A DNA stretch of 64,000 nt from Trileptium ribeirensis. Taxonomy: Eukaryota; Nematoda; Enoplea; Enoplida; Thoracostomopsidae. The notes beneath the pieces are model-generated. The model was given only the letters and a program-made list of their open reading frames with translations. It had not been told where the DNA came from and did no database searches. The stretch covers positions 1 through 64,000 of the forward strand of contig JASANE010016100.1 of NCBI GenBank assembly GCA_030248225.1, in the 5' to 3' direction. A program made the position numbers and the translations under genes. This document shows, one piece after another, positions 1 through 64,000 of the stretch; the first letter of the stretch is position 1, and each line of letters begins with the position of its first letter.

Positions 1-310
1 CATAAAATGATAACGAATCATGGTCATGAAATGGTAAACGAAGCATATTAAAAGAACCACGGCATAAAATGATAACGAATTACGGCATGGAATGGTGAAC
101 GAATCATATTAAAACACGGCATAAAATGATAACGAATTACGGCATGAAATGGTAAACGAATCATATAAAAACACGGCATGAAAATGATAACGAATTACGG
201 CATGAAATGGTAAACGAATCATATAAAAATACGGCATGAAAATGATAACGAATTACGGCATGAAATGGTAAACGAATCATATAAAAATACGGCATAAAAA
301 TGATAACGAA
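1..310. repeat. 58-bp tandem repeat (minisatellite)
   Basis: About five tandem copies of a roughly 58-bp unit run into the window start. Each unit has two related halves, one containing ATGATAACGAATTACGG and one containing ATGGTAAACGAATCATAT, so the array probably grew from a shorter half-unit of about 29 bp. The first copies are the most diverged. Short open frames through it come from the repeat and are not genes. Confidence 0.9.
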
Positions 311-1778
311 TTGGTTCACGGTACCAGCGTCTTCCCACTCTCCCGAGGGCTTTCCTTGACGTTTTTCGAATAATTTTGACACCGGAATTACTGAAGAGAC
401 ACGTAACGGGGCCGGAACGGGCCTGTTACAGATGCATCGTTTATGTGAAACGTGAGTTTACATTCTTTTGTACATAAATTCAGCATTCTTCACATTAAAT
501 CGATTTGACAGGTTTTCGCTTTCTAGATAATGATCCAGGTTCGAAAATATTACAAGTGTCAAGATAGCACAGCTTAACCTTATCGAACTCGAAACGGCTT
601 TTGCTACTTCATAAATTTTAACTTATCGAAAACTGTGCGAGGAAATTTATATTACAGTTGCTTCCATTGCATCACCTACTCGTGACCGCTTCTTGCTTAC
701 TAACAAGTGATCGTTTACTGAAAAGTGCAACAGAATAACCATAGGAAACAGACAGTAAAATTCATCGTTAGCAAACAGTGCAATACACGATTATGTTCTG
801 TGAATAAAATAACCAGTTTAACCATCACCACCAAGAAGATTTGTCTTTGTTGTCTGAGGTATATACACGGTTTGCCTGATCACTCATTTCCTTATGTGTT
901 GGTCATGGAAATGTACGCATGGTTTTCGCAAAAAATAATTTGAAGGCTTCCTGAACGAAGGAAGTTTCAAAGTACTGACTGTTGCCTTATGCTTTTCCAT
1001 GATTTCGGCTAATTTCCCTGCAGCAAATGCTACCCACGAGCTTGCATAATGTAAAATACCACACCCCCAACATAGGGCGCTGCACATACGCTGATAAAAC
1101 AGCTACTTTAAGTCTATACCGTTTTCTTGTATAAACATTCAATCTCAGTTGCAAAGATGTGCAACTGTTTCTGTTAAAAAATTGTTACGTAACCAAATCC
1201 ACGCTGAAACATTTAGATATTATTGGTAGACAGATGTATCTGTTTAATTGTACGACATGTAATGCGCATTACTGCCAGGTAGCAATTTCGTAATCTTGCA
1301 CTACATTTATATATATTCCCAAAATTTTAACACGTCAACGGAGTTTTTAAGTACAAAAATACAGCACCACAGTGATAAAAATATGCTGTTTCCATGTTTT
1401 AAAAATTTTTAAAATGAATTGTGTTTAATGTTTTCACATATAATTCTTCATACTCTCGCGCAAACTTCAGAAATATCTGTTCGAAATGCTAAATCGTATG
1501 AAGTTAGTTACCAGAAAACCGGAGTTATTATGTATTATAATTTTATGTTGTAGTAACAAATGTCAGCATGTTTACTAGGAACTGGGTTTCTGCCAACCAT
1601 TTTTTGGTTTGCAATACCAAATCAAATCCAAAAGCTGTACAATTTTACCAACACAAATAAACGGTCGTTGGCTGAGTTTATAAACAATGAACATGTTTCA
1701 TAATCCAAAGTTTAAAATTAGCCTGACCATTCAGTCAAAACATTCAACGCATTTTACGTGAATGATTATTCACACAGT
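311..1778. other. no gene recognised
   Basis: AT-rich sequence without a convincing coding frame, repeat or RNA gene. The part nearest 1778 may be the 3' untranslated region of the minus-strand exon that ends at 1779. Confidence 0.5.
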
Positions 1779-2207
1779 TCAGATAGGTGAAAATCGCAAT
1801 GCAAATCCACCGTCTGGTTCATGTTGAACGGCATAGTGAACAGATTTAATGGTTATACCATTTATAATCACGGTACCTCCATTAGCAAGCTGAGCTCTAA
1901 ACCCGCTTAGTAACGAAATATTTGCACTGCCCATCATAGAATTTGCTTTGTTTGTAACATCATCACCATCGACTGGTTCTTCTGGATCATAATCTGACTC
2001 TGAAGCAGCGATGGATTCCGGAGAAGGGGCGGAATAATCCTCCGGCAACGGGAGGTAATCTGGTGAGGCCGGAGATTCAAGCATTTCTTTATTAATTAAC
2101 TCTATAGAGATATCGTTGATATTTTGCCCGGTTTCAGCTTGTAGTAATGACGGTTTCACTTCGAACTTTATCTTAACAGGCCGTATCTGCTCACATGTAG
2201 CACATGG
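1779..2207 (-). CDS. probable terminal exon, unidentified protein
   Basis: The minus strand reads open for 142 codons to a TGA at 1781-1779. A good acceptor (pyrimidine-rich stretch then CAG) ends at 2208, so the exon would start in phase 0 with CCA at 2207. The peptide begins with a CxxC pair (PCATCEQIRPVK). A strongly acidic, Ser/Pro-rich middle follows (SPESIAASESDYDPEEPVDG), then a hydrophobic and glycine-containing C-terminus (GGTVIINGITIKSV) ending in FALRFSPI. Composition is protein-like and unlike the surrounding AT-rich DNA. I do not recognise the family. It lies on the same strand as the RdRP gene and its phase fits the last RdRP exon seen (33743-33951, ends phase 0). It could therefore be that gene's last exon, 31 kb away, but it could equally belong to another gene. 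Confidence 0.4.
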   Translation of the reverse strand, partial: PCATCEQIRPVKIKFEVKPSLLQAETGQNINDISIELINKEMLESPASPDYLPLPEDYSAPSPESIAASESDYDPEEPVDGDDVTNKANSMMGSANISLLSGFRAQLANGGTVIINGITIKSVHYAVQHEPDGGFALRFSPI

Positions 2208-5200
2208 CTGAGGAGTAACCGTGGGCGAGTTGTACGCATGGCAAGTGAAGTGAGGATGCCACTTTTTTGCATTATTTTAAAACGACAACGATCTACAGTA
2301 ATTGTGACTAGGTTGTTAATTAATGACCTGACGCTGTTTAACAATGCAGCATGTTTTTTTGCTAAAAACGCTCGCAAATTTGAATAATTTTTGTATTTTG
2401 TGAGTAAATTTTGATGTAAATTTTACCTTGTAGAGACTATTGAACGTTGATATGGAGTTGAGCCAACAGACCACTGTGTTTTTACAAAATGTTTAATTAC
2501 GATAAAAAAATTTTAGTTTTATTGTAGCCACAATTGTGTTTTAATATTATGTTTACTAATGAGCCGTATCATAATGTACGCAGCACCCGCTGACACCCGT
2601 TCATAACGCAAACGGCACCCAAGGTAAAACTAGCTGACAGTAAGTTAATAACCCAACAGACTAAATTAACCAGTGGTACAATAATTTTTTTGCTATTTCT
2701 GTGTGGCGTGTCATTAATGAGGTGAACTAACAAATTTTAAGTACACTAAAGACCCACGCCGCAAACCAATCTGTTGCCAACCAACCAATTAATTGGAGCA
2801 TATTTTGAGAAATTAATGACAGAAGCCGTTTATTACACACATAATAATAACTTACTATGAAATAAATGAGTGGTTTTTGTTTACTTATACAGTTAGACAG
2901 ACATTACAGAAATGTATTAGTTTCCAAAACTACTTTAATGAAGCTATCATTACTGGTACGATATGAGCGATAGTACGTATAAATGCAAAATGAATGTGTT
3001 TCCACGCTTGTATCAGACACCCGCTGGCACTGAAGTACAACCCCGTACAATCCCGTACCCAGCACCACCATATGACCCGTACAACCCGGTACCCCGCTAA
3101 TGACCCCAAACAAAACATAAAAATTTTCCTGCAAAAATGAAGGTGAATGAATCCTCAAAAACTCTATCTTCGTGCTGCTCCTACTATACTACTATTAGAT
3201 CATAATATAATATAATAAAATCGGTGTCGATTGCTGTTTTCGTTCTGAAGTTTACTTTCCCTTCATTACTTTTCCAAGTAATGTCTACTAATGCCTAGGA
3301 TCTATAAAACCCAATGGTAGTAACCTTATCTAATTAAACATATGTATTGATTATTCTAATGATAAAAGGCTGCTACATTACTATTGCGCTTGGATGACAC
3401 TTTCTGAAATTTGACAGCAACTTTTCACGTTTATGCGCTTGTGAAGCAAATTATTTTGGCAGTTGTTACCCACAATTTCAACTGAAACGTCGGATGTAAA
3501 AAGCGGTTCGCTTTGAAAGGTAGTACGATTTAGATATCGGTCAGAACAGAGAAAACCTTGTAAAAGCACAATATGTACAAGTGAGCTTAGCGAATAAGCT
3601 AAACAGGCTCCTATATAAGCTTTGACTTAAAAGCCTAAAAGAAGTCTGGATTCTCTCAAATATCTTGCTCTAAGCTGTTCGTTTTTGTAACGTTATAAAA
3701 CATATTGACCTTCATGGTATATGTACGGGACCCCCCAAATGTTCTGATATTAGATCTATGCACGGTGGGACTTTAAGATTTAAACTTATCCTTTCAAATA
3801 TTTCAAACTTGTATATATTTTACGCTGCTTTTATAATAATAAATATTTTAGAAGAATTCAAAGGCGTCGAAAGTATGGAGATTAGAGAGGGGGCAACCAT
3901 CCCCAATTTTACTGATAAAATTGACATAATTTACTGATGAAGATATAGAATGCAGAGCTTGCGACGCCCATACAAAACATACAATTAATCGCCATCTGTT
4001 ATAAGAAACATTACGAAATTTTCAGACAAAAACTTTGGAGAAAGAAGAAAAACTAGAAAATCGCAAAAAAATTGTAGTTACGTTTCAGCCTTTTCTTTGC
4101 TCGTACACTCTCGAGAGACCATGTGCCCCTAAGCCAATGGAATGTGGACACCTATCATAATAATATGTGTATACATATTCTTTTCAGGCATTTTATGTTG
4201 AATATTTAATAATAGTTTAATCTTCATATTTCAAGACGAATAGCAAGTAAGCATTTTATATATCACAAATAAATGCCGGAAAATTTGTGCCAAATATGAT
4301 GGGAAATCGTTTCTTTTGTTTAAAGAGAAATTGAAAATTGATATTCTGCACGCACAGGATCTAATCGATTTAATCAGTTCATCAGTACGTAGGTAACGGA
4401 GATATTATTTCTTTTGATTCTGCTGCACTTTTAATGAACGATAATGTCTCTTCTGGCGGTACATTGGTGAAGGGAACGGTGACGTCGAAACTAGCAAAGA
4501 ACTTGTTGGAAAAACCAGTTTTGATTATATTTTTCATGAACAAGAAAGAGTTACTTACAGTATAGCAATTTTTTTGTGATGGGTTCTAAAATCGGAATTA
4601 AAAATTGTGCAAGTTTTTGTACAGCTGAGCCAACGCAAGATAAAATCAGGTGCAATTGTACGTTGTCTTGAAGTCTAAAATTCAAATTTCTAAATAAAAA
4701 CGCATTCTAATAGCTTTTAAGACAAAATCTTCAACGCATGCTCATAGGTAATTAGTGAGAGGGAGATTTTTCATGCATGCACCATTACGATGCTGGACGC
4801 CAGCTCTCGCGGGCATCATCAATCACCCCGGGGAGAGAGCCCGATTGCTGCGGATCAACACGCTTCAAGTTCTTTTCTGTGCGTACAATGTTCTCGAACA
4901 AATTTGCAACAAATAGACAAAAAAGGAGTAATGAACGAAAAATGATCAAAATTGGTAAATATGGGTTAAAATTTATAAACTTTTGGGAAAATCGGCAAAA
5001 ATGGACGGAGATTTATGTCCAGCTTGGAAAAACCCTGGCAACGAAAAAAGGCAAATAGTTTATTGAACAATTGATTTTATAATATTAAGCTTTCATTAAA
5101 AAATTGCGTTCTGTATAACGATAACAAACCAAAACAGATCAACACCTGGGCCAATTTCCAAAGACCATAGCATAAGGCATCATAGGGTGGAAGAGATAAG

Positions 5201-5973
5201 TGGGATAAATATTGCAACTTTGCAATTTCACTTTGAAACATTATTCATTAAAAATTGAAAATGCTGTGCAAAAACGGACAGATGGGTTGTTTCGAGTTTA
5301 AATAATCATAATTGTTAAAATACATTTCATGAGCTGACTCGAAATTCGATCCTTCCGACAAGAACCTAGCGTCTGTATTCCACTAATTATGGCAGTCTTA
5401 AGAGCCCACGCAGCTTCGGTAAAATTGTTAAAGTTTGTTGATTTAAAAACTTCATTTTTGGAAGAAAAATAAATTGTGTAGGTTGCTAACCTAGGATTGG
5501 GTTTCCAAGCTCTTTGGCGCGCTTTAGCTTATGCTGCTCTTGAAGCTTTATGGATAGGCACCGGATTTACGATGATATTATGTACCAGTCAAAGATAGCC
5601 GAAGTTTTTAAGAGCACGCTAGTGTTGTTGAACTGCTTGTGAAGAAGACTGCTACATTTTTACGTTTATCTAGATCGTCTTATATTTTACTGACAAAATA
5701 AGGCCAGTTAGATATATTTCTTAATATGGCACGATCTATTAGCTTTACAAAGCTGTGTGTTAGGTTGGCTTGGATAGACTGGTTAGGTTGGCTGCAACTT
5801 TCGAGAAATGAACTGTGTGCATTTCGTTTGCCGATGTTAATGACTATTTTCTTATTGACTTTGTAAAAAGTGACGATATTGCCACCGTATTTTTGTCTCA
5901 GACTTTTGATGTTGCTTAAAAGAAACTGGGCACTGCTGAAGCAGGGCCGGAAACTAGACCGCTATAAGCTAAT
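2208..5973. other. no gene recognised
   Basis: Both strands hold only short, stop-rich frames. Around 3030-3100 there are a few short direct repeats of CCCGTACaaC type. No RNA gene or complete mobile element was found. The Polinton target duplication GCTAAT is at 5968-5973. Confidence 0.5.
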
Positions 5974-6175
5974 AGTAGATGAAAAAAGTTGCTTTGGAGC
6001 CCCCCGCCCAGCGGGGGCGGGGGATATCTGGGTCAAATGCGGGGTAGGCATGGCGGGGGTTATGTAGGGCAAATGCGGGGGTACGGGGATATTATTTGGG
6101 TGAGTGGGGGTATTATTTGGGTCAGCGGGGTATTATTTGGGTCAACTAGAGGATGTTATTTGGGCTGGGATGTGT
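5974..6175 (+). repeat. left terminal inverted repeat of the Polinton
   Basis: Pairs with 18695-18895. The outer 65 bp differ by a couple of bases only. Farther in, both arms consist of degenerate direct sub-repeats of the form TATTATTTGGGTCAGCGGGG, and the arms differ in how many are kept. The strand carrying the G-runs is purine-rich and could fold as G-quadruplexes. Confidence 0.93.
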
Positions 6176-6330
6176 ATTATATGGTCGATTAATTATGTCA
6201 GCGGATGAAATTGCAATCAACATGCAAATTCTATGTCGGCGGGGCACTTTCTGAGTTACAATACCTCCCCGTTACTTTACGCTTTCATATGACCTATCGA
6301 CCCTGATACACTTGTACCACCTAGAGATCC

Positions 6331-6985
6331 TTTATAAAATTTTTATAACTGATCACGTTTTCTCAAAGTTATTGCTCAACTGAGATTTTTCGCGATCAAC
6401 TAGCTGTCACTATCAATAGCGTTTCAATCTTCGATCACAAGGTTCTGCAAACCAGCAAAACTACTTGATTACGACGACGAGATCCAAATCGTGGGTCCAT
6501 CAACGTCAGGTATGGACCTCAGTTCCGTTGACAACTCTCGAGGCTTGCTCGATGACGCAGGTCCTTTGAGTCCTGTTGTTCGCGATTCAGTCGAGGATCA
6601 AATGGATCGCGATCTGAGTGAAGTGGACGATACAAAACGACTCGTGGATCTGGTATACGACCAGATCGATTTCGACAACGTGGAGGATCCAGACCTCGGG
6701 ATGGAAAATGAGTTCTGGACTGCGCTAAAAGCAATCATCGCGATACTGCAAGCGTGACGTTATGGGCGCTTATATGCTGCTCAACATCAACTACACGAAC
6801 CAGCTATACACGTGCGTGAAAGATAAACTTTCTGAATCTTGCGAGCGATACTAAATTGTAAATATAACTTGTATATAGCCATATGTGTATTGTTTCCATA
6901 TATTTTGTTTGTCTTGTGTATGTATATATCTTGATGTATAAATGTATTAATATTAACATGTAAATAAAATTTATACGGTTTATCT
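6331..6985 (+). CDS. small acidic protein gene of the Polinton left end
   Basis: A TATAAAA box (about 6334) is followed by a frame open from about 6403 to a TGA at 6755-6757, and an AATAAA signal lies near 6963, so a complete small transcription unit is visible. The first ATG in frame is at 6512 and gives 81 residues. The coding-like sequence starts earlier without an ATG (LLDYDDEIQIVGPSTSG), so the start may have decayed or an upstream exon may be missing. The product is very acidic (VRDSVEDQMDRDLSEVDD, FDNVEDPDLG) with a short hydrophobic tail (ALKAIIAILQA). I recognise no family. It points inward from the left inverted repeat, against the main gene block, and converges with the gene at 7862-8200. 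Confidence 0.5.
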
Positions 6986-7407
6986 TTATTTTTTACACGC
7001 GTGATTTAACTTGCGTGACTCTCGCGTAAGATGGATTTACATAACACACTGCCTGTTGTGATGATTCCACTATAGTTAGGAGCACATCTGGAAACGAACG
7101 TATAAAGGGTTCAATGCTAATTCAAGGATGCTGAACATCGTGACTGTTCAACAATTAGTCACCAAACGCGAACCGGCATGTGGTGCTTATTATGTTAAAG
7201 AATTGCCCTGTGCTTCATCATTCGCCATGTACCAAATGTGACAGACCTCGATAGACTATCGAAAACTGGGACATACTAGTCATGTATAGTACAAGAATTT
7301 TACATGATTAGTATGCCCCAGCTACTATTCATAGGTACGCTTGTCGCTATATGTTTCGAACGATATTGAAGTATTAAATTTACCGGTGTTACAACTGGCT
7401 AATCTTT

Positions 7408-7416
7408 TTTCTTTAT
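7408..7416 (-). terminator. candidate polyadenylation signal (AATAAA, minus strand)
   Basis: CTTTATTTT on the plus strand reads AATAAA on the minus strand, downstream of the last minus-strand gene. With the plus-strand AATAAA near 6963 it marks the meeting point of the two converging transcription units. Confidence 0.4.
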
Positions 7417-7861
7417 TTTCCAAAAAAATATTTACATTACGAAACATAAATGCAAATTACATACGGTTTCTAAGCTCATACTTTCTCTTTCGCGCGTAAA
7501 CAGCATGTGAATATACAAAAGCTGTTACGATACTATTACCTTCCGTAATGATACAAAGTATATTAGCCGGTTTATTGTCCCAACCCCTGTAACCAATAAC
7601 TTTATCGAACATTTTAAAGTATTCCGTCCGGTTGTCACCTCTTTGAAACGGTCATCACTGTTTTTATAGTTTCATATATGTGTTTTTATAGTCATCAACA
7701 AGGACAGAGTTTCCTACGACAAAATTTCCAATGTGGTTTTGTATTGAATGATGACTTAACATGAACCGTGACATTTAGGAAAGCTAAATTACCTGAACGT
7801 CACACGCAAGAATGAAGACTCGGACAAACAACACTTTAAATTTCGCGAGAGCACCCCTGAT

Positions 7862-8200
7862 CTACGTTGATTTAAATAACTTTACAAGTACTTTACAATG
7901 TGTTGTGTACAACTGAGGATATTTACCCGATAATTTATACATTGATTCCTCAAACGTTTTTCCTTTTTTCCTTTCCATCGTGATAAATTTAACTGCTGTT
8001 AGCAACGTTTCTCGTAAATGCAGTACATTAAACAATTCATCTTCACACTGACAACGCCCGTCAATATATTCTCCACTCGATTGACACTCCTTTGGAAATT
8101 CTATTACCTTTGATTGCCGAAAAACAATCTCTTCTTGAAGGTATTCATTGTGCACATAATAGACAATGTCATAGTGAGTCTTTGCTTGCCTGTTACCCAT
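7862..8200 (-). CDS. small Polinton protein with N-myristoylation signal
   Basis: An intact 112-codon frame starts at ATG 8200. The N-terminus MGNRQAKT fits the myristoylation pattern (Gly2, small residue at position 6), so the protein may sit on the inner face of a membrane. The middle has a cysteine cluster (CQSSGEYIDGRCQCEDELF) and the C-terminal half is lysine-rich and probably helical. I do not recognise the family. It is the last gene of the minus-strand block. A TATATAA box lies about 60 bp upstream (8257-8268), so it probably has its own promoter. It is one of the few genes in the element without a visible break. Confidence 0.6.
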   Translation of the reverse strand: MGNRQAKTHYDIVYYVHNEYLQEEIVFRQSKVIEFPKECQSSGEYIDGRCQCEDELFNVLHLRETLLTAVKFITMERKKGKTFEESMYKLSGKYPQLYTTHCKVLVKLFKST

Positions 8201-8256
8201 GACACGACTGTTTTGTGTGAAATCTAAATAACTACTGAAACGCTTCGAGGATTTTA

Positions 8257-8268
8257 ACGTTTATATAT
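8257..8268 (-). promoter_or_regulatory. TATA box for the 7862-8200 gene
   Basis: The minus strand reads GATATATAAACG, about 57-68 bp upstream of the ATG at 8200, which leaves room for a start site and a short leader. Confidence 0.5.
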
Positions 8269-8336
8269 CTTTCTTGAAGGACTCGCGCAAAGTCAAACAG
8301 TGCTAATTTTGCCATGAACTGAGATGCAATGTTACA

Positions 8337-8801
8337 CTAATAAAAGGTAAAACCTCGATATATTCCTGCTGCACGAATAAAAATGATGCCATGTTTGTAG
8401 CAGATTGGTAATTTCAAAAATACGTATTCAAAACCGTCATACAAATAAACAACTTGTTTTCCCCACGTCACATTTGCTGGTGGTTGTAAACGGACATTGA
8501 AATGTAGGTCTGATGACGTTTTATTGATCCATTGAATGTCGTACACGCTTATTGCATTAAACTTTACTTGTGAAGCATTCGACCAATTTTCAAAACACGA
8601 AATTTTTTGGTCCGTAATACCACGGTTTGCAGTGATTAATAATATAACACCTTCAACAACAACTAATGCAGCCAACAGTACAAGACAAAGTATGGTTCGG
8701 TTAAATTTCAATGTAGTCACCGGTGTATTGGTCATGTTTGCTCTATGAATCGATACCTTTTTAAGCATGTTTAATGAAAAACATTTAAACCATTTAAGCA
8801 T
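8337..8801 (-). CDS. single-pass membrane glycoprotein of the Polinton
   Basis: The frame is open upstream into the capsid gene. I choose ATG 8801 because its ATGCTTAA overlaps the stop of the major capsid gene (8794-8796), a compact overlap typical of such elements. ATGs at 8768 and 8735 are alternatives. The 154-residue product has a basic N-terminus and one transmembrane segment (about residues 37-58, TILCLVLLAALVVVEGVILL). An outer domain of about 95 residues follows, with four N-glycosylation sequons (NWS, NAS, NKT, NVT) and two cysteines (FENWSN region and LPICYK). This is the layout of a type II membrane protein with the C-terminus outside. Its function is unknown; a virion or membrane protein is plausible from its position behind the capsid gene. 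Confidence 0.6.
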   Translation of the reverse strand: MLKWFKCFSLNMLKKVSIHRANMTNTPVTTLKFNRTILCLVLLAALVVVEGVILLITANRGITDQKISCFENWSNASQVKFNAISVYDIQWINKTSSDLHFNVRLQPPANVTWGKQVVYLYDGFEYVFLKLPICYKHGIIFIRAAGIYRGFTFY

Positions 8802-10086
8802 ATTTGTTCCAAGCCAAATCGTGATTAGAGTTAAATTGAAGTTCAGCAGGAAATTCACCCATTGCAAATATAACTATTGCCTTGCTGAGTTCGCTCGAGA
8901 AGTCTATACATAATCGGAGTTGTCCATTCTCTGGATTACTCAGATAGTTACAATCACTGCTATGGTCTCGACTCAAATCAATGCAAAATATTTGATATCC
9001 AGCACCAGGTTTAAATGCTGTTGGGTTTAAACCCAAGTTATCATTTTTATAATTCAATGCCTGCAATGTAAAATAATACCACCGTAATGCACTAGAGCTT
9101 TTACAAGGTACAGTGATGTTACACGGATAGCGATCGTCGTTCATAAATATAGTGAAATGATCCATATCCGGAAGGGAAAATTCGAACAAATTTTTCTTTG
9201 CCGAACCTCGATAAGCTTCCTGTAGAACGAACCATATGTATATCCTACGAGGTAGATTTCCTTCAAAAATTGTCCAGTCTACGTTTTGTAACCCTTTATT
9301 TACAGATAGGGCATGTATTGTATACCTGATTCCGAAATAATTTGCTCCCGTGGTACTTAAGAGTCTAGATTGGTGTTCTAGTGCCTGTTTTGTTAACTTT
9401 ACTTTAGAAATGTAAAGTTTGAACTCATTTATTCGAATGTGATATTCCGAACTACCGTCGTGTAAAAGCTCTAGATTTGTTGGACTCCTAACAAAGTCTA
9501 ATTCCATACGGGTTTTCGGTGGTAAATACTTTGGGTTTACGTGTGAATCTGTTACAACTGGGAAGTATAGTTCACACTTATGAGACATCATGATGTTTGT
9601 ATTCCTTTGTACACCTCGAGAATTATCAGCTGTTATTTAGTTAAACATGTAAGGTGCATCGTCATCATATATTGAACCGGTGAGATACTGTTTTCGACAA
9701 TCAGCGCTGGTGTGCAGGTGATAAAGTACGTATGTCATCCACGGGTAATGTTATTGATTGAATGTTATAGGTTCACCATTAAGCTTCATTTCGATAGCAG
9801 AAAATAATGAATACCCGAACAGATTGCAAGGTATTATTAATTAGTCAGCAGGTACATTTTTTCCGTCTGATTGTAGTACTTGTATCTCAAGGTAAGCATA
9901 AATTTGAGCTAAATCTATTAAATCATAAGCACTTTCGCTTATTTTAAATCTCGGTATATCATCAACGTCGGAACTAGGTAATGTGGCTTCACACGCTACT
10001 TCAATAATTTGAGTGAAACAATGGAGTCCTGTGTAGGATAGACGCCCTTTCCAGTTTAATTTCTCAAGCCCACACGTTTGCGCCAT
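8794..10086 (-). pseudogene. hexon-like major capsid protein (F54H12.2-like), three stops
   Basis: One frame runs from ATG 10086 to the stop at 8794-8796, 431 codons, close to the length I expect for the invertebrate proteins annotated 'F54H12.2-like', which accompany Polinton polymerases. Recognisable parts are an N-terminal segment with YDLIDLAQIYAYLEIQVLQ, a middle FGYSLFSAIEMKLNGE, HYPWMTYVLY, and a C-terminal half with LPRRIYIWFVLQEAYRGSAK and LFEFSLPDMDHFTIFMNDD. I take it as the double-jelly-roll capsid protein from these resemblances; the fold itself is not visible from sequence. The gene is broken only by three in-frame TAA codons (9841-9843, 9751-9753, 9637-9639) and has no frameshift. 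The downstream membrane-protein gene overlaps its end. Confidence 0.8.
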
Positions 10087-10255
10087 TTTTTCTGTTGTTT
10101 GACAAGTTTTCGTCTCCTTTTAAGAGTTTTGGGTTTTCTGGAAGTTATTTTACGTTTTCGAACAACTGGTTTATTTTTCGTCTGATAACCTGAACACGTC
10201 TTGAAACTATCACGTTCTGCAGTTTAGGTGAATTGAAACAAAGTGGAGTAGACAT
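10056..10255 (-). pseudogene. tiny, strongly basic protein (core-like), frameshifted
   Basis: From ATG 10255 the reading begins STPLCFNSPKLQNV. After a frame change near 10190 it becomes extremely basic (VRKRKITSRKPKTLKRRRK, then KKWRKR) and stops at 10056-10058, overlapping the start of the capsid gene. The Arg/Lys density suggests a DNA-packaging or core protein. This is inference from composition and from its place between the two capsid genes, because no domain can be recognised. Confidence 0.4.
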
Positions 10256-10301
10256 TTTATAAAAGTGTAAGATTAACAACAATGCAAGTCTTTTTAAGCA
10301 T

Positions 10302-10914
10302 TTATGTGAACCACAATCGTAGCAATAGTTCAGATTGTTTAAAGAATCTAACAGGTTTGAAATCTGCATCTACCACTTGCAACTGGAACGTTTTCTGCAG
10401 GGTATTGTTTAGTTGTAGATATACAGGATTATTGCAATTTTCTGAGATGACATGTAATATAGGTTTATATTTTCCGTTAAAAAGTCTCTCTTTTACAAAT
10501 GAACATAAGATAAAAAGTGGTTTATTATAGGTTAAATTCAAGGGTTTTGCACCAATGTGCCTTTCATTTTAAAATGTTAACCTTGAAAGCCAAATAGAGC
10601 TTTGAGTTCTTCTGATAATTTTATTTTTGCATCGTCCAAACAATAAATATTTATTTTGTCACATGTAGGGTCTACACTAAACGTAATTTTTGAATAAAAT
10701 CTGTTTAAAATTCAAGCAGCATTTCAACGTCATAACCATCATCCAACGTTAAGGTTTTCCATAATTTTGCATCTAAGTATTCCACAGTGCTTTTGTTCAA
10801 ATTTATATACTTTTTTGGTACTTTTGCTTCCAAAACACGGACATTAGTAGCGCAAAACTGAGTCGGAAATTCAACTGATGCATTTTCCAAACTACAAATT
10901 ATCACAACCTCCAT
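10302..10914 (-). pseudogene. penton-like minor capsid protein, frameshifted
   Basis: The reading starts at ATG 10914. The N-terminal block (about 70 residues) has FPTQFCATNVRVLEAKVPKK and LTLDDGYDVEMLLEF. A one-base shift near 10703 leads into ITFSVDPTCDKINIYCLDD and LSEELKALFGFQG, followed by a TAA near 10573. After another shift near 10545 comes YNKPLFILCSFVKE and a C-terminal block with NNPVYLQLNNTLQKTFQLQV, ending LLLRLWFT. The order of a 'DGYYD'-like segment, an 'LGFQG'-like segment and a C-terminal beta-strand block followed by a short polar tail is what I know from Polinton/adintovirus penton proteins. It directly precedes the small basic gene and the major capsid gene, as expected for a structural module. 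At about 200 residues it is shorter than some relatives. Confidence 0.65.
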
Positions 10915-10928
10915 GTTTATTTATTTGA

Positions 10929-11971
10929 TCACACATGGTTATAAAAGCTTTTAAGCATACTATGTACAATAGACACATAATTATAATAGCTTTCAATGCT
11001 ACCACAACCCGTAATCACTACTTTTCCTGTTCTAAATATTAGCGTCACGCACTTGTCAAGTTTTAAAATAACTGCATTATGTAACTCAGGTTCGTACATT
11101 ACTCTTAAATTGCATCTCCATTTATTGTACAAATTGCATAAATTTAGTTTTTGCCCCGTATGTAAAAGTCTAGCTACATTTTTAACAGTAAAGCTAAAAG
11201 GTGCTAAACAATTGTAATTTAATTTGAAAAGATTTTCGCGAACCTGACTCAATATTACAAAAGCTTCATTTTCTGACCGGACACCAACCAAAACAATTTT
11301 TCCGTTAGAAAATAACAAAACAGTACCTCGTGGTTTGAATTTCCGAATTCCACCACTGAACGTTTTTGCATTATAATTAAAATTATCAATGTCATATGAT
11401 GAATATAGCAAGTCTATACTACAACCTGCATTACATAAGATTGTCATATTCGTATACTTGGGTTCGTCCCGGAGTTCCATCCACAGTTGCCCTAACACAT
11501 TTTTCCCTGTCCATTGTCTAATGTCACGACTCGCTGGATCATATATACTCTTGCCTATAACCCAATAATTATCTCATTCGGATGCATCTGCTATTAAAGC
11601 ATTCTCAGTCCCAATAAGAGCTGCTCTTATGTGTGGTAGTTGCTCAAATTTTGCTTTTAGACCAACCTTCATTCTAGATGCCGCATTACCGTGTTGTATC
11701 CACTGGTTTTCATCAAAGTTTAAATTATCTCGACCAATTTCTTCTGTTGTGATGGTTTATATGTATTCATAATTGCGTTGTAAGAAGCGTCATCACTGAA
11801 ATAGCGAGCTTTCTCGCTCTGATACCACTGTTCTGCGCAGTTGTACTTAACGCCATTTACGAAAATTTTACCAACGTTAAAATTTCTGAATAAACTCCAC
11901 CCCGAACGAAAAAGTACGAGTGGTGTATTGTCAACAGAGGTGCAGTATTTTGTATGCTCCATTGCAATCAT
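10929..11971 (-). pseudogene. NADAR domain fused to TATA-binding-protein core
   Basis: The gene starts at ATG 11971. Residues about 30-160 form a NADAR (YbiA-like) domain: VNGVKYNCAEQWYQSEKARY with the conserved AEQWYQ glutamate region, then KAKFEQLPHIRAALIGTENA, then WTGKNVLGQLWMELRDE. NADAR proteins are N-glycosidases or binders linked to NAD/ADP-ribose metabolism. Without any stop or new start the same frame enters a complete two-repeat TBP core (about 11450-10929). Repeat 1 has TVLLFSNGKIVLVGVRSE and repeat 2 has MYEPELHNAVILKL and LIFRTGKVVITG, including the paired F-x-x-GK-V-x-x-G strands whose phenylalanines intercalate TATA DNA in true TBP. Breaks are one frameshift near 11727 and an in-frame TGA (11574-11576), both within NADAR. 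Separate ancestral genes joined by decay are unlikely because the join is seamless. A transcription or host-control role is inference. Confidence 0.85.
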
Positions 11972-12009
11972 AACATTAAAATGAATTTTGATTCTAGGGA
12001 CGAACCTTT

Positions 12010-12045
12010 ATATAGTTTTTCATGACACGCTATGATTGGTTAGTT
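12010..12045 (-). promoter_or_regulatory. CCAAT and TATA boxes of the NADAR-TBP gene
   Basis: The minus strand reads AACCAATCA (12035-12043) and, about 20 bp on, ACTATATAAAGG (around 12010). The start codon is 11971, so transcription would begin about 10-20 bp before it. This is the clearest core promoter in the element. Confidence 0.6.
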
Positions 12046-12062
12046 AGTTAGTATATACTTTC

Positions 12063-12463
12063 CTATGATGACGTCATTTTGTCTTTTCTCCCCCACCCAA
12101 ACGCCGACCTTGGTACACCTGAAAGTAGGGTCTCAAACTTTTCAGAATCTAAAGGTCGTGGAGGTGAAAGGTTGATATCAGGCACAAAGTATTTAATAAG
12201 ATCAAAAATATTTGATCCAAAGGTTTTATCCGGATATATAATTTGATTATTTTCATTGAGGTTTAAATTTTTAACACTATTCAGCATTAACTTCGCTTTA
12301 TTTCGCAAATTTTTGGGAAACATTAAAGATAGGTCATTTTTGTGCTCACGTTGGTCGTACACAGAAACTTCATTTTTTATTGGTGTACGGGTATTATCTC
12401 GTAACCCACCATTTCGCATTACATCAAGCAACTTACGGGAACTACAGCCATTTTACGTGCCAT
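12063..12463 (-). pseudogene. conserved Polinton structural/accessory protein, frameshifted
   Basis: ATG 12463 opens MARKMAVVP. A one-base frame change near 12438 then leads into RKLLDVMRNGG and a 122-codon frame to 12063. Landmarks are KAKLMLNSVKNLNLNENNQI, TFGSNIFDLIKYFVPD and a C-terminal SAFGWGRK. I know this arrangement (a start rich in K-M-x-V-V-P, a 'LLN...N..G.I.....GSNI.DL' centre) from genes that sit next to F54H12.2-like capsid genes and Polinton polymerases in invertebrate genomes; their function is not established to my knowledge. Its start overlaps the end of the preceding basic gene (12453) by 11 bp. It may be a virion component. Confidence 0.55.
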
Positions 12464-12716
12464 AATATTTGATGAAATAACCAGTTAAATATTTCACAAG
12501 TTTCGGTTTCAATATTTTTCTTTTCTGAAAAGCTGTTGTTTTCATATTTGCGAGCTTTTTAAGAATTTTTCTACGCGCCTTTACCCTCGCTAGCGCGTTG
12601 TGTGCAATTTCAGAAAACGCTTGTGCAAGTGAATCTGGAGCAACCTTTACAACCGCTGTCACAATTCTTGAGGATGCTTCGTTCAAAAACTTTAAAGAAA
12701 TTTTATGTTATTCCAT
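12453..12716 (-). pseudogene. small basic core-like protein with early stop
   Basis: ATG 12716 is followed after one codon by an in-frame TAA (12708-12710), after which the frame is open to 12453 (about 85 residues). Features are KVAPDSLAQAFSEIAHNAL and then a run of basic helices (VKARRKILKKLANMK, FQKRKILKPKL). This matches in outline the 'APxxLI.AL.E.A.N.L...KK' small proteins encoded beside invertebrate Polinton capsid genes, which resemble adenovirus-type core peptides in charge and end in a basic tail. The usual C-terminal glycine-rich hydrophobic end is not evident. The DNA-binding core role is inference. Confidence 0.5.
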
Positions 12717-12761
12717 ATGTTGCGACATGTTATTCCTACATCTATCAAAATATAGTTCTTT

Positions 12762-13037
12762 TTAAGCATATACATACATCTGATCATCATCAGAAAATAT
12801 ATGTCGAACCCTTAGAATATTTTCTGTGTTTGCCTTCAGATCTAGGAAAAGATATCCATATGGTGTCTTTGTAGCTTGTTCAAAAGCGTGCACGAGAAAT
12901 TGCGGTTTTGAGGGCCACATTTGAGGATGAAATCGACGCCTTCTTGGTTTACGTCCCAGCAATGATCACTCTCATATCTGCGTTCGACTCCATCGCTTCG
13001 AATGAATCATCTGGACTGCGTCGCTTTTTAGTTTTCC
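12762..13037 (-). pseudogene. small conserved Polinton ORF, 5' truncated and frameshifted
   Basis: Starting at the deletion join near 13037, the reading gives KTKKRRSPDDSFEAMESNAD. A frame change near 12965 then gives RRRRFHPQMWPSKPQFLVHA and a well-kept C-terminus TPYGYLFLDLKANTENILRV ending YVYA. I recall similar short proteins with a '(K/T)PYGYL..DL....R.R..IF' ending next to Polinton polymerase genes, without a known function. Its 5' part is fused to the polymerase remnant. Confidence 0.45.
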
Positions 13038-15195
13038 GTTTAATGGAGAACGTCATGTAGTCCTTCATCTCTTTAACGATGCAGTCAAGTTCAAGACCCA
13101 TTTCAGAGCTAATGGAGCCAAGTTCTTGCATGATGATGTGACCATCGTACCGTCGCAGGTTGTGGAAAAACACTGTAATATCTCGACTCAGACGATAGCC
13201 AATGTTACATTTAACGTGTGCTGCACCACGATACCTGCCACAAAGGTGACAATGGTCTTTAGCCTTTTCCTCCCGTTTCATGTACCCACCACACAAGTAA
13301 CAGTCAACTGAATGGACAAAATCAATTTTGTCAGCGTCTGTCATGTTGAGTGTTTTTTTCTCGTTAGTATATTTGGTCTGAAAGTCTTTAGTTAATTGAA
13401 TAATATTGTTCAAAAAGTTTTAACAACATTGGGACCGCGGTATATAGTCGGGTTTACGATCTCCACACGATCGCTGCAGCATCCGAAGCAGTCCACCAAC
13501 CCGTAGCCACACGGAACATGCCGTTGGTACGGGTTTACGAATGACGTAGAAGCAGACGGTACACAATGCTGGATTTTTTCCAGTGTGCACTCAAAGTCTG
13601 CATATATTACTTAGGGACATCGCTGCATTCGATGTAGGTTGGTGAATTTTAGGATAGAATTTTCTGGTGTGATCTTAATGCGGGACGGTTTGTCGTTGCG
13701 ACAACGATCGAGATGCTCTGTGCGTTGTTCCCGGGAATAGCATGGGAAGAGACATCGATCGCAGAAATATTTTCTGCGCTGATAACCACGCTGATCAAAC
13801 AACACGCGTCCAAATTACGGACTAAGCAATAATGATTGTCATATAACAGCAAATGAATATATTGTTCATTAGGGGACTTTGATATATACAGTGGGAAAAT
13901 ACAGTTATTTTCGAGTCCATATACAGTAATAGACATATTATTCTGTTTTTCAAACCGTGGAATGTCCTGCAACTTCACGGGATAATCTATTCCATTCATG
14001 TTCAGTTCCTTGATATATTGTTGATACCCGCTGACGCGCTGTGGATGCTGGGTGTGATCGAGATGGTGCAATGCTGCGAGAATGCTCCACAAGAAGCAGC
14101 GATTGTCACCGTTTTGGACGTTGATGACAGCACGTTCGTTGCGGATGTACGGAGGAAGTTGTTTATATGTCGATCCGCGAAGAGGTTGGTAAACACTGAT
14201 GTGCACATCTGCATGCTGAACATCCTGTAAGATCCATCCTGATGCCTTGCCTGGAAATCATCCAGCTTCTTTACCAGTTCAACAAACATGACGGTGATTT
14301 CATCGTCGATGTCTGATCCTGGTGGGATGGAGCAGGATTTAGTGTTGAAATGTACCGTCATCTGCGTCCCGTCCAGTTTGCCCAGCAAGCACTTGACGCT
14401 GATCCACAGCTTAATACCGCGACACCTCACAGAGTGAACCAGTTTGCCCACCAAGTCCTTCGATTGCTGCAAAAATATAGTCAAATCGGAGATGGGTTTA
14501 TTAGGGAGTAGGTAGTAGCTCGAGAGGTACCCCCGGAGCGCACTGATGCATCGCAACAGTCTAACGCTGGAATTCTGATCAACAACAGATGCCTGGTGCT
14601 TGCAGCGGTTGTCGATATGTGGTGTAGGACCGTCAACTCGACGTTCGTTTGTCGGTGGTTCGTCAACGATATCCTGCGCCAGCCGCTGCAAGATGTCGAG
14701 GTTCGTCGACTCTTCTTGGATGGTCCACTCCGATGTCGACGTTGACGGTCGGGCTTCAGGCGCATACGATTGTTGCGATGAATCAGCAGTTGGTTTTTGA
14801 TGCAGCGCACGACACTGATTCGCTGCATTCCACAGCGTTTTGTGCTGTTCCATTGTGGAAATCATTGATGTTGGGGGTTGAGCAACGGTCGATGTTGACG
14901 GTTGGTCAATTGCCGTTGTCGTGAGATGTGGGATTGAAGCTTGCACCGACGCTGACATTTGCACTTGTTCGCGTGTCTGTGCGTGCACGGATGTACATGC
15001 TTGATCGTGTGCAAGGAATTCGTCCATGTGCGGGTGCTACTTCTGAATATGCCTTTGTGCTATGTCTTTGCATGCAAACATTTTGCCGCACCAATGACAT
15101 TCTACTTTTTGTTTCATGTGTACGAAGTTGGTATGTCGGTGTAAATGGTCGCTACGTTTAAAGTATTTATTACAGATTGTACAAATAAATGCCAT
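13038..15195 (-). pseudogene. protein-primed-type DNA polymerase B, N-terminal half only
   Basis: From ATG 15195 two C2H2-type zinc fingers (CTICNKYFKRSDHLHRH; CHWCGKMFACKDIAQRH) are followed by a Ser/Thr/Gln-rich linker and a conserved region about 14450-14210. Next come YQPLRGSTYKQLPPYIR, NRCFLWSILAALHHLD, a KYFCDRCLFPCYSREQRTEH finger, the exonuclease I motif VIYADFEC (about 13608), an endonuclease-VII-like cysteine/histidine block (CYLCGGY ... KDHCHLCGRYRGAAH) and exonuclease II NLRRYDGH. After MTFSIK the sequence jumps at about 13037 into a different gene, so the palm and thumb (polymerase catalytic) parts are gone. Breaks are a TAG at 15037-15039, frameshifts near 14206, 13806 and 13413, and a TAA at 13611-13613. 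The family replicates Polinton and adintovirus DNA. This copy cannot. Confidence 0.88.
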
Positions 15196-16370
15196 CTTTT
15201 AAGGACTTCTAAAACTAAATACATTACAGTGCAAGCAATAGCAGTGTAACGCCATCGATGCTAGTCGAAGGAGAGAGTTGCATCATGTTTTTTTGATAAC
15301 TTGCGATTACGAAGCAACGTTGGTTAACACAAGTGACATTATTAATGTATTTGAGCCTCACGGAAACCGTTGTTCATTGCCCACTACAAAATTGAAAATT
15401 TTTGACATGTTTTGGTTCATTATGTTCTCTCAATGCTACATATAGCATCGGGTTCAGCAACCGTTTTTGGACCACGGAAACTGTGCTACAATGGTTCATT
15501 TCCATCTTATACCCAACATATAAACTCACATGTTTGGTTTCAAAGCCGTAATAAATTGGTTCACATGTGGAGGGAAACATAGTCATAGCACATATATACC
15601 ACCATAGTACACACACATATATACATACATATATTTCAGGGAATAGCCGGAATTCCGTTTCCGGTTGCGCAATTCCGGTTCCGGCTAATTCATGTTCCCT
15701 GATATATCAAAGCGGGAACATGCTAACAGACGCTTGAATATACGGTCAGCGTCAGTTATCAAAATTTGAACCAACTCGTACCTTGAGTTTGGTCTTGTTT
15801 TATCCTTTAATGTTAGACTTTGGATTTGGGTATGGTTGACGGGAATAGGATGGTTTTGTTCTGACTAGAGACATAGTATGAATTTACACCACTAGATATT
15901 ATACTTAAGTTAAACGATGGAACTTGTCCGCGGACCCAATAATAGATTTGAAAACTTAAATTTTGGTGAATACCATTTTTTCGCAAAGATTAAGACTCTT
16001 CAGGAAGTTAAAAATTAATAGTGCTGAGCAACAATGCAAATTCCAAGACCAGTTCGCTGAATGATCGGTCGCCACCGCCGGATTTGTTAGCCCACCAATC
16101 CATGATGACTGAATCTATATATAGCTTAGACAATCAAATATGTGTGATTAATAAGGAGACCCTCCAATCGTATCGTTGAGTTTGTTCTTTAAATCTTAAC
16201 GCGCGTCTTAGCAGAAGGTATTGTATCACACAAAAGATTTACAAGATCAAATGGGAGCTGTTTACAAATTACCCGCTATACACAAGACCCCACCACTCGT
16301 TCAGATGTTTTCCGCCACATGTTGATGAAGACTCAGTTAGGGGGCGCGGGGCTAACCATTAAAAATTTCG
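15196..16370. other. Polinton interior without a recognised gene
   Basis: No convincing frame on either strand. It contains a 65-bp hAT-like miniature element (15637-15701) and separates the polymerase start from the plus-strand reading that begins near 16437. Missing genes such as integrase may have been deleted or eroded here. Confidence 0.5.
15637..15701. mobile_element. short hAT-like inverted-repeat element
   Basis: It starts CAGGGAATAGCCGGAATTCC and ends GGCTAATTCATGTTCCCTG, so the ends are inverted. The interior is made of CCGG-type palindromes. The 8 bp outside are ATATATTT and ATATATCA (6 of 8 equal), consistent with a hAT target duplication. Relatives start at 35851 and 54647. Confidence 0.55.
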
Positions 16371-16823
16371 TGATATAAAAATGAGTGAAACATCGATTCG
16401 ATTTCTCACTTTCATTCAAACACAGTTGTTTTGATCATGTCTTGTCAAACGTTTTACAGTCGTCGCTTACATGCGACTGTGAAGCTGTCCCAACATAGGG
16501 CACTCGAGTCCCTCTCCCGCCAAAAAATCCTGGTTTTTTAAACCCCTTAAGATGGTCAGGCGGATTTTAAAAAAGGGGTCCCAAATCAAAAGTCATTTCC
16601 GCCGGCGTCGTCTGTTCTTCCGCTCCTTTCGAAAATCAGTGGTAATGCGCGGCTATACCAACGAGCCCGCACGTTACGCTATGGTAATCTCATGGATTAC
16701 GCCGTCATGACTGCTTTTTTGGTCAGCTCTCCCTCAGAGTTGGAGCGTGAGATGGACGCAGTGGATGTGGATTGTTATGTCTTTCCCATAGTAGTCTACA
16801 TCACAGTTATGAATTTTTTGTAA
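16371..16823 (+). pseudogene. decayed plus-strand gene of the Polinton right half
   Basis: A TATAAAAATG box lies at about 16374 and an ATG at 16437 opens SCQTFYSRRLHATVKLSQHR. After a TAA near 16540 the next frame gives a very basic stretch (SQIKSHFRRRRLFFRSFRKS). After another change near 16690 a third frame reads MDYAVMTAFLVSSPSELERE and ends CYVFPIVVYITVMNFL at 16823. The amino-acid composition and the smooth hand-over between frames suggest one gene with two frameshifts. It would be divergent to the polymerase. I do not recognise it, and the joining of frames is inference. Confidence 0.35.
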
Positions 16824-18694
16824 TGATTTCCATAATTTAACCCTGGCGAGTAACTTAGCCCCACCCGCTGGAACTGCCAATTCCGACCAAACTGCAACGT
16901 TGTAGATTACACAAACAGATACTTATAGCTGTTACAAATGTACAAGCGTTCTCAGAAGTTACAATATCGCGACTTACATATGTAATTGTTACTTTTTTCT
17001 TTACGGTGAGGTCTGAGCGTTTGCGTTATTGTGATATAGTTATGTGGATTGGTAGTACATACTGGAGATTGAAAGCAAACCGATTCTACACAGGTGGACA
17101 TTACCCTGACTACTGCGAGCTTTAGTGTGACTGCACTGTGATAACTATGCTTGCTTGGTGGAGGCCCAGTAGCATCGGAGTCTAGACATCGCCCAGGTGG
17201 ATCGAACGTATCGCCCCTGAGACTATTTGATGAACGTAGTCGCGGATGCTAAAGGGATGGGAACAAGCACGAAAAAAGGACGGGAATCCGTTGAGCCTAA
17301 CGGAAACGGTCGACCCTCAAGGGAGTCAGGCACCTGACATGTGGACTGACGGTGTCGATCACCTCCTGCATCACCGGGGGTTGCCCGCGTGCAGCGAAGT
17401 CCCCATGCCTGCACGGCTCCAAAAAAGCTGAAATAAACAAATGTTTTTCTTCATTGATTGTTGAAATACATTGCTTAGTCACACTTTTACATAAATTTGA
17501 AAACATACATCATCAAATGTATGTCTGACTTTACGTAAATTTTATTTATATTCACGTGATCGCGTTAGGTTTCTAGTACAAGTTTCGCACACATAGTTGT
17601 ACATAACATAAGTTAGCTAATGTCTTTCGACAGACTAAACCAAAGAAAAACCAAAAGGTTTATGATAGTGGCGTTACATAGATATGAGTAAGGTTCTATG
17701 AATTTACCAAATCTCAGCTCAATGTCAGCGAAATTACTAGTTTACTTATCAAAAAATACTTTAACCCTAGACTTGTGCGCCTAAACATACAGTAATACTC
17801 ACTAAATCTTGAACTTTGCCTTCCGCTTTATCAAAAAGTTGTTTCGAACAATAATGTGTGTATTTTAATGTTAACTTTAAAAGTGCAGGAAAATCCACAA
17901 GTAGTTTTCACAAATATGTGTTAAACTTGAAGTAATTTTGGATACATTGCGCTACATAGATCGAAATATTTTTCAAATGTCCATGCGTCTTTGTTAACAT
18001 GCCGATAAGTCGCAATTTGCGCTTCCAGCTGAGAAATTTCTTTCTACAGCTACACTTTTAACAAAACAAGTGTAAGTATTACAATACATTATTGCATAAA
18101 CAATATACTTGTTGCACGATACTGACCCAAAAAATATCCAATCAGCCTGTGTTTACCACAAAGTTTTCTGCGAAAATAGTGTATGAAAGCAAACGACGAA
18201 GTGGGAGGGGGTCCAGATATAGAAATATCAAATTGTAAAACAGACGCGGAAAAATTTAAGAACGATGATAGTTTAACAAAAACAACGAGTCGTATAACTT
18301 GAAAGACACTTAATAAACAATTTGCCCATATTGTTTTGAAATACTATCAATATTAAACTACAACACAAACTACTATTCTTCTACTGTTATGAAACGATTA
18401 AGTCAATATAATTACAATCGCATTTTGTAATACTTGCAAAAATACCACATGGTGTCAATGGAATGTAGGGCTAGAATTCAATTGCGGAATATGAAAGTTT
18501 CAATCATACTGTGTGCGTGCACATGCTTTCAAATTCAAATCTATAAGTCCATTATCAAGTTGTGTGCAGTTTACAGTTTATCACGAAATATACTATATAT
18601 ATGAAGAAATATATTAAATAAAATGGACGAAATCGTGCTGTTCTGTGCAAAAAACGTTGTAGCTAAGTGTTCACAGAAAGGCATTGTTTTAATC
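16824..18694. other. Polinton interior without a recognised gene
   Basis: Short frames only. At 17100-17430 there is a stretch of higher GC that ends in AATAAA near 17432 and might be the 3' end of an eroded gene, but I cannot identify a protein in it. Confidence 0.4.
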
Positions 18695-18895
18695 TTAGCG
18701 AACCCCGCCGACCAAATTAATACCCCCGCCCACCTAAATAATATCCCCGCTGACCCAAATAATATCACCGCATTTGACCTACATAACCCCCGCCAAGCCT
18801 ACCCCCGCATTTGACCTAGATATATCCCGCAATTGACCCAGATATCCCCCGCCCCCGCTGGGCGGGGGGCTCCAAAGCAGCTTTTTTCATCTACT
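18695..18895 (-). repeat. right terminal inverted repeat of the Polinton
   Basis: Inverted partner of 5974-6175, ending CATCTACT at 18888-18895 and followed by the target duplication GTTAAT. Its C-rich strand shows the sub-repeat CCCCGCTGACCCAAATAATA several times. Confidence 0.93.
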
Positions 18896-20090
18896 GTTAA
18901 TTACGGGCCTGAATGGTTAGTACATGCGTTTTATTGAACATAATGTATGTTAATTGCGGGACCGTTAAAATTATCGAAAATTAGTACGAGGTCCTAATTT
19001 CGTGCCATTTTTGTTAAAAATTATTATTAGACCCGAGAGTTTAATACCAGCATAAGCTATAAAGATAAAAAAATAAACGTTTGCAAAGGATACCGAATAA
19101 AACGAAGTAAAAATTAAGCTGAGCCCGACAGCGATTATGAGTAATAGGTCGCACTAATACCTTGTAATAAAAGGTTTGCCGGGCGATTAAAATTCCAAAA
19201 AGTTTTTGTAGTCGAATAATAAGCGAAAGTAAAAACAAAAGCAAGCAAAAAATGAACAACAATGTAGCAATGCGTGTACTATATAATGTATAACGGGTCT
19301 ATGACGGCACCTTGGGTTTGAGCAGCCAACATGCGAAAATGATTCAACTACAAAATAAGTACTGTGCATTACATTTCCAGTCCTCATGAGGCAACTTCTT
19401 CTCGATCAGTGCCACTTTAATTTTTATCTGAATTTTGTTCGGCGTCAATGCTGTCACCGGAAATTTTCGAATTTTTGGCTGGTGGCCCAACTAAACCAAA
19501 CGAAGTGACCAGCGAATTATCCGACGCAGGCCGTGGTACAAATTCACGAGTTGGAGTAGACGTAACTGGCGGATTGACAAAATCTGATTGTGATACGTTA
19601 AAAGTAGCGCATAGGTCGGGTAACCGAGTTAATATTTTACCCAGAACCGTTATGCAAAAGCGTAATGTTAACTATACTGTCGGACGTGCTTATATTTCGG
19701 CGGTCACCATCGCCATCGTCAGAGCGTCGAAAGTTATAACTAATGATAAGTTCCGTAAAAATAATTAGTAAAAGCAAATCCACACCATTAATATTATTGC
19801 ATAAAACTGAAAAGGAAATTAGGCTAAATGCTGACATTAATTAGAGAACAGCATCAGGGGTCTGAGGAAAACAATGTCGTTTAGCTTCGGTTGCTTATCT
19901 CTGATTGTGAGATTCTCTTAAATTCGAAGTATAACCGTTCAGATGTGAACTTTTACCACCTATTTGTGAAATGATAGAGAAATCAGATGGGTTGGCTTGA
20001 TTTGTGACCACTGTGAATGTCTGAAAATTGCTGAATTATGCGGCGTTTACGTTATAAAGGACCCCCCATGTGAAAGTTTTGTCCATCCTG
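18896..20090. other. no gene recognised
   Basis: A plus-strand frame at 19448-19768 (106 codons, starting LSPEIFEFLAGGPTKPNEVT) is the only longer reading. It has no recognisable domain and no splice context that I can defend. Confidence 0.4.
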
Positions 20091-20300
20091 GGTGTCTCTG
20101 CCACCATCCATTATATGGTGTCTGCTACACCATAGTGTTTTAGATGGTACACACCGCTAGTATACTATCTATATTGGTATGGTGTAGCCTACACTATTAG
20201 ATTTGAAACAGTTTTGTATGGTGTCAGCGACACCATATTGTTATTTTTACTTCTTGGTGCTGTTACCATTTGCTGTTTAAATGGTGGTTCGGACACTGTC
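20090..20300. repeat. cluster of near-palindromic TATGGTGT motifs
   Basis: Two 21-bp near-perfect palindromes occur 103 bp apart: TATGGTGTCTGCTACACCAT at 20114-20134 and TATGGTGTCAGCGACACCAT at 20217-20237. A third, looser one (TATGGTGTAGCCTACACTA) lies at about 20178. They may be parts of a small fold-back element. Confidence 0.55.
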
Positions 20301-20323
20301 CCATATTCTAAAAATAAATTTAT

Positions 20324-23436
<3,113 letters not shown>

Positions 23437-23497
<61 letters not shown>
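23437..23497. repeat. (AT)n microsatellite
   Basis: About 60 bp of AT dinucleotide, ending in the palindrome ATATGATATATCATAT. Confidence 0.97.
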
Positions 23498-23499
<2 letters not shown>

Positions 23500-26400
23500 A
23501 TATCATATAAAAATTAGTGCTCTTTTAATGTTATACGTCATGTACCTATGCATATATAGGTACCCGCCTGAACTACTTAACCTCTATGTTGGTACGACGG
23601 GACGGCGCACGCCACCACTCCGCCACATTTATCCTTAGGTCATTTGGACAGCATGCAATTTCATATTAAAATAAAAGCTTCGAGATACCGCTGAGTTGCA
23701 ATATGAAATCAATGGTCCTCACTCAAAATATATTTTGTGAAATTTAAATAAATTTTCTTTGAATTTTGCACCACCAGATATTTTTTAATTCAAAGAAATA
23801 TTTCTTGAAATTTCAAAGAATTATTTTTGAAATTTCAAAAATATGTAATTTTTTTAAAATAAAATTTTGAATTTCAAGGAATGCTTTTTTGAATGCTAAC
23901 AGAATGTCTGGTTGTGCAAAATTTAAAGAAATTTCTTTTAAATTCACAAAAACCTATTTTCAGTGTAGTCCTTGCTCTTTTATCACCGTTAATTTATAGA
24001 AGTCGATAAAACGGCAGGAAAGCAGTGCTATCACCTAAAGGATTGACATCCTTGAAGGCTCCGGTCCTCCGCCCTGGAAAATTTTAGCAAAATTGTAAAA
24101 ATAGGGCTAAATATGGCAAAGGTAAAATTTGGCAAAAATGAAAGGGATATCCAATGGGCAAATCTACATTCTGAAAGACCGCCACCGCCCGTCGCCCTCC
24201 CTTGCTAAGGCGAAGGACCTTCGAGACTATGTCTTAGTTGATTTTTCTAATAATTTTACTTTATATCCATGTCATCAGGCAGGTTGAAAAATGAATAACA
24301 CAAGCTTTGAAAAATTGCATTACTGCTGCCCCGTAAAATTCAACCTCGTGCGAAAAAAGTCTAGGTACAAGTAGTTACGCATATGCACCAGATTCATTGC
24401 ACCACGGAAAGAAAAATTATTGGGCCACATTTGTTCCGGAATGATAATAGTTGTCAGAATAATTGATTGGATTCAAAGAGCGTCCGGGATCTAATGGCTA
24501 TACCTTTTGATTCGGTGCACTTAACAGCAAAAGGCAATTTCATAGTAATTATTTGATTGAAGCAGACACGTTTTCTACAGAGATAAATCACAGGTTGCAG
24601 TTATCTCTTGATTAAACACAACGCTTATATGAATATTGTATATTTTCCAACCTTTTACTGCTAAACGACGATTATATTCCGGGAATATGCTAAAAACGTT
24701 AAGGAGCGCCGGTTAGTTTATATAAATTGTCTTAAATTCACAAATTTCATAATTTATGTACCACTGTTTTAAAAATAATATGGTTTGGGCAATAAATTTT
24801 TTTGCTAAAGTTTGCGACATATTTTTATTTCTACACTCCGATGTCATTATATCAAAACCTGCCGGTATAGTGAATAAATCGATTACTGCTGCTCACGCGA
24901 TAAACCATTAAGTGTACGAAATACATTTATTGAAAACACTTTAATTTCAGCGCTGTTTGTCAATGCATTCGGAATTTAATCCTACAGATTAGCTGTTTCT
25001 TACATTTCATGTAATAGTTTCGCTAGTAATATCGCTGTTTCTAAGAATGATAGTAGTAGTCGGGCTGAACGTAGCATGTAGTTAAGGAAAATCCAGTAGA
25101 CACAGACGCATTATGTATTTTTATTTATTATGTTTGTTTATCCTTGTTTTTGTTTCTTTTATTGCTATGTCTTTTTTGTTGTTTTTGATGCATTGTAGGT
25201 AGTTAGCTAGAGCGTAGTTATGTTTTAGCTGGGGTTAGTCTACATTAATCGACCGTTCTTTTATAATGATAAAAATTGTTGGGAACTGAACATAATGTGT
25301 CGTAGGTTGTGATACCAAGGTTGTGATGATGGTATTTGTAAGCGTGATCGTGAAGCGGGTTTATAATGCGGTATGAAATCTGGAGGAAGGAGTTGGTATA
25401 TTCCATTGTATAGCGTTAGCTTTTTTAGACTATTGCACTACCCCACTAATCTCACACCACACCCACAAAAATTCCACAACGTAGCCTCAAAAAAAGAAAC
25501 TGTAACGTTCTGCCGGCAACAGTGTACAACAAGGGAACCAATAATCTTACAGCGAGGCAGACAAAAAGTCGCTCTTTCTCCAAATGTTCAGTAATCGTCC
25601 TATATATTTATGTAAATTTGAATTATTTATGAAATTTGAATTTATGTAGTTCTGCTAGCACGGAGATTCATCTAAAATTTGTGCTTGGTGTTTGTTCATC
25701 AGATTTATGGGCGAGGAATTTTACTGTTACCCTCCAAAAAGTGGGGCTCCTGTGATCTCAGAACTTCTGATTTGGCGTTCGGTGGGCCTAATTGCTGCTC
25801 TATGTGCACTTAATTGATTACATATATATTCAAAACTAACTAACAATTCTAATTTTTTGTCAGTCACGAGAGTAACAAACAGTATTGTACAAAACTATAA
25901 AGTTAAGTAGCTTAAAGCTACACCACGGCGCAGTGTACGTACTATAGTTAACGGTGATGTTGACTTCTAAATAAATGAAGTGCTGCATTACGTGAAAATA
26001 GTACATTGAGTGGTGTGAGGTATGGCATTTCAGGGACACTATAATAGATGTGACAAGATCCGTAAGAAGTGTCGGTCCGCCCCGGCTCGCTTTTAACCTT
26101 GGTCGATCCGTAGTGCTAAACCCACAGATAATCTAGCTGCCTTCGCTACTTCTAATTCTCGCTGTTCCTGCCAACTGTAACATTTGCCAATAAGTATCCC
26201 AAACAGATGATGTTTGCTCTGTCTTATCTTTCCTGCGTTTGAGTGGTAGAATAAGCTGTTACAAAGTGTAAGTCTAATTTTTGGATTATAAGAAATACAT
26301 TAATTTTTCCATATTTGTATTCAAATTTGACAATTAGGCTGACGTCAAATTCTCAGAACCGAGCATTATAAAAAGTGTAAGGAACTGAACTAATCGGGCA

Positions 26401-29400
26401 GAAGTTCTAGACTCTAATCCTACACCCGATCTGAGTCTAAGCCAAAGCAAGCCAAAAGCGACAGTGCCTTCCGTTTCGTCGCTAGAGATTTCATCGAGGA
26501 GAATTGGTAATCGCATGTTAATAGTTTAAAGATAAGGCTTATATAAAAAACTTATTCTTAGTCTTATCGGGTTTGACACATATTCAGCTCCGTCGCTGTC
26601 ACTGGCTTGTGTTTAAATTGTGCATTTAATGTTATGCAATTTCGAAAATGGTCAATTTTGAAGGTATATACGGTGAAAATTTTGGCATAATTGAACTCAG
26701 AATATATCTAAATCCGTCATATTTATGATAATTTTGCCGTCTGTCTATCTTAACGTCTGTTATGCTGCATTTAGAACGTTGGAAAAATCATTTATTTTTC
26801 TCACGGTACAAAAATGTCAAACTGTTGCGCTAATCTTCCACCACGGCGAACGATTTGCGAAATTAAGGTTTTTAGACAATATATGTATATTTATAATAGC
26901 GTTGATATTTTGCATATATTTACATATGAACACTAGTTCGAAAATATTTTCTAAAATGTGTATTATTTTTTATGTTTGTACTGTGCTTAAAACGACTCAT
27001 TTCGCTTGCTAAATCAAGAGGGTGTCATTCTTGAAAATAAGATCTAATTACCGTAGTGTTTCCCCAAGTAAAAACTCCATTAACGCACATAAAGTTTGTT
27101 CCTTTACCTAGCATGTCTGCTCTGAAGTCAGATATGTTGCCCAGACGATACAATGTAGTATCCTTATAAAAGAACAGCTTGGCTGAGGGTGCTCAGGGCT
27201 TATATGAGAACCTCAGTAAAGTTAAGGGCTCAGGATTAATGGAAAGGATTAAGCACGATGCACTTGACTGTTGATAGCAGAACTAAGCATATAAATAAGG
27301 GGTTCTTTCTCATTGTTCCCTTCTGCTAAGGGGATACACGGATGATGGAAATCATTATTACAGTACAGAAGGGCTATGATAAAACATAGTCAATGCGGAA
27401 TAGGTATTACGAGGCTATAGATGGCAAATGCAATTTATTCTATAAGTAGATTGATTTGTTAGTGGCAGATGTATACTATATAAAATTTTATATATTAGCT
27501 AAATTTGAGTTAAATGTGTCTAGGTTTTTCCGTGTTTCCGTTGTCTAGGTATTGCGTATTTGTTCGGCGTTGCGCAGGAATATCAAACCAAGACATGTAC
27601 TTCGAAAATGGCCTAATAATCAATGGAGTTTTATCTATAGAAATTAAAATTGTTTTGAAGAACTGAAATTAGGTTAAATATCGCTATAACATTGTCATAA
27701 AAAGGTATGACTGTTCGGGCTAAGACTATTGGTTCATAGTAAAAAATAAGTCTTCAAACGGTCCCGTTCCTATATATTAAGTATACATTTGTAATATGGG
27801 AGTTGAAGGTCTATCCGCTTGGGTGGGGGGAGGTAGATGATCACGGTATGCAGTGCGCGGTGAAAGTTAGGGGGGTCGAGGGGAGCCCAAGGTGTAATAA
27901 TTTATATGATCAAAAATTTTCCAATTTCACTACAAAGTTACCTCTATAGACCTCTAAAGACAAACAACAGTTGCTACTTTATAGCGATCTATCCCACCCT
28001 TCTCCTTTAATATATTCGTTTGTTGCTTACTCAGCAAAGGAATTTGATATTCTAATACTCCGGCTATTATTGTGTTAAATAAAACGCGGTTACTCTTGAT
28101 GTCACTGTCAGCTCGGCGTGCTATTACGATCACATTTTGACCGTGCGTAAAACATTGTACTACCAGGAGTAAAATATTCTATAATGGACTCTCGTAGGAG
28201 CTGTTTGTCCGTGGCGTCGATTCGTTTTTAGACGGCGTACACATGTTTGATACATGCCTTGGCTTGGCACTACTTGTAATTAAAGACTAAAGGTTTTTAT
28301 GACTGTGAGTTGTATAGATCAGTAGTTGTGATGATTTTGGTCATATATACATGCTGACGCTGGGTGATGGTAGAAGCCCTTGGGGTGGCCGTGCTAAAGG
28401 ATTTTGACAATTTCCCCCTGAGCCTCGCCCAAGGCCCATTTTTTCCAATTTTACCACATGTTTGTCAATTTCCAGGTAAAGAGGGTTCGACGCCTGAAGG
28501 GTGGGGGTAGTCCCTTGAGCACCTACTGTATGTATATATGATTCTGGTGATATTAATGATGCGTCGGAGATTGCTTTTGTCTTCTAGATAACTTGTACTA
28601 GCTTCTACTGGTATTCAACCAACAACGCAGTGGTTGACAATATACCTTTACTATTTTACGATTCCCCAACAACAGCAATTTTTAAACGTTTAGTGTTGAA
28701 AATATAAACTTAACCGACCTGAAAATACGTTCTGGAAATTGTTAGGAAATACATTTCATATATCAGGGCACATGACCAGATTTATTGAAGCATAGATGTC
28801 AACAGCAGCGGTAAATGAATACAGCTACGGTCAAATGTGTCGACTGTTATCACTGAGCTTTGATATCGCTGAATTATATACGAGTTCACAAGCAAAAAAG
28901 TTCATCTTAATTTTTTGCTATTATTGTACTTAGGTTCGGCTCGTATTTATTGCCCGTTTACTGCTGCAAGGTAATATATGTACTGCAAAATGCTGGCATA
29001 TAAGTGTTCTCTAATTGCCTAATTTATTCGAGTATTATTTGTATATGTAATGTCTTTAGAAGTTGTGAAAGGAACACCTACGTTCTGGATTGGTAGGACG
29101 AAAAAGCACACACGACCACTCGGCCATGTTCTAGTAACGTGTCGTTCCTTACATTGTGGGTCATTAAAACTATTGCTTCGGGCTTCTCAAAGAGGTTTGA
29201 AACACTGCGAATATTCAAGTCTTAAGAATTCAGAGCGGGTAGCAAGTAATTAACTGCAATAAACCACACTAACCTGGCACAAATAAACCATGAAAAGCTA
29301 TCTACCCGAATTTCGCGGTTACAGCCAAGAGAAGCGTCACAAAACTACTACATTTTTGAAAAGACGATTTACAGCCTTCTTTATATCTTATCCTAAGCGT

Positions 29401-31113
29401 CTTTCTAGTTTGTTCAACCAATGATAAAATCAGAAGATTGCTGCAGCAACTGTTTAGTTTACTCAAAGTTAAGCAGGAACAGAGCAACAATGAATGGTTA
29501 CTGTTACCGACGGTGAACACAACGACTGGTAGTTTTATATCGGATAGTTGTAATTTTTAGTCTCGGACGTTTTCGTTCAACCGCGCTGCAAACCCGGCGC
29601 CGGGCAAGCGATGTACAGCTAGTGGAAACTGCCCTTAAGCCAATGACGTTATGAACATTTGTTCAAATCTAACGCTACGAAAGGAGATTAAGACTTTATC
29701 CGATGATATATATTGATATATGCAGTGTATGTCAGGCATAATTGCCGCATAATTCTCTCAGTTAATATTATTTTAACATCTACAAATGGGACCCGCCATT
29801 AAGCTGTTTTCCTGGAAGCCCATAAATATATGTTAGCCAGCATAAAAATAAGTGTGCTGATTAAATGTGTGTGTTCGGTGTGCCGACATTGATGGGCGGT
29901 TTGCATATTGGACAGCCTATTAATATTTACAGATATATACTCGGGGTACAATAGCTGGAGACGGCTGCGAGGAGCTCATGGTATTTGATAGAGATTTATA
30001 AAATTAAGCGACGCACGTTCATGAGTCACTCTTTTAGAAGCTACTGAACTGTATAGGCATTTGTTTGTAAGTTCTCGTATCCGATAGTTACCTTTCGACC
30101 AAGGTGTCACTTGCCCATACCTGGTCAAAGGTCTGAAAGCGATCCGTCAAGTTTTGTCCCGTATCACAAGTTTTCGGATGCCTTTCAAAAGCGTTCGTTT
30201 TTGACATATTGTAATTTTGTGCGCTAATATAGCTACCTGCATAAAGTTCGGATATTCTACAGGGCCAAATCTGAGATATAATGTAATACCCCTCAAGGTT
30301 ACATGGACCGCGGATACAGAGCGGACACTCACGTTTGCAGACAGCCACTGTATTATGAAGGGTCTGTTGAGGATAACATGATTCATAAAATGTTTGCAGG
30401 AGAACTCTCTTTCAAACAATAATTCTTGCAACACTACAAATGCCGTGTTTCTTCATGAGAACGTGTGTTCCAGATTAGTTGCATTTATTTCTAACAATTA
30501 TCTCTGTGTTAACAAATACACAAGCTCATCGAAAGTTGTTGACGAACCCTTCAGGAACAGTGTAACATATGTGTTAGACGCTTTATTACACAGAAAGGGT
30601 GGTCTCTTCCTCCGGGTGCACGGTGGGAAGCAATCTGTGCCCTCGGTTGAGAGACAATTAGTGCGGCGCTTTTTAGCATTTGTAGCATATATTTTCGTTT
30701 GTTGACGTAGTATCGCCGTTCGTGCTATTGCTTAAAGTAACCGGGTCTCGATTCTGCCATTGTGTACTGTTGCCGTCCGTACTTTGGGTGCTAAACATCG
30801 GTTTACCCATGACCATGTCGCGGCACCCTTAAAGTACCGGCACCCAAAAACTCTTCTGGACAGAATCTTTTGGTATAGGAAGCATAAAAATTGATTTATA
30901 TCGGGGCAAAATTTACAACATTTTACTACCTTGTTTTGGGGGTACTTAAATCAGGCTCCAGTAGTCCGTTGTTTTAAATTTAAACTACTTGTTATCTTGT
31001 GGGGGTGACTGAACTCAATATAGGTAAACTTTTGCGACTGCTGCACTCCAACAATCTGGCTTATCTCCGATCGTAAAACTTGGCTTGTTATCTTTATTGT
31101 TCATTTCATAACT
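23498..31113. other. no gene recognised
   Basis: Read on both strands, this 7.6-kb stretch shows only short frames and scattered G-rich or C-rich patches (about 24050, 27830, 28380, 28500) that resemble eroded repeats. No RNA gene, complete element or defensible exon was found. Missing RdRP exons could still hide here. Confidence 0.45.
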
Positions 31114-31386
31114 TCACATAAATGTTGCCGAACTATTTATGTAAGAGGTTACTGTTCTCGGTTTAACAATACTTAAATTCCATTGGTTTTGTGCGTATAT
31201 CATACTGCTTTTCTTTGGTTTGTTAGCAGTACATCGGCTTTGTGATCGGCACTGAGTAACAAAAATATCCTCGGAGTATAAAATGGGTTGTGCGATATGC
31301 TCGAGGAGCTCAGTAGGGTTCAGACGCAGTCGTCTCAGTTTGTTTCTTGTGACCCAGCTCTCGTATTTACTTATTTCTAACTCCAT
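31114..31386 (-). CDS. unidentified short ORF, possibly retroelement-derived
   Basis: ATG-initiated minus-strand frame of 90 codons (MELEISKYESWVTRNKLRRL, then LNPTELLEHIAQPILYSED). The first 45 residues are helical and charged and have coding-like codons. The second half is low in information. The leader upstream (minus strand, 31387-31480) resembles the start of a retroelement gag unit, but no capsid, protease or zinc-knuckle motif follows. I would not assign a function. Confidence 0.2.
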   Translation of the reverse strand: MELEISKYESWVTRNKLRRLRLNPTELLEHIAQPILYSEDIFVTQCRSQSRCTANKPKKSSMIYAQNQWNLSIVKPRTVTSYINSSATFM

Positions 31387-31589
31387 TCTTTTTTTCCAAA
31401 TATTTTAATGTTTCTCTCGACTAACCAAGTTAACTTTCGCTTTTGACTTGAGTTATTGTACCTTTTCGCCACTTATACACTTAGGGTTTTTTCTGGTTTT
31501 CCCCTGCTTTAAAGCACTTCAAAATTGTCGCTTCAGCGTTACTCTTTCAATTGTTAAAGTCTCTCTGTTTATTTTATGCCGTTTCCTTG

Positions 31590-32760
31590 CCCCAGCTGTA
31601 CTGGGCTCCCGGTTTCCACTCTAGTTCAGAATGGGGCCGTATTATGTGTTGTTATCAATATGTTTGGTGCGCTATCATGTTACGGCGAGTAGTATAGTTG
31701 TTGATAGGATTGGTGTTTGTTTGGCAATAATTTTAAGCTCATGTTGTGAAATCTGTGGTGACAAAATCGTTATAGCCATCAGGCGAAAGTTAAGACTTGG
31801 ACACTTGTCTCGGCACTAGCGTTTTTCGCCTCGTATTTAAATGCCGCTGATCCAGGGGCGCTATCTTTCGCCCGCGCTTCAATGTTTCTTGGATTTCAGC
31901 AATTGAAACAAATTCATTCCACAAACAAACTCTCGCCCGAGATTAACTTTTGTTCGGCGCAAACTAAAACTCTAGTCGTTTTCTGACCCCAGCCCTTGGC
32001 TCTTGCATGCCGCGGCACCAGCAAAAGTTTCTCTGGGATATCGTAACCGTGGGTTTTTCCTTAAGCTATGCGACTATCATAGTTCTTGTTTCGTTTTTGC
32101 GGAGCACTTGCCTGTGTTAAAAGTGTGCTTCATGTTTTAGAACTAACTGGAGTACCGGAATTCGTGCAAATCAAATGTTTTTGTATCATATCTCTGCTCT
32201 AAATGTACATTTCAATCGCTGTATAAAAAGCCCCGCACTGGGCACGTTTAGTGAACTATAGTATCGTGTCGACAACTATTATTTCTATCGCCTAATTAAA
32301 TATTATGAGTAAAAGAAATTTGAACCGGTCTTCTCTTTGTTTTCTATCGGCGATAAGGTCACGGTTTTGTTTGTTATTGGTTAAAGTGCCGGCAACCTAA
32401 ACACTCGTTGTGGCGACGAGTGGACTTAATGTAGTTTCGTCGCGCTTAAACCACACAGTAAGGCATACGTCCAACTAATGGACTCTATCCAGTCGCAGGG
32501 CTATTATCACCATCGGCTCCAATTAGCGTACCACTATTCTACCGCAAGGAACATACGAGAACTACCCATTTCGGCCCACCGGGTTTCGAACGGGATAGTT
32601 ATGTCCAGGGGACCTCAACATACCACTAGACACGTACGCAAGTTAGCGGGCCCTACCCTTATGAACACTAGGGCTAGAGGTAGGCGGCCCCTCCTTTGTA
32701 GGGACATGATTAGGCGATTAAGCCTTTCCGACCGCCTCCCGCTACAATAATATTTATTGT
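31590..32760 (+). other. possible solo LTR-like or promoter-bearing repeat
   Basis: This block has higher GC than its surroundings, a clear TGTATAAAAAGCCCCGCAC box at about 32220, and 150 bp later a TGGCGACGAGTGG motif (about 32412) that resembles the primer-binding region seen after Gypsy-type LTRs. A 90-codon plus frame at 32478-32750 is Arg-rich without a recognised domain. No second LTR was found in the window, so the call is tentative. Confidence 0.25.
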
Positions 32761-32799
32761 GAATAATTTTTATGTCGATAGAAACAAACCACATGTCAA

Positions 32800-33672
32800 A
32801 CGCTCAACACATTATTACACAAAATACAGAATTTTCTGGGGAAATGCAGAAGCTTTTATAAAACCCACAGATTCTACGCAGTATCCGGCAATCAAAAGGA
32901 CCACGATCCAATGCATAATATATATTACACAAAATATAGAATTTTCTGGGGAAATGCGGAACCTTTTTATAAAACCCACAGATTCTACGCAATATCCGGC
33001 AATCAAAAGGACCACGATGCAATGCGTAATATATATTACACAAAATATAGAATTTTCTGGGGAAATGCGAAACCTTTTTATAAAACCCACAGATTCTACG
33101 CAATATCCGGCAATCAAAAGGACCACGATCCAGTGCATAATATATATTACACAAAATATAGAATTTTCTGGGGAAATGCGGAACCTTTTTAAAAAACCCA
33201 CAGATTCTACGCAATATCCGGCAATCAAAAGGACCACGATCCAATGCATAATATATATTACACAAAATATAGAATTTTCTGGGGAAATGCGAAACCTTTT
33301 TAAAAAACCCACAGATTCTACGCAGTATCCGGCAATCAAAAGGACCACGATCCAATGCATGATATATATTACACAAAATATAGAATTTTCTGGGGAAATG
33401 CGGAACCTTTTTATAAAACCCACAGATTCTACGCAATATCCGGCAATCAAAAGGACCACGATCCAATGCACAAAATATAGAATTTTCTGAGGAAATGCGG
33501 AACCTTTTTATAAAACCCACAGATTCTACGCAACATTCGGCAATCAAAAGGACCACGATCCAATGCATAATATATATTACACAAAATATAGAATTTTCTG
33601 GGAAAATGCGGAATCTTTTTATAAAACCCACAGATTCTACGCAATATCCGGAAATCAAAGGAACCACGATCC
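32800..33672. repeat. 111-bp minisatellite, about eight copies
   Basis: The unit contains ACACAAAATATAGAATTTTC and CCCACAGATTCTACGCAATA. Copies start 111 bp apart (for example 32927 and 33038), with one shortened copy near 33470. Because 111 is 37 codons, frames stay open through the array on both strands (up to 378 codons on the minus strand). These are products of the period and not evidence for protein. The array ends 71 bp from the RdRP exon at 33743. Confidence 0.95.
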
Positions 33673-33742
33673 ATATTTTATTTTGGACACAACAGCGAAC
33701 AACGCCAGCTATCATTCCTTCATCGTAATCAGCAAGACTTAC

Positions 33743-33951
33743 ACATCGTGGAAAGCTGACATGGAATACACCAGACCATTCTTTCAAAGCATTACTCCAT
33801 TCGTTGACTTTATTCTTTAACTTCCGCAAATTTTCGTTGTTACCATATTTGATCTCAAGTTCGCATGCCGGAAAAAATATTCTTTCTTGTAGCGGTACAG
33901 CAAACACGTCCGATTCGCAAACATCCCACTGAGATGACACAACCGATATAT
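33743..33951 (-). CDS. RdRP exon g (C-terminal extension)
   Basis: Acceptor ATTACAG ends at 33952 and donor GTAAGT starts at 33742. The exon begins with two bases that complete the codon left by the exon at 51834 and ends in phase 0. The peptide includes SSQWDVCESDVFAVPLQERI, FFPACELEIKYGNNENLRKL and ALKEWSGVFHVSFPRC. The segment 'EWSGV' is one I associate with the C-terminal extension of animal RdRPs, beyond the catalytic core. The next exon is not identified with confidence; 1779-2207 has the right phase. Confidence 0.75.
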
Positions 33952-35850
33952 CTGTAATTATAATAAAGTAGACTTGTAAATTGTCTTCACAGAAGTGGAC
34001 CCCAGAATTTTCGAGCTCCCCAGGTCATGCCCGCAGGTAAAAATTTGATATTGTGTAGAGGGAAGAATAGTCAGTAATGTACATGTAGATTCACAAGACC
34101 ATACCCTAGGCACTTGTAGTATGTAAATCATGATAAGTGCCCACAGGGTAAGAGATTACCCTCCCTAACTATCGTGCCTCCCTCACATTGCAATCCCATG
34201 TGAAAGTAATATGATTACACTATGCGTCACTTTTCTAATGTTTGAGCATTATTTATCAAATTTCACGGTTCTGAAAAAAGCGAAAAATATTTTTGTACCA
34301 GATGGTTGCCGGGCACACAGTGTGGGTATACAACCGATGTACTGTAGAGAGGCATATCATAAGAACAGTTTACTTTTAAACATTTTGATCAGAATTTTTA
34401 GTCTCGAATGTATTCCGAAATCAGGCCAAAACAAAGTAAATATAATGTACGTATCTGCCTAGACCAATACATGGCTTTTTCTTTGCGGTGTTTTTGTACG
34501 ATTTTCTGGTTGCTAATCTGTGCACAGCAGGTCGAAATCGCGACATCACATTGATCGATATTCGTTTAAACGAAATTCATTAAACGCAAGCTGACATTTT
34601 TATCAATTAATTATTTTGTTAATTTAACGCAATCGAAATTCGTTAAATTAAACGCGAACTAATATTTTTATTCCCAACTACCGCTGGGCCTTTAGTGCAC
34701 TAAATTTGAGAAATACACAATGTTTGTGCCAAATCCATAGAAAGGATGCATAACCCCATATGCTATCTTGTCGCAGATAGAGTCACCTGGTTGTGCCTTT
34801 TATTACTTTCAGCTATGCCTAAGCTCAAGACTATGACGCCGAGGGTCCAAACGAATTTCTGCTCGTTCCTGCATTATTATATTTTGACGACTAGTATAAT
34901 GGCGATTATTACATAGCTAGTCCTCAAGATTCTGTTTCTGCTTGATCTTTTTGTTTTTGTTTCATTTTTTAATTACCATTAAAATGCAACAATTTTTACG
35001 GTAGAAGAGGATTCGCCTACCTCGACGCTTAGTATTTATTTTTTATTTTAACACAAACTTCAAATTAATCGCAAACATAGATTTTCGATTACACTAAAAA
35101 GATCGAAATTGAACGGAACCTCGTTCGATTTTTGAGCATTCAATTTCTTAAACAGTTGATGCTCAACGGTGAAGCATTTACTATACAGAGTATGGCAGTA
35201 ACCATCGTTACGCACATAATTCGCCAAATTAGGTTGTAGTGTTTTAATTTACGTATCCCACTGAATTCACAATTTTTCCCGTTGAAAACTACTATACTCA
35301 CTTTTACAAGCCATTCGAGAATTACTACGTAATTGTTGTATCTCCGAGTGTGTGAATGAAAAACACAGACAACGGAACTTGAAGTAAACGTTTATTAACA
35401 CACAAACACGGGAAACACGAGTGGAGTTTAATGAAACAAACGTAATAAATGTACTGAAAGAAGTCATACGTTACTGTTTCGACATTAGCTTTTATGTACT
35501 TATGGAACATTCTCGAATATGTGGTCATGTGATGGAACGTTGTGGAAGATTCTTCAATTGTCGTCATAAAAGGTTCTGGAAGGTTCTGGGAATGACGTTA
35601 TAGAATGTTTTAGGAGTTTCTAGACTTTGCAGAATGTTCGCTAATAACAGTAATGAAATCTCCAATTTTTTATGCACAACATCGTTCCTTGCCAAAATTC
35701 GTGGACTCACATCAATGCAATGTTTCGTTGCCCTTACTGTGTTACAAAAACATGGCATGTAGCACAGTCTACCAGTTCGATATTATGTATGTGACGCAAC
35801 AATTTTTGTTGGTCACTACAAATTTATCATGCATTTCGTTGGCTTAAAAT

Positions 35851-36090
35851 CAGGGACTAACCGGAATTCAAGTTCCAGTTCCGTCGAAAATTATGTTCCA
35901 GCTGCGGTTTAGCTAAAGACAAAAACTCTGCCGGAATTGGAATTCCGGTTTAAAAATCTCGTCTAAATTTTTTGCACATTTTTGCTCCAGCTGCGGTGCT
36001 AACGTACGCTTTATACGAATTGATCAAGTTCCACGACAAGAAGACAAAACAAAAAAAATTGGCCTGACAAACAAATTCCTGCGGTACATT
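35851..36090 (+). mobile_element. hAT-like element left end
   Basis: It begins CAGGGACTAACCGGAATTC and stays similar to the element starting at 54647 for about 250 bp, with alternating GGAATTCC/CCGGTT blocks and then an AT-rich body. Its right end was not found. Confidence 0.5.
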
Positions 36091-36322
36091 TTTCATCTTA
36101 GTAGGAATTTTTCATTTTCTTCATCTTAGTAGGAATTTTTCATTTTCATTCTTTTTTCATTTTCTTTCTTCATTCATTCTTTTTCATCTTAGTAGGAATT
36201 TTTCATTTTCATTCTTTTTTCATTTTCTTTCTTCATTCATTCTTTTTCATCTTAGTAGGAATTTTTCATTTTCATTCTTTTTTCATTTTCTTTCTTCATC
36301 ATTCTTTTTCATCTTAGTAAGA
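36091..36322. repeat. about 63-bp pyrimidine-rich tandem repeat
   Basis: Repeated units start CATCTTAGTAGGAATTTTTC and continue with TTTTCATTC-type pyrimidine runs. There are three full copies plus shorter ones at the left edge. Confidence 0.9.
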
Positions 36323-37115
36323 ATTATTGCTCACCTCCGGCTTATGTTATCAAGCCAAGGCCCGTGTGGAACATAAATAATTGCTTCAAGCAACTGCTTG
36401 TCCATTTTGCAAATTACTATGCACTGGAGAGATCTCGTCTGTACGATCGCTGCATAAACAGTGCTGTTCGTAATCAACTGCTATAAATGTTCGGAGCAGT
36501 TCTAATTGATAGCATTATGCTCAAAAATTTATGACAAACTGAGTTATTCTTTTTTTAAACCAGAGAAATCCATTTCCCACGGAATAACTTGTAATAACCG
36601 TAATATATCTGTTTAGTACGGAGGCGATGGGAAACAGCCAAATCGTCTAACCTGCGCTCCATGCGTTGTAAAAACGAGCGACAGTCATTTTTGTCGGGCA
36701 CCAGAAAATATAAACATAAAAACTTAGTAAATTTGACTTTAATGACACGTTTATGCTGTGTTACACACCGCAATATGGGGGAAAAACAAAACATGACAAT
36801 AGAAAATATGTAAAGCGAATGCCAGATTTCGAATCCAAATAATTGTATTCAATTACATATTTTCATAAATCGAAGACATAATATTATCTATGCTGTTTTG
36901 GGCCTCGGATACTTAGCTTAAGCTATTTTGTTTTTTTATTTCAAACAAAATTAGTGCTTTGACAAAAATTATGGATAATAAAATTGTCTTAGAAAGCCAT
37001 TGGCAATGCCCGGTAGCAATTTCACGGCTAAACCAAAAACGTCGCACTCATTACTGATACTATATTATCAAACACAAAGTTATCCGCTAAAATCAGATAT
37101 TTACACGATGCCACC

Positions 37116-37470
37116 CTGTCCACAGTGGGGGGGCGATGGAACCACCCCACTTTCCAAATCCCCCGTGTTCGTGAGAATTTCCCCATGTCTGCCTCCCCAA
37201 TCGCCGAAACCCAATTGTTCAACTAAATCCAAAAATTCTTTATGTCTCAAAATTTATGTTTTGTATGCAAAATGTTTTTTAAACATTAATTAACACTATT
37301 TCTAGTACTAAAACGTCGTTTTATAGCTTGAAAATACATGCACGGCAATAAAACTAAATGAAAATATTTAGTATTTTTAAACAAAATTTATCCTCCCTTA
37401 ATTTGAAATTTCCATCGAGAATGAACATGCCCCCCTCGAAATCCCTCCCACTTTTCGGAGGCTGTGTATC
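37116..37470. mobile_element. miniature inverted-repeat element, family A copy 1
   Basis: It starts CTGTCCACAGTGGGGG and ends CGGAGGCTGTGTATCC (inverted). It shares the whole AT-rich interior, including TTAAACATTAATTA and CGTTTTATA, with the copy at 53966-54302. Confidence 0.7.
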
Positions 37471-37496
37471 CTATTTTTTCCGTACTTGCAATTATT

Positions 37497-37935
37497 AGGC
37501 GGAGCTCGGCGAAGCCGAGCGAAGCGTTTTTATTTTCTGTCTGGGAGTAAAAAGGTCGATGTCCGTCCGTTCGTTCGTTCGGTCTGAAGGATCTCAAGAA
37601 CCACTGAACCGATTTAAAAAAAAAAACTTTTTTGTTTGAAAGCCTCTCATGTCAGAGTGTGCACTTGATATTTTTGATTAAAAAACTTTGAGTGGTTAAT
37701 TAGTAATTAGCTAATTAGTTAAGCTTATGCAGCTAAAATTGAGAATTTTGCAATATTTGTGTTATTTAATGAAATAGAATCGTTCGATCAAGCTATTATA
37801 GGGTTTTTTGGGTCGAAGAATTTAAATAGAATATTGTACCAATGATAAAGCCCTATGCCCTATGCAATGTAGTTATTTGAAGAACATAAAATTGATTACA
37901 TTCGTAATGCCGCAGCCGAAGCTCCGCTCACAAAT
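37497..37935. mobile_element. small element with GGCGGAGC ends
   Basis: The left end contains GGCGGAGCTCGGCGAAGCCG with an internal palindrome, followed by a TCCGTCCGTTCGTTCGTTCG tract. The right end has GCCGAAGCTCCGCTC, the imperfect inverse of the left. It is a non-autonomous element with no coding sequence, and no clear target duplication was seen. Confidence 0.5.
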
Positions 37936-38754
37936 GTAGTTCCACTACCGACTGGCAATATATATTTAATAGAATAGTCGATGTTCTGCAGAAACTATTA
38001 ATACAGCCTAGTAGAGTCGTGACCCAGGAGTCTTGATTTACGGCTGTCAACAATACTGATGATCAATGGTTTATGGAACAGCCTTGAAGATGCATTGATT
38101 TATAAATTTCAATGTTAATATTTCAATATGATACACTGATGCATCATGCAAGAATTTACATTACCCGCATGGTACATTAAAAGGTTCGTTCCTGCACTTG
38201 TTCCGCTTCAAGAAGCGTAAAATGTGCGCCTCAAGTTGGAGTTTAGGCGATACTTAAATATGCTGGTCCATATTAATTAATTTATTCCGACGTTTTTCAG
38301 TTAGTACTGTCCCAAATCAGGTTGACCGCCAATATACTTTACCTTCAGGATGATTTAGTAGGATTTGTTAAGCAGGAACCATTTAAGCAAATCCATTTAC
38401 TTAGGAAGCTTGATCTAGCAATCACAGACTGACTTTTTTGTAATCTCCAATGCGCTGAACTGCCGACTTTTCAAACTGGGATTATTAGTGTGTTTTATGA
38501 GACTTGTCAAATAATATGGAACTGGTCAGATACGACGTGTGATGCGGAAATTATAATCTTTACAGCATGGGACCGTTTAACGGACATGCTCTTGTATATT
38601 ATACCTACTTCCGGCCACGGTTTTTTACAGGGGAGGTGGGTGGGTGGTGGAGGCGACCGACTCCCTAGATTTTTTATCCACGTGTTTTTCGGACAGTTAT
38701 TTTTCAACTCATTTGTTTTTCTATTTCGATTTAGCTATACATATCGTGGATTGT

Positions 38755-41100
38755 ACGATTTTGAAACGTTTGCAAACAAGAGGCGTCCTCAACAACTGCC
38801 GTACTGGTACAACATTCAGCGAAGAAGCTTTCAAGGAACACTTGACAAAGATAACCCAAGATCGTCTTGAAGTGTCACTACAACAGCAACATAAGACCAT
38901 CGACGACGTTAAAGAACCAGTAGTAGATAGCGTGGTAGTCGAACAACTAAATACAATTCTCTACGCGATACCAACAAACAAAGAAATCAGGAAGGAAATT
39001 AAACGGATGGCCGACAAGGCACCAGGCACTAACGAACTGCGGCTAAGATACATCAAACTAGTTGATAACTATCAGCAATCAGCGACGTACGACCAAATAC
39101 GATTCATGTTTAACAACCCGGCTACCGCCTGGAATACCTCTAAAAAAGAGGGATTAATAATACCGCTTTTTAAGAAGGGAGATCGGACCGAAATGAACAA
39201 CTACCGCGGAGTGTGTCTTCTTCCGATGATGAGACGTATCTTTGCTCGTATCCTGGCATCAAGACTACGAAGGTGGACCGAAGATATGGGTATACTGGAT
39301 GACAACCAATGTGGGTTCCGCTCAACGGCCGATAGCACCCAAATATTCATACGAATACACGAGGATGTCAGTGAATACAACAAGGGTACAACTACGCGGC
39401 AGAATGACAATTACAACAAAGCGATCCTACTAGACCTGAGGAAGGAATGTCCGAGGGTTGGGAAGCCGATTCTCTGGAAACTACTACACAAATATGACAT
39501 GCCAATGCAGACACTATCGAAATTACAGGGTCTGCACGAGTTTACGTCATACAAAGTACGGGGATTAGAAAACGATAGTTCGAGTTGGTACCCCGAAAGG
39601 GGGCTCAGAGAAAGATGTCCGACGTCCCCGATACTATTCAACGTATTCCACCAAGCTTGTATACACTGCTGCGAATACAAAAGACGACAAGAATTGAAGT
39701 CAGGGCTCTGAAGTCAGGGCCCAACGTTGGCATACAATGGTCTTGGTTTCAGGGACACATGGTCCCACCACTACGAATCAAGGATTACAATTCGGAGACA
39801 CTGCAGCAAGCCTTCACGTGCTCACTCTTTGCTGATGAACAACGCTACTAGGCCAAAGCGAAGAGATTTATACGGACAGATAACGAAAGACGTTATGGAC
39901 AGTTTTGAAGAGACGACAAACGATACCAAACAGGAAGAATAAATCTTCGTCACCGACGAGGGTGGAAAGATCAGGATGCTTGGAACATGGATCGATGAAA
40001 AGGAAGACGTACGGCAACGAATAAAGCGAGCAGCGGGAAATTGGGCAGCAATAAAGAGACGTTTCATCAAATGTCGATTGACAAAGAAGACACAGGCGAG
40101 TGTAGTCGATCCATGCGTAGAATCCGCATTGCTTTTCAACATTGCTATCCGACCGCTACTGATACACAACATAAAAAAGATGCAGAAATTCATCGACAGG
40201 ATATATCGATATATATAGCTCGAAAACAATGGAACCGCTGAAGGAGATAGAAGCAAAGGCAGATAACATGCAAGACATACGAAATGAATTAAACATCACC
40301 ACGATAAGGACCAAAATCGAGGTGTCCCACTTACAGCGTATCGGACACGTGTTGCGAATGCCGGATGACCGACAGACGAAACGAGCTGTCCTCGGATAGT
40401 ACCAACCGTTAGAACAAATCAAGAAGTCGAGATCGAAGAACTACACGATCCAGTACTGGAAAAGCTACTCAAAGAGGCCGGCATCGATGCAAACAGCTTA
40501 GAGTTCGGATTATGGACAGACACAAATGGCGAGAACTCGTAAGAGAACGGAAAAACCATCAAATCCTGTTCGACCAATAGAAAGGTAATAAGGCTAAACC
40601 TAGAGGACAAATAAAGAGAAACGTAGTGGCGGACAAGTCGTTGATTTGCGCTTACTCCAACTGTGAAAATAACTGCAAGAGTGCGGCCGGCCTAGCGATC
40701 CACCAAAAACGCATGCACAGGACGACAACGTTTGCGAAAGCATTCAACTGTGCTATGTGTGAATGCATTTTCCGCCAAGAAGCATCGATGAAACACCACC
40801 AGAACCATTGTAACGCCAAACAGGGAGCGGACGGCAAAAAGCAATGCGATATATGTATGCGCTTATAAGATCAATGAAATTTCGCTCGCCACAAAAGAAC
40901 ATGCGGTATGGGGAATGCTGAAGCGAATCCTACGGAACCACGACCACAAACGGATCGATTGAAACCATGAAAATATGTAGCAAAGACGAAAGTATGCGAC
41001 AACTGTGGCCGATTATTGTCGGCAACAAACATGTTGCCGACAAAAAGAGCTGTCAATAGTAATTTTGTGCACGACGCAAAAGTCAATGTCAGAGGAGGAA
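38755..41100 (+). pseudogene. non-LTR retrotransposon: reverse transcriptase with C-terminal zinc fingers
   Basis: A long first frame (to 39711) carries the reverse-transcriptase blocks KKEGLIIPLFKKGDRTEMNN, YRGVCLLPM, ILDDNQCGFRS and RCPTSPILFNVFHQA. The next frames carry the active-site region CSLFADEQRY (about 39828), where the canonical second aspartate is Glu, then KIRMLGTWIDEKEDVRQRI, VESALLFNIAIRPLL and IERIGHV-like remnants. C2H2 zinc fingers follow at the C-terminus (CAYSNCENNCKSAAGLAIHQ; CAMCECIFRQEASMKHHQNH; CDICMRL). I know this order (RT, 'MLGTW' segment, 'ACVESALL', fingers) from LINEs of marine invertebrates and protists that search tools label R2-like. Several frameshifts and stops plus the altered active site show that it is dead. 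Its 3' end runs into a different LINE tail. Confidence 0.85.
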
Positions 41101-41655
41101 ATCCTAAGCCCTAGGGCGACAAATGGAAGAAGCAGAAGAATATTGAGAAGGTCGATAGGTTCTGTTACCTAGATGACACATAACAGTGGTGGAGGTTGTG
41201 AGGTGTCAGTGGTAAAAAAATGCCAATGCGGAACTACCGAGGAGGAAATTATGAGAAGAACGGAACAAGCGATGATTAGGAGAATGTGTCGCGTTAAACT
41301 TTTTGATAGAAAGAACACCGAAGAATTGATGGAATTGCTTAGGCCTGAGAGAGAACATCGTGGAGGAAATGAAAAGGAGTGCTCTGAGATGACTGGGGCA
41401 TGTGTTGACCAGGGACGATCAAGAGCCACTGGCGAGGGCATGGAGACTGGAGGTTGATGGTAGAAGGGAAAGAGGAAGACCTATGACGACGTGGAAAGAG
41501 ATGGTGCTGCGTGACTGCCAGAGAGTTGGGCTTAATGTCCAAGATGCAATAGATCGCAAAACGTGGAGGAATGCGGTGCAATCATGGGGTGACCGTCATT
41601 GACCTCTTGGAAAAGAGAAAACACTGACGTTAATGAGTGACGATGATGATGATTA
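41101..41655 (+). pseudogene. 3' end of a second LINE (RTE/CR1-like)
   Basis: Fragments VDRFCYL-like and TNSGGG-like at the start, then EEIMRRTEQAMIRRMCRVKL, RWLGHV-like remnants, EVDGRRERGRPMTTWKEMVL and NVQDAIDRKTWRNAVQSWGD. The 'GRRxRGRPxxTW' ending is the C-terminus of many LINE polymerases. A (GAT)n-type tail follows at 41640, typical of RTE-like 3' ends. A large internal deletion and at least one frameshift are visible. It lies on the same strand directly behind the zinc-finger LINE. Confidence 0.7.
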
Positions 41656-44600
41656 GCATTCCTGAATTATGTTATTTCGAGTTCAACACAATATGACACT
41701 TTATGTAAACTACATTGAATTTAGAGCTCGGACACCCTTGTGAAGTCGTTCTAAACGCGCATGCACGCAATCTGACATGCAATCGACCCGTAGTTCTACC
41801 GAGCATCGCCACAGATACTGCTGGTACACCTGAAATATCGACAAAGCTACGGTACCAAAATCAAACAAACCTTTGGCATGTACAGATCCGAAATCACCCG
41901 TAATAGCGAGGCTGTAGTAGCATTTATAGGCAAGCAAATGAATACTGTCCAATGGCGCGTCTTCTTTTGTCAACACAAATCTGAAATGCAAACCAGTATT
42001 GACACTAGGGATGGGCAGGGATTTACCATAACTGGATATCGGAGTTAAGTTGTGGGTATAATACGAGTATCTGGATAACCATATCCTAAAATTCCAAAAT
42101 TTTATTTAAACTTCAAAAACTGTTACTTTGTAATTCACTATTACACGTATATTTTATGATGTATTCAGGCATTGCTCTTTTAATAAAATGCTTTTTGGAC
42201 CAATATTTGATGCTTATCTTACACTAAACCTATTTTAGTAAACAGTATTAATTCATAGTGAACATCATTTCTTTTTACATAGTGTATAGTTGATACGGAA
42301 TAAAGTAGAGATTTCGGATATTTTTTGATATCTTGAAGATTTCGATGGAATGCCAGGGAATCGCTAGAAAGCAGCTAGAAACCCGAGAAGTGGTAAATTG
42401 GCTAAGGTTGCCACCTTGCAAGTTAAGCCCAAAAAAGTAAATACTTACTTTCGAATAGAAAGTGGAAAAGTGGAAGTTGTGGCGTCTGAAGGTGGTTATT
42501 TGGATTTAGAAATTTTCAGGAAAGTACGCAACGTAACAGGGACAAATTTTTAATTATATCTAATCCCTTAATTCTTAAAAAATAAGGTATATATTTTTTG
42601 TTCAAACTACGATATATCTCTCAAAACATCTCACGGTAGATTTTCAAATATTTCATGGTACGCAAAATATTTTAGCGCATGTACTTGCTCGGGGGCAACT
42701 TAATACAATAAAACTAAACTACAGATTGCAGCGCCAAAGTGCGATTTCAGAAATACAGATAATCCAAAAACCGAATGTTAAAAATTTGCGACTCTCAAAA
42801 CCGCGTTTCGGTCGAATTTTAAACGAAAAATACCAATTTTAGACGAGTTTAGTTTTATATCTCAAGTCAAACCAATTATTGTTCATAAATTTTGACTCGT
42901 ACCCTTAGTTTTTCTATTTGCGATCCTGCTGCTGTCACGTTGGCCTCGGGTGAAATTTAATAAAATTTTTCACAAAAACACAATAAATTTAACATTCCTC
43001 CACACCAGGGGTGGTTTATTTAAACTCAGTTTAGCTTCTGAGGCTGCTATACTATAGCGTTAACTAGCTTATATTAGCGTTAACTAGCTTCTTGTTTCCC
43101 GAAAACGTTTAACCGTTACATTCACATAACTTGGGGAAACGTATCAGCCTTGTCATGTTTGACCAGCTTGGTTTCAGCAATATTTTAAAGCCAAAACCGT
43201 CAAGTTTGCTTTAAAGAAACATACTGGATATGAAGGAAAGATTTTGAGAACGTTACAGATTTATCCAAGCCAGAGTACTTTCCTTATGTCCGAGGAACAA
43301 CAACATCTGCCTTATAAAACTAGGGAAACTTTTGTGAAAAGGTAACGCAAACCGCGGGTGTACCGATACATCTATTGGTGGCTCCTTATTTTGCTCACAT
43401 CTTATTTTAACATCGAATTGGCTTCTAGGTATGAATATTTTCAACGTTACCATGATTCCATTCTACCGACACCATGTTATATTCTGCCATAATAGTTAAG
43501 GGCAACCGAAAACTCACAATGTATAGTTTTGAAAATGAAATGCTTCGGTTTTCAACTGACCACTAATCCGACACGATAAGTGTTTTCGTCCGTTTTTGGC
43601 CTTTAGACAATTATAATATGCAGTAAAATTGACCACCTAATGCCAAAATACATTTACAATCAGAATTGAATGCACGTTTATTCGAACGTACACGAAATCG
43701 AACAGTTCGCAATCGGTCCATCTTCGATTAAACGGAAAGCATTTTTATTAAGTGATTATTTTATTTTAACGCGATCGAACTTCGTTAAATGAAGCGCAAA
43801 ACGATCGATTCTCAAAATCCGTTCCATTTTTGATCACTTTATTCTGATTGTAACTGTATATAGATACAACGACAAAAACCTCTCCCCAGACATGTAAATA
43901 TCAGTAAACAGTGATATTTCGGCATTCTCAAATCAAGGTTTTGTTGTTCTCTGCCAGTAAAATTTGGCACCTAGAAACGAAATGCAATGTTAGCAAAGCC
44001 CGATTATACCGATGATAATATCCGTGTATTCATACCATCACTAAACACAACGCAATGAAAATTATCATTTTAGACAATTTCCAAAAACAAAAACAATATC
44101 ATCCCGTTGGTAGAACAAAAATCTCTCTGCTTTGTAAAGAGGTTACACAAATTTTGCATTTTATAAACGCTTTATGATGGTATTCCGAATTACATTGGAA
44201 AGTCATCGAGATGTGAAGATTGTACAGATCCCATACATACGACTTGCGTCGTTGTCGAAAAAATTCATGATGAAAGGTAAACCTGTCCTGAAGCACGAAT
44301 AACGGTGAAGCCCAGTAACCTATTTAAGTACATAATATCTTACTTTCGGAGCAACTCAGTTTATTTTGACAAATTTTGGGTACAAAATCTTACCGAATAT
44401 CATATCACTAAAGTAAGCTGCTTGTTATCCTGACAATAATTCATTTCTTAGTTTCAAATTATTGATGCCATATCAACGCTTAAACTGCCGCTCCAGATAT
44501 GCGAGGAACATCATTACGTTAGGTCGATCTGGGAATACTGTCATTATCGTTTCCTTTAAATTTTGCAGCTTTGTGAAAGACGATTTTCCTTTACACAGAA

Positions 44601-44964
44601 AGGGTGTTTTGTTAGGAACATTGAAGAAAACAGTTACTGTAAAAATAGTTTGGGACACGATAACAAAGAACCGCAATTTCTAGGCCCATCAAACAACATG
44701 CTTGTTCGAGCAAAATATTGTTTCTACTGAAATTGTACATTTACGATTTACCATTATACATAAATCTTTGTTGACTATCAAAATTTTGGGATTTAACTTT
44801 AGGCACGTGAAGTGCTCAATGAAGAGTGTAAATTTTCGGAAGATCCATTCAAAATGTACCTGAATTCAGAATATGAGACATACGTAATGCTTGTTACATT
44901 GTGTACCAGTACTCAAAATATATCACCGTCAACTTTGGACATAGCAGGTTGCGCGAGGAGCCCC
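41656..44964. other. intronic, no gene recognised
   Basis: AT-rich. TAGGGATGGGCAGGGATTTA at about 42005 resembles a hAT-type terminus but has no partner. A 20-bp direct duplication (GCGTTAACTAGCTT) is at 43060-43090. Confidence 0.45.
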
Positions 44965-46803
44965 AACCGAAATAAATGGCTATTCCTTACTTAAAATATA
45001 CTACATCATGCCATCTCGTTTGGCAGTTGAGTACGTCATAACTCAACTCATCTCTAACCTAGGAAATAAATGGCATCCGCAACCGAAATAAATGGCTATT
45101 CCTTACTTAAAATATACTACATCATGCCATCTCGTTTGGCAGTTGAGTACGTCATAACTCAACTCATCTCTAACCTAGGAAATAAATGGCATCCGCAACC
45201 GAAATAAATGGCTATTCCTTACTTAAAATATACTACATCATGCCATCTCGTTTGGCAGTTGAGTACGTCATAACTCAACTCATCTCTAACCTAGGAAATA
45301 AATGGCATCCGCAACCGAAATAAATGGCTATTCCTTACTTAAAATATACTACATCATGCCATCTCGTTTGGCAGTTGAGTACGTCATAACTCAACTCATA
45401 TCTAACCTAGGAAATAAATGGCATCCGCAACCGAAATAAATGGCTATTCCTTACTTAAAATATACTACATCATGCCATCTCGTTTGGCAGTTGAGTACGT
45501 CATAACTCAACTCATCTCTAACCTAGGAAATAAATGGCATCCGCAACCGAAATAAATGGCTATTCCTTACTTAAAATATACTACATCACGCCATCTCGTT
45601 TGGCAGTTGAGTACGTCATAACTCAACTCATCTCTAACCTAGGAAATAAATGGCATCCGCAACCGAAATAAATGGCTATTCCTTACTTAAAATATACTAC
45701 ATCACGCCATCTCGTTTGGCAGTTGAGTACGTCATAACTCAACTCATCTCTAACCTAGGAAATAAATGGCATCCGCAACCGAAATAAATGGCTATTCCTT
45801 ACTTAAAATATACTACATCACGCCATCTCGTTTGGCAGTTGAGTACGTCATAACTCAACTCATCTCTAACCTAGGAAATAAATGGCATCCGCAACCGAAA
45901 TAAATGGCTATTCCTTACTTAAAATATACTACATCATGCCGTCTCGTTTGGCAGTTGAGTACGTCATAACTCAACTCATCTCTAACCTAGGAAATAAATG
46001 GCATCCGCAACCGAAATAAATGGCTATTCCTTACTTAAAATATACTACATCACGCCATCTCGTTTGGCAGTTGAGTACGTCATAACTCAACTCATCTCTA
46101 ACCTAGGAAATAAATGGCATCCGCAACCGAAATAAATGGCTATTCCTTACTTAAAATATACTACATCATGCCATCTCGTTTGGCAGTTGATTACGTCATA
46201 ACTCAACTCATCTCTAACCTAGGAAAGAAATGGCATCCGCAACCGAAATAAATGGCTATTCCTTACTTAAAATATACTACATAATGCCATCTCGTTTGGC
46301 AGTTGATTACGTCATAACTCAACTCATCTCTAACCTAGGAAATAAATGGCATCCGCAACCGAAATAAATGGCTATTCCTTACTTAAAAGATACTACATCA
46401 TGCCATCTCGTTTGGCAGTTGATTACGTCATAACTCAACTCATCTCTAACCTAGGAAAGAAATGGCATCCGCAACCGAAATAAATGGCTATTCCTTACTT
46501 AAAATATACTACATAATGCCATCTCGTTTGGCAGTTGATTACGTCATAACTCAACTCATCTCTAACCTAGGAAATAAATGGCATCCGCAACCGAAATAAA
46601 TGGCTATTCCTTACTTAAAATATACTACATCATGCCATCTCGTTTGGCAGTTGATTACGTCATAACTCAACTCATCTCTAACCTAGGAAATAAATGGCAT
46701 CCGCAACCGAAATAAATGGCTATTCCTTACTTAAAATATACTACATCATGCCATCTCGTTTGGCAGTTGATTACGTCATAACTCAACTCATATCTAACCT
46801 ACG
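44965..46803. repeat. 116-bp satellite, about 16 copies
   Basis: Head-to-tail units of 116 bp, nearly identical, each containing AACCGAAATAAATGGCTATT and a hairpin (AGTTGAGT, 8-bp loop, ACTCAACT). The copies from about 46180 onward carry GATTACGTC instead of GAGTACGTC, which breaks the hairpin arm. The array therefore has an older or separately homogenised right block. Confidence 0.97.
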
Positions 46804-49690
46804 AAAGAGAAAATAAAATCAGAAGAAAACAGTTGTGTTAATCTGTACATACGTTTGATTCGTGTCCAGGGTAATTTCAATTTTTTCAGCGCATCCAAAC
46901 CGTTCCGATGCAAGCCATTTCAGAAAGTGCAACACAAATCCGCCAGGATTCGATATCCGACATCTTCCAAAGTCTCCGATGGAAACACATTCTAAAACGA
47001 AAATATCCGACATCAGGTACTATGACTCAAACCGGGGTTTTACAGGGAAGAACCCCTAATTCTCCGCGTCGACCAAAAAGGTGTCCGCTGATGCCCTAGA
47101 TTTTGGCTACCTCCTCCCCAAGATTTTTTACACAAGTATTTTCCACACAATTATTTTTCAACCAACATGTTTTTGTGATTCGGTTTGGCTATACAACGGA
47201 TAGGCAGCATAAAATGCGGTTGCACCAGATGGAGCATTTTTCCGTGTTAAACTTTCTTCCATAAACGACTCTGCTGACTGCCGGCCTCGGTAGTCGGCCC
47301 GAGCCACAGCCCCTAGAATTTTGGACGTCATTTCAAAATAATTTATGCACACCTTGCCATATAGTTACTTTCCGTTTTACAGCTTGCCCAGATAGCCGTC
47401 GATCTTCGTTTTACAACTTGAAACAAAACATACTTTTTAATAGTTTTGCTTAAAATATTCTAGTTATCCTAATCGGATAGCGCATGAGAATAGGTATACG
47501 CTAGTTAATGAAAATAAGGGCACCTAGATTTTTTCCAAAACATACGTCAAAAAAAGTGGAAGTTAGATTATCCTGCGGATGAAGTGCCTTTTTGTTCCGA
47601 GTCTGGCCTGTTCAATGTTCGCAGCTATAAAAACATTGATACCGGGGAACCTGTTTATGAAACGAAAAAAAACATGCGGGCGTTCATTGTGTTTTACCAC
47701 TTGCAGTGTCTATAACCCCAGAATAAACTATGTCAATGACAATGTCCGTTTTCAGACCAGAACAAACTTTGATTTAGTCCACAGAAGACGGCCCATAATT
47801 TTCGAAGACCGCCAACATATTATATTATACATAACATAATTATTTATATAAAATTAGATTCCTGAGTAAAATCAAGCGCAGCCTAATTTCTAGGAAATAT
47901 GAAACAAAAATAACATGTTGTAAAAGTATGGAAAATGCAATTTATGAAACCCAATAGCTATATATCGGGTGCGCTTTCCCTCAGGTATTTATGGATTCCC
48001 TCAGCTTGCGGCTTCGCCACCCCCACCACCTAAGATACAATTTTGTTCCTGTGGAAAAACCAGTTTAGTTGTTGCAATGGTCTGAGACTTCGTAAGGGTT
48101 AATTTTCACTGTGTATAACATGTAGTATTACGATATCAAAATTTAATATACATCGCGCTCTAAGCTGATTCAAATAATGAACAAGAAGACTGAACGTTAT
48201 AACTGTAGCCTACGTGGTCCTAGGGGTGTTTAATCCCACCGTAGATTACACACTAACTAACAGCAAGGACACAAATGCGAGCACTAAGAGATATTCTATT
48301 ATATGAGTTTAATCCTAAGGCCTCAATGTGTAACACTTACTGTGCAGACAGTTTAATTCACACAGCACGACAAATTACAATTTCTACACACACTGTTTAA
48401 ACAAATAAACGGCTGAACCGCACTCACCTTGACTGCGCAGCTTCTTAAATATCTGAGAGCCTGATCTAACTGCCGAATGAGGCCCTGATCTAACTGCGCA
48501 ACCGCTTAAATACCTGAGCTATAAATCTTACTCCCAATTTTCTAATTTTCTCCCTATTGATTTCTCTAAGTGTTCCAAATTACACAGTAAGTTTTCCAAG
48601 TTTTACTCTGGTTCCACTCCCGTAAGATTCTCTCCTTAACCTAAGTGAATTTTAGCCGTTTGAGAATAAGTTTTTATAAATTTCCCCGAATTCTTAAGTA
48701 TAAAGAAATTTTAGGATTGTGTTCGAAAATCCAGCAGATACACATACAAATATCCGCTAATGCAGGCCTAATGTTTTACACCCAACCTTTACACTGAGAT
48801 TCGATATATTTCCAACTTATGTTCTGGACTCACATAAAACTCACGTAATTCTGTTTCTCCTGTAAAACTCCCTCAATATTAGCTAAGTTCTAAAATTCCC
48901 CTGCACTCTGCATAAAAGTTCCAACACACAAAAGAAATACAATAAGTGAGCATCATATACAAACGTAAACACATGACAGAAGGTACTGCATACATACACT
49001 AGGTTCCGATGTACAACAAATTCATAAACATTACAAATTATGTATGTTACAACACTCCGTATAGAAATAAACATATACAATACATATATATTTGTGTATG
49101 CGTTCATAATCAACAGCCCAAGTACATAATATACAATAAATGGTTGATACAGATAAACAACAAACATAAATATGAAGCAGCTAAACGTACACATAGTAAT
49201 GTTGCGCATTGGCTAGGTTTGGACTCCCAAAAATGAAAAATCATGAACACGGATAAAAATCGTTTTAACTTAAACACAGTAGGGCAAACCACGTCACATA
49301 ACCTAAAAAGAAACCAAATATTGGTGCCGTCATATATATTTAGACAATTTCTTCTAATGCTGCTGAAACTTTCACTTTATTTACATATATATGTTATGTA
49401 AAAATATAAAATTAGCATCAGCCAAATTTAGTATTTTAAAGCCGAAGCTGAGTTGTTACTAGGAACTAGCTCTTCAAACTGTACTGTACTCATAATTCGG
49501 CATGAATAGATCGATTGTACCTGAAATCAGTAAATATATCAAGTTCAACTGTTTTTAAAACCTTTGATAATCCAACAATTCCTATGGAATATCCAGTTGA
49601 GTTCGTTTGTGTTGTTCTGAGTAAGTTTTTAAACGGTTTACGTTAAGGTTGTTGTCTGTAACTGCACTGCGTATACGATAAATATAGTAC
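46804..49690. other. intronic, no gene recognised
   Basis: The stretch 47040-47190 shares blocks with 38590-38750 (CCCTAGATTTT..., TTATTTTTCAAC, TTTGGCTATACA), so one dispersed repeat is present at both places. Nothing else is recognisable. Confidence 0.45.
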
Positions 49691-49697
49691 GTGTTAG

Positions 49698-50174
49698 CAA
49701 GAGTGCATTAGAGAAGAGTATGACGCTTCCCTGTACTCCAATGTTAGCCCGTGTTGGATGGCACGGGCGTTTTCGGCATGACGTATCTATTTCTGGGGAT
49801 CATCACGCACAGACCCCAATCCAGTTTTAGGTCAGGAGTAGCTTGCCCCCAGCCACAGTGTTTGAAAAAGAGATGCTAGGACCCTCTCTCCAGTTTCACG
49901 AAGGACATGTCAGAACACCCAGTTGTTTTTTGAGGAGACGGTTTGTTGGAAACAGCTGCCGCTTTAACTACCCACCCCCCATAAAAACTTGAGCGGGGTC
50001 TGACGTATCTCCAAAAGTGTAGGGGGTGCGAGCTACAAATCTCCCCTAAAACTGGGGCGGATCTGTGCATGATGACACCCCAAAAATAGGGGTTACGACC
50101 AAAAACGCCCGTGTTGCATGACGGACATTAGAGTATATACACGAAACGTCATACTCTCCCGTAATGCACTCTTG
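49698..50174. mobile_element. 477-bp fold-back element with 7-bp target duplication
   Basis: It starts CAAGAGTGCATTAGAG and ends CCGTAATGCACTCTTG. The inverted arms continue for more than 100 bp (AGTATGACG/CGTCATACT; CACGGGCGTTTT/AAAACGCCCGTG). Flanking bases are GTGTTAG at 49691-49697 and GTGCTAG at 50175-50181. It is non-coding. Confidence 0.75.
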
Positions 50175-50562
50175 GTGCTAGTAATAAAATTTCACCTAAA
50201 GTGAATTATAGTCTCTGCCTGATATGATTGTCGAGTTTCAAGCGAACAAACTTCGAGTGAGCAACGAATACTACGTTCGAAAGATACAACAAACATTCGA
50301 ACCAATTCGAACGTACTCTAAGAACGTTAGCATTTTAAGCTGATTATAATACCAACATTAGCAGTATTTTTGTTTTTGACTTAGACGTTCGATTGTCGTC
50401 AAGCACATTCGAACACTTTTCGAACGAACATTGCACAAGTTTTGACAATCATCGAATGAACAGCAGATATTTCTGGAAGATACTATACGTGGTGCATACA
50501 ATATATGTAATAAGCAATCACGATTGTATAAAATATAAAAAATAATGACAAACTACAATATA

Positions 50563-50719
50563 CAGTACTTTTACCAAAAATGACTGTCGTTCGCTCGCGA
50601 CTCCCTTGAACTAAATTTGTTCAAAAAAGAAAATTTGTTATTTAAATAGTTTCGAAAAGCGAGCGATACGCTGACGACGCGGTCGCTGGAAATGCGACAG
50701 TCATTTCTGCCACTCACTG
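50563..50719. mobile_element. Tc1/mariner-like miniature element, family B
   Basis: It runs from CAGTACTTTTACCAAAAATG to GACAGTCATTTCTGCCACTC followed by ACTG, flanked by TA on both sides. The interior has GAGCGA/CTATTTAAAT blocks shared with about 57608-57742 and 63214-63380. A single end of the same family lies near 36665-36690. Confidence 0.6.
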
Positions 50720-51521
50720 TATATTCTTACCACGCAATGAATTTGGTTTGAGCAGTGGAGCAATCACGGTGTTAGCACAATCCACCTGCGGCTGGTGTAT
50801 ATATATCCCATAGTGCAACAATAGGAGAAATAAAGCAAAGGGTGTCGCGGCGTATGAATTGTGTACATCGTCAAGACACAATGCACCTAGAAATTAAATA
50901 CACAATGCTTACGATACTTCTCTGAAAACTAAGTCTGTGTGCTCAAAATCGCCTTGGCACAATGCACCTAGACGTTAAAATATCAATGCTTACTACCCTT
51001 CTCAGAAAATTAAGTTTGTGTGCTTACTGCCGAAAAAGCCGTTGCATTTAAAGCCTTTTGTTACAAGCTAGTACATGTGAAGTGACCCGCCAACTGCTGT
51101 GTTGTAATAATTGATGTCAAGAGGAAAATTTGTCAAAGAAGGAAAGTGGACAATTTGTTATAGAAGAAATCCAGGATACGGTGCCGGTTTTCGCTAAACG
51201 AAAACAATTGTCCAAAATAAATCCGGAATTTTATCCTGTTTGAACAAAATTTGAAATAATTTCCAGTTCTAATTTGTCTGTCAACTTTACATTTCAATTT
51301 GTCTATATTTGTCTAGACGAAATTTAACATAATAGTGACATCGTAAAACAAATGAGTCGTGCAGCTAAGCTATGGCGTTCACCCGTTGGATCCGCTTAAT
51401 TATAATTCAACAAAGTTTGTTTCGCAAAAAGTAGGAAAATCTGAATGAACACTCAACACACAATTTATTGTCTGAAACACAAAAAGACTCCATTTCATGC
51501 GAAGATAGATGATTCTGACCC

Positions 51522-51817
51522 AATCTGGCACTAAATTTCGATTGGTCGCTCAAAAAGTGATCGATGCATAAGAGTAGCATGATTACGGTCCAATCTGGCA
51601 CCAAATTTCGACTGTTGGATCAAACAGTGATCGATGCATAAGAGTAGCTTCGACTGTTGGATCAAACAGTGATCGATGCATAAGAGTAGCTTCAACTGTT
51701 GGATCAAACAGTGATCGATGCATAAGAGTAGCCTCGACTGTTGGATCAAACAGTGATCGATGCATAAGAGTAGCTTCGACTGTTGGATCAAACAGTGATC
51801 GATGCATAAGAGTAGCA
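51522..51817. repeat. 42-bp minisatellite at an RdRP splice donor
   Basis: About five copies of a unit containing GGATCAAACAGTGATCGATG, preceded by a diverged 66-bp duplicate. The array stops 11 bp short of the donor GTAAGT of the exon ending at 51834. Confidence 0.95.
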
Positions 51818-51833
51818 ATAAGTATGTACTTAC

Positions 51834-52089
51834 GTTCGGCATGAACCAGCCGAGACAAAAAGAAGATAATTTTCTTGAGTGGTGAGTAGTAGATCAGGTA
51901 TTCATCAAATGCAACACAGTCGATCTCGTCGTAGCGCTTAGCGTGCACTCCGCGCGGATGAAGAGTGTCCAAAAATTCTGCTGCTTGCCTCGTAGGCACA
52001 TTCTTCCAGATCGTATTGACGAATGAGTCCGCTTTTCCAACTAGTGGCGTGACGTAGTCGTCTACAAGATTTCGGCTAAATACTTTGTC
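51834..52089 (-). CDS. RdRP exon f
   Basis: Acceptor ATTTTAG ends at 52090 and donor GTAAGT starts at 51833. It begins in phase 0 after the LLSFPW exon and ends with one base of a codon. Its 85 residues include NLVDDYVTPLVGKADSFVNT, IWKNVPTRQAAEFLDTLHPR and FDEYLIYYSPLKK, then a hydrophobic IIFFLSRLVHAE. It lies beyond the conserved catalytic core, so it was assigned by phase, strand and spacing and not by a motif. Confidence 0.7.
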
Positions 52090-53062
52090 CTAAAATATGT
52101 AAACATATGCGCTGGTATAAACAACGGATCAGCGAACACTGGGCTCTACAAATTGGGAGGGGGCTGGAATTTTTCGGTTCCTCCTGGCTCAGGTTTTCAG
52201 GTATGCTGAATACGATCGTTTGGTTATCTGGATTCCAGCACAAAAATACAGATGCATTGTCAGTTGTTTTCGACGAGTTTAGTATGGTATACACTTCAAA
52301 CACTGCTTGAGGTAATTAAACAAAATAACTTAAAAATCAAATCACGTTGACCCCGTTTCACCCTCGCTTGCGAGTTACTAGCAGTATTTAGCAACTGATC
52401 ATAAACTAAATCTTAAAATTCACAAGTAATATTTTCATTAAGACAAATGGGTTTCCATCGCTTGGGATTTTGATCATTAAACGCGGTTGTTAATGAAGTC
52501 AAGCTCAACAGGGTCTTCTTTCCCAGCCGACTTCACGGTGCCCGTTACCACCGCTGTGGTTTCGCTAGATAGTAGATAGATACAGTAGGAATGTCGTTAA
52601 TCCATTCATGCGCGTCACTAGTTAGATGACGAGGCATTTGGCAACCTTAAGAGAGTCATAGTTACAGTCTACAATATTACATTGTTTGTCGCAAACTTAA
52701 GTGAAAGAAGTATAAAGGCGGCTCTGTAATGTACAAAGGCAATCCCAGTAAACGTACATACCTCCGTTGTTCAAGTGCCATACCGAATCAAACATCTGTT
52801 TCTGGGACGTTGTAATAGAACAAGGAAGACAACCTTTGTATGTCGGGTTCAACGCATTTACAAATATTCTGTTCATTACATAATTTATCGTGCTAAGTGG
52901 TCACTATACTCTGTAATATAGTTTTACGTTTTCGTTGAAATATATTTTAACAAAATTTCTTATTCGTATTTTGTTGACACTTAATTGTAAAATTTGACAA
53001 TAATGTGTCAACGAAATACGAATGAGACATGTTTTGCGTATGGGCGTAACTTTGTTCCTCAC

Positions 53063-53170
53063 CTGCTTTATGTATAGCAAAATTTTCCACGCTATCCAAG
53101 GAAAGCTGAGCAGGTTTGGACCGCTCCCATTTCGAACGTCGTCATACGTTACTACATACCACGCGGAAGC
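53063..53170 (-). CDS. RdRP exon e (ASAWY ... LLSFPW)
   Basis: Acceptor TATTTCAG ends at 53171 and donor GTGAGG starts at 53062. It is exactly 36 codons, phase 0 at both ends. It encodes ASAWYVVTYDDVRNGSG followed by LLSFPWIAWKILLYIKQ, the most C-terminal conserved signature of eukaryotic RdRPs ('ASAWY.VTY' and 'LLSFPW'). The first half of this exon and its acceptor are the source of the tandem array immediately upstream (53171-53805). Confidence 0.92.
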
Positions 53171-53805
53171 CTGAAATAGTAAACTATAATTTAGTTAAAC
53201 TGTACCACGGCAGAGTAGGACAACAACTGACAATAACCGCTCCCATTTCGAACGTCGTCATACGTTACTACATACCACGCAGAAGCCTAAAATAGTAAAC
53301 TATACTTTAGTTAAACTGTACCACGGCAGAGTAGAACAACTGACAATAACCGCTCCCATTTCGAACGTCGTCATACGTTACTACATACCACGCAGAAGCC
53401 TGAAATAGTAAACTATAATTTAGTTAAACTGTACCACGGCAGAGTAGGACAACTGACAATAACCGCTCCCATGTCGAACGTCGTCATACGTTACTACATA
53501 CCACGCAGAAGCCTGAAATAGTAAACTATAATTTAGTTAAACTGTAACACGGCAGAGTAGGACAACTGACAATAACCGCTCCCATTTCGAACGTCGTCAT
53601 ACGTTACTACATACCACGCAGAAGCCTGAAATAGTAAACTATAATTTAGTTAAACTGTAACACGGCAGAGTAGGACAACAACTGACAATAACCGCTCCCA
53701 TTTCGAACGTCGTCATACGTTACTACATACCACGCAGAAGCCTGAAATAGTAAACTATAATTTAGTTAAACTGTAACACGGCAGAGTAGGACAACAACTA
53801 ACAAT
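53121..53805. repeat. 113-116-bp tandem array carrying partial RdRP exon copies
   Basis: Units begin CCGCTCCCATTTCGAACGTC at 53121, 53237, 53350, 53463, 53577 and 53692. The first belongs to the genuine exon. Each unit holds, on the minus strand, a TATTTCAG acceptor and the first 17 codons of exon e with the frame kept, then switches into a spacer (GTTATTGTCAGTTG) without a good splice donor. Confidence 0.95.
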
Positions 53806-53965
53806 ACAAACTGCAAAAACAAGCTGTAAGAAAAGTATAACAAAGCAAAGGAAAATATTATGCAGCGAGGAAATATATTTTATAATAGTAACTCTATCGA
53901 GAATGGAGAGCGTATAGGTACACCTACGCCTTTTTGCGTGAACAACCAATCAGCTCTGGACTGGC

Positions 53966-54302
53966 CTATCCACAGTGGGGGACCCCCAGCACTTTCCAAA
54001 ACCCCCCATGTCCGTCACCCCCACTCGGTTGAAACTCACATGTTCAACTAGATCCTAAAATTTATATGGCTGAAAATTTATTTTTTTCTTTGCAAATTGT
54101 TTTTAAACATTAATTACCATTATTTATAATGCTAAAACATCGTTTTATAATACATTCACGGCAGTAAAAATACATGAATATATGGGAATATTGAGTATTT
54201 TTAGCAGAATTTATTCATCCCACTACTTTGAAATTTCCTACGAAGATAAACATGGGTACCACCCGAAGTCCCCCCAACCAGTTTTCGGAGGGCTGTGGAC
54301 AG
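53966..54302. mobile_element. miniature inverted-repeat element, family A copy 2
   Basis: It begins CTATCCACAGTGGGGG and ends TTTCGGAGGGCTGTGGACAG, with a body alignable to 37116-37470. Confidence 0.7.
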
Positions 54303-54329
54303 TCTAGCTCGATTGCACACGTCAATATG

Positions 54330-54640
54330 CTATATCTGAATTTCACACAATACCGCACAAGTTACAACAATACTAACACCGGCAATAAGTTTCCCATGCC
54401 CGACAACCCCCAAGTGCAAGCTATCAGCCTCAGAGCACGTCATAATAAAATTAAGAATTTTGGGTCGAGCAATTATGGGGGCACAATACCCCCGTACCCA
54501 TGGAACCATGGGTCGCATAGCAATACCAACACCGGCAATTACTGTCCCATGCACAAAACACCCAAGTGAAACTTTTCAGCCGCCAGTACGTCAGAACAAA
54601 TTTTCGAACTTTGGGTCGAGGAACCACGATGGTAACATAC
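54330..54640. repeat. about 180-bp imperfect tandem duplication
   Basis: Two diverged units share CAATACTAACACCGGCAAT and TTTGGGTCGAG blocks. No coding sequence. Confidence 0.6.
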
Positions 54641-54646
54641 GAAAAA

Positions 54647-55812
54647 CAGGGAGTAACCGGAATTCCAGCTCCGGCGAAAATGGTGTTGCGGTTGCGGTTC
54701 CGGCAAAGGGCAAAAACCATACCGGAACCGGAATTCCGGTTTAAAAAATTTGTAAGAAATTTTCCACATTTTTGCATCATCTGTGGTCCAAACATGTAAT
54801 ATATACACAATGATCAAATTCCAATACAACCAAGCAAAAGAAAAGATTAACTCAGCAATTTACAGTGTGTTACACAGTGTGTAAGTATGACGCATAATTT
54901 CAGCAGGAATTTTTATGTTAACCTGCAGGAGTTTGTTAACAAAACAAAGCGAGGTCGATGCTTGTAGCAGCCATTTTACACATTCAGATGTCTGCGGGGT
55001 ATGTTAAATTTAAACCGGTCCAATTCGGTAACAGAGTATGGATGATGTAAAAGTACTTAGCTGTAAGCTTTGCTAATATAAATTGCGTCAAGCACCAGCC
55101 AGTACGCTTGCAAACGTCGTAAATTTAATGCTGCATTGAAGTAAAGTAACGTTATCTGCAACGCAGCCATAATCTTCATTCTTGGTTCTGTATTCATTGA
55201 AACTGTGCGAGCAGTATAACAGTGTTGGTCTCATTTACAGCATTGTGATTATAAAGTTATCATCATTATCATCCAACTGTTGGACACTTGTTGCCGAACG
55301 CTAGCCTAAACAGTGTCTCCGATTAGAAAATATTATAGTATATACCTTCTATTATTTTATCTTAGAACCATATAAACCAATAATGTCAAGTTTCCTACAG
55401 AATAACATGAAACAAACGTATGAGTAGTAAAGGGAGGCGACTGGAAACAGAGCAAAAAATGTTTCTTCTACAGAGCGAAAGTGTTTATTCTACGCTCCAT
55501 GCGTTATAAGCACATTCATTTTGACGCAATTTACGCAAAGGTGTGTAGTGGAAGGCATTTCTTGGTCCGAGGGTACAAAAATTGACATATTTATCGATAA
55601 ATAAACATTGTTTAGCTTCATCGGTCTCTTTAAAGTTCCTGAAAGGCAATAATGCCATCACAATACATTAAGTTTAATGTATAAGTTAACACATTTTAAA
55701 TCCAATGTACCTGCATTTCTTCCTTAATCTCTTTTACTATATAGGTTTCGAAGACCAGGTTCCGGTTCCGGTTTAAATTGACGTTTCCGGTTGCTGGTTC
55801 CGGTTATCCCTT
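54647..55812 (+). mobile_element. non-autonomous hAT-like element, 1.17 kb
   Basis: Left end CAGGGAGTAACCGGAATTCC; right end GGTTCCGGTTATCCCTTG, the imperfect inverse. The interior near both ends is made of CCGG/GGAATTCC blocks. No transposase is seen, and flanking 8-mers do not match, so the right boundary is approximate. Confidence 0.5.
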
Positions 55813-56776
55813 GCTCAAAACCCATCACTCCACAACCGGAGTCTTAATTGAAAAACAAAAAAGAAGCATCGGCATTTATTTTACTATGAAATAAAACAAA
55901 CCAGAGAAAAAATTCCAAAGTTAAGATAAAAATAACATTGCTTCAGTGAAGGGTACTAAAATGGAGTAAAACTTACTATTTTGACCCCGGACCCCGTAAC
56001 TAGGTAACTAGGCCTCAAATAAAAAATATACACGGTAAATCGACTATACCAGTTCGAATAAGCCCAAGATCATGAAAATCGGTTAAGTCGTTCCTCAGTT
56101 ATGGTTGATCACACATACATACAGAAAGAGATGGAATCTAAAAGTTTTCACCCTCCAACACATAATCTCCGCTGCATTACACTACGGTCTGAATAGGTAA
56201 AGTTACAAAAATATACTGCCACCACATCAAAATGACTACAACTGACACTCTGAGGGTCACAGTCACACTTTTGACCGTCTATGATTACTATCTCTATTCC
56301 CACCCATAACAATCTTTTTTCAGCTATCTGTATCACTTTAAGTGGCATAGGACTCAAAAATACAGTGTAACAACACCAAAATGATTTAAACTGACACTTT
56401 GAGGTCCTACAATAGCAATTGTGACCAGCTATAATTACTGCCAAAGGTATTTTCCCCACCATTTTCCCACTTTACGTGACACAAAGCACTATAATGATTG
56501 ACAAAAAACTGGAAAATGGCCAAAATCAGTTTGTGTAATCAGATATCCAGCAATATGCACACACAAAGCCAAAAACGCCACCGATTCAAAAGCTATCTCC
56601 CCGAAATTTGACATGTATAGTCAAATGAACAAGGCAAACAAGTATTGATTTAGACTTGAATTTTATTCTCGGCAAAAAAATATCGACATCAAAAATGAAT
56701 GTTTTAGTTAAAATTTTGTCCAAAAATTGTTAAAAAAGTTGAAAATGAAAATTTTAATAACAATATATCATAATTA

Positions 56777-56979
56777 CAGTCACTGACAAAAATAAGTGCA
56801 CAAATACGAACGGAACAATGTTCGTTTATAAACGAACCTTACAATGTTAGTTTGTGTTTACGTTCTTTTATGAACGAACGCAAAACCTTCATTCTAAAGT
56901 ACGACGAATTTTTTTACGTTCTAACGTTCGTTTGCGTTTCGCGTTCGTTTTTTTGTGCACTTATTTTTGTCCATGACTG
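56777..56979. mobile_element. 203-bp miniature element with CAGTCA ends
   Basis: It starts CAGTCACTGACAAAAATAAG and ends CTTATTTTTGTCCATGACTG, inverted over about 25 bp. The interior is rich in ACGAAC/GTTCGT palindromes. It is typical of mariner-type miniature elements. Confidence 0.7.
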
Positions 56980-57607
56980 CATATCATCAGGTAAAATAAT
57001 GGCTTTTTTCATCTGTTTGGACCGTTCTTCGACATGGGATACAAAAATTTCGCCACAAACCAACAAACTAGTTTCCTAGATGTGCCTTAAAACTGAAAAA
57101 AGCCTAAAATGTGGAATTTCCCGAAGGTTGTGGCGCAATGGACAAACAAAAAATTCCATCAGTTTGAAAAGCTATCTCCGTGAAACCTGCTCTTTGAAAA
57201 ACACGGCAAAAAAACGAATGCATCCTGTTAACGAAAAACGTCAAATGAAACGTCAAACGGCAAATGAACATCAAAACATAAACCAGACTGTTTTTTCAAA
57301 TTTTTTATCGATTTATGACAGCTATACGTAAATAACCAATAGAGCTATCAAGATAAATTTTTAATATGATCGCCAAACCCTTGCCTACACCATGGAAATC
57401 ACAGAGTCTCCGAGACCGTTTTAATAAAGCAGTGCAAATCGCAAATAGTTTCTTCCTAAAAACCGACATTCTGTGATGAGCATAACAAAATGATTATAGA
57501 GACAATTTAAAAAAATACAGTCCAACGTTTCATCACATGGCAAAGCCAAATTTTGCGATAGGTATTTTCAGTTACAAAAAAAAAACAGTTTTTAAAACCA
57601 ATGCTGA

Positions 57608-57742
57608 CATCTGTAGGCAGAAATAACCGTCGCATTTCGTGCGAGCGAATGGCTCGCTCGAGATTTTAAAACTATTTAAATTAATAGTAAATTCTATTTT
57701 TAGAACAAATGTATTTCGACAGTCATTTTTGGGGGGTACTGT
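57608..57742. mobile_element. Tc1/mariner-like miniature element, family B
   Basis: It contains AACCGTCGCATTT near the left end and CGACAGTCATTTTTGG near the right, with the shared core AAACTATTTAAATTA and TTCTATTTTTAGAACAAAT. Confidence 0.55.
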
Positions 57743-58144
57743 ATCGAGAGTATCGAAAAAATAAAAAAAACTAATAATCGTATTAACATTGATTATTTGA
57801 TCAGTAACCGTTACACATCGCGCTGCAAAAAATATGAACGACATTTCGAAATTTCATACGTCTGCTTGCTCTTTTTCGTACAGTGAAATGTGTAACTATT
57901 ATTGTCTGGGTCAAATAAAACTCGCGTTTGCTATCATGACATAAAGTAGCCGTCAGAAATAACCGTTGTTCGCTTAATGTTTTCTCGTACTATGTTATAG
58001 CATTGCTTGCTCCAAAAGATACGTTCATTAATGGCGCTATTTGTACTAGAGTCACACCTGATAATGATTAAAATATGCTCCAAATTTTGTATAGTTAAAG
58101 TATGTAAACAACCCAACCATCCTGCCCGATATTCATTAACTAAC

Positions 58145-58419
58145 CTTCTGTTTTACTTCGTCGTTGTTCAGAAATTCGACTATTTCATCGTCAAAGTGGT
58201 CATATCCCGAGGCGTCGTTAACATCGCATGAGGCGTCTGATTCGCTTCGACTCCGCTGTTTGGGCAAAATTTTGAGTCCAGGAAAATCCTCACAGAATCT
58301 CTCTGCGTACTTAAACCAAATGTCACTGAGTCGGGTTTCAACGAGCCTCTCCGTATTAAAGTAGGAGTAATCTTCCCGGTCATTGTCCGATATACGATTC
58401 CGCACGTTGATCATATTTC
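58145..58419 (-). CDS. RdRP exon d
   Basis: Acceptor TTGCCTAG ends at 58420 and donor GTTAGT starts at 58144. Two bases complete a split glycine codon from exon c, followed by 91 codons ending in phase 0. It encodes NMINVRNRISDNDREDYSYF, LSDIWFKYAERFCEDFPGL, then an acidic, serine-rich insert (DASCDVNDASGYDHFDDEI) and NNDEVKQK, which joins directly to ASAWY of exon e. This is the helical segment between the catalytic core and the ASAWY motif of RdRPs. Confidence 0.85.
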
Positions 58420-59284
58420 CTAGGCAAAACGTATATTTTGTTTATCCCAGATACTTAAAGTTTTATAAAAATAAGAATGTATATATACACATTTATACAT
58501 ATATAATATGTATATATAATGTTTAATAACGATGGTATCACCCAGAAAACTGACTCACAAATCTTGTGAAAAAAACGCTAATATAATTACCCTTTTAACA
58601 AATTTGTTTCAGGCAAAAAAAACTCAAATTGGATGTAAGAATACATAAGCGGGCAACTCCATAGGACTAAAATCATTTTAGCCCGGGGGGGGGGGTGGGT
58701 GAGCTTTGAGGTGGTAGCTCCAATCTGTGGGAATCGGAAACACCTAGGGGACTTTGCTCCCAGGTCAAGCTGAAGCGGGGTCTTGTAATTGCATTTTATC
58801 ACATTTTTCATGCATTTACACGATACGTATATCTTTGGTTTTGTTGCATAAGTATTATTATGGTATGTATTGTTCTCAAAATGTGTGTTTCTGTTGGCAG
58901 CGCTTCATTTCACTCAGGATTTTATAGTCGATATAAACGCAACGTTGAGTTTTGTTGAAACCATTTTCTGTTGGGACGACAATTATTGATGCTACGTGAT
59001 ACCTGGGGTTCTGCGGAGTTGATTTGGGGCGGTAGCCGAAAATGGCTTAGGGGCATGGCTGGAGGAACCGCGGAAATACCTGAGAGCTCGAAAACCCTGG
59101 GCCGTCCCCCTTTGTGGCGAGAGCGGCATAATAATAAATGGTATGAAGTCAAAGTTGCATTTGATTGTCCACGAGAAGCGGCGGCATAAAAAAATTCGGC
59201 TCAATAACAATACAACACCTAAACCTTTGTCATCTAGAAGCTTTAGGATTTTTGTAACACCCTCAACGCCTTATCGGTACATAC

Positions 59285-59581
59285 CTGAAAGCAGCTGAAA
59301 CTCGTTAGCAATGCCAATGGAGTCCAGCAAATTTTGAATTTCTGAATTATATTCATTTCGACACTGAACGGCGTCATCGCGGAATACTTCCCATCCGTCA
59401 ACAATTAAGTCCACATCCACAGCGACGTCTAAACACTGTTGTGGAACTCCGAGCGACAGAATGTCATTGAGTTTATCGATTTTTCGATGCAGATCGCCGA
59501 CTAGTCGCGTACTTCGATAATGCATTGAGTTTAGCGGCGGATTCTTTTGGAGATAAGTCGGACGAGCACGATTTGCGTCAC
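59285..59581 (-). CDS. RdRP exon c
   Basis: Acceptor GGTTTCAG ends at 59582 and donor GTATGT starts at 59284. Phase matches both neighbours (a split glycine codon on each side). It encodes RARPTYLQKNPPLNSMHYRS, TRLVGDLHRKIDKL and NEYNSEIQNLLDSIGIANEF, corresponding to the 'xxYxSxxxLGxLyR' region that follows the 'AVDFxKTG' motif in RdRPs. Confidence 0.88.
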
Positions 59582-61279
59582 CTGAAACCGTAGCCTAATT
59601 TTAGACCTGCACAGGTTGTCGTGACCGAAAGCGATCACTTAACCCAAAAATGAAGGTATCAACGTGTCAACATCTAAATCTTTTTGACAAAAGATAATGC
59701 TAAATCGCACACATGCAGAGGTTTTGCGCCTTAGTAAATTTGGAGTCCAAATTTTAATTGCTTCCTTGCAATAATTCTGAATATTTAATCACAACCGCGG
59801 GACCTCTACTTCCAGAAGGCAGGTAAATACCGAAAAATCTGGAACTTGAGACAAAATTTTATGGTGCGCGCGGGGATTTTTTGGAAGGTCATTTCTACAC
59901 GGTGGCATGAATGTGTTGACTGTGTGCGGTTTTAGCGGCAGGATTTCCTGGGAACATTAATTTTACTAAAATCCGTTCCTTATGAATTAGAATTTTTCTT
60001 ATACCAGGCAAGCATTGAGATTGCCTAGATCATCTAAGACTATTTGTAATAAACACTATGCTAATGTATTTCGTCTGTACAAACTGCGTCTAAAAAGCAC
60101 AGGAAAACTTCGCAATACTGAGCATAATGCGTGAGTCCACTTTAGGTGCGTACACTTGGATTGTTCTTTTGACAAATCAGTTCAGAATCGTAAACGCAAT
60201 GAATGTACGCGAACAAATATTTTCCTTAAGTACGCAAACGATGATTTGTGATGTAACAACATGTAGTTGCTGACTGCGGCCACATGTTCAATTTAGCATA
60301 GCATTTTCTGACCGCATAGACGTGAAAACGCGATTACCAATCGCGTTTTTTGAGTATGGTACAATACACACATAGGCCGCGAACATAGCTGTCCGATTCA
60401 GCATGTCATTTGGTGAACCAGGACAACCATGCGAAACCAAAAAAATGTGCGCGTACGCAAACTCCGTTCGTACATCGCAGAGCCCTTGTTCACGTTCACT
60501 AAAATGCGAATGCCGATGGTCCAAACGTGAACGATGCAATTCCTGATTTTAACAAAACAACAACAACCGTGGTGTAAGTACCTAAAGTGGACTCACGCAT
60601 GAGTTGATGCAATGTAACTGTACCATTAACGATGAGCTTTAAAGTAGAAATTGTAATTTGACTATGTTGGCGCCAAAATTGAGTAATCTTTGACTTGCAG
60701 CTCATCTGGGGTAATAACATCCCTAACACAGGTTGAGGTCGACTAAACAAACTGGTTAGCGAGCTCAGTAACTTTATTAATATCATGCATTTTAAACATT
60801 ATATATACGCATTATATATACGCACTAGTATATCGCCATACGAGCGTGAACCGCAGAGACAGTGGTTTCATTTGTAAGTTATCAATTTGAATAATCACTT
60901 GCAACAGGCTGTGTTTTATATATGTACTACCCTAGAACCTCTGGAGCCCTGAACTCATTGAAAAACCTAAAAGTTAGTCAATCATAAACAGATCAAAAAC
61001 AGCTGACAACGAACGCATCAAGTATTTGTGCCGGTCTCTAAATAAGCAAATCGCCGTATTCAGCCTATCGAAAAGACCTACGACAATTATTCGTAGTGCT
61101 CTGCAGACAGTACATCACCAAACTATGGAAGTCATGCTATACTCTGTATATCGGCTTGATTGATTCTAAACAAACAGAAAACGTCATGAAAGGTATGAAT
61201 TATACGCGCTGATCTCTAGATAACCAACCCATCGTATTTAGCCTACGGAAAAACCTAGACAATTTGTGATACCCTGCAT

Positions 61280-61530
61280 GCACTAATACTAGGATAACTA
61301 TTGCATCTATTATTCTCAACCCAGGTGCCGCACTAATACTAGGATAACTATTGCATCTATTATTCTCAACCCAGGTTCCGCACTAATGCTAGGATAACTA
61401 TTGCATCAATTATTCTCAACCCAGGTTCCGCAATAATGCTAGGATAACTATTGCATCTATTATTCTCAACCCAGGTGCCGCACTAATGCTAGGATAACTA
61501 TTGCATCTATTATTATCAACCCAGGTTCCG
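61280..61530. repeat. 50-bp minisatellite in an RdRP intron
   Basis: Five copies of a 50-bp unit containing CTAGGATAACTATTGCATCT. The array ends about 80 bp below the donor of exon b (61608). Confidence 0.95.
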
Positions 61531-61608
61531 TCGAAAGGCTGTAACTGGCTTCCAGATCTGTAGAGGAGATAAATTTCTGCGCTTAAACCAAACTGAGTAA
61601 AGAGTTAC

Positions 61609-61885
61609 CTAACGTATGCAGCGGCAACTGATTGGCGGCGGGCGAACGTTCATCTCCATCAACTGAATCCAGATCAGGGCACTGTTTAACAATTATGGAC
61701 GTGTAATCTTCTGTGGAAATTCCCGTTTTCGCAAAGTCAACAGCGATTGATTGGAGACGAGCCAACCGCTTCGTTTCAGCAGCGAACAGGCTTGAATGAT
61801 CCGCGTAGGCCAAATGCGACAGAGAAACCTTGCATACCGTATCGCACTGGATATAGTGGCAAAAGAAATTGATCATATCCGATAC
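61609..61885 (-). CDS. RdRP exon b (AVDFAKTG)
   Basis: Acceptor TTCAACAG ends at 61886 and donor GTAACT starts at 61608. It starts in phase 0 and ends with the first base of a glycine codon. It encodes VSDMINFFCHYIQCDTV, LSHLAYADHSSLFAAETKRL, ARLQSIAVDFAKTGI and KQCPDLDSVDG. The 'HL..AD' and 'L...A.DF.KTG' pair is diagnostic for eukaryotic RdRPs (EGO-1/RRF/QDE-1 family). Confidence 0.93.
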
Positions 61886-62951
61886 CTGTTGAATAACAAA
61901 ATACTTTTATCTTAATAATATATACAGATCATATGCCAAGTTGAAAAAGCATACTCAATCATACTTCAGTATTTGTATCTAAACGAAGCCATATGTTTGT
62001 GCTACCGTTTGTTTACCATCATCATCAAGGATCTGGCTAGTCGAACGTGGGGGTGGCGGGCGGGGCCTCCGGTATTTTCGGCCTCCCCTGCAAAAATGCT
62101 GATAACCTCCGGCTCAAAGCCCCCTGCTGAGAAAAATAAACGTCTGAACGCGACAAAATCCGGCAAAAAATTGCCCCCGGCAGGTGAGCCGGGGAACCCC
62201 GGCTATAATGTCTGAGGATTGGACTACCCAGAGAGGATGGACATGTAAACTTGATAATTTAGCTGTTGATACGTTGTATTAATTCTTAATTAGTGATGGC
62301 CGCGTATCGGAGCTAAAACTAGAGGAAAAAGCACAATTTTAGCAAACATAATATGATCATCCGAGAATCTGGATGGGTGGCCAGGAATCGTGCAGTATAA
62401 TGAAGAACAACCTTGAGCTTTGGATTACGTGGCGCTACATAATAAACTACTCCCTAAATAATTCGAAGCTAAAATGACCATTAATGTCAAAAACAATGAC
62501 ATCAAATGTTTCCAATAATACGTTCAACCACCAATAATACTGTTGATAATCCTAATTCTCAAACAAAGTATGAACAATACGTAAATAAATTCTATTTAAA
62601 TGTATTATAATTTCCCGTAAGAGTACTAGGTATAGATCAGCTAGATAAAAAATCAAAAATGTGTTTTTTACATACATTAACATAATGTGAGGCAAAGAAA
62701 CGCCAGTGACAGGTTATTAGTCTCATGTATTTGAACAATATTATTGTTGGATTAAAGACCTTGATCGACTGCTACCTAACCAGCGCAATAAAAAGGTTAA
62801 GAAGTACATTTGTCAATGACGCCTCCTTCATAAATACTCTCTCGAATAAAGTTAGACCGCCAATCTTAAATTTCTATTTCCTAGAACATCAGAGTATCAC
62901 AATGGAATAGGAAGCACCTGCTATATACCCAAAATAGTTCAAAGAGCTTAC
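61886..62951. other. RdRP intron between exons a and b
   Basis: The GC-rich patch 62040-62215 stands out from the AT-rich surroundings (CCCCGGCAGGTGAGCCGGGG is palindromic). No gene. Confidence 0.6.
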
Positions 62952-63112
62952 GGTAATTGCCGAGGTGTCTTTGGCTTTAAGTTTTATAAACGTTTCCGGT
63001 TCCTCGTTATGATCAAACAACAAAGAATGCTCCGAATCTTCACAATCACTATTTGCCGCATTGTTACCACCGATAAGAAAAACGGAATACTCGTCACCAT
63101 CGAGATCAGAGC
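62952..63112 (-). CDS. RNA-dependent RNA polymerase exon a (catalytic DLDGD); gene overview
   Basis: This is the most 5' exon visible of a cellular RdRP, the enzyme that copies RNA to make double-stranded or small antisense RNA in RNA interference. Acceptor ATATTTAG ends at 63113 and donor GTAAGC starts at 62951. The exon opens inside a glycine codon and encodes GSDLDGDEYSVFLIGG, which holds the metal-binding D-x-D-G-D motif of two-barrel RdRPs, then an acidic loop and ETFIKLKAKDTSAIT. The gene continues on the minus strand through exons b-g (61885, 59581, 58419, 53170, 52089, 33951), all with GT-AG ends and compatible phases, about 527 codons in all. No stop or frameshift is seen in any exon, so it looks functional. 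The N-terminal part lies beyond 64000. The true C-terminus is not settled. Confidence 0.94.
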
Positions 63113-63213
63113 CTAAATATATTTCTACTCCTGCCAGGAATATCTATACAGTCATTACTATCCTTGACTAGCTACTTGGATTATTTAACTAATTATCGTT
63201 ATGCTAATACTAT

Positions 63214-63380
63214 TTACAATACGAAGTAGATATGACCGTCGCATTTTGACTGACTCGAAACTACGAGTGACCCACTCGTAATTTCGAAACTATTTAAATT
63301 ACTAATATATATATTCTATTTTTAGAACAAATTTATTTCCTGCGAGTCTCGAGCGAGCGACAGTCATTTTTGGCAGGTGT
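63214..63380. mobile_element. Tc1/mariner-like miniature element, family B
   Basis: It carries GACCGTCGCATTTTGAC on the left and CGACAGTCATTTTTGGC on the right, plus the family core AAACTATTTAAATTA. It sits in the intron upstream of exon a. Confidence 0.55.
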
Positions 63381-63744
63381 GTTACGAATTTATTGAAGTT
63401 CTTTTTAGCTAAATCATTCATGTTCATTTTGACTAAGCAAAATAATAGTAATAATTACAAAGTATCAAAAGGAACGACTGTCAAACAATCTGCCAACGCC
63501 TTACCATTGTGACGTGTTTTGGTAAGCAACTAATAATACAACTAATATATCCTAGCCCACACACATAGGCAACAGCCCACAGCAACCGCTCCCATTCAGG
63601 TTCCCATTTTGGTCCTCTCAAGTTTATAAAATTCTAGGAGTTAATCTGTTACTGATTTACCACTATTGCACCATGTAGGTATGTAGTATTTTAATATTTA
63701 TTATATTTATTGTTAAAAAGGGCTAAAATACTTGATACAATTTA

Positions 63745-63880
63745 AGAGGCGAAACCCAGATACAAAGTTCTTGTGACACGGTGCTGGCCGACCTTAGTTA
63801 GACAGTTAAGAGGCGAAACCCAGAGTGATAGAAAGTTCTTGTGACACGATGCTGGCCGACCTTAGTTAGACAGTTAGGGC
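63745..63880. repeat. about 70-bp tandem duplication
   Basis: Two copies of a unit with AAGAGGCGAAACCCAGA and GTGCTGGCCGACCTTAGTTA (second copy ATGCTGGCC). The second has a small insertion. Confidence 0.85.
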
Positions 63881-64000
63881 TAGGTAACCTTTAGTAAAGT
63901 GAAACCCAGCGTCTTTTTATGCACGCAACGGCGAATAGAAATTTTAATTAAACACTGAATGGCAGTTATGGACAGAATTAATAGAAAATCATTCGCAAAA

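Follow-up and report, generated by a model that had tools for sequence, protein, structure and literature searches.

The window, the 64,000-nucleotide stretch of Trileptium ribeirensis DNA analyzed here, contains a decayed Polinton/Maverick element (5974–18895) with inverted ends (AGTAGATG...CATCTACT). The element is flanked by 6-bp repeats, GCTAAT (5968–5973) and GTTAAT (18896–18901), that differ at one position, and it thus displays the terminal inverted repeats (TIRs) and 6-bp target duplication by which the Polintons of animals are recognized. It contains sequences related to NADAR domains and to the TATA-binding protein (TBP), read from the minus strand. A TATA box (TATATAAAG, 12006–12014, minus strand) lies 5′ of the NADAR start, in a position similar to that in the clade-A relatives described below, and two small conserved ORFs are situated farther 5′ of NADAR (12063–12707, minus strand), in an order common to the related loci L046, L047, L049, L072, and L074. 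On the 3′ side of TBP are the pieces of an ORF of ~206 aa (10302–10920, minus strand) that is minor-capsid-like by position only and for which a Pfam match is absent in the two relatives checked. These are followed by a major-capsid-like ORF (8794–10119, minus strand) in two pieces (9841–10119 and 8794–9636) that resembles, by eye, an ORF of L046, L047, and L123. Among relatives of this ORF, Pfam family PF16903 was matched in L071 only, at an E value of 0.034 that falls below the cut-off, and no family was matched in L047; the putative capsid assignment rests on gene order and resemblance. A PolB-like gene is represented by its broken N-terminal part (12949–15036, minus strand), including an endonuclease-VII-like segment (PF02945, E 7.9e-6). 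The strings YLDANN and TDTDS, both present in relative L122, are absent from the minus-strand frames of the window, and an ATPase-like tail was recognized at about 12920 by eye against L122. With its capsid-like ORF split and its PolB-like gene reduced to N-terminal pieces, the window element is decayed. Elsewhere in the window, long (AT)n runs at 20303–20422 and 23430–23503 form the inverted-repeat pairs ranked after the TIRs, and overlapping long ORFs occupy both strands at 32759–33940 (243 aa on the plus strand; 378 and 218 aa on the minus strand).

Relative L122 lies on the same contig (C19986) as one of the NADAR–TBP pairs described below (L084). It contains a 1359-aa PolB-like ORF together with two features shared with animal Polintons, a retroviral-type integrase with a chromodomain (rve 1.1e-11 and Chromo 1.6e-11 in a profile search of L122) and an A32-type packaging ATPase (Pox_A32 5.1e-6, above the cut-off). 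The 1359-aa ORF includes the strings YLDANNLYGW and TDTDS, which we take to be PolB motifs. It matched no Pfam polymerase profile, and its best 60 PDB matches listed include zinc-finger chains and no polymerase. Near the Polinton end at a further locus (L123:2727–3344, C5982) is an ORF with a CCHC-type zinc knuckle that appears, by eye, gag-like in the manner of a retrotransposon. Unlike the Polintons described in the literature searched, the elements studied here carry a NADAR–TBP module.

In the window, this module spans 12007–10929 on the minus strand and consists of pieces of a NADAR domain (PF08719) and a complete two-repeat TBP (PF00352). The N-terminal NADAR piece (11720–12007; profile positions 24–74, E 4.3e-8) is read in its own frame, which ends in a stop. 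The middle piece (11574–11756; profile positions 70–123, E 1.2e-6) lies in the TBP frame and ends at an in-frame TGA, and the C-terminal remnant of ~37 aa (profile positions 126–161, E 3.1e-4) shares the segment 10929–11573 with the complete TBP. NADAR is therefore interrupted by a frameshift and an in-frame stop inside the domain, and it is broken around the region of the catalytic glutamate (E125). From the C-terminal stretch of NADAR, a 214-aa frame (11573–10929, minus strand) continues stop-free into TBP. The original prediction, that the C-terminal NADAR signature runs without stop or restart into TBP, accordingly holds for the last ~37 NADAR residues and fails for the domain as a whole, where the frame change and the TGA intervene. 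Because the N-terminal piece lies in the other frame and the TGA follows the middle piece, the window encodes no intact NADAR–TBP protein. The two TBP repeats that had been described are present, with PF00352 matched in two stretches (E 2.1e-28, 98.4 bits) and TBP chains recovered from the PDB by phmmer (best 1.5e-15). The AlphaFold model of the 214-aa frame displays block pLDDT values of 80–98 over the TBP part and mostly low confidence over the NADAR remnant. The top 44 Foldseek matches in the PDB (E ≤ 1e-10) are, by title, TBP chains or TBP-holding complexes; 1cdw, 1ytb, and others match at E values of about 1e-14, consistent with a predicted two-repeat TBP saddle fold.

We examined 108 loci from the same 687-Mb genome. 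The best 150 of 2317 NADAR candidates and the best 150 of 975 TBP candidates were scored, and a search with the 214-aa piece yielded 152 matches with the best 150 of 1063 candidates scored, so that the resulting counts are lower bounds. Other kinds of transposon, such as the Tx1 LINEs from which oyster NADARs are known (PMC12477816), may account for some of the 2317 NADAR-like first-look candidates. Ten places are represented by two loci each, and the 108 loci thus correspond to 98 places, among them the window and two exon-like loci of canonical TBP (L015 and L024). Sorting separated 10 loci without one of the matches, 31 with a match in pieces, 11 incomplete loci, 7 with an internal stop, and 9 duplicates from 40 distinct copies in which both domains are complete and stop-free. 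None of these 40 copies encodes a fused NADAR–TBP protein. TBP is in the −1 phase relative to NADAR in 31 copies, in the +1 phase in four, and in the same frame in five; in the last group a stop and a 111-nt gap separate it from NADAR, and where the phase is −1 or +1, the stop that ends NADAR falls near or within the first TBP codons. A stop-free frame holding both complete domains is found at 0 of the 108 loci. NADAR and TBP had been proposed to form a single gene, and two separate genes in intact relatives had been named as the observation that would refute it; separate genes are what the intact relatives in this genome carry. Open frames of 333–363 aa were also considered as fusions and rejected, as they represent the TBP frame crossing NADAR in a different frame.

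Several loci depart from this pattern. L007, L008, and L009 (C16926, C2766, and C17792) contain a more divergent NADAR without a TBP match. L007 and L009 also carry an ATPase-like ORF and an ORF resembling, by eye, the 145-aa upstream one, which overlaps the NADAR frame by about 190 nt in L009 and is joined with NADAR in one 331-aa open frame in L007. Two other loci (L090 and L091; C15737 and C1730) encode a divergent 196-aa TBP type that is 28% identical to a clade-A TBP and is also situated behind a NADAR.

Both domains look constrained in the relatives, as judged from dN/dS (NG86 method, with saturated pairs dropped in clade B). In clade A (6 copies, 15 pairs), the medians are 0.17 for NADAR (0.06–0.65) and 0.13 for TBP (0.11–0.55). 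The corresponding values in clade B, drawn from 10 of its 22 copies, are 0.13 (0.07–0.26; 36 pairs) and 0.19 (0.10–0.27; 44 pairs), and those in clade D, from three of five copies, are 0.07 (2 pairs) and 0.22 (3 pairs). Constraint on each half had been proposed as a check, and both genes look constrained (medians 0.07–0.22 by clade); the fusion itself is not conserved. On the branch leading to the window TBP, we counted 17 synonymous and 11 non-synonymous changes against codons invariant in the six clade-A copies, giving an omega of 0.18. This lineage was therefore probably active before this copy decayed, with most of its divergence arising in an active element.

The key residues of TBP, with intercalating and TFIIB-contact sites placed on the assumption that yeast numbering applies, are largely retained across the 40 copies. 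The first intercalating site is Phe and the second Tyr in all 40, and the third is Phe in 32, Tyr in 7, and Thr in 1. The aromatic residue is mostly lost at the fourth site (Leu in 22, Phe in 13, Tyr in 1, and a gap in 4), and both glutamates of the TFIIB-contacting EPEL motif are kept in 40 of 40. In NADAR, numbered as in the Phytophthora nicotianae protein (PMC11543638) with an alignment anchored on one glutamate, E43, K50, K75, W89, and E125 are kept in all 40 copies and D130 and W133 in 39. The R79 position is Arg in 27 and Lys in 9, and the D86 and R93 contacts are not conserved. PMC11543638 describes the residues listed as catalytic or ADP-ribose-binding, and PMC11125620 presents a glutamate at the E125 position as the mark of the YbiA subfamily; the glutamate in 40 of 40 copies therefore places them in that subfamily. 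The original reading of one Polinton as carrying both NADAR and TBP was correct, and, judged from these residues and the dN/dS values, both look functional in the relatives.

We consider it likely, from sequence comparison, that NADAR and TBP form a two-gene module in which NADAR comes first, that the two proteins are produced separately from overlapping or neighboring frames, and that the apparent fusion reflects decay. NADAR precedes TBP within about 110 nt in all 40 copies, although the loci were picked by these very matches. This constancy fits co-expression without proving it, and it weighs against a fairly unlikely alternative in which the two are unrelated accessory genes that became neighbors by chance, their overlap being a by-product of compaction without functional link. 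The presence of NADAR without a TBP match in L007–L009, another Polinton-like family of the same genome, is in keeping with that alternative.

Under the two-gene reading, NADAR and TBP would probably share one transcript from a TATA promoter 5′ of NADAR. A TATA box precedes the pair at −52 in six of six clade-A copies, at −42 in two of two clade-C copies, and between −93 and −150 in 11 of 14 clade-B copies; the three clade-B copies in which none was found (L084, L086, and L100) are loci that begin within about 140 nt of the gene. When the 120 nt upstream of listed ORF starts (ORFs of at least 95 aa) were scanned at five clade-A loci, the sole other TATA-like match was located within NADAR, 33 nt 5′ of the TBP ATG. 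The suggestion that TBP serves the element's own TATA promoters is weakly favored by the TATA box before the pair, whereas the scarcity of other TATA-like matches goes against it.

The extent to which the TBP open frame overlaps NADAR differs among clades. It amounts to 64–70 nt in clade A (6 copies), 10–95 nt in five other copies, 304 nt in clade C (2 copies), and 253–577 nt in clade B (22 copies), while clade D (5 copies) displays a 111-nt gap instead. In clade B, the TBP frame is open through nearly the entire NADAR gene. Of the 22 clade-B copies, 21 have the second NADAR ATG in the TBP frame (the exception is L101), at +62 in 19 copies and at +134 in L081 and L085, and the +62 ATG has the context GGGATGG in the 12 copies inspected. 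No clade-A, -C, or -D copy has its second ATG in the TBP frame; L019 and L020, which are in the +1 phase, do. Viral overlapping genes read from a second AUG, such as P/C of paramyxoviruses, are similar in that a long frame overlapping the first begins at a second ATG out of phase with it. They differ from the present case, in which the predicted overlapping product would extend an old, folded domain at its N terminus.

An in-frame slippery heptamer is absent from the NADAR core of 38 of 40 copies, including all 22 of clade B, and a classic slippery-site −1 frameshift was for this reason rejected as the main route. Together with the second ATG in the TBP frame, the missing heptamer makes leaky scanning the best guess. 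In each of the 14 clade-B copies inspected, the first AUG is flanked by A at −3 and G at +4, a strong context that should limit leaky scanning. An ATG lies between the TATA box and the NADAR start in four of 14 clade-B copies (L077, L078, L080, and L085); only in L085, where it is at −27, do more than 30 nt separate it from the TATA box on its 5′ side. All six clade-A copies have such an ATG at −14. In clade B, initiation at AUG2 by leaky scanning would yield a TBP whose N-terminal tail, up to ~146 aa long, is basic and hydrophilic. It is unlikely that programmed −1 frameshifting or splicing instead joins the two frames after transcription in clades A–C. The predominance of the −1 phase (31 of 40) and the open −1 frame along clade-B NADAR are what a frameshift product would require, but the lack of heptamers, the existence of +1-phase and gapped clades, and an openness of the whole gene that exceeds the need of a late frameshift all oppose it.

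The clade-B −1 frame contains far fewer stops than expected. The copies were listed by phase and by an overlap of more than 240 nt, which is the trait tested, and the list corresponds to one complete clade of the tree with none left out. Over the NADAR core, the −1 frame has 4 stops, whereas 119.0 are expected from 2000 synonymous codon shuffles, none of which has fewer than 93. In the +1 frame, 173 stops are present where 213.3 are expected, which is fewer than in any shuffle (minimum 191); the shuffle null is thus imperfect, yet the −1 effect is far larger. A third-position T occurs before AA, AG, or GA in 4 of 607 cases (0.7%) in clade B, compared with 482 of 1652 (29.2%) elsewhere. The same comparison gives 79/192 versus 209/461 in clade A, 121/178 versus 177/308 in clade D, and 68/178 versus 155/361 in the five other copies, none of which has such a deficit, and 8/58 versus 50/154 in clade C, where the deficit is partial. 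Control trinucleotides are near expectation in the 14 clade-B copies tested. L076 and L081, which represent deep clade-B lineages, differ at 55% of third positions, and both frames are open. The open tail of clade C is also longer than shuffling predicts (P = 0.0023). In clade A, the short overlap does not exceed the length expected by chance (P 0.93 and 0.85) and therefore provides, by itself, no evidence for a graded series of overlaps. Some copies were picked with long open frames in view; as a check, the NADAR list was crossed with the TBP list. This gave 60 NADAR–TBP pairs no more than 1.3 kb apart, of which 44 were stop-free with identity not exceeding 56%; the TBP frame reaches 280 aa or more in 40 of these 44 (the exceptions are C18448, C5022, C8057, and C2456).

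The amino acids encoded by this open frame appear free to vary. The extension is conserved between clade-B copies to roughly the degree seen in the unread +1 frame (for example, 38% versus 41% identity for L076/L081), and third-position divergence is about equal in NADAR (0.325) and TBP (0.344); there is thus no sign that the tail has a role as a protein. With a pI of 9.2–10.0 in four copies, the extension is basic; it is also hydrophilic, and only its openness seems to be selected. We think it very unlikely that the open −1 frame is non-coding and merely follows a shift of codon usage toward G+C-rich third positions in NADAR. GC3 in clade B is indeed 0.56 in NADAR against 0.27 in TBP, the extension is unconserved, and the +1 frame is also mildly stop-poor; however, shuffles that preserve codon usage still yield 119 stops, third-position T is nearly absent only where a stop would arise, and openness persists between lineages in which about 55% of third positions differ. 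The shuffles and the third-position pattern led us to reject codon usage as the sole cause. On balance, clade B appears to be a case in which nearly all of NADAR is dual-coding: AUG1 would give NADAR and AUG2, in the −1 frame, would give TBP with an overprinted basic tail of up to ~146 residues. The frame would be held free of stops, and its amino-acid sequence left free, across near-saturated lineages, with the overlap ranging by clade from a gap to almost the full gene.

The junction that suggested a fusion in the window is explained by its comparison with the nearest relatives (82–88% identical), against which a few bases, in a number not divisible by three, are missing; the NADAR stop was lost as a consequence. 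At seven of the 108 loci, one of them the window, a single stop-free frame combines a portion of NADAR with some or all of TBP. Of a NADAR profile of 149 positions, these frames cover 115–149 in the window, 75–144 in L071, 1–130 in L074, 1–88 in L095 and 1–120 in L097 (both with TBP cut), 1–48 in L099, and 57–98 in L108. The most complete, L074, joins its NADAR portion to a whole TBP in 351 aa. At L054 and L069, NADAR and TBP share a frame, but NADAR carries stops. At L052 (1447–2670, C6375), TBP and the next downstream gene form one 408-aa open frame beside a NADAR with one stop, which is another decay-type join. That a genuine fusion is ancestral, with the window preserving it and the split copies derived, is extremely improbable: the open junction frame in the window, the parts joined at L071, L074, L095, L097, L099, and L108, and the constraint on the window TBP would suit it, but intact copies, drawn from clades that together show all three phases, are never fused, a stop or frame change interrupts NADAR at each of the seven partial-join loci, and the separate genes of intact relatives rule it out for this genome. 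Since the intact relatives keep NADAR and TBP separate, the window junction is a by-product of decay in a single copy.

A search of mostly non-subscription literature yielded, among the papers listed, no description of NADAR or TBP in a Polinton, and a term search of PMC11071308 gave no match. TBPs of large DNA viruses (NCLDVs and mirusvirus-like elements) have the TBP fold in common with those described here. BFVD matches to TBP include a Heterosigma virus, mimivirids, iridoviruses, and others, and PMC10675990 reports sporadic TBP genes in putative mirusvirus-derived elements. In IMG/VR, the TBP alignment recovered seven loci, with TBPs 27–33% identical to a clade-A TBP; in the elements described here, TBP adjoins or overlaps NADAR. 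None of the seven is Polinton-like, as judged from all ORFs of at least 120 aa in L115 and L119 and from the TBP surroundings alone in the other five; five are NCLDV-like, and L115 and L120 have a GC content of 0.54–0.55 (by eye). The N-terminal NADAR piece recovered six IMG/VR loci, and both of those inspected (L001 and L002) are stand-alone NADAR genes. No Polinton-like contig with a NADAR–TBP pair was found among the nine of 13 loci inspected, mostly around the match. The 214-aa window piece and the window major-capsid-like ORF had no IMG/VR match, nor did alignments of the major-capsid-like ORFs or of the divergent TBP group. A single-sequence protein search with the 214-aa piece gave 0 matches at E ≤ 0.001 among 83 candidates. 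The TBP alignment retrieved 42 proteins from the protein collection, including P0001 and P0002 (one contig each). These two share 56% and 51% identity, respectively, with the divergent TBP type of 196 aa and are its nearest relatives found outside this genome; four of the other 40 were inspected and are ordinary-looking TBPs.

The NADAR described here resembles YbiA-subfamily hydrolases, such as E. coli YbiA (2b3w) and P. nicotianae NADAR (8bau), in its catalytic Glu/Lys/Glu and several ADP-ribose contacts, as described in PMC11543638 and PMC11125620, and differs in lacking the D86 and R93 contacts and in being Polinton-encoded beside a TBP. NADAR domains have also been reported from retrotransposons, namely Ectocarpus Gypsy elements and Crassostrea gigas Tx1 LINEs (PMC12477816). 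In both settings NADAR has been taken up by a eukaryotic transposable element; the retrotransposon versions are, in that account, domains of retrotransposon proteins, whereas the NADAR described here is encoded as a separate gene, and by a DNA element.

The conserved residues and knowledge of the two families make it probable that NADAR is a YbiA-type hydrolase of ADP-ribosyl-guanine and that TBP brings host TFIIB and Pol II to the DNA of the element. During infection or transposition, such a hydrolase would clear ADP-ribose marks or intermediates of the riboflavin pathway. The NADAR–TBP gene pair is real, constrained, and, as far as the literature searched extends, undescribed, and the overprinting in clade B is its most surprising part. 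The window also serves as a caution that domain fusions read in decayed elements may have been created by the decay itself. The clade-to-clade differences in overlap give insight into the origin of an overlapping gene and of a new protein tail, and with it a direct test of whether selection can keep a frame open without constraint on its sequence. If the two-gene reading is correct, this Polinton family would encode a basal transcription factor of its own, with an ADP-ribose hydrolase next to it, which suggests that these elements may both steer transcription and meet ADP-ribose-based defense.
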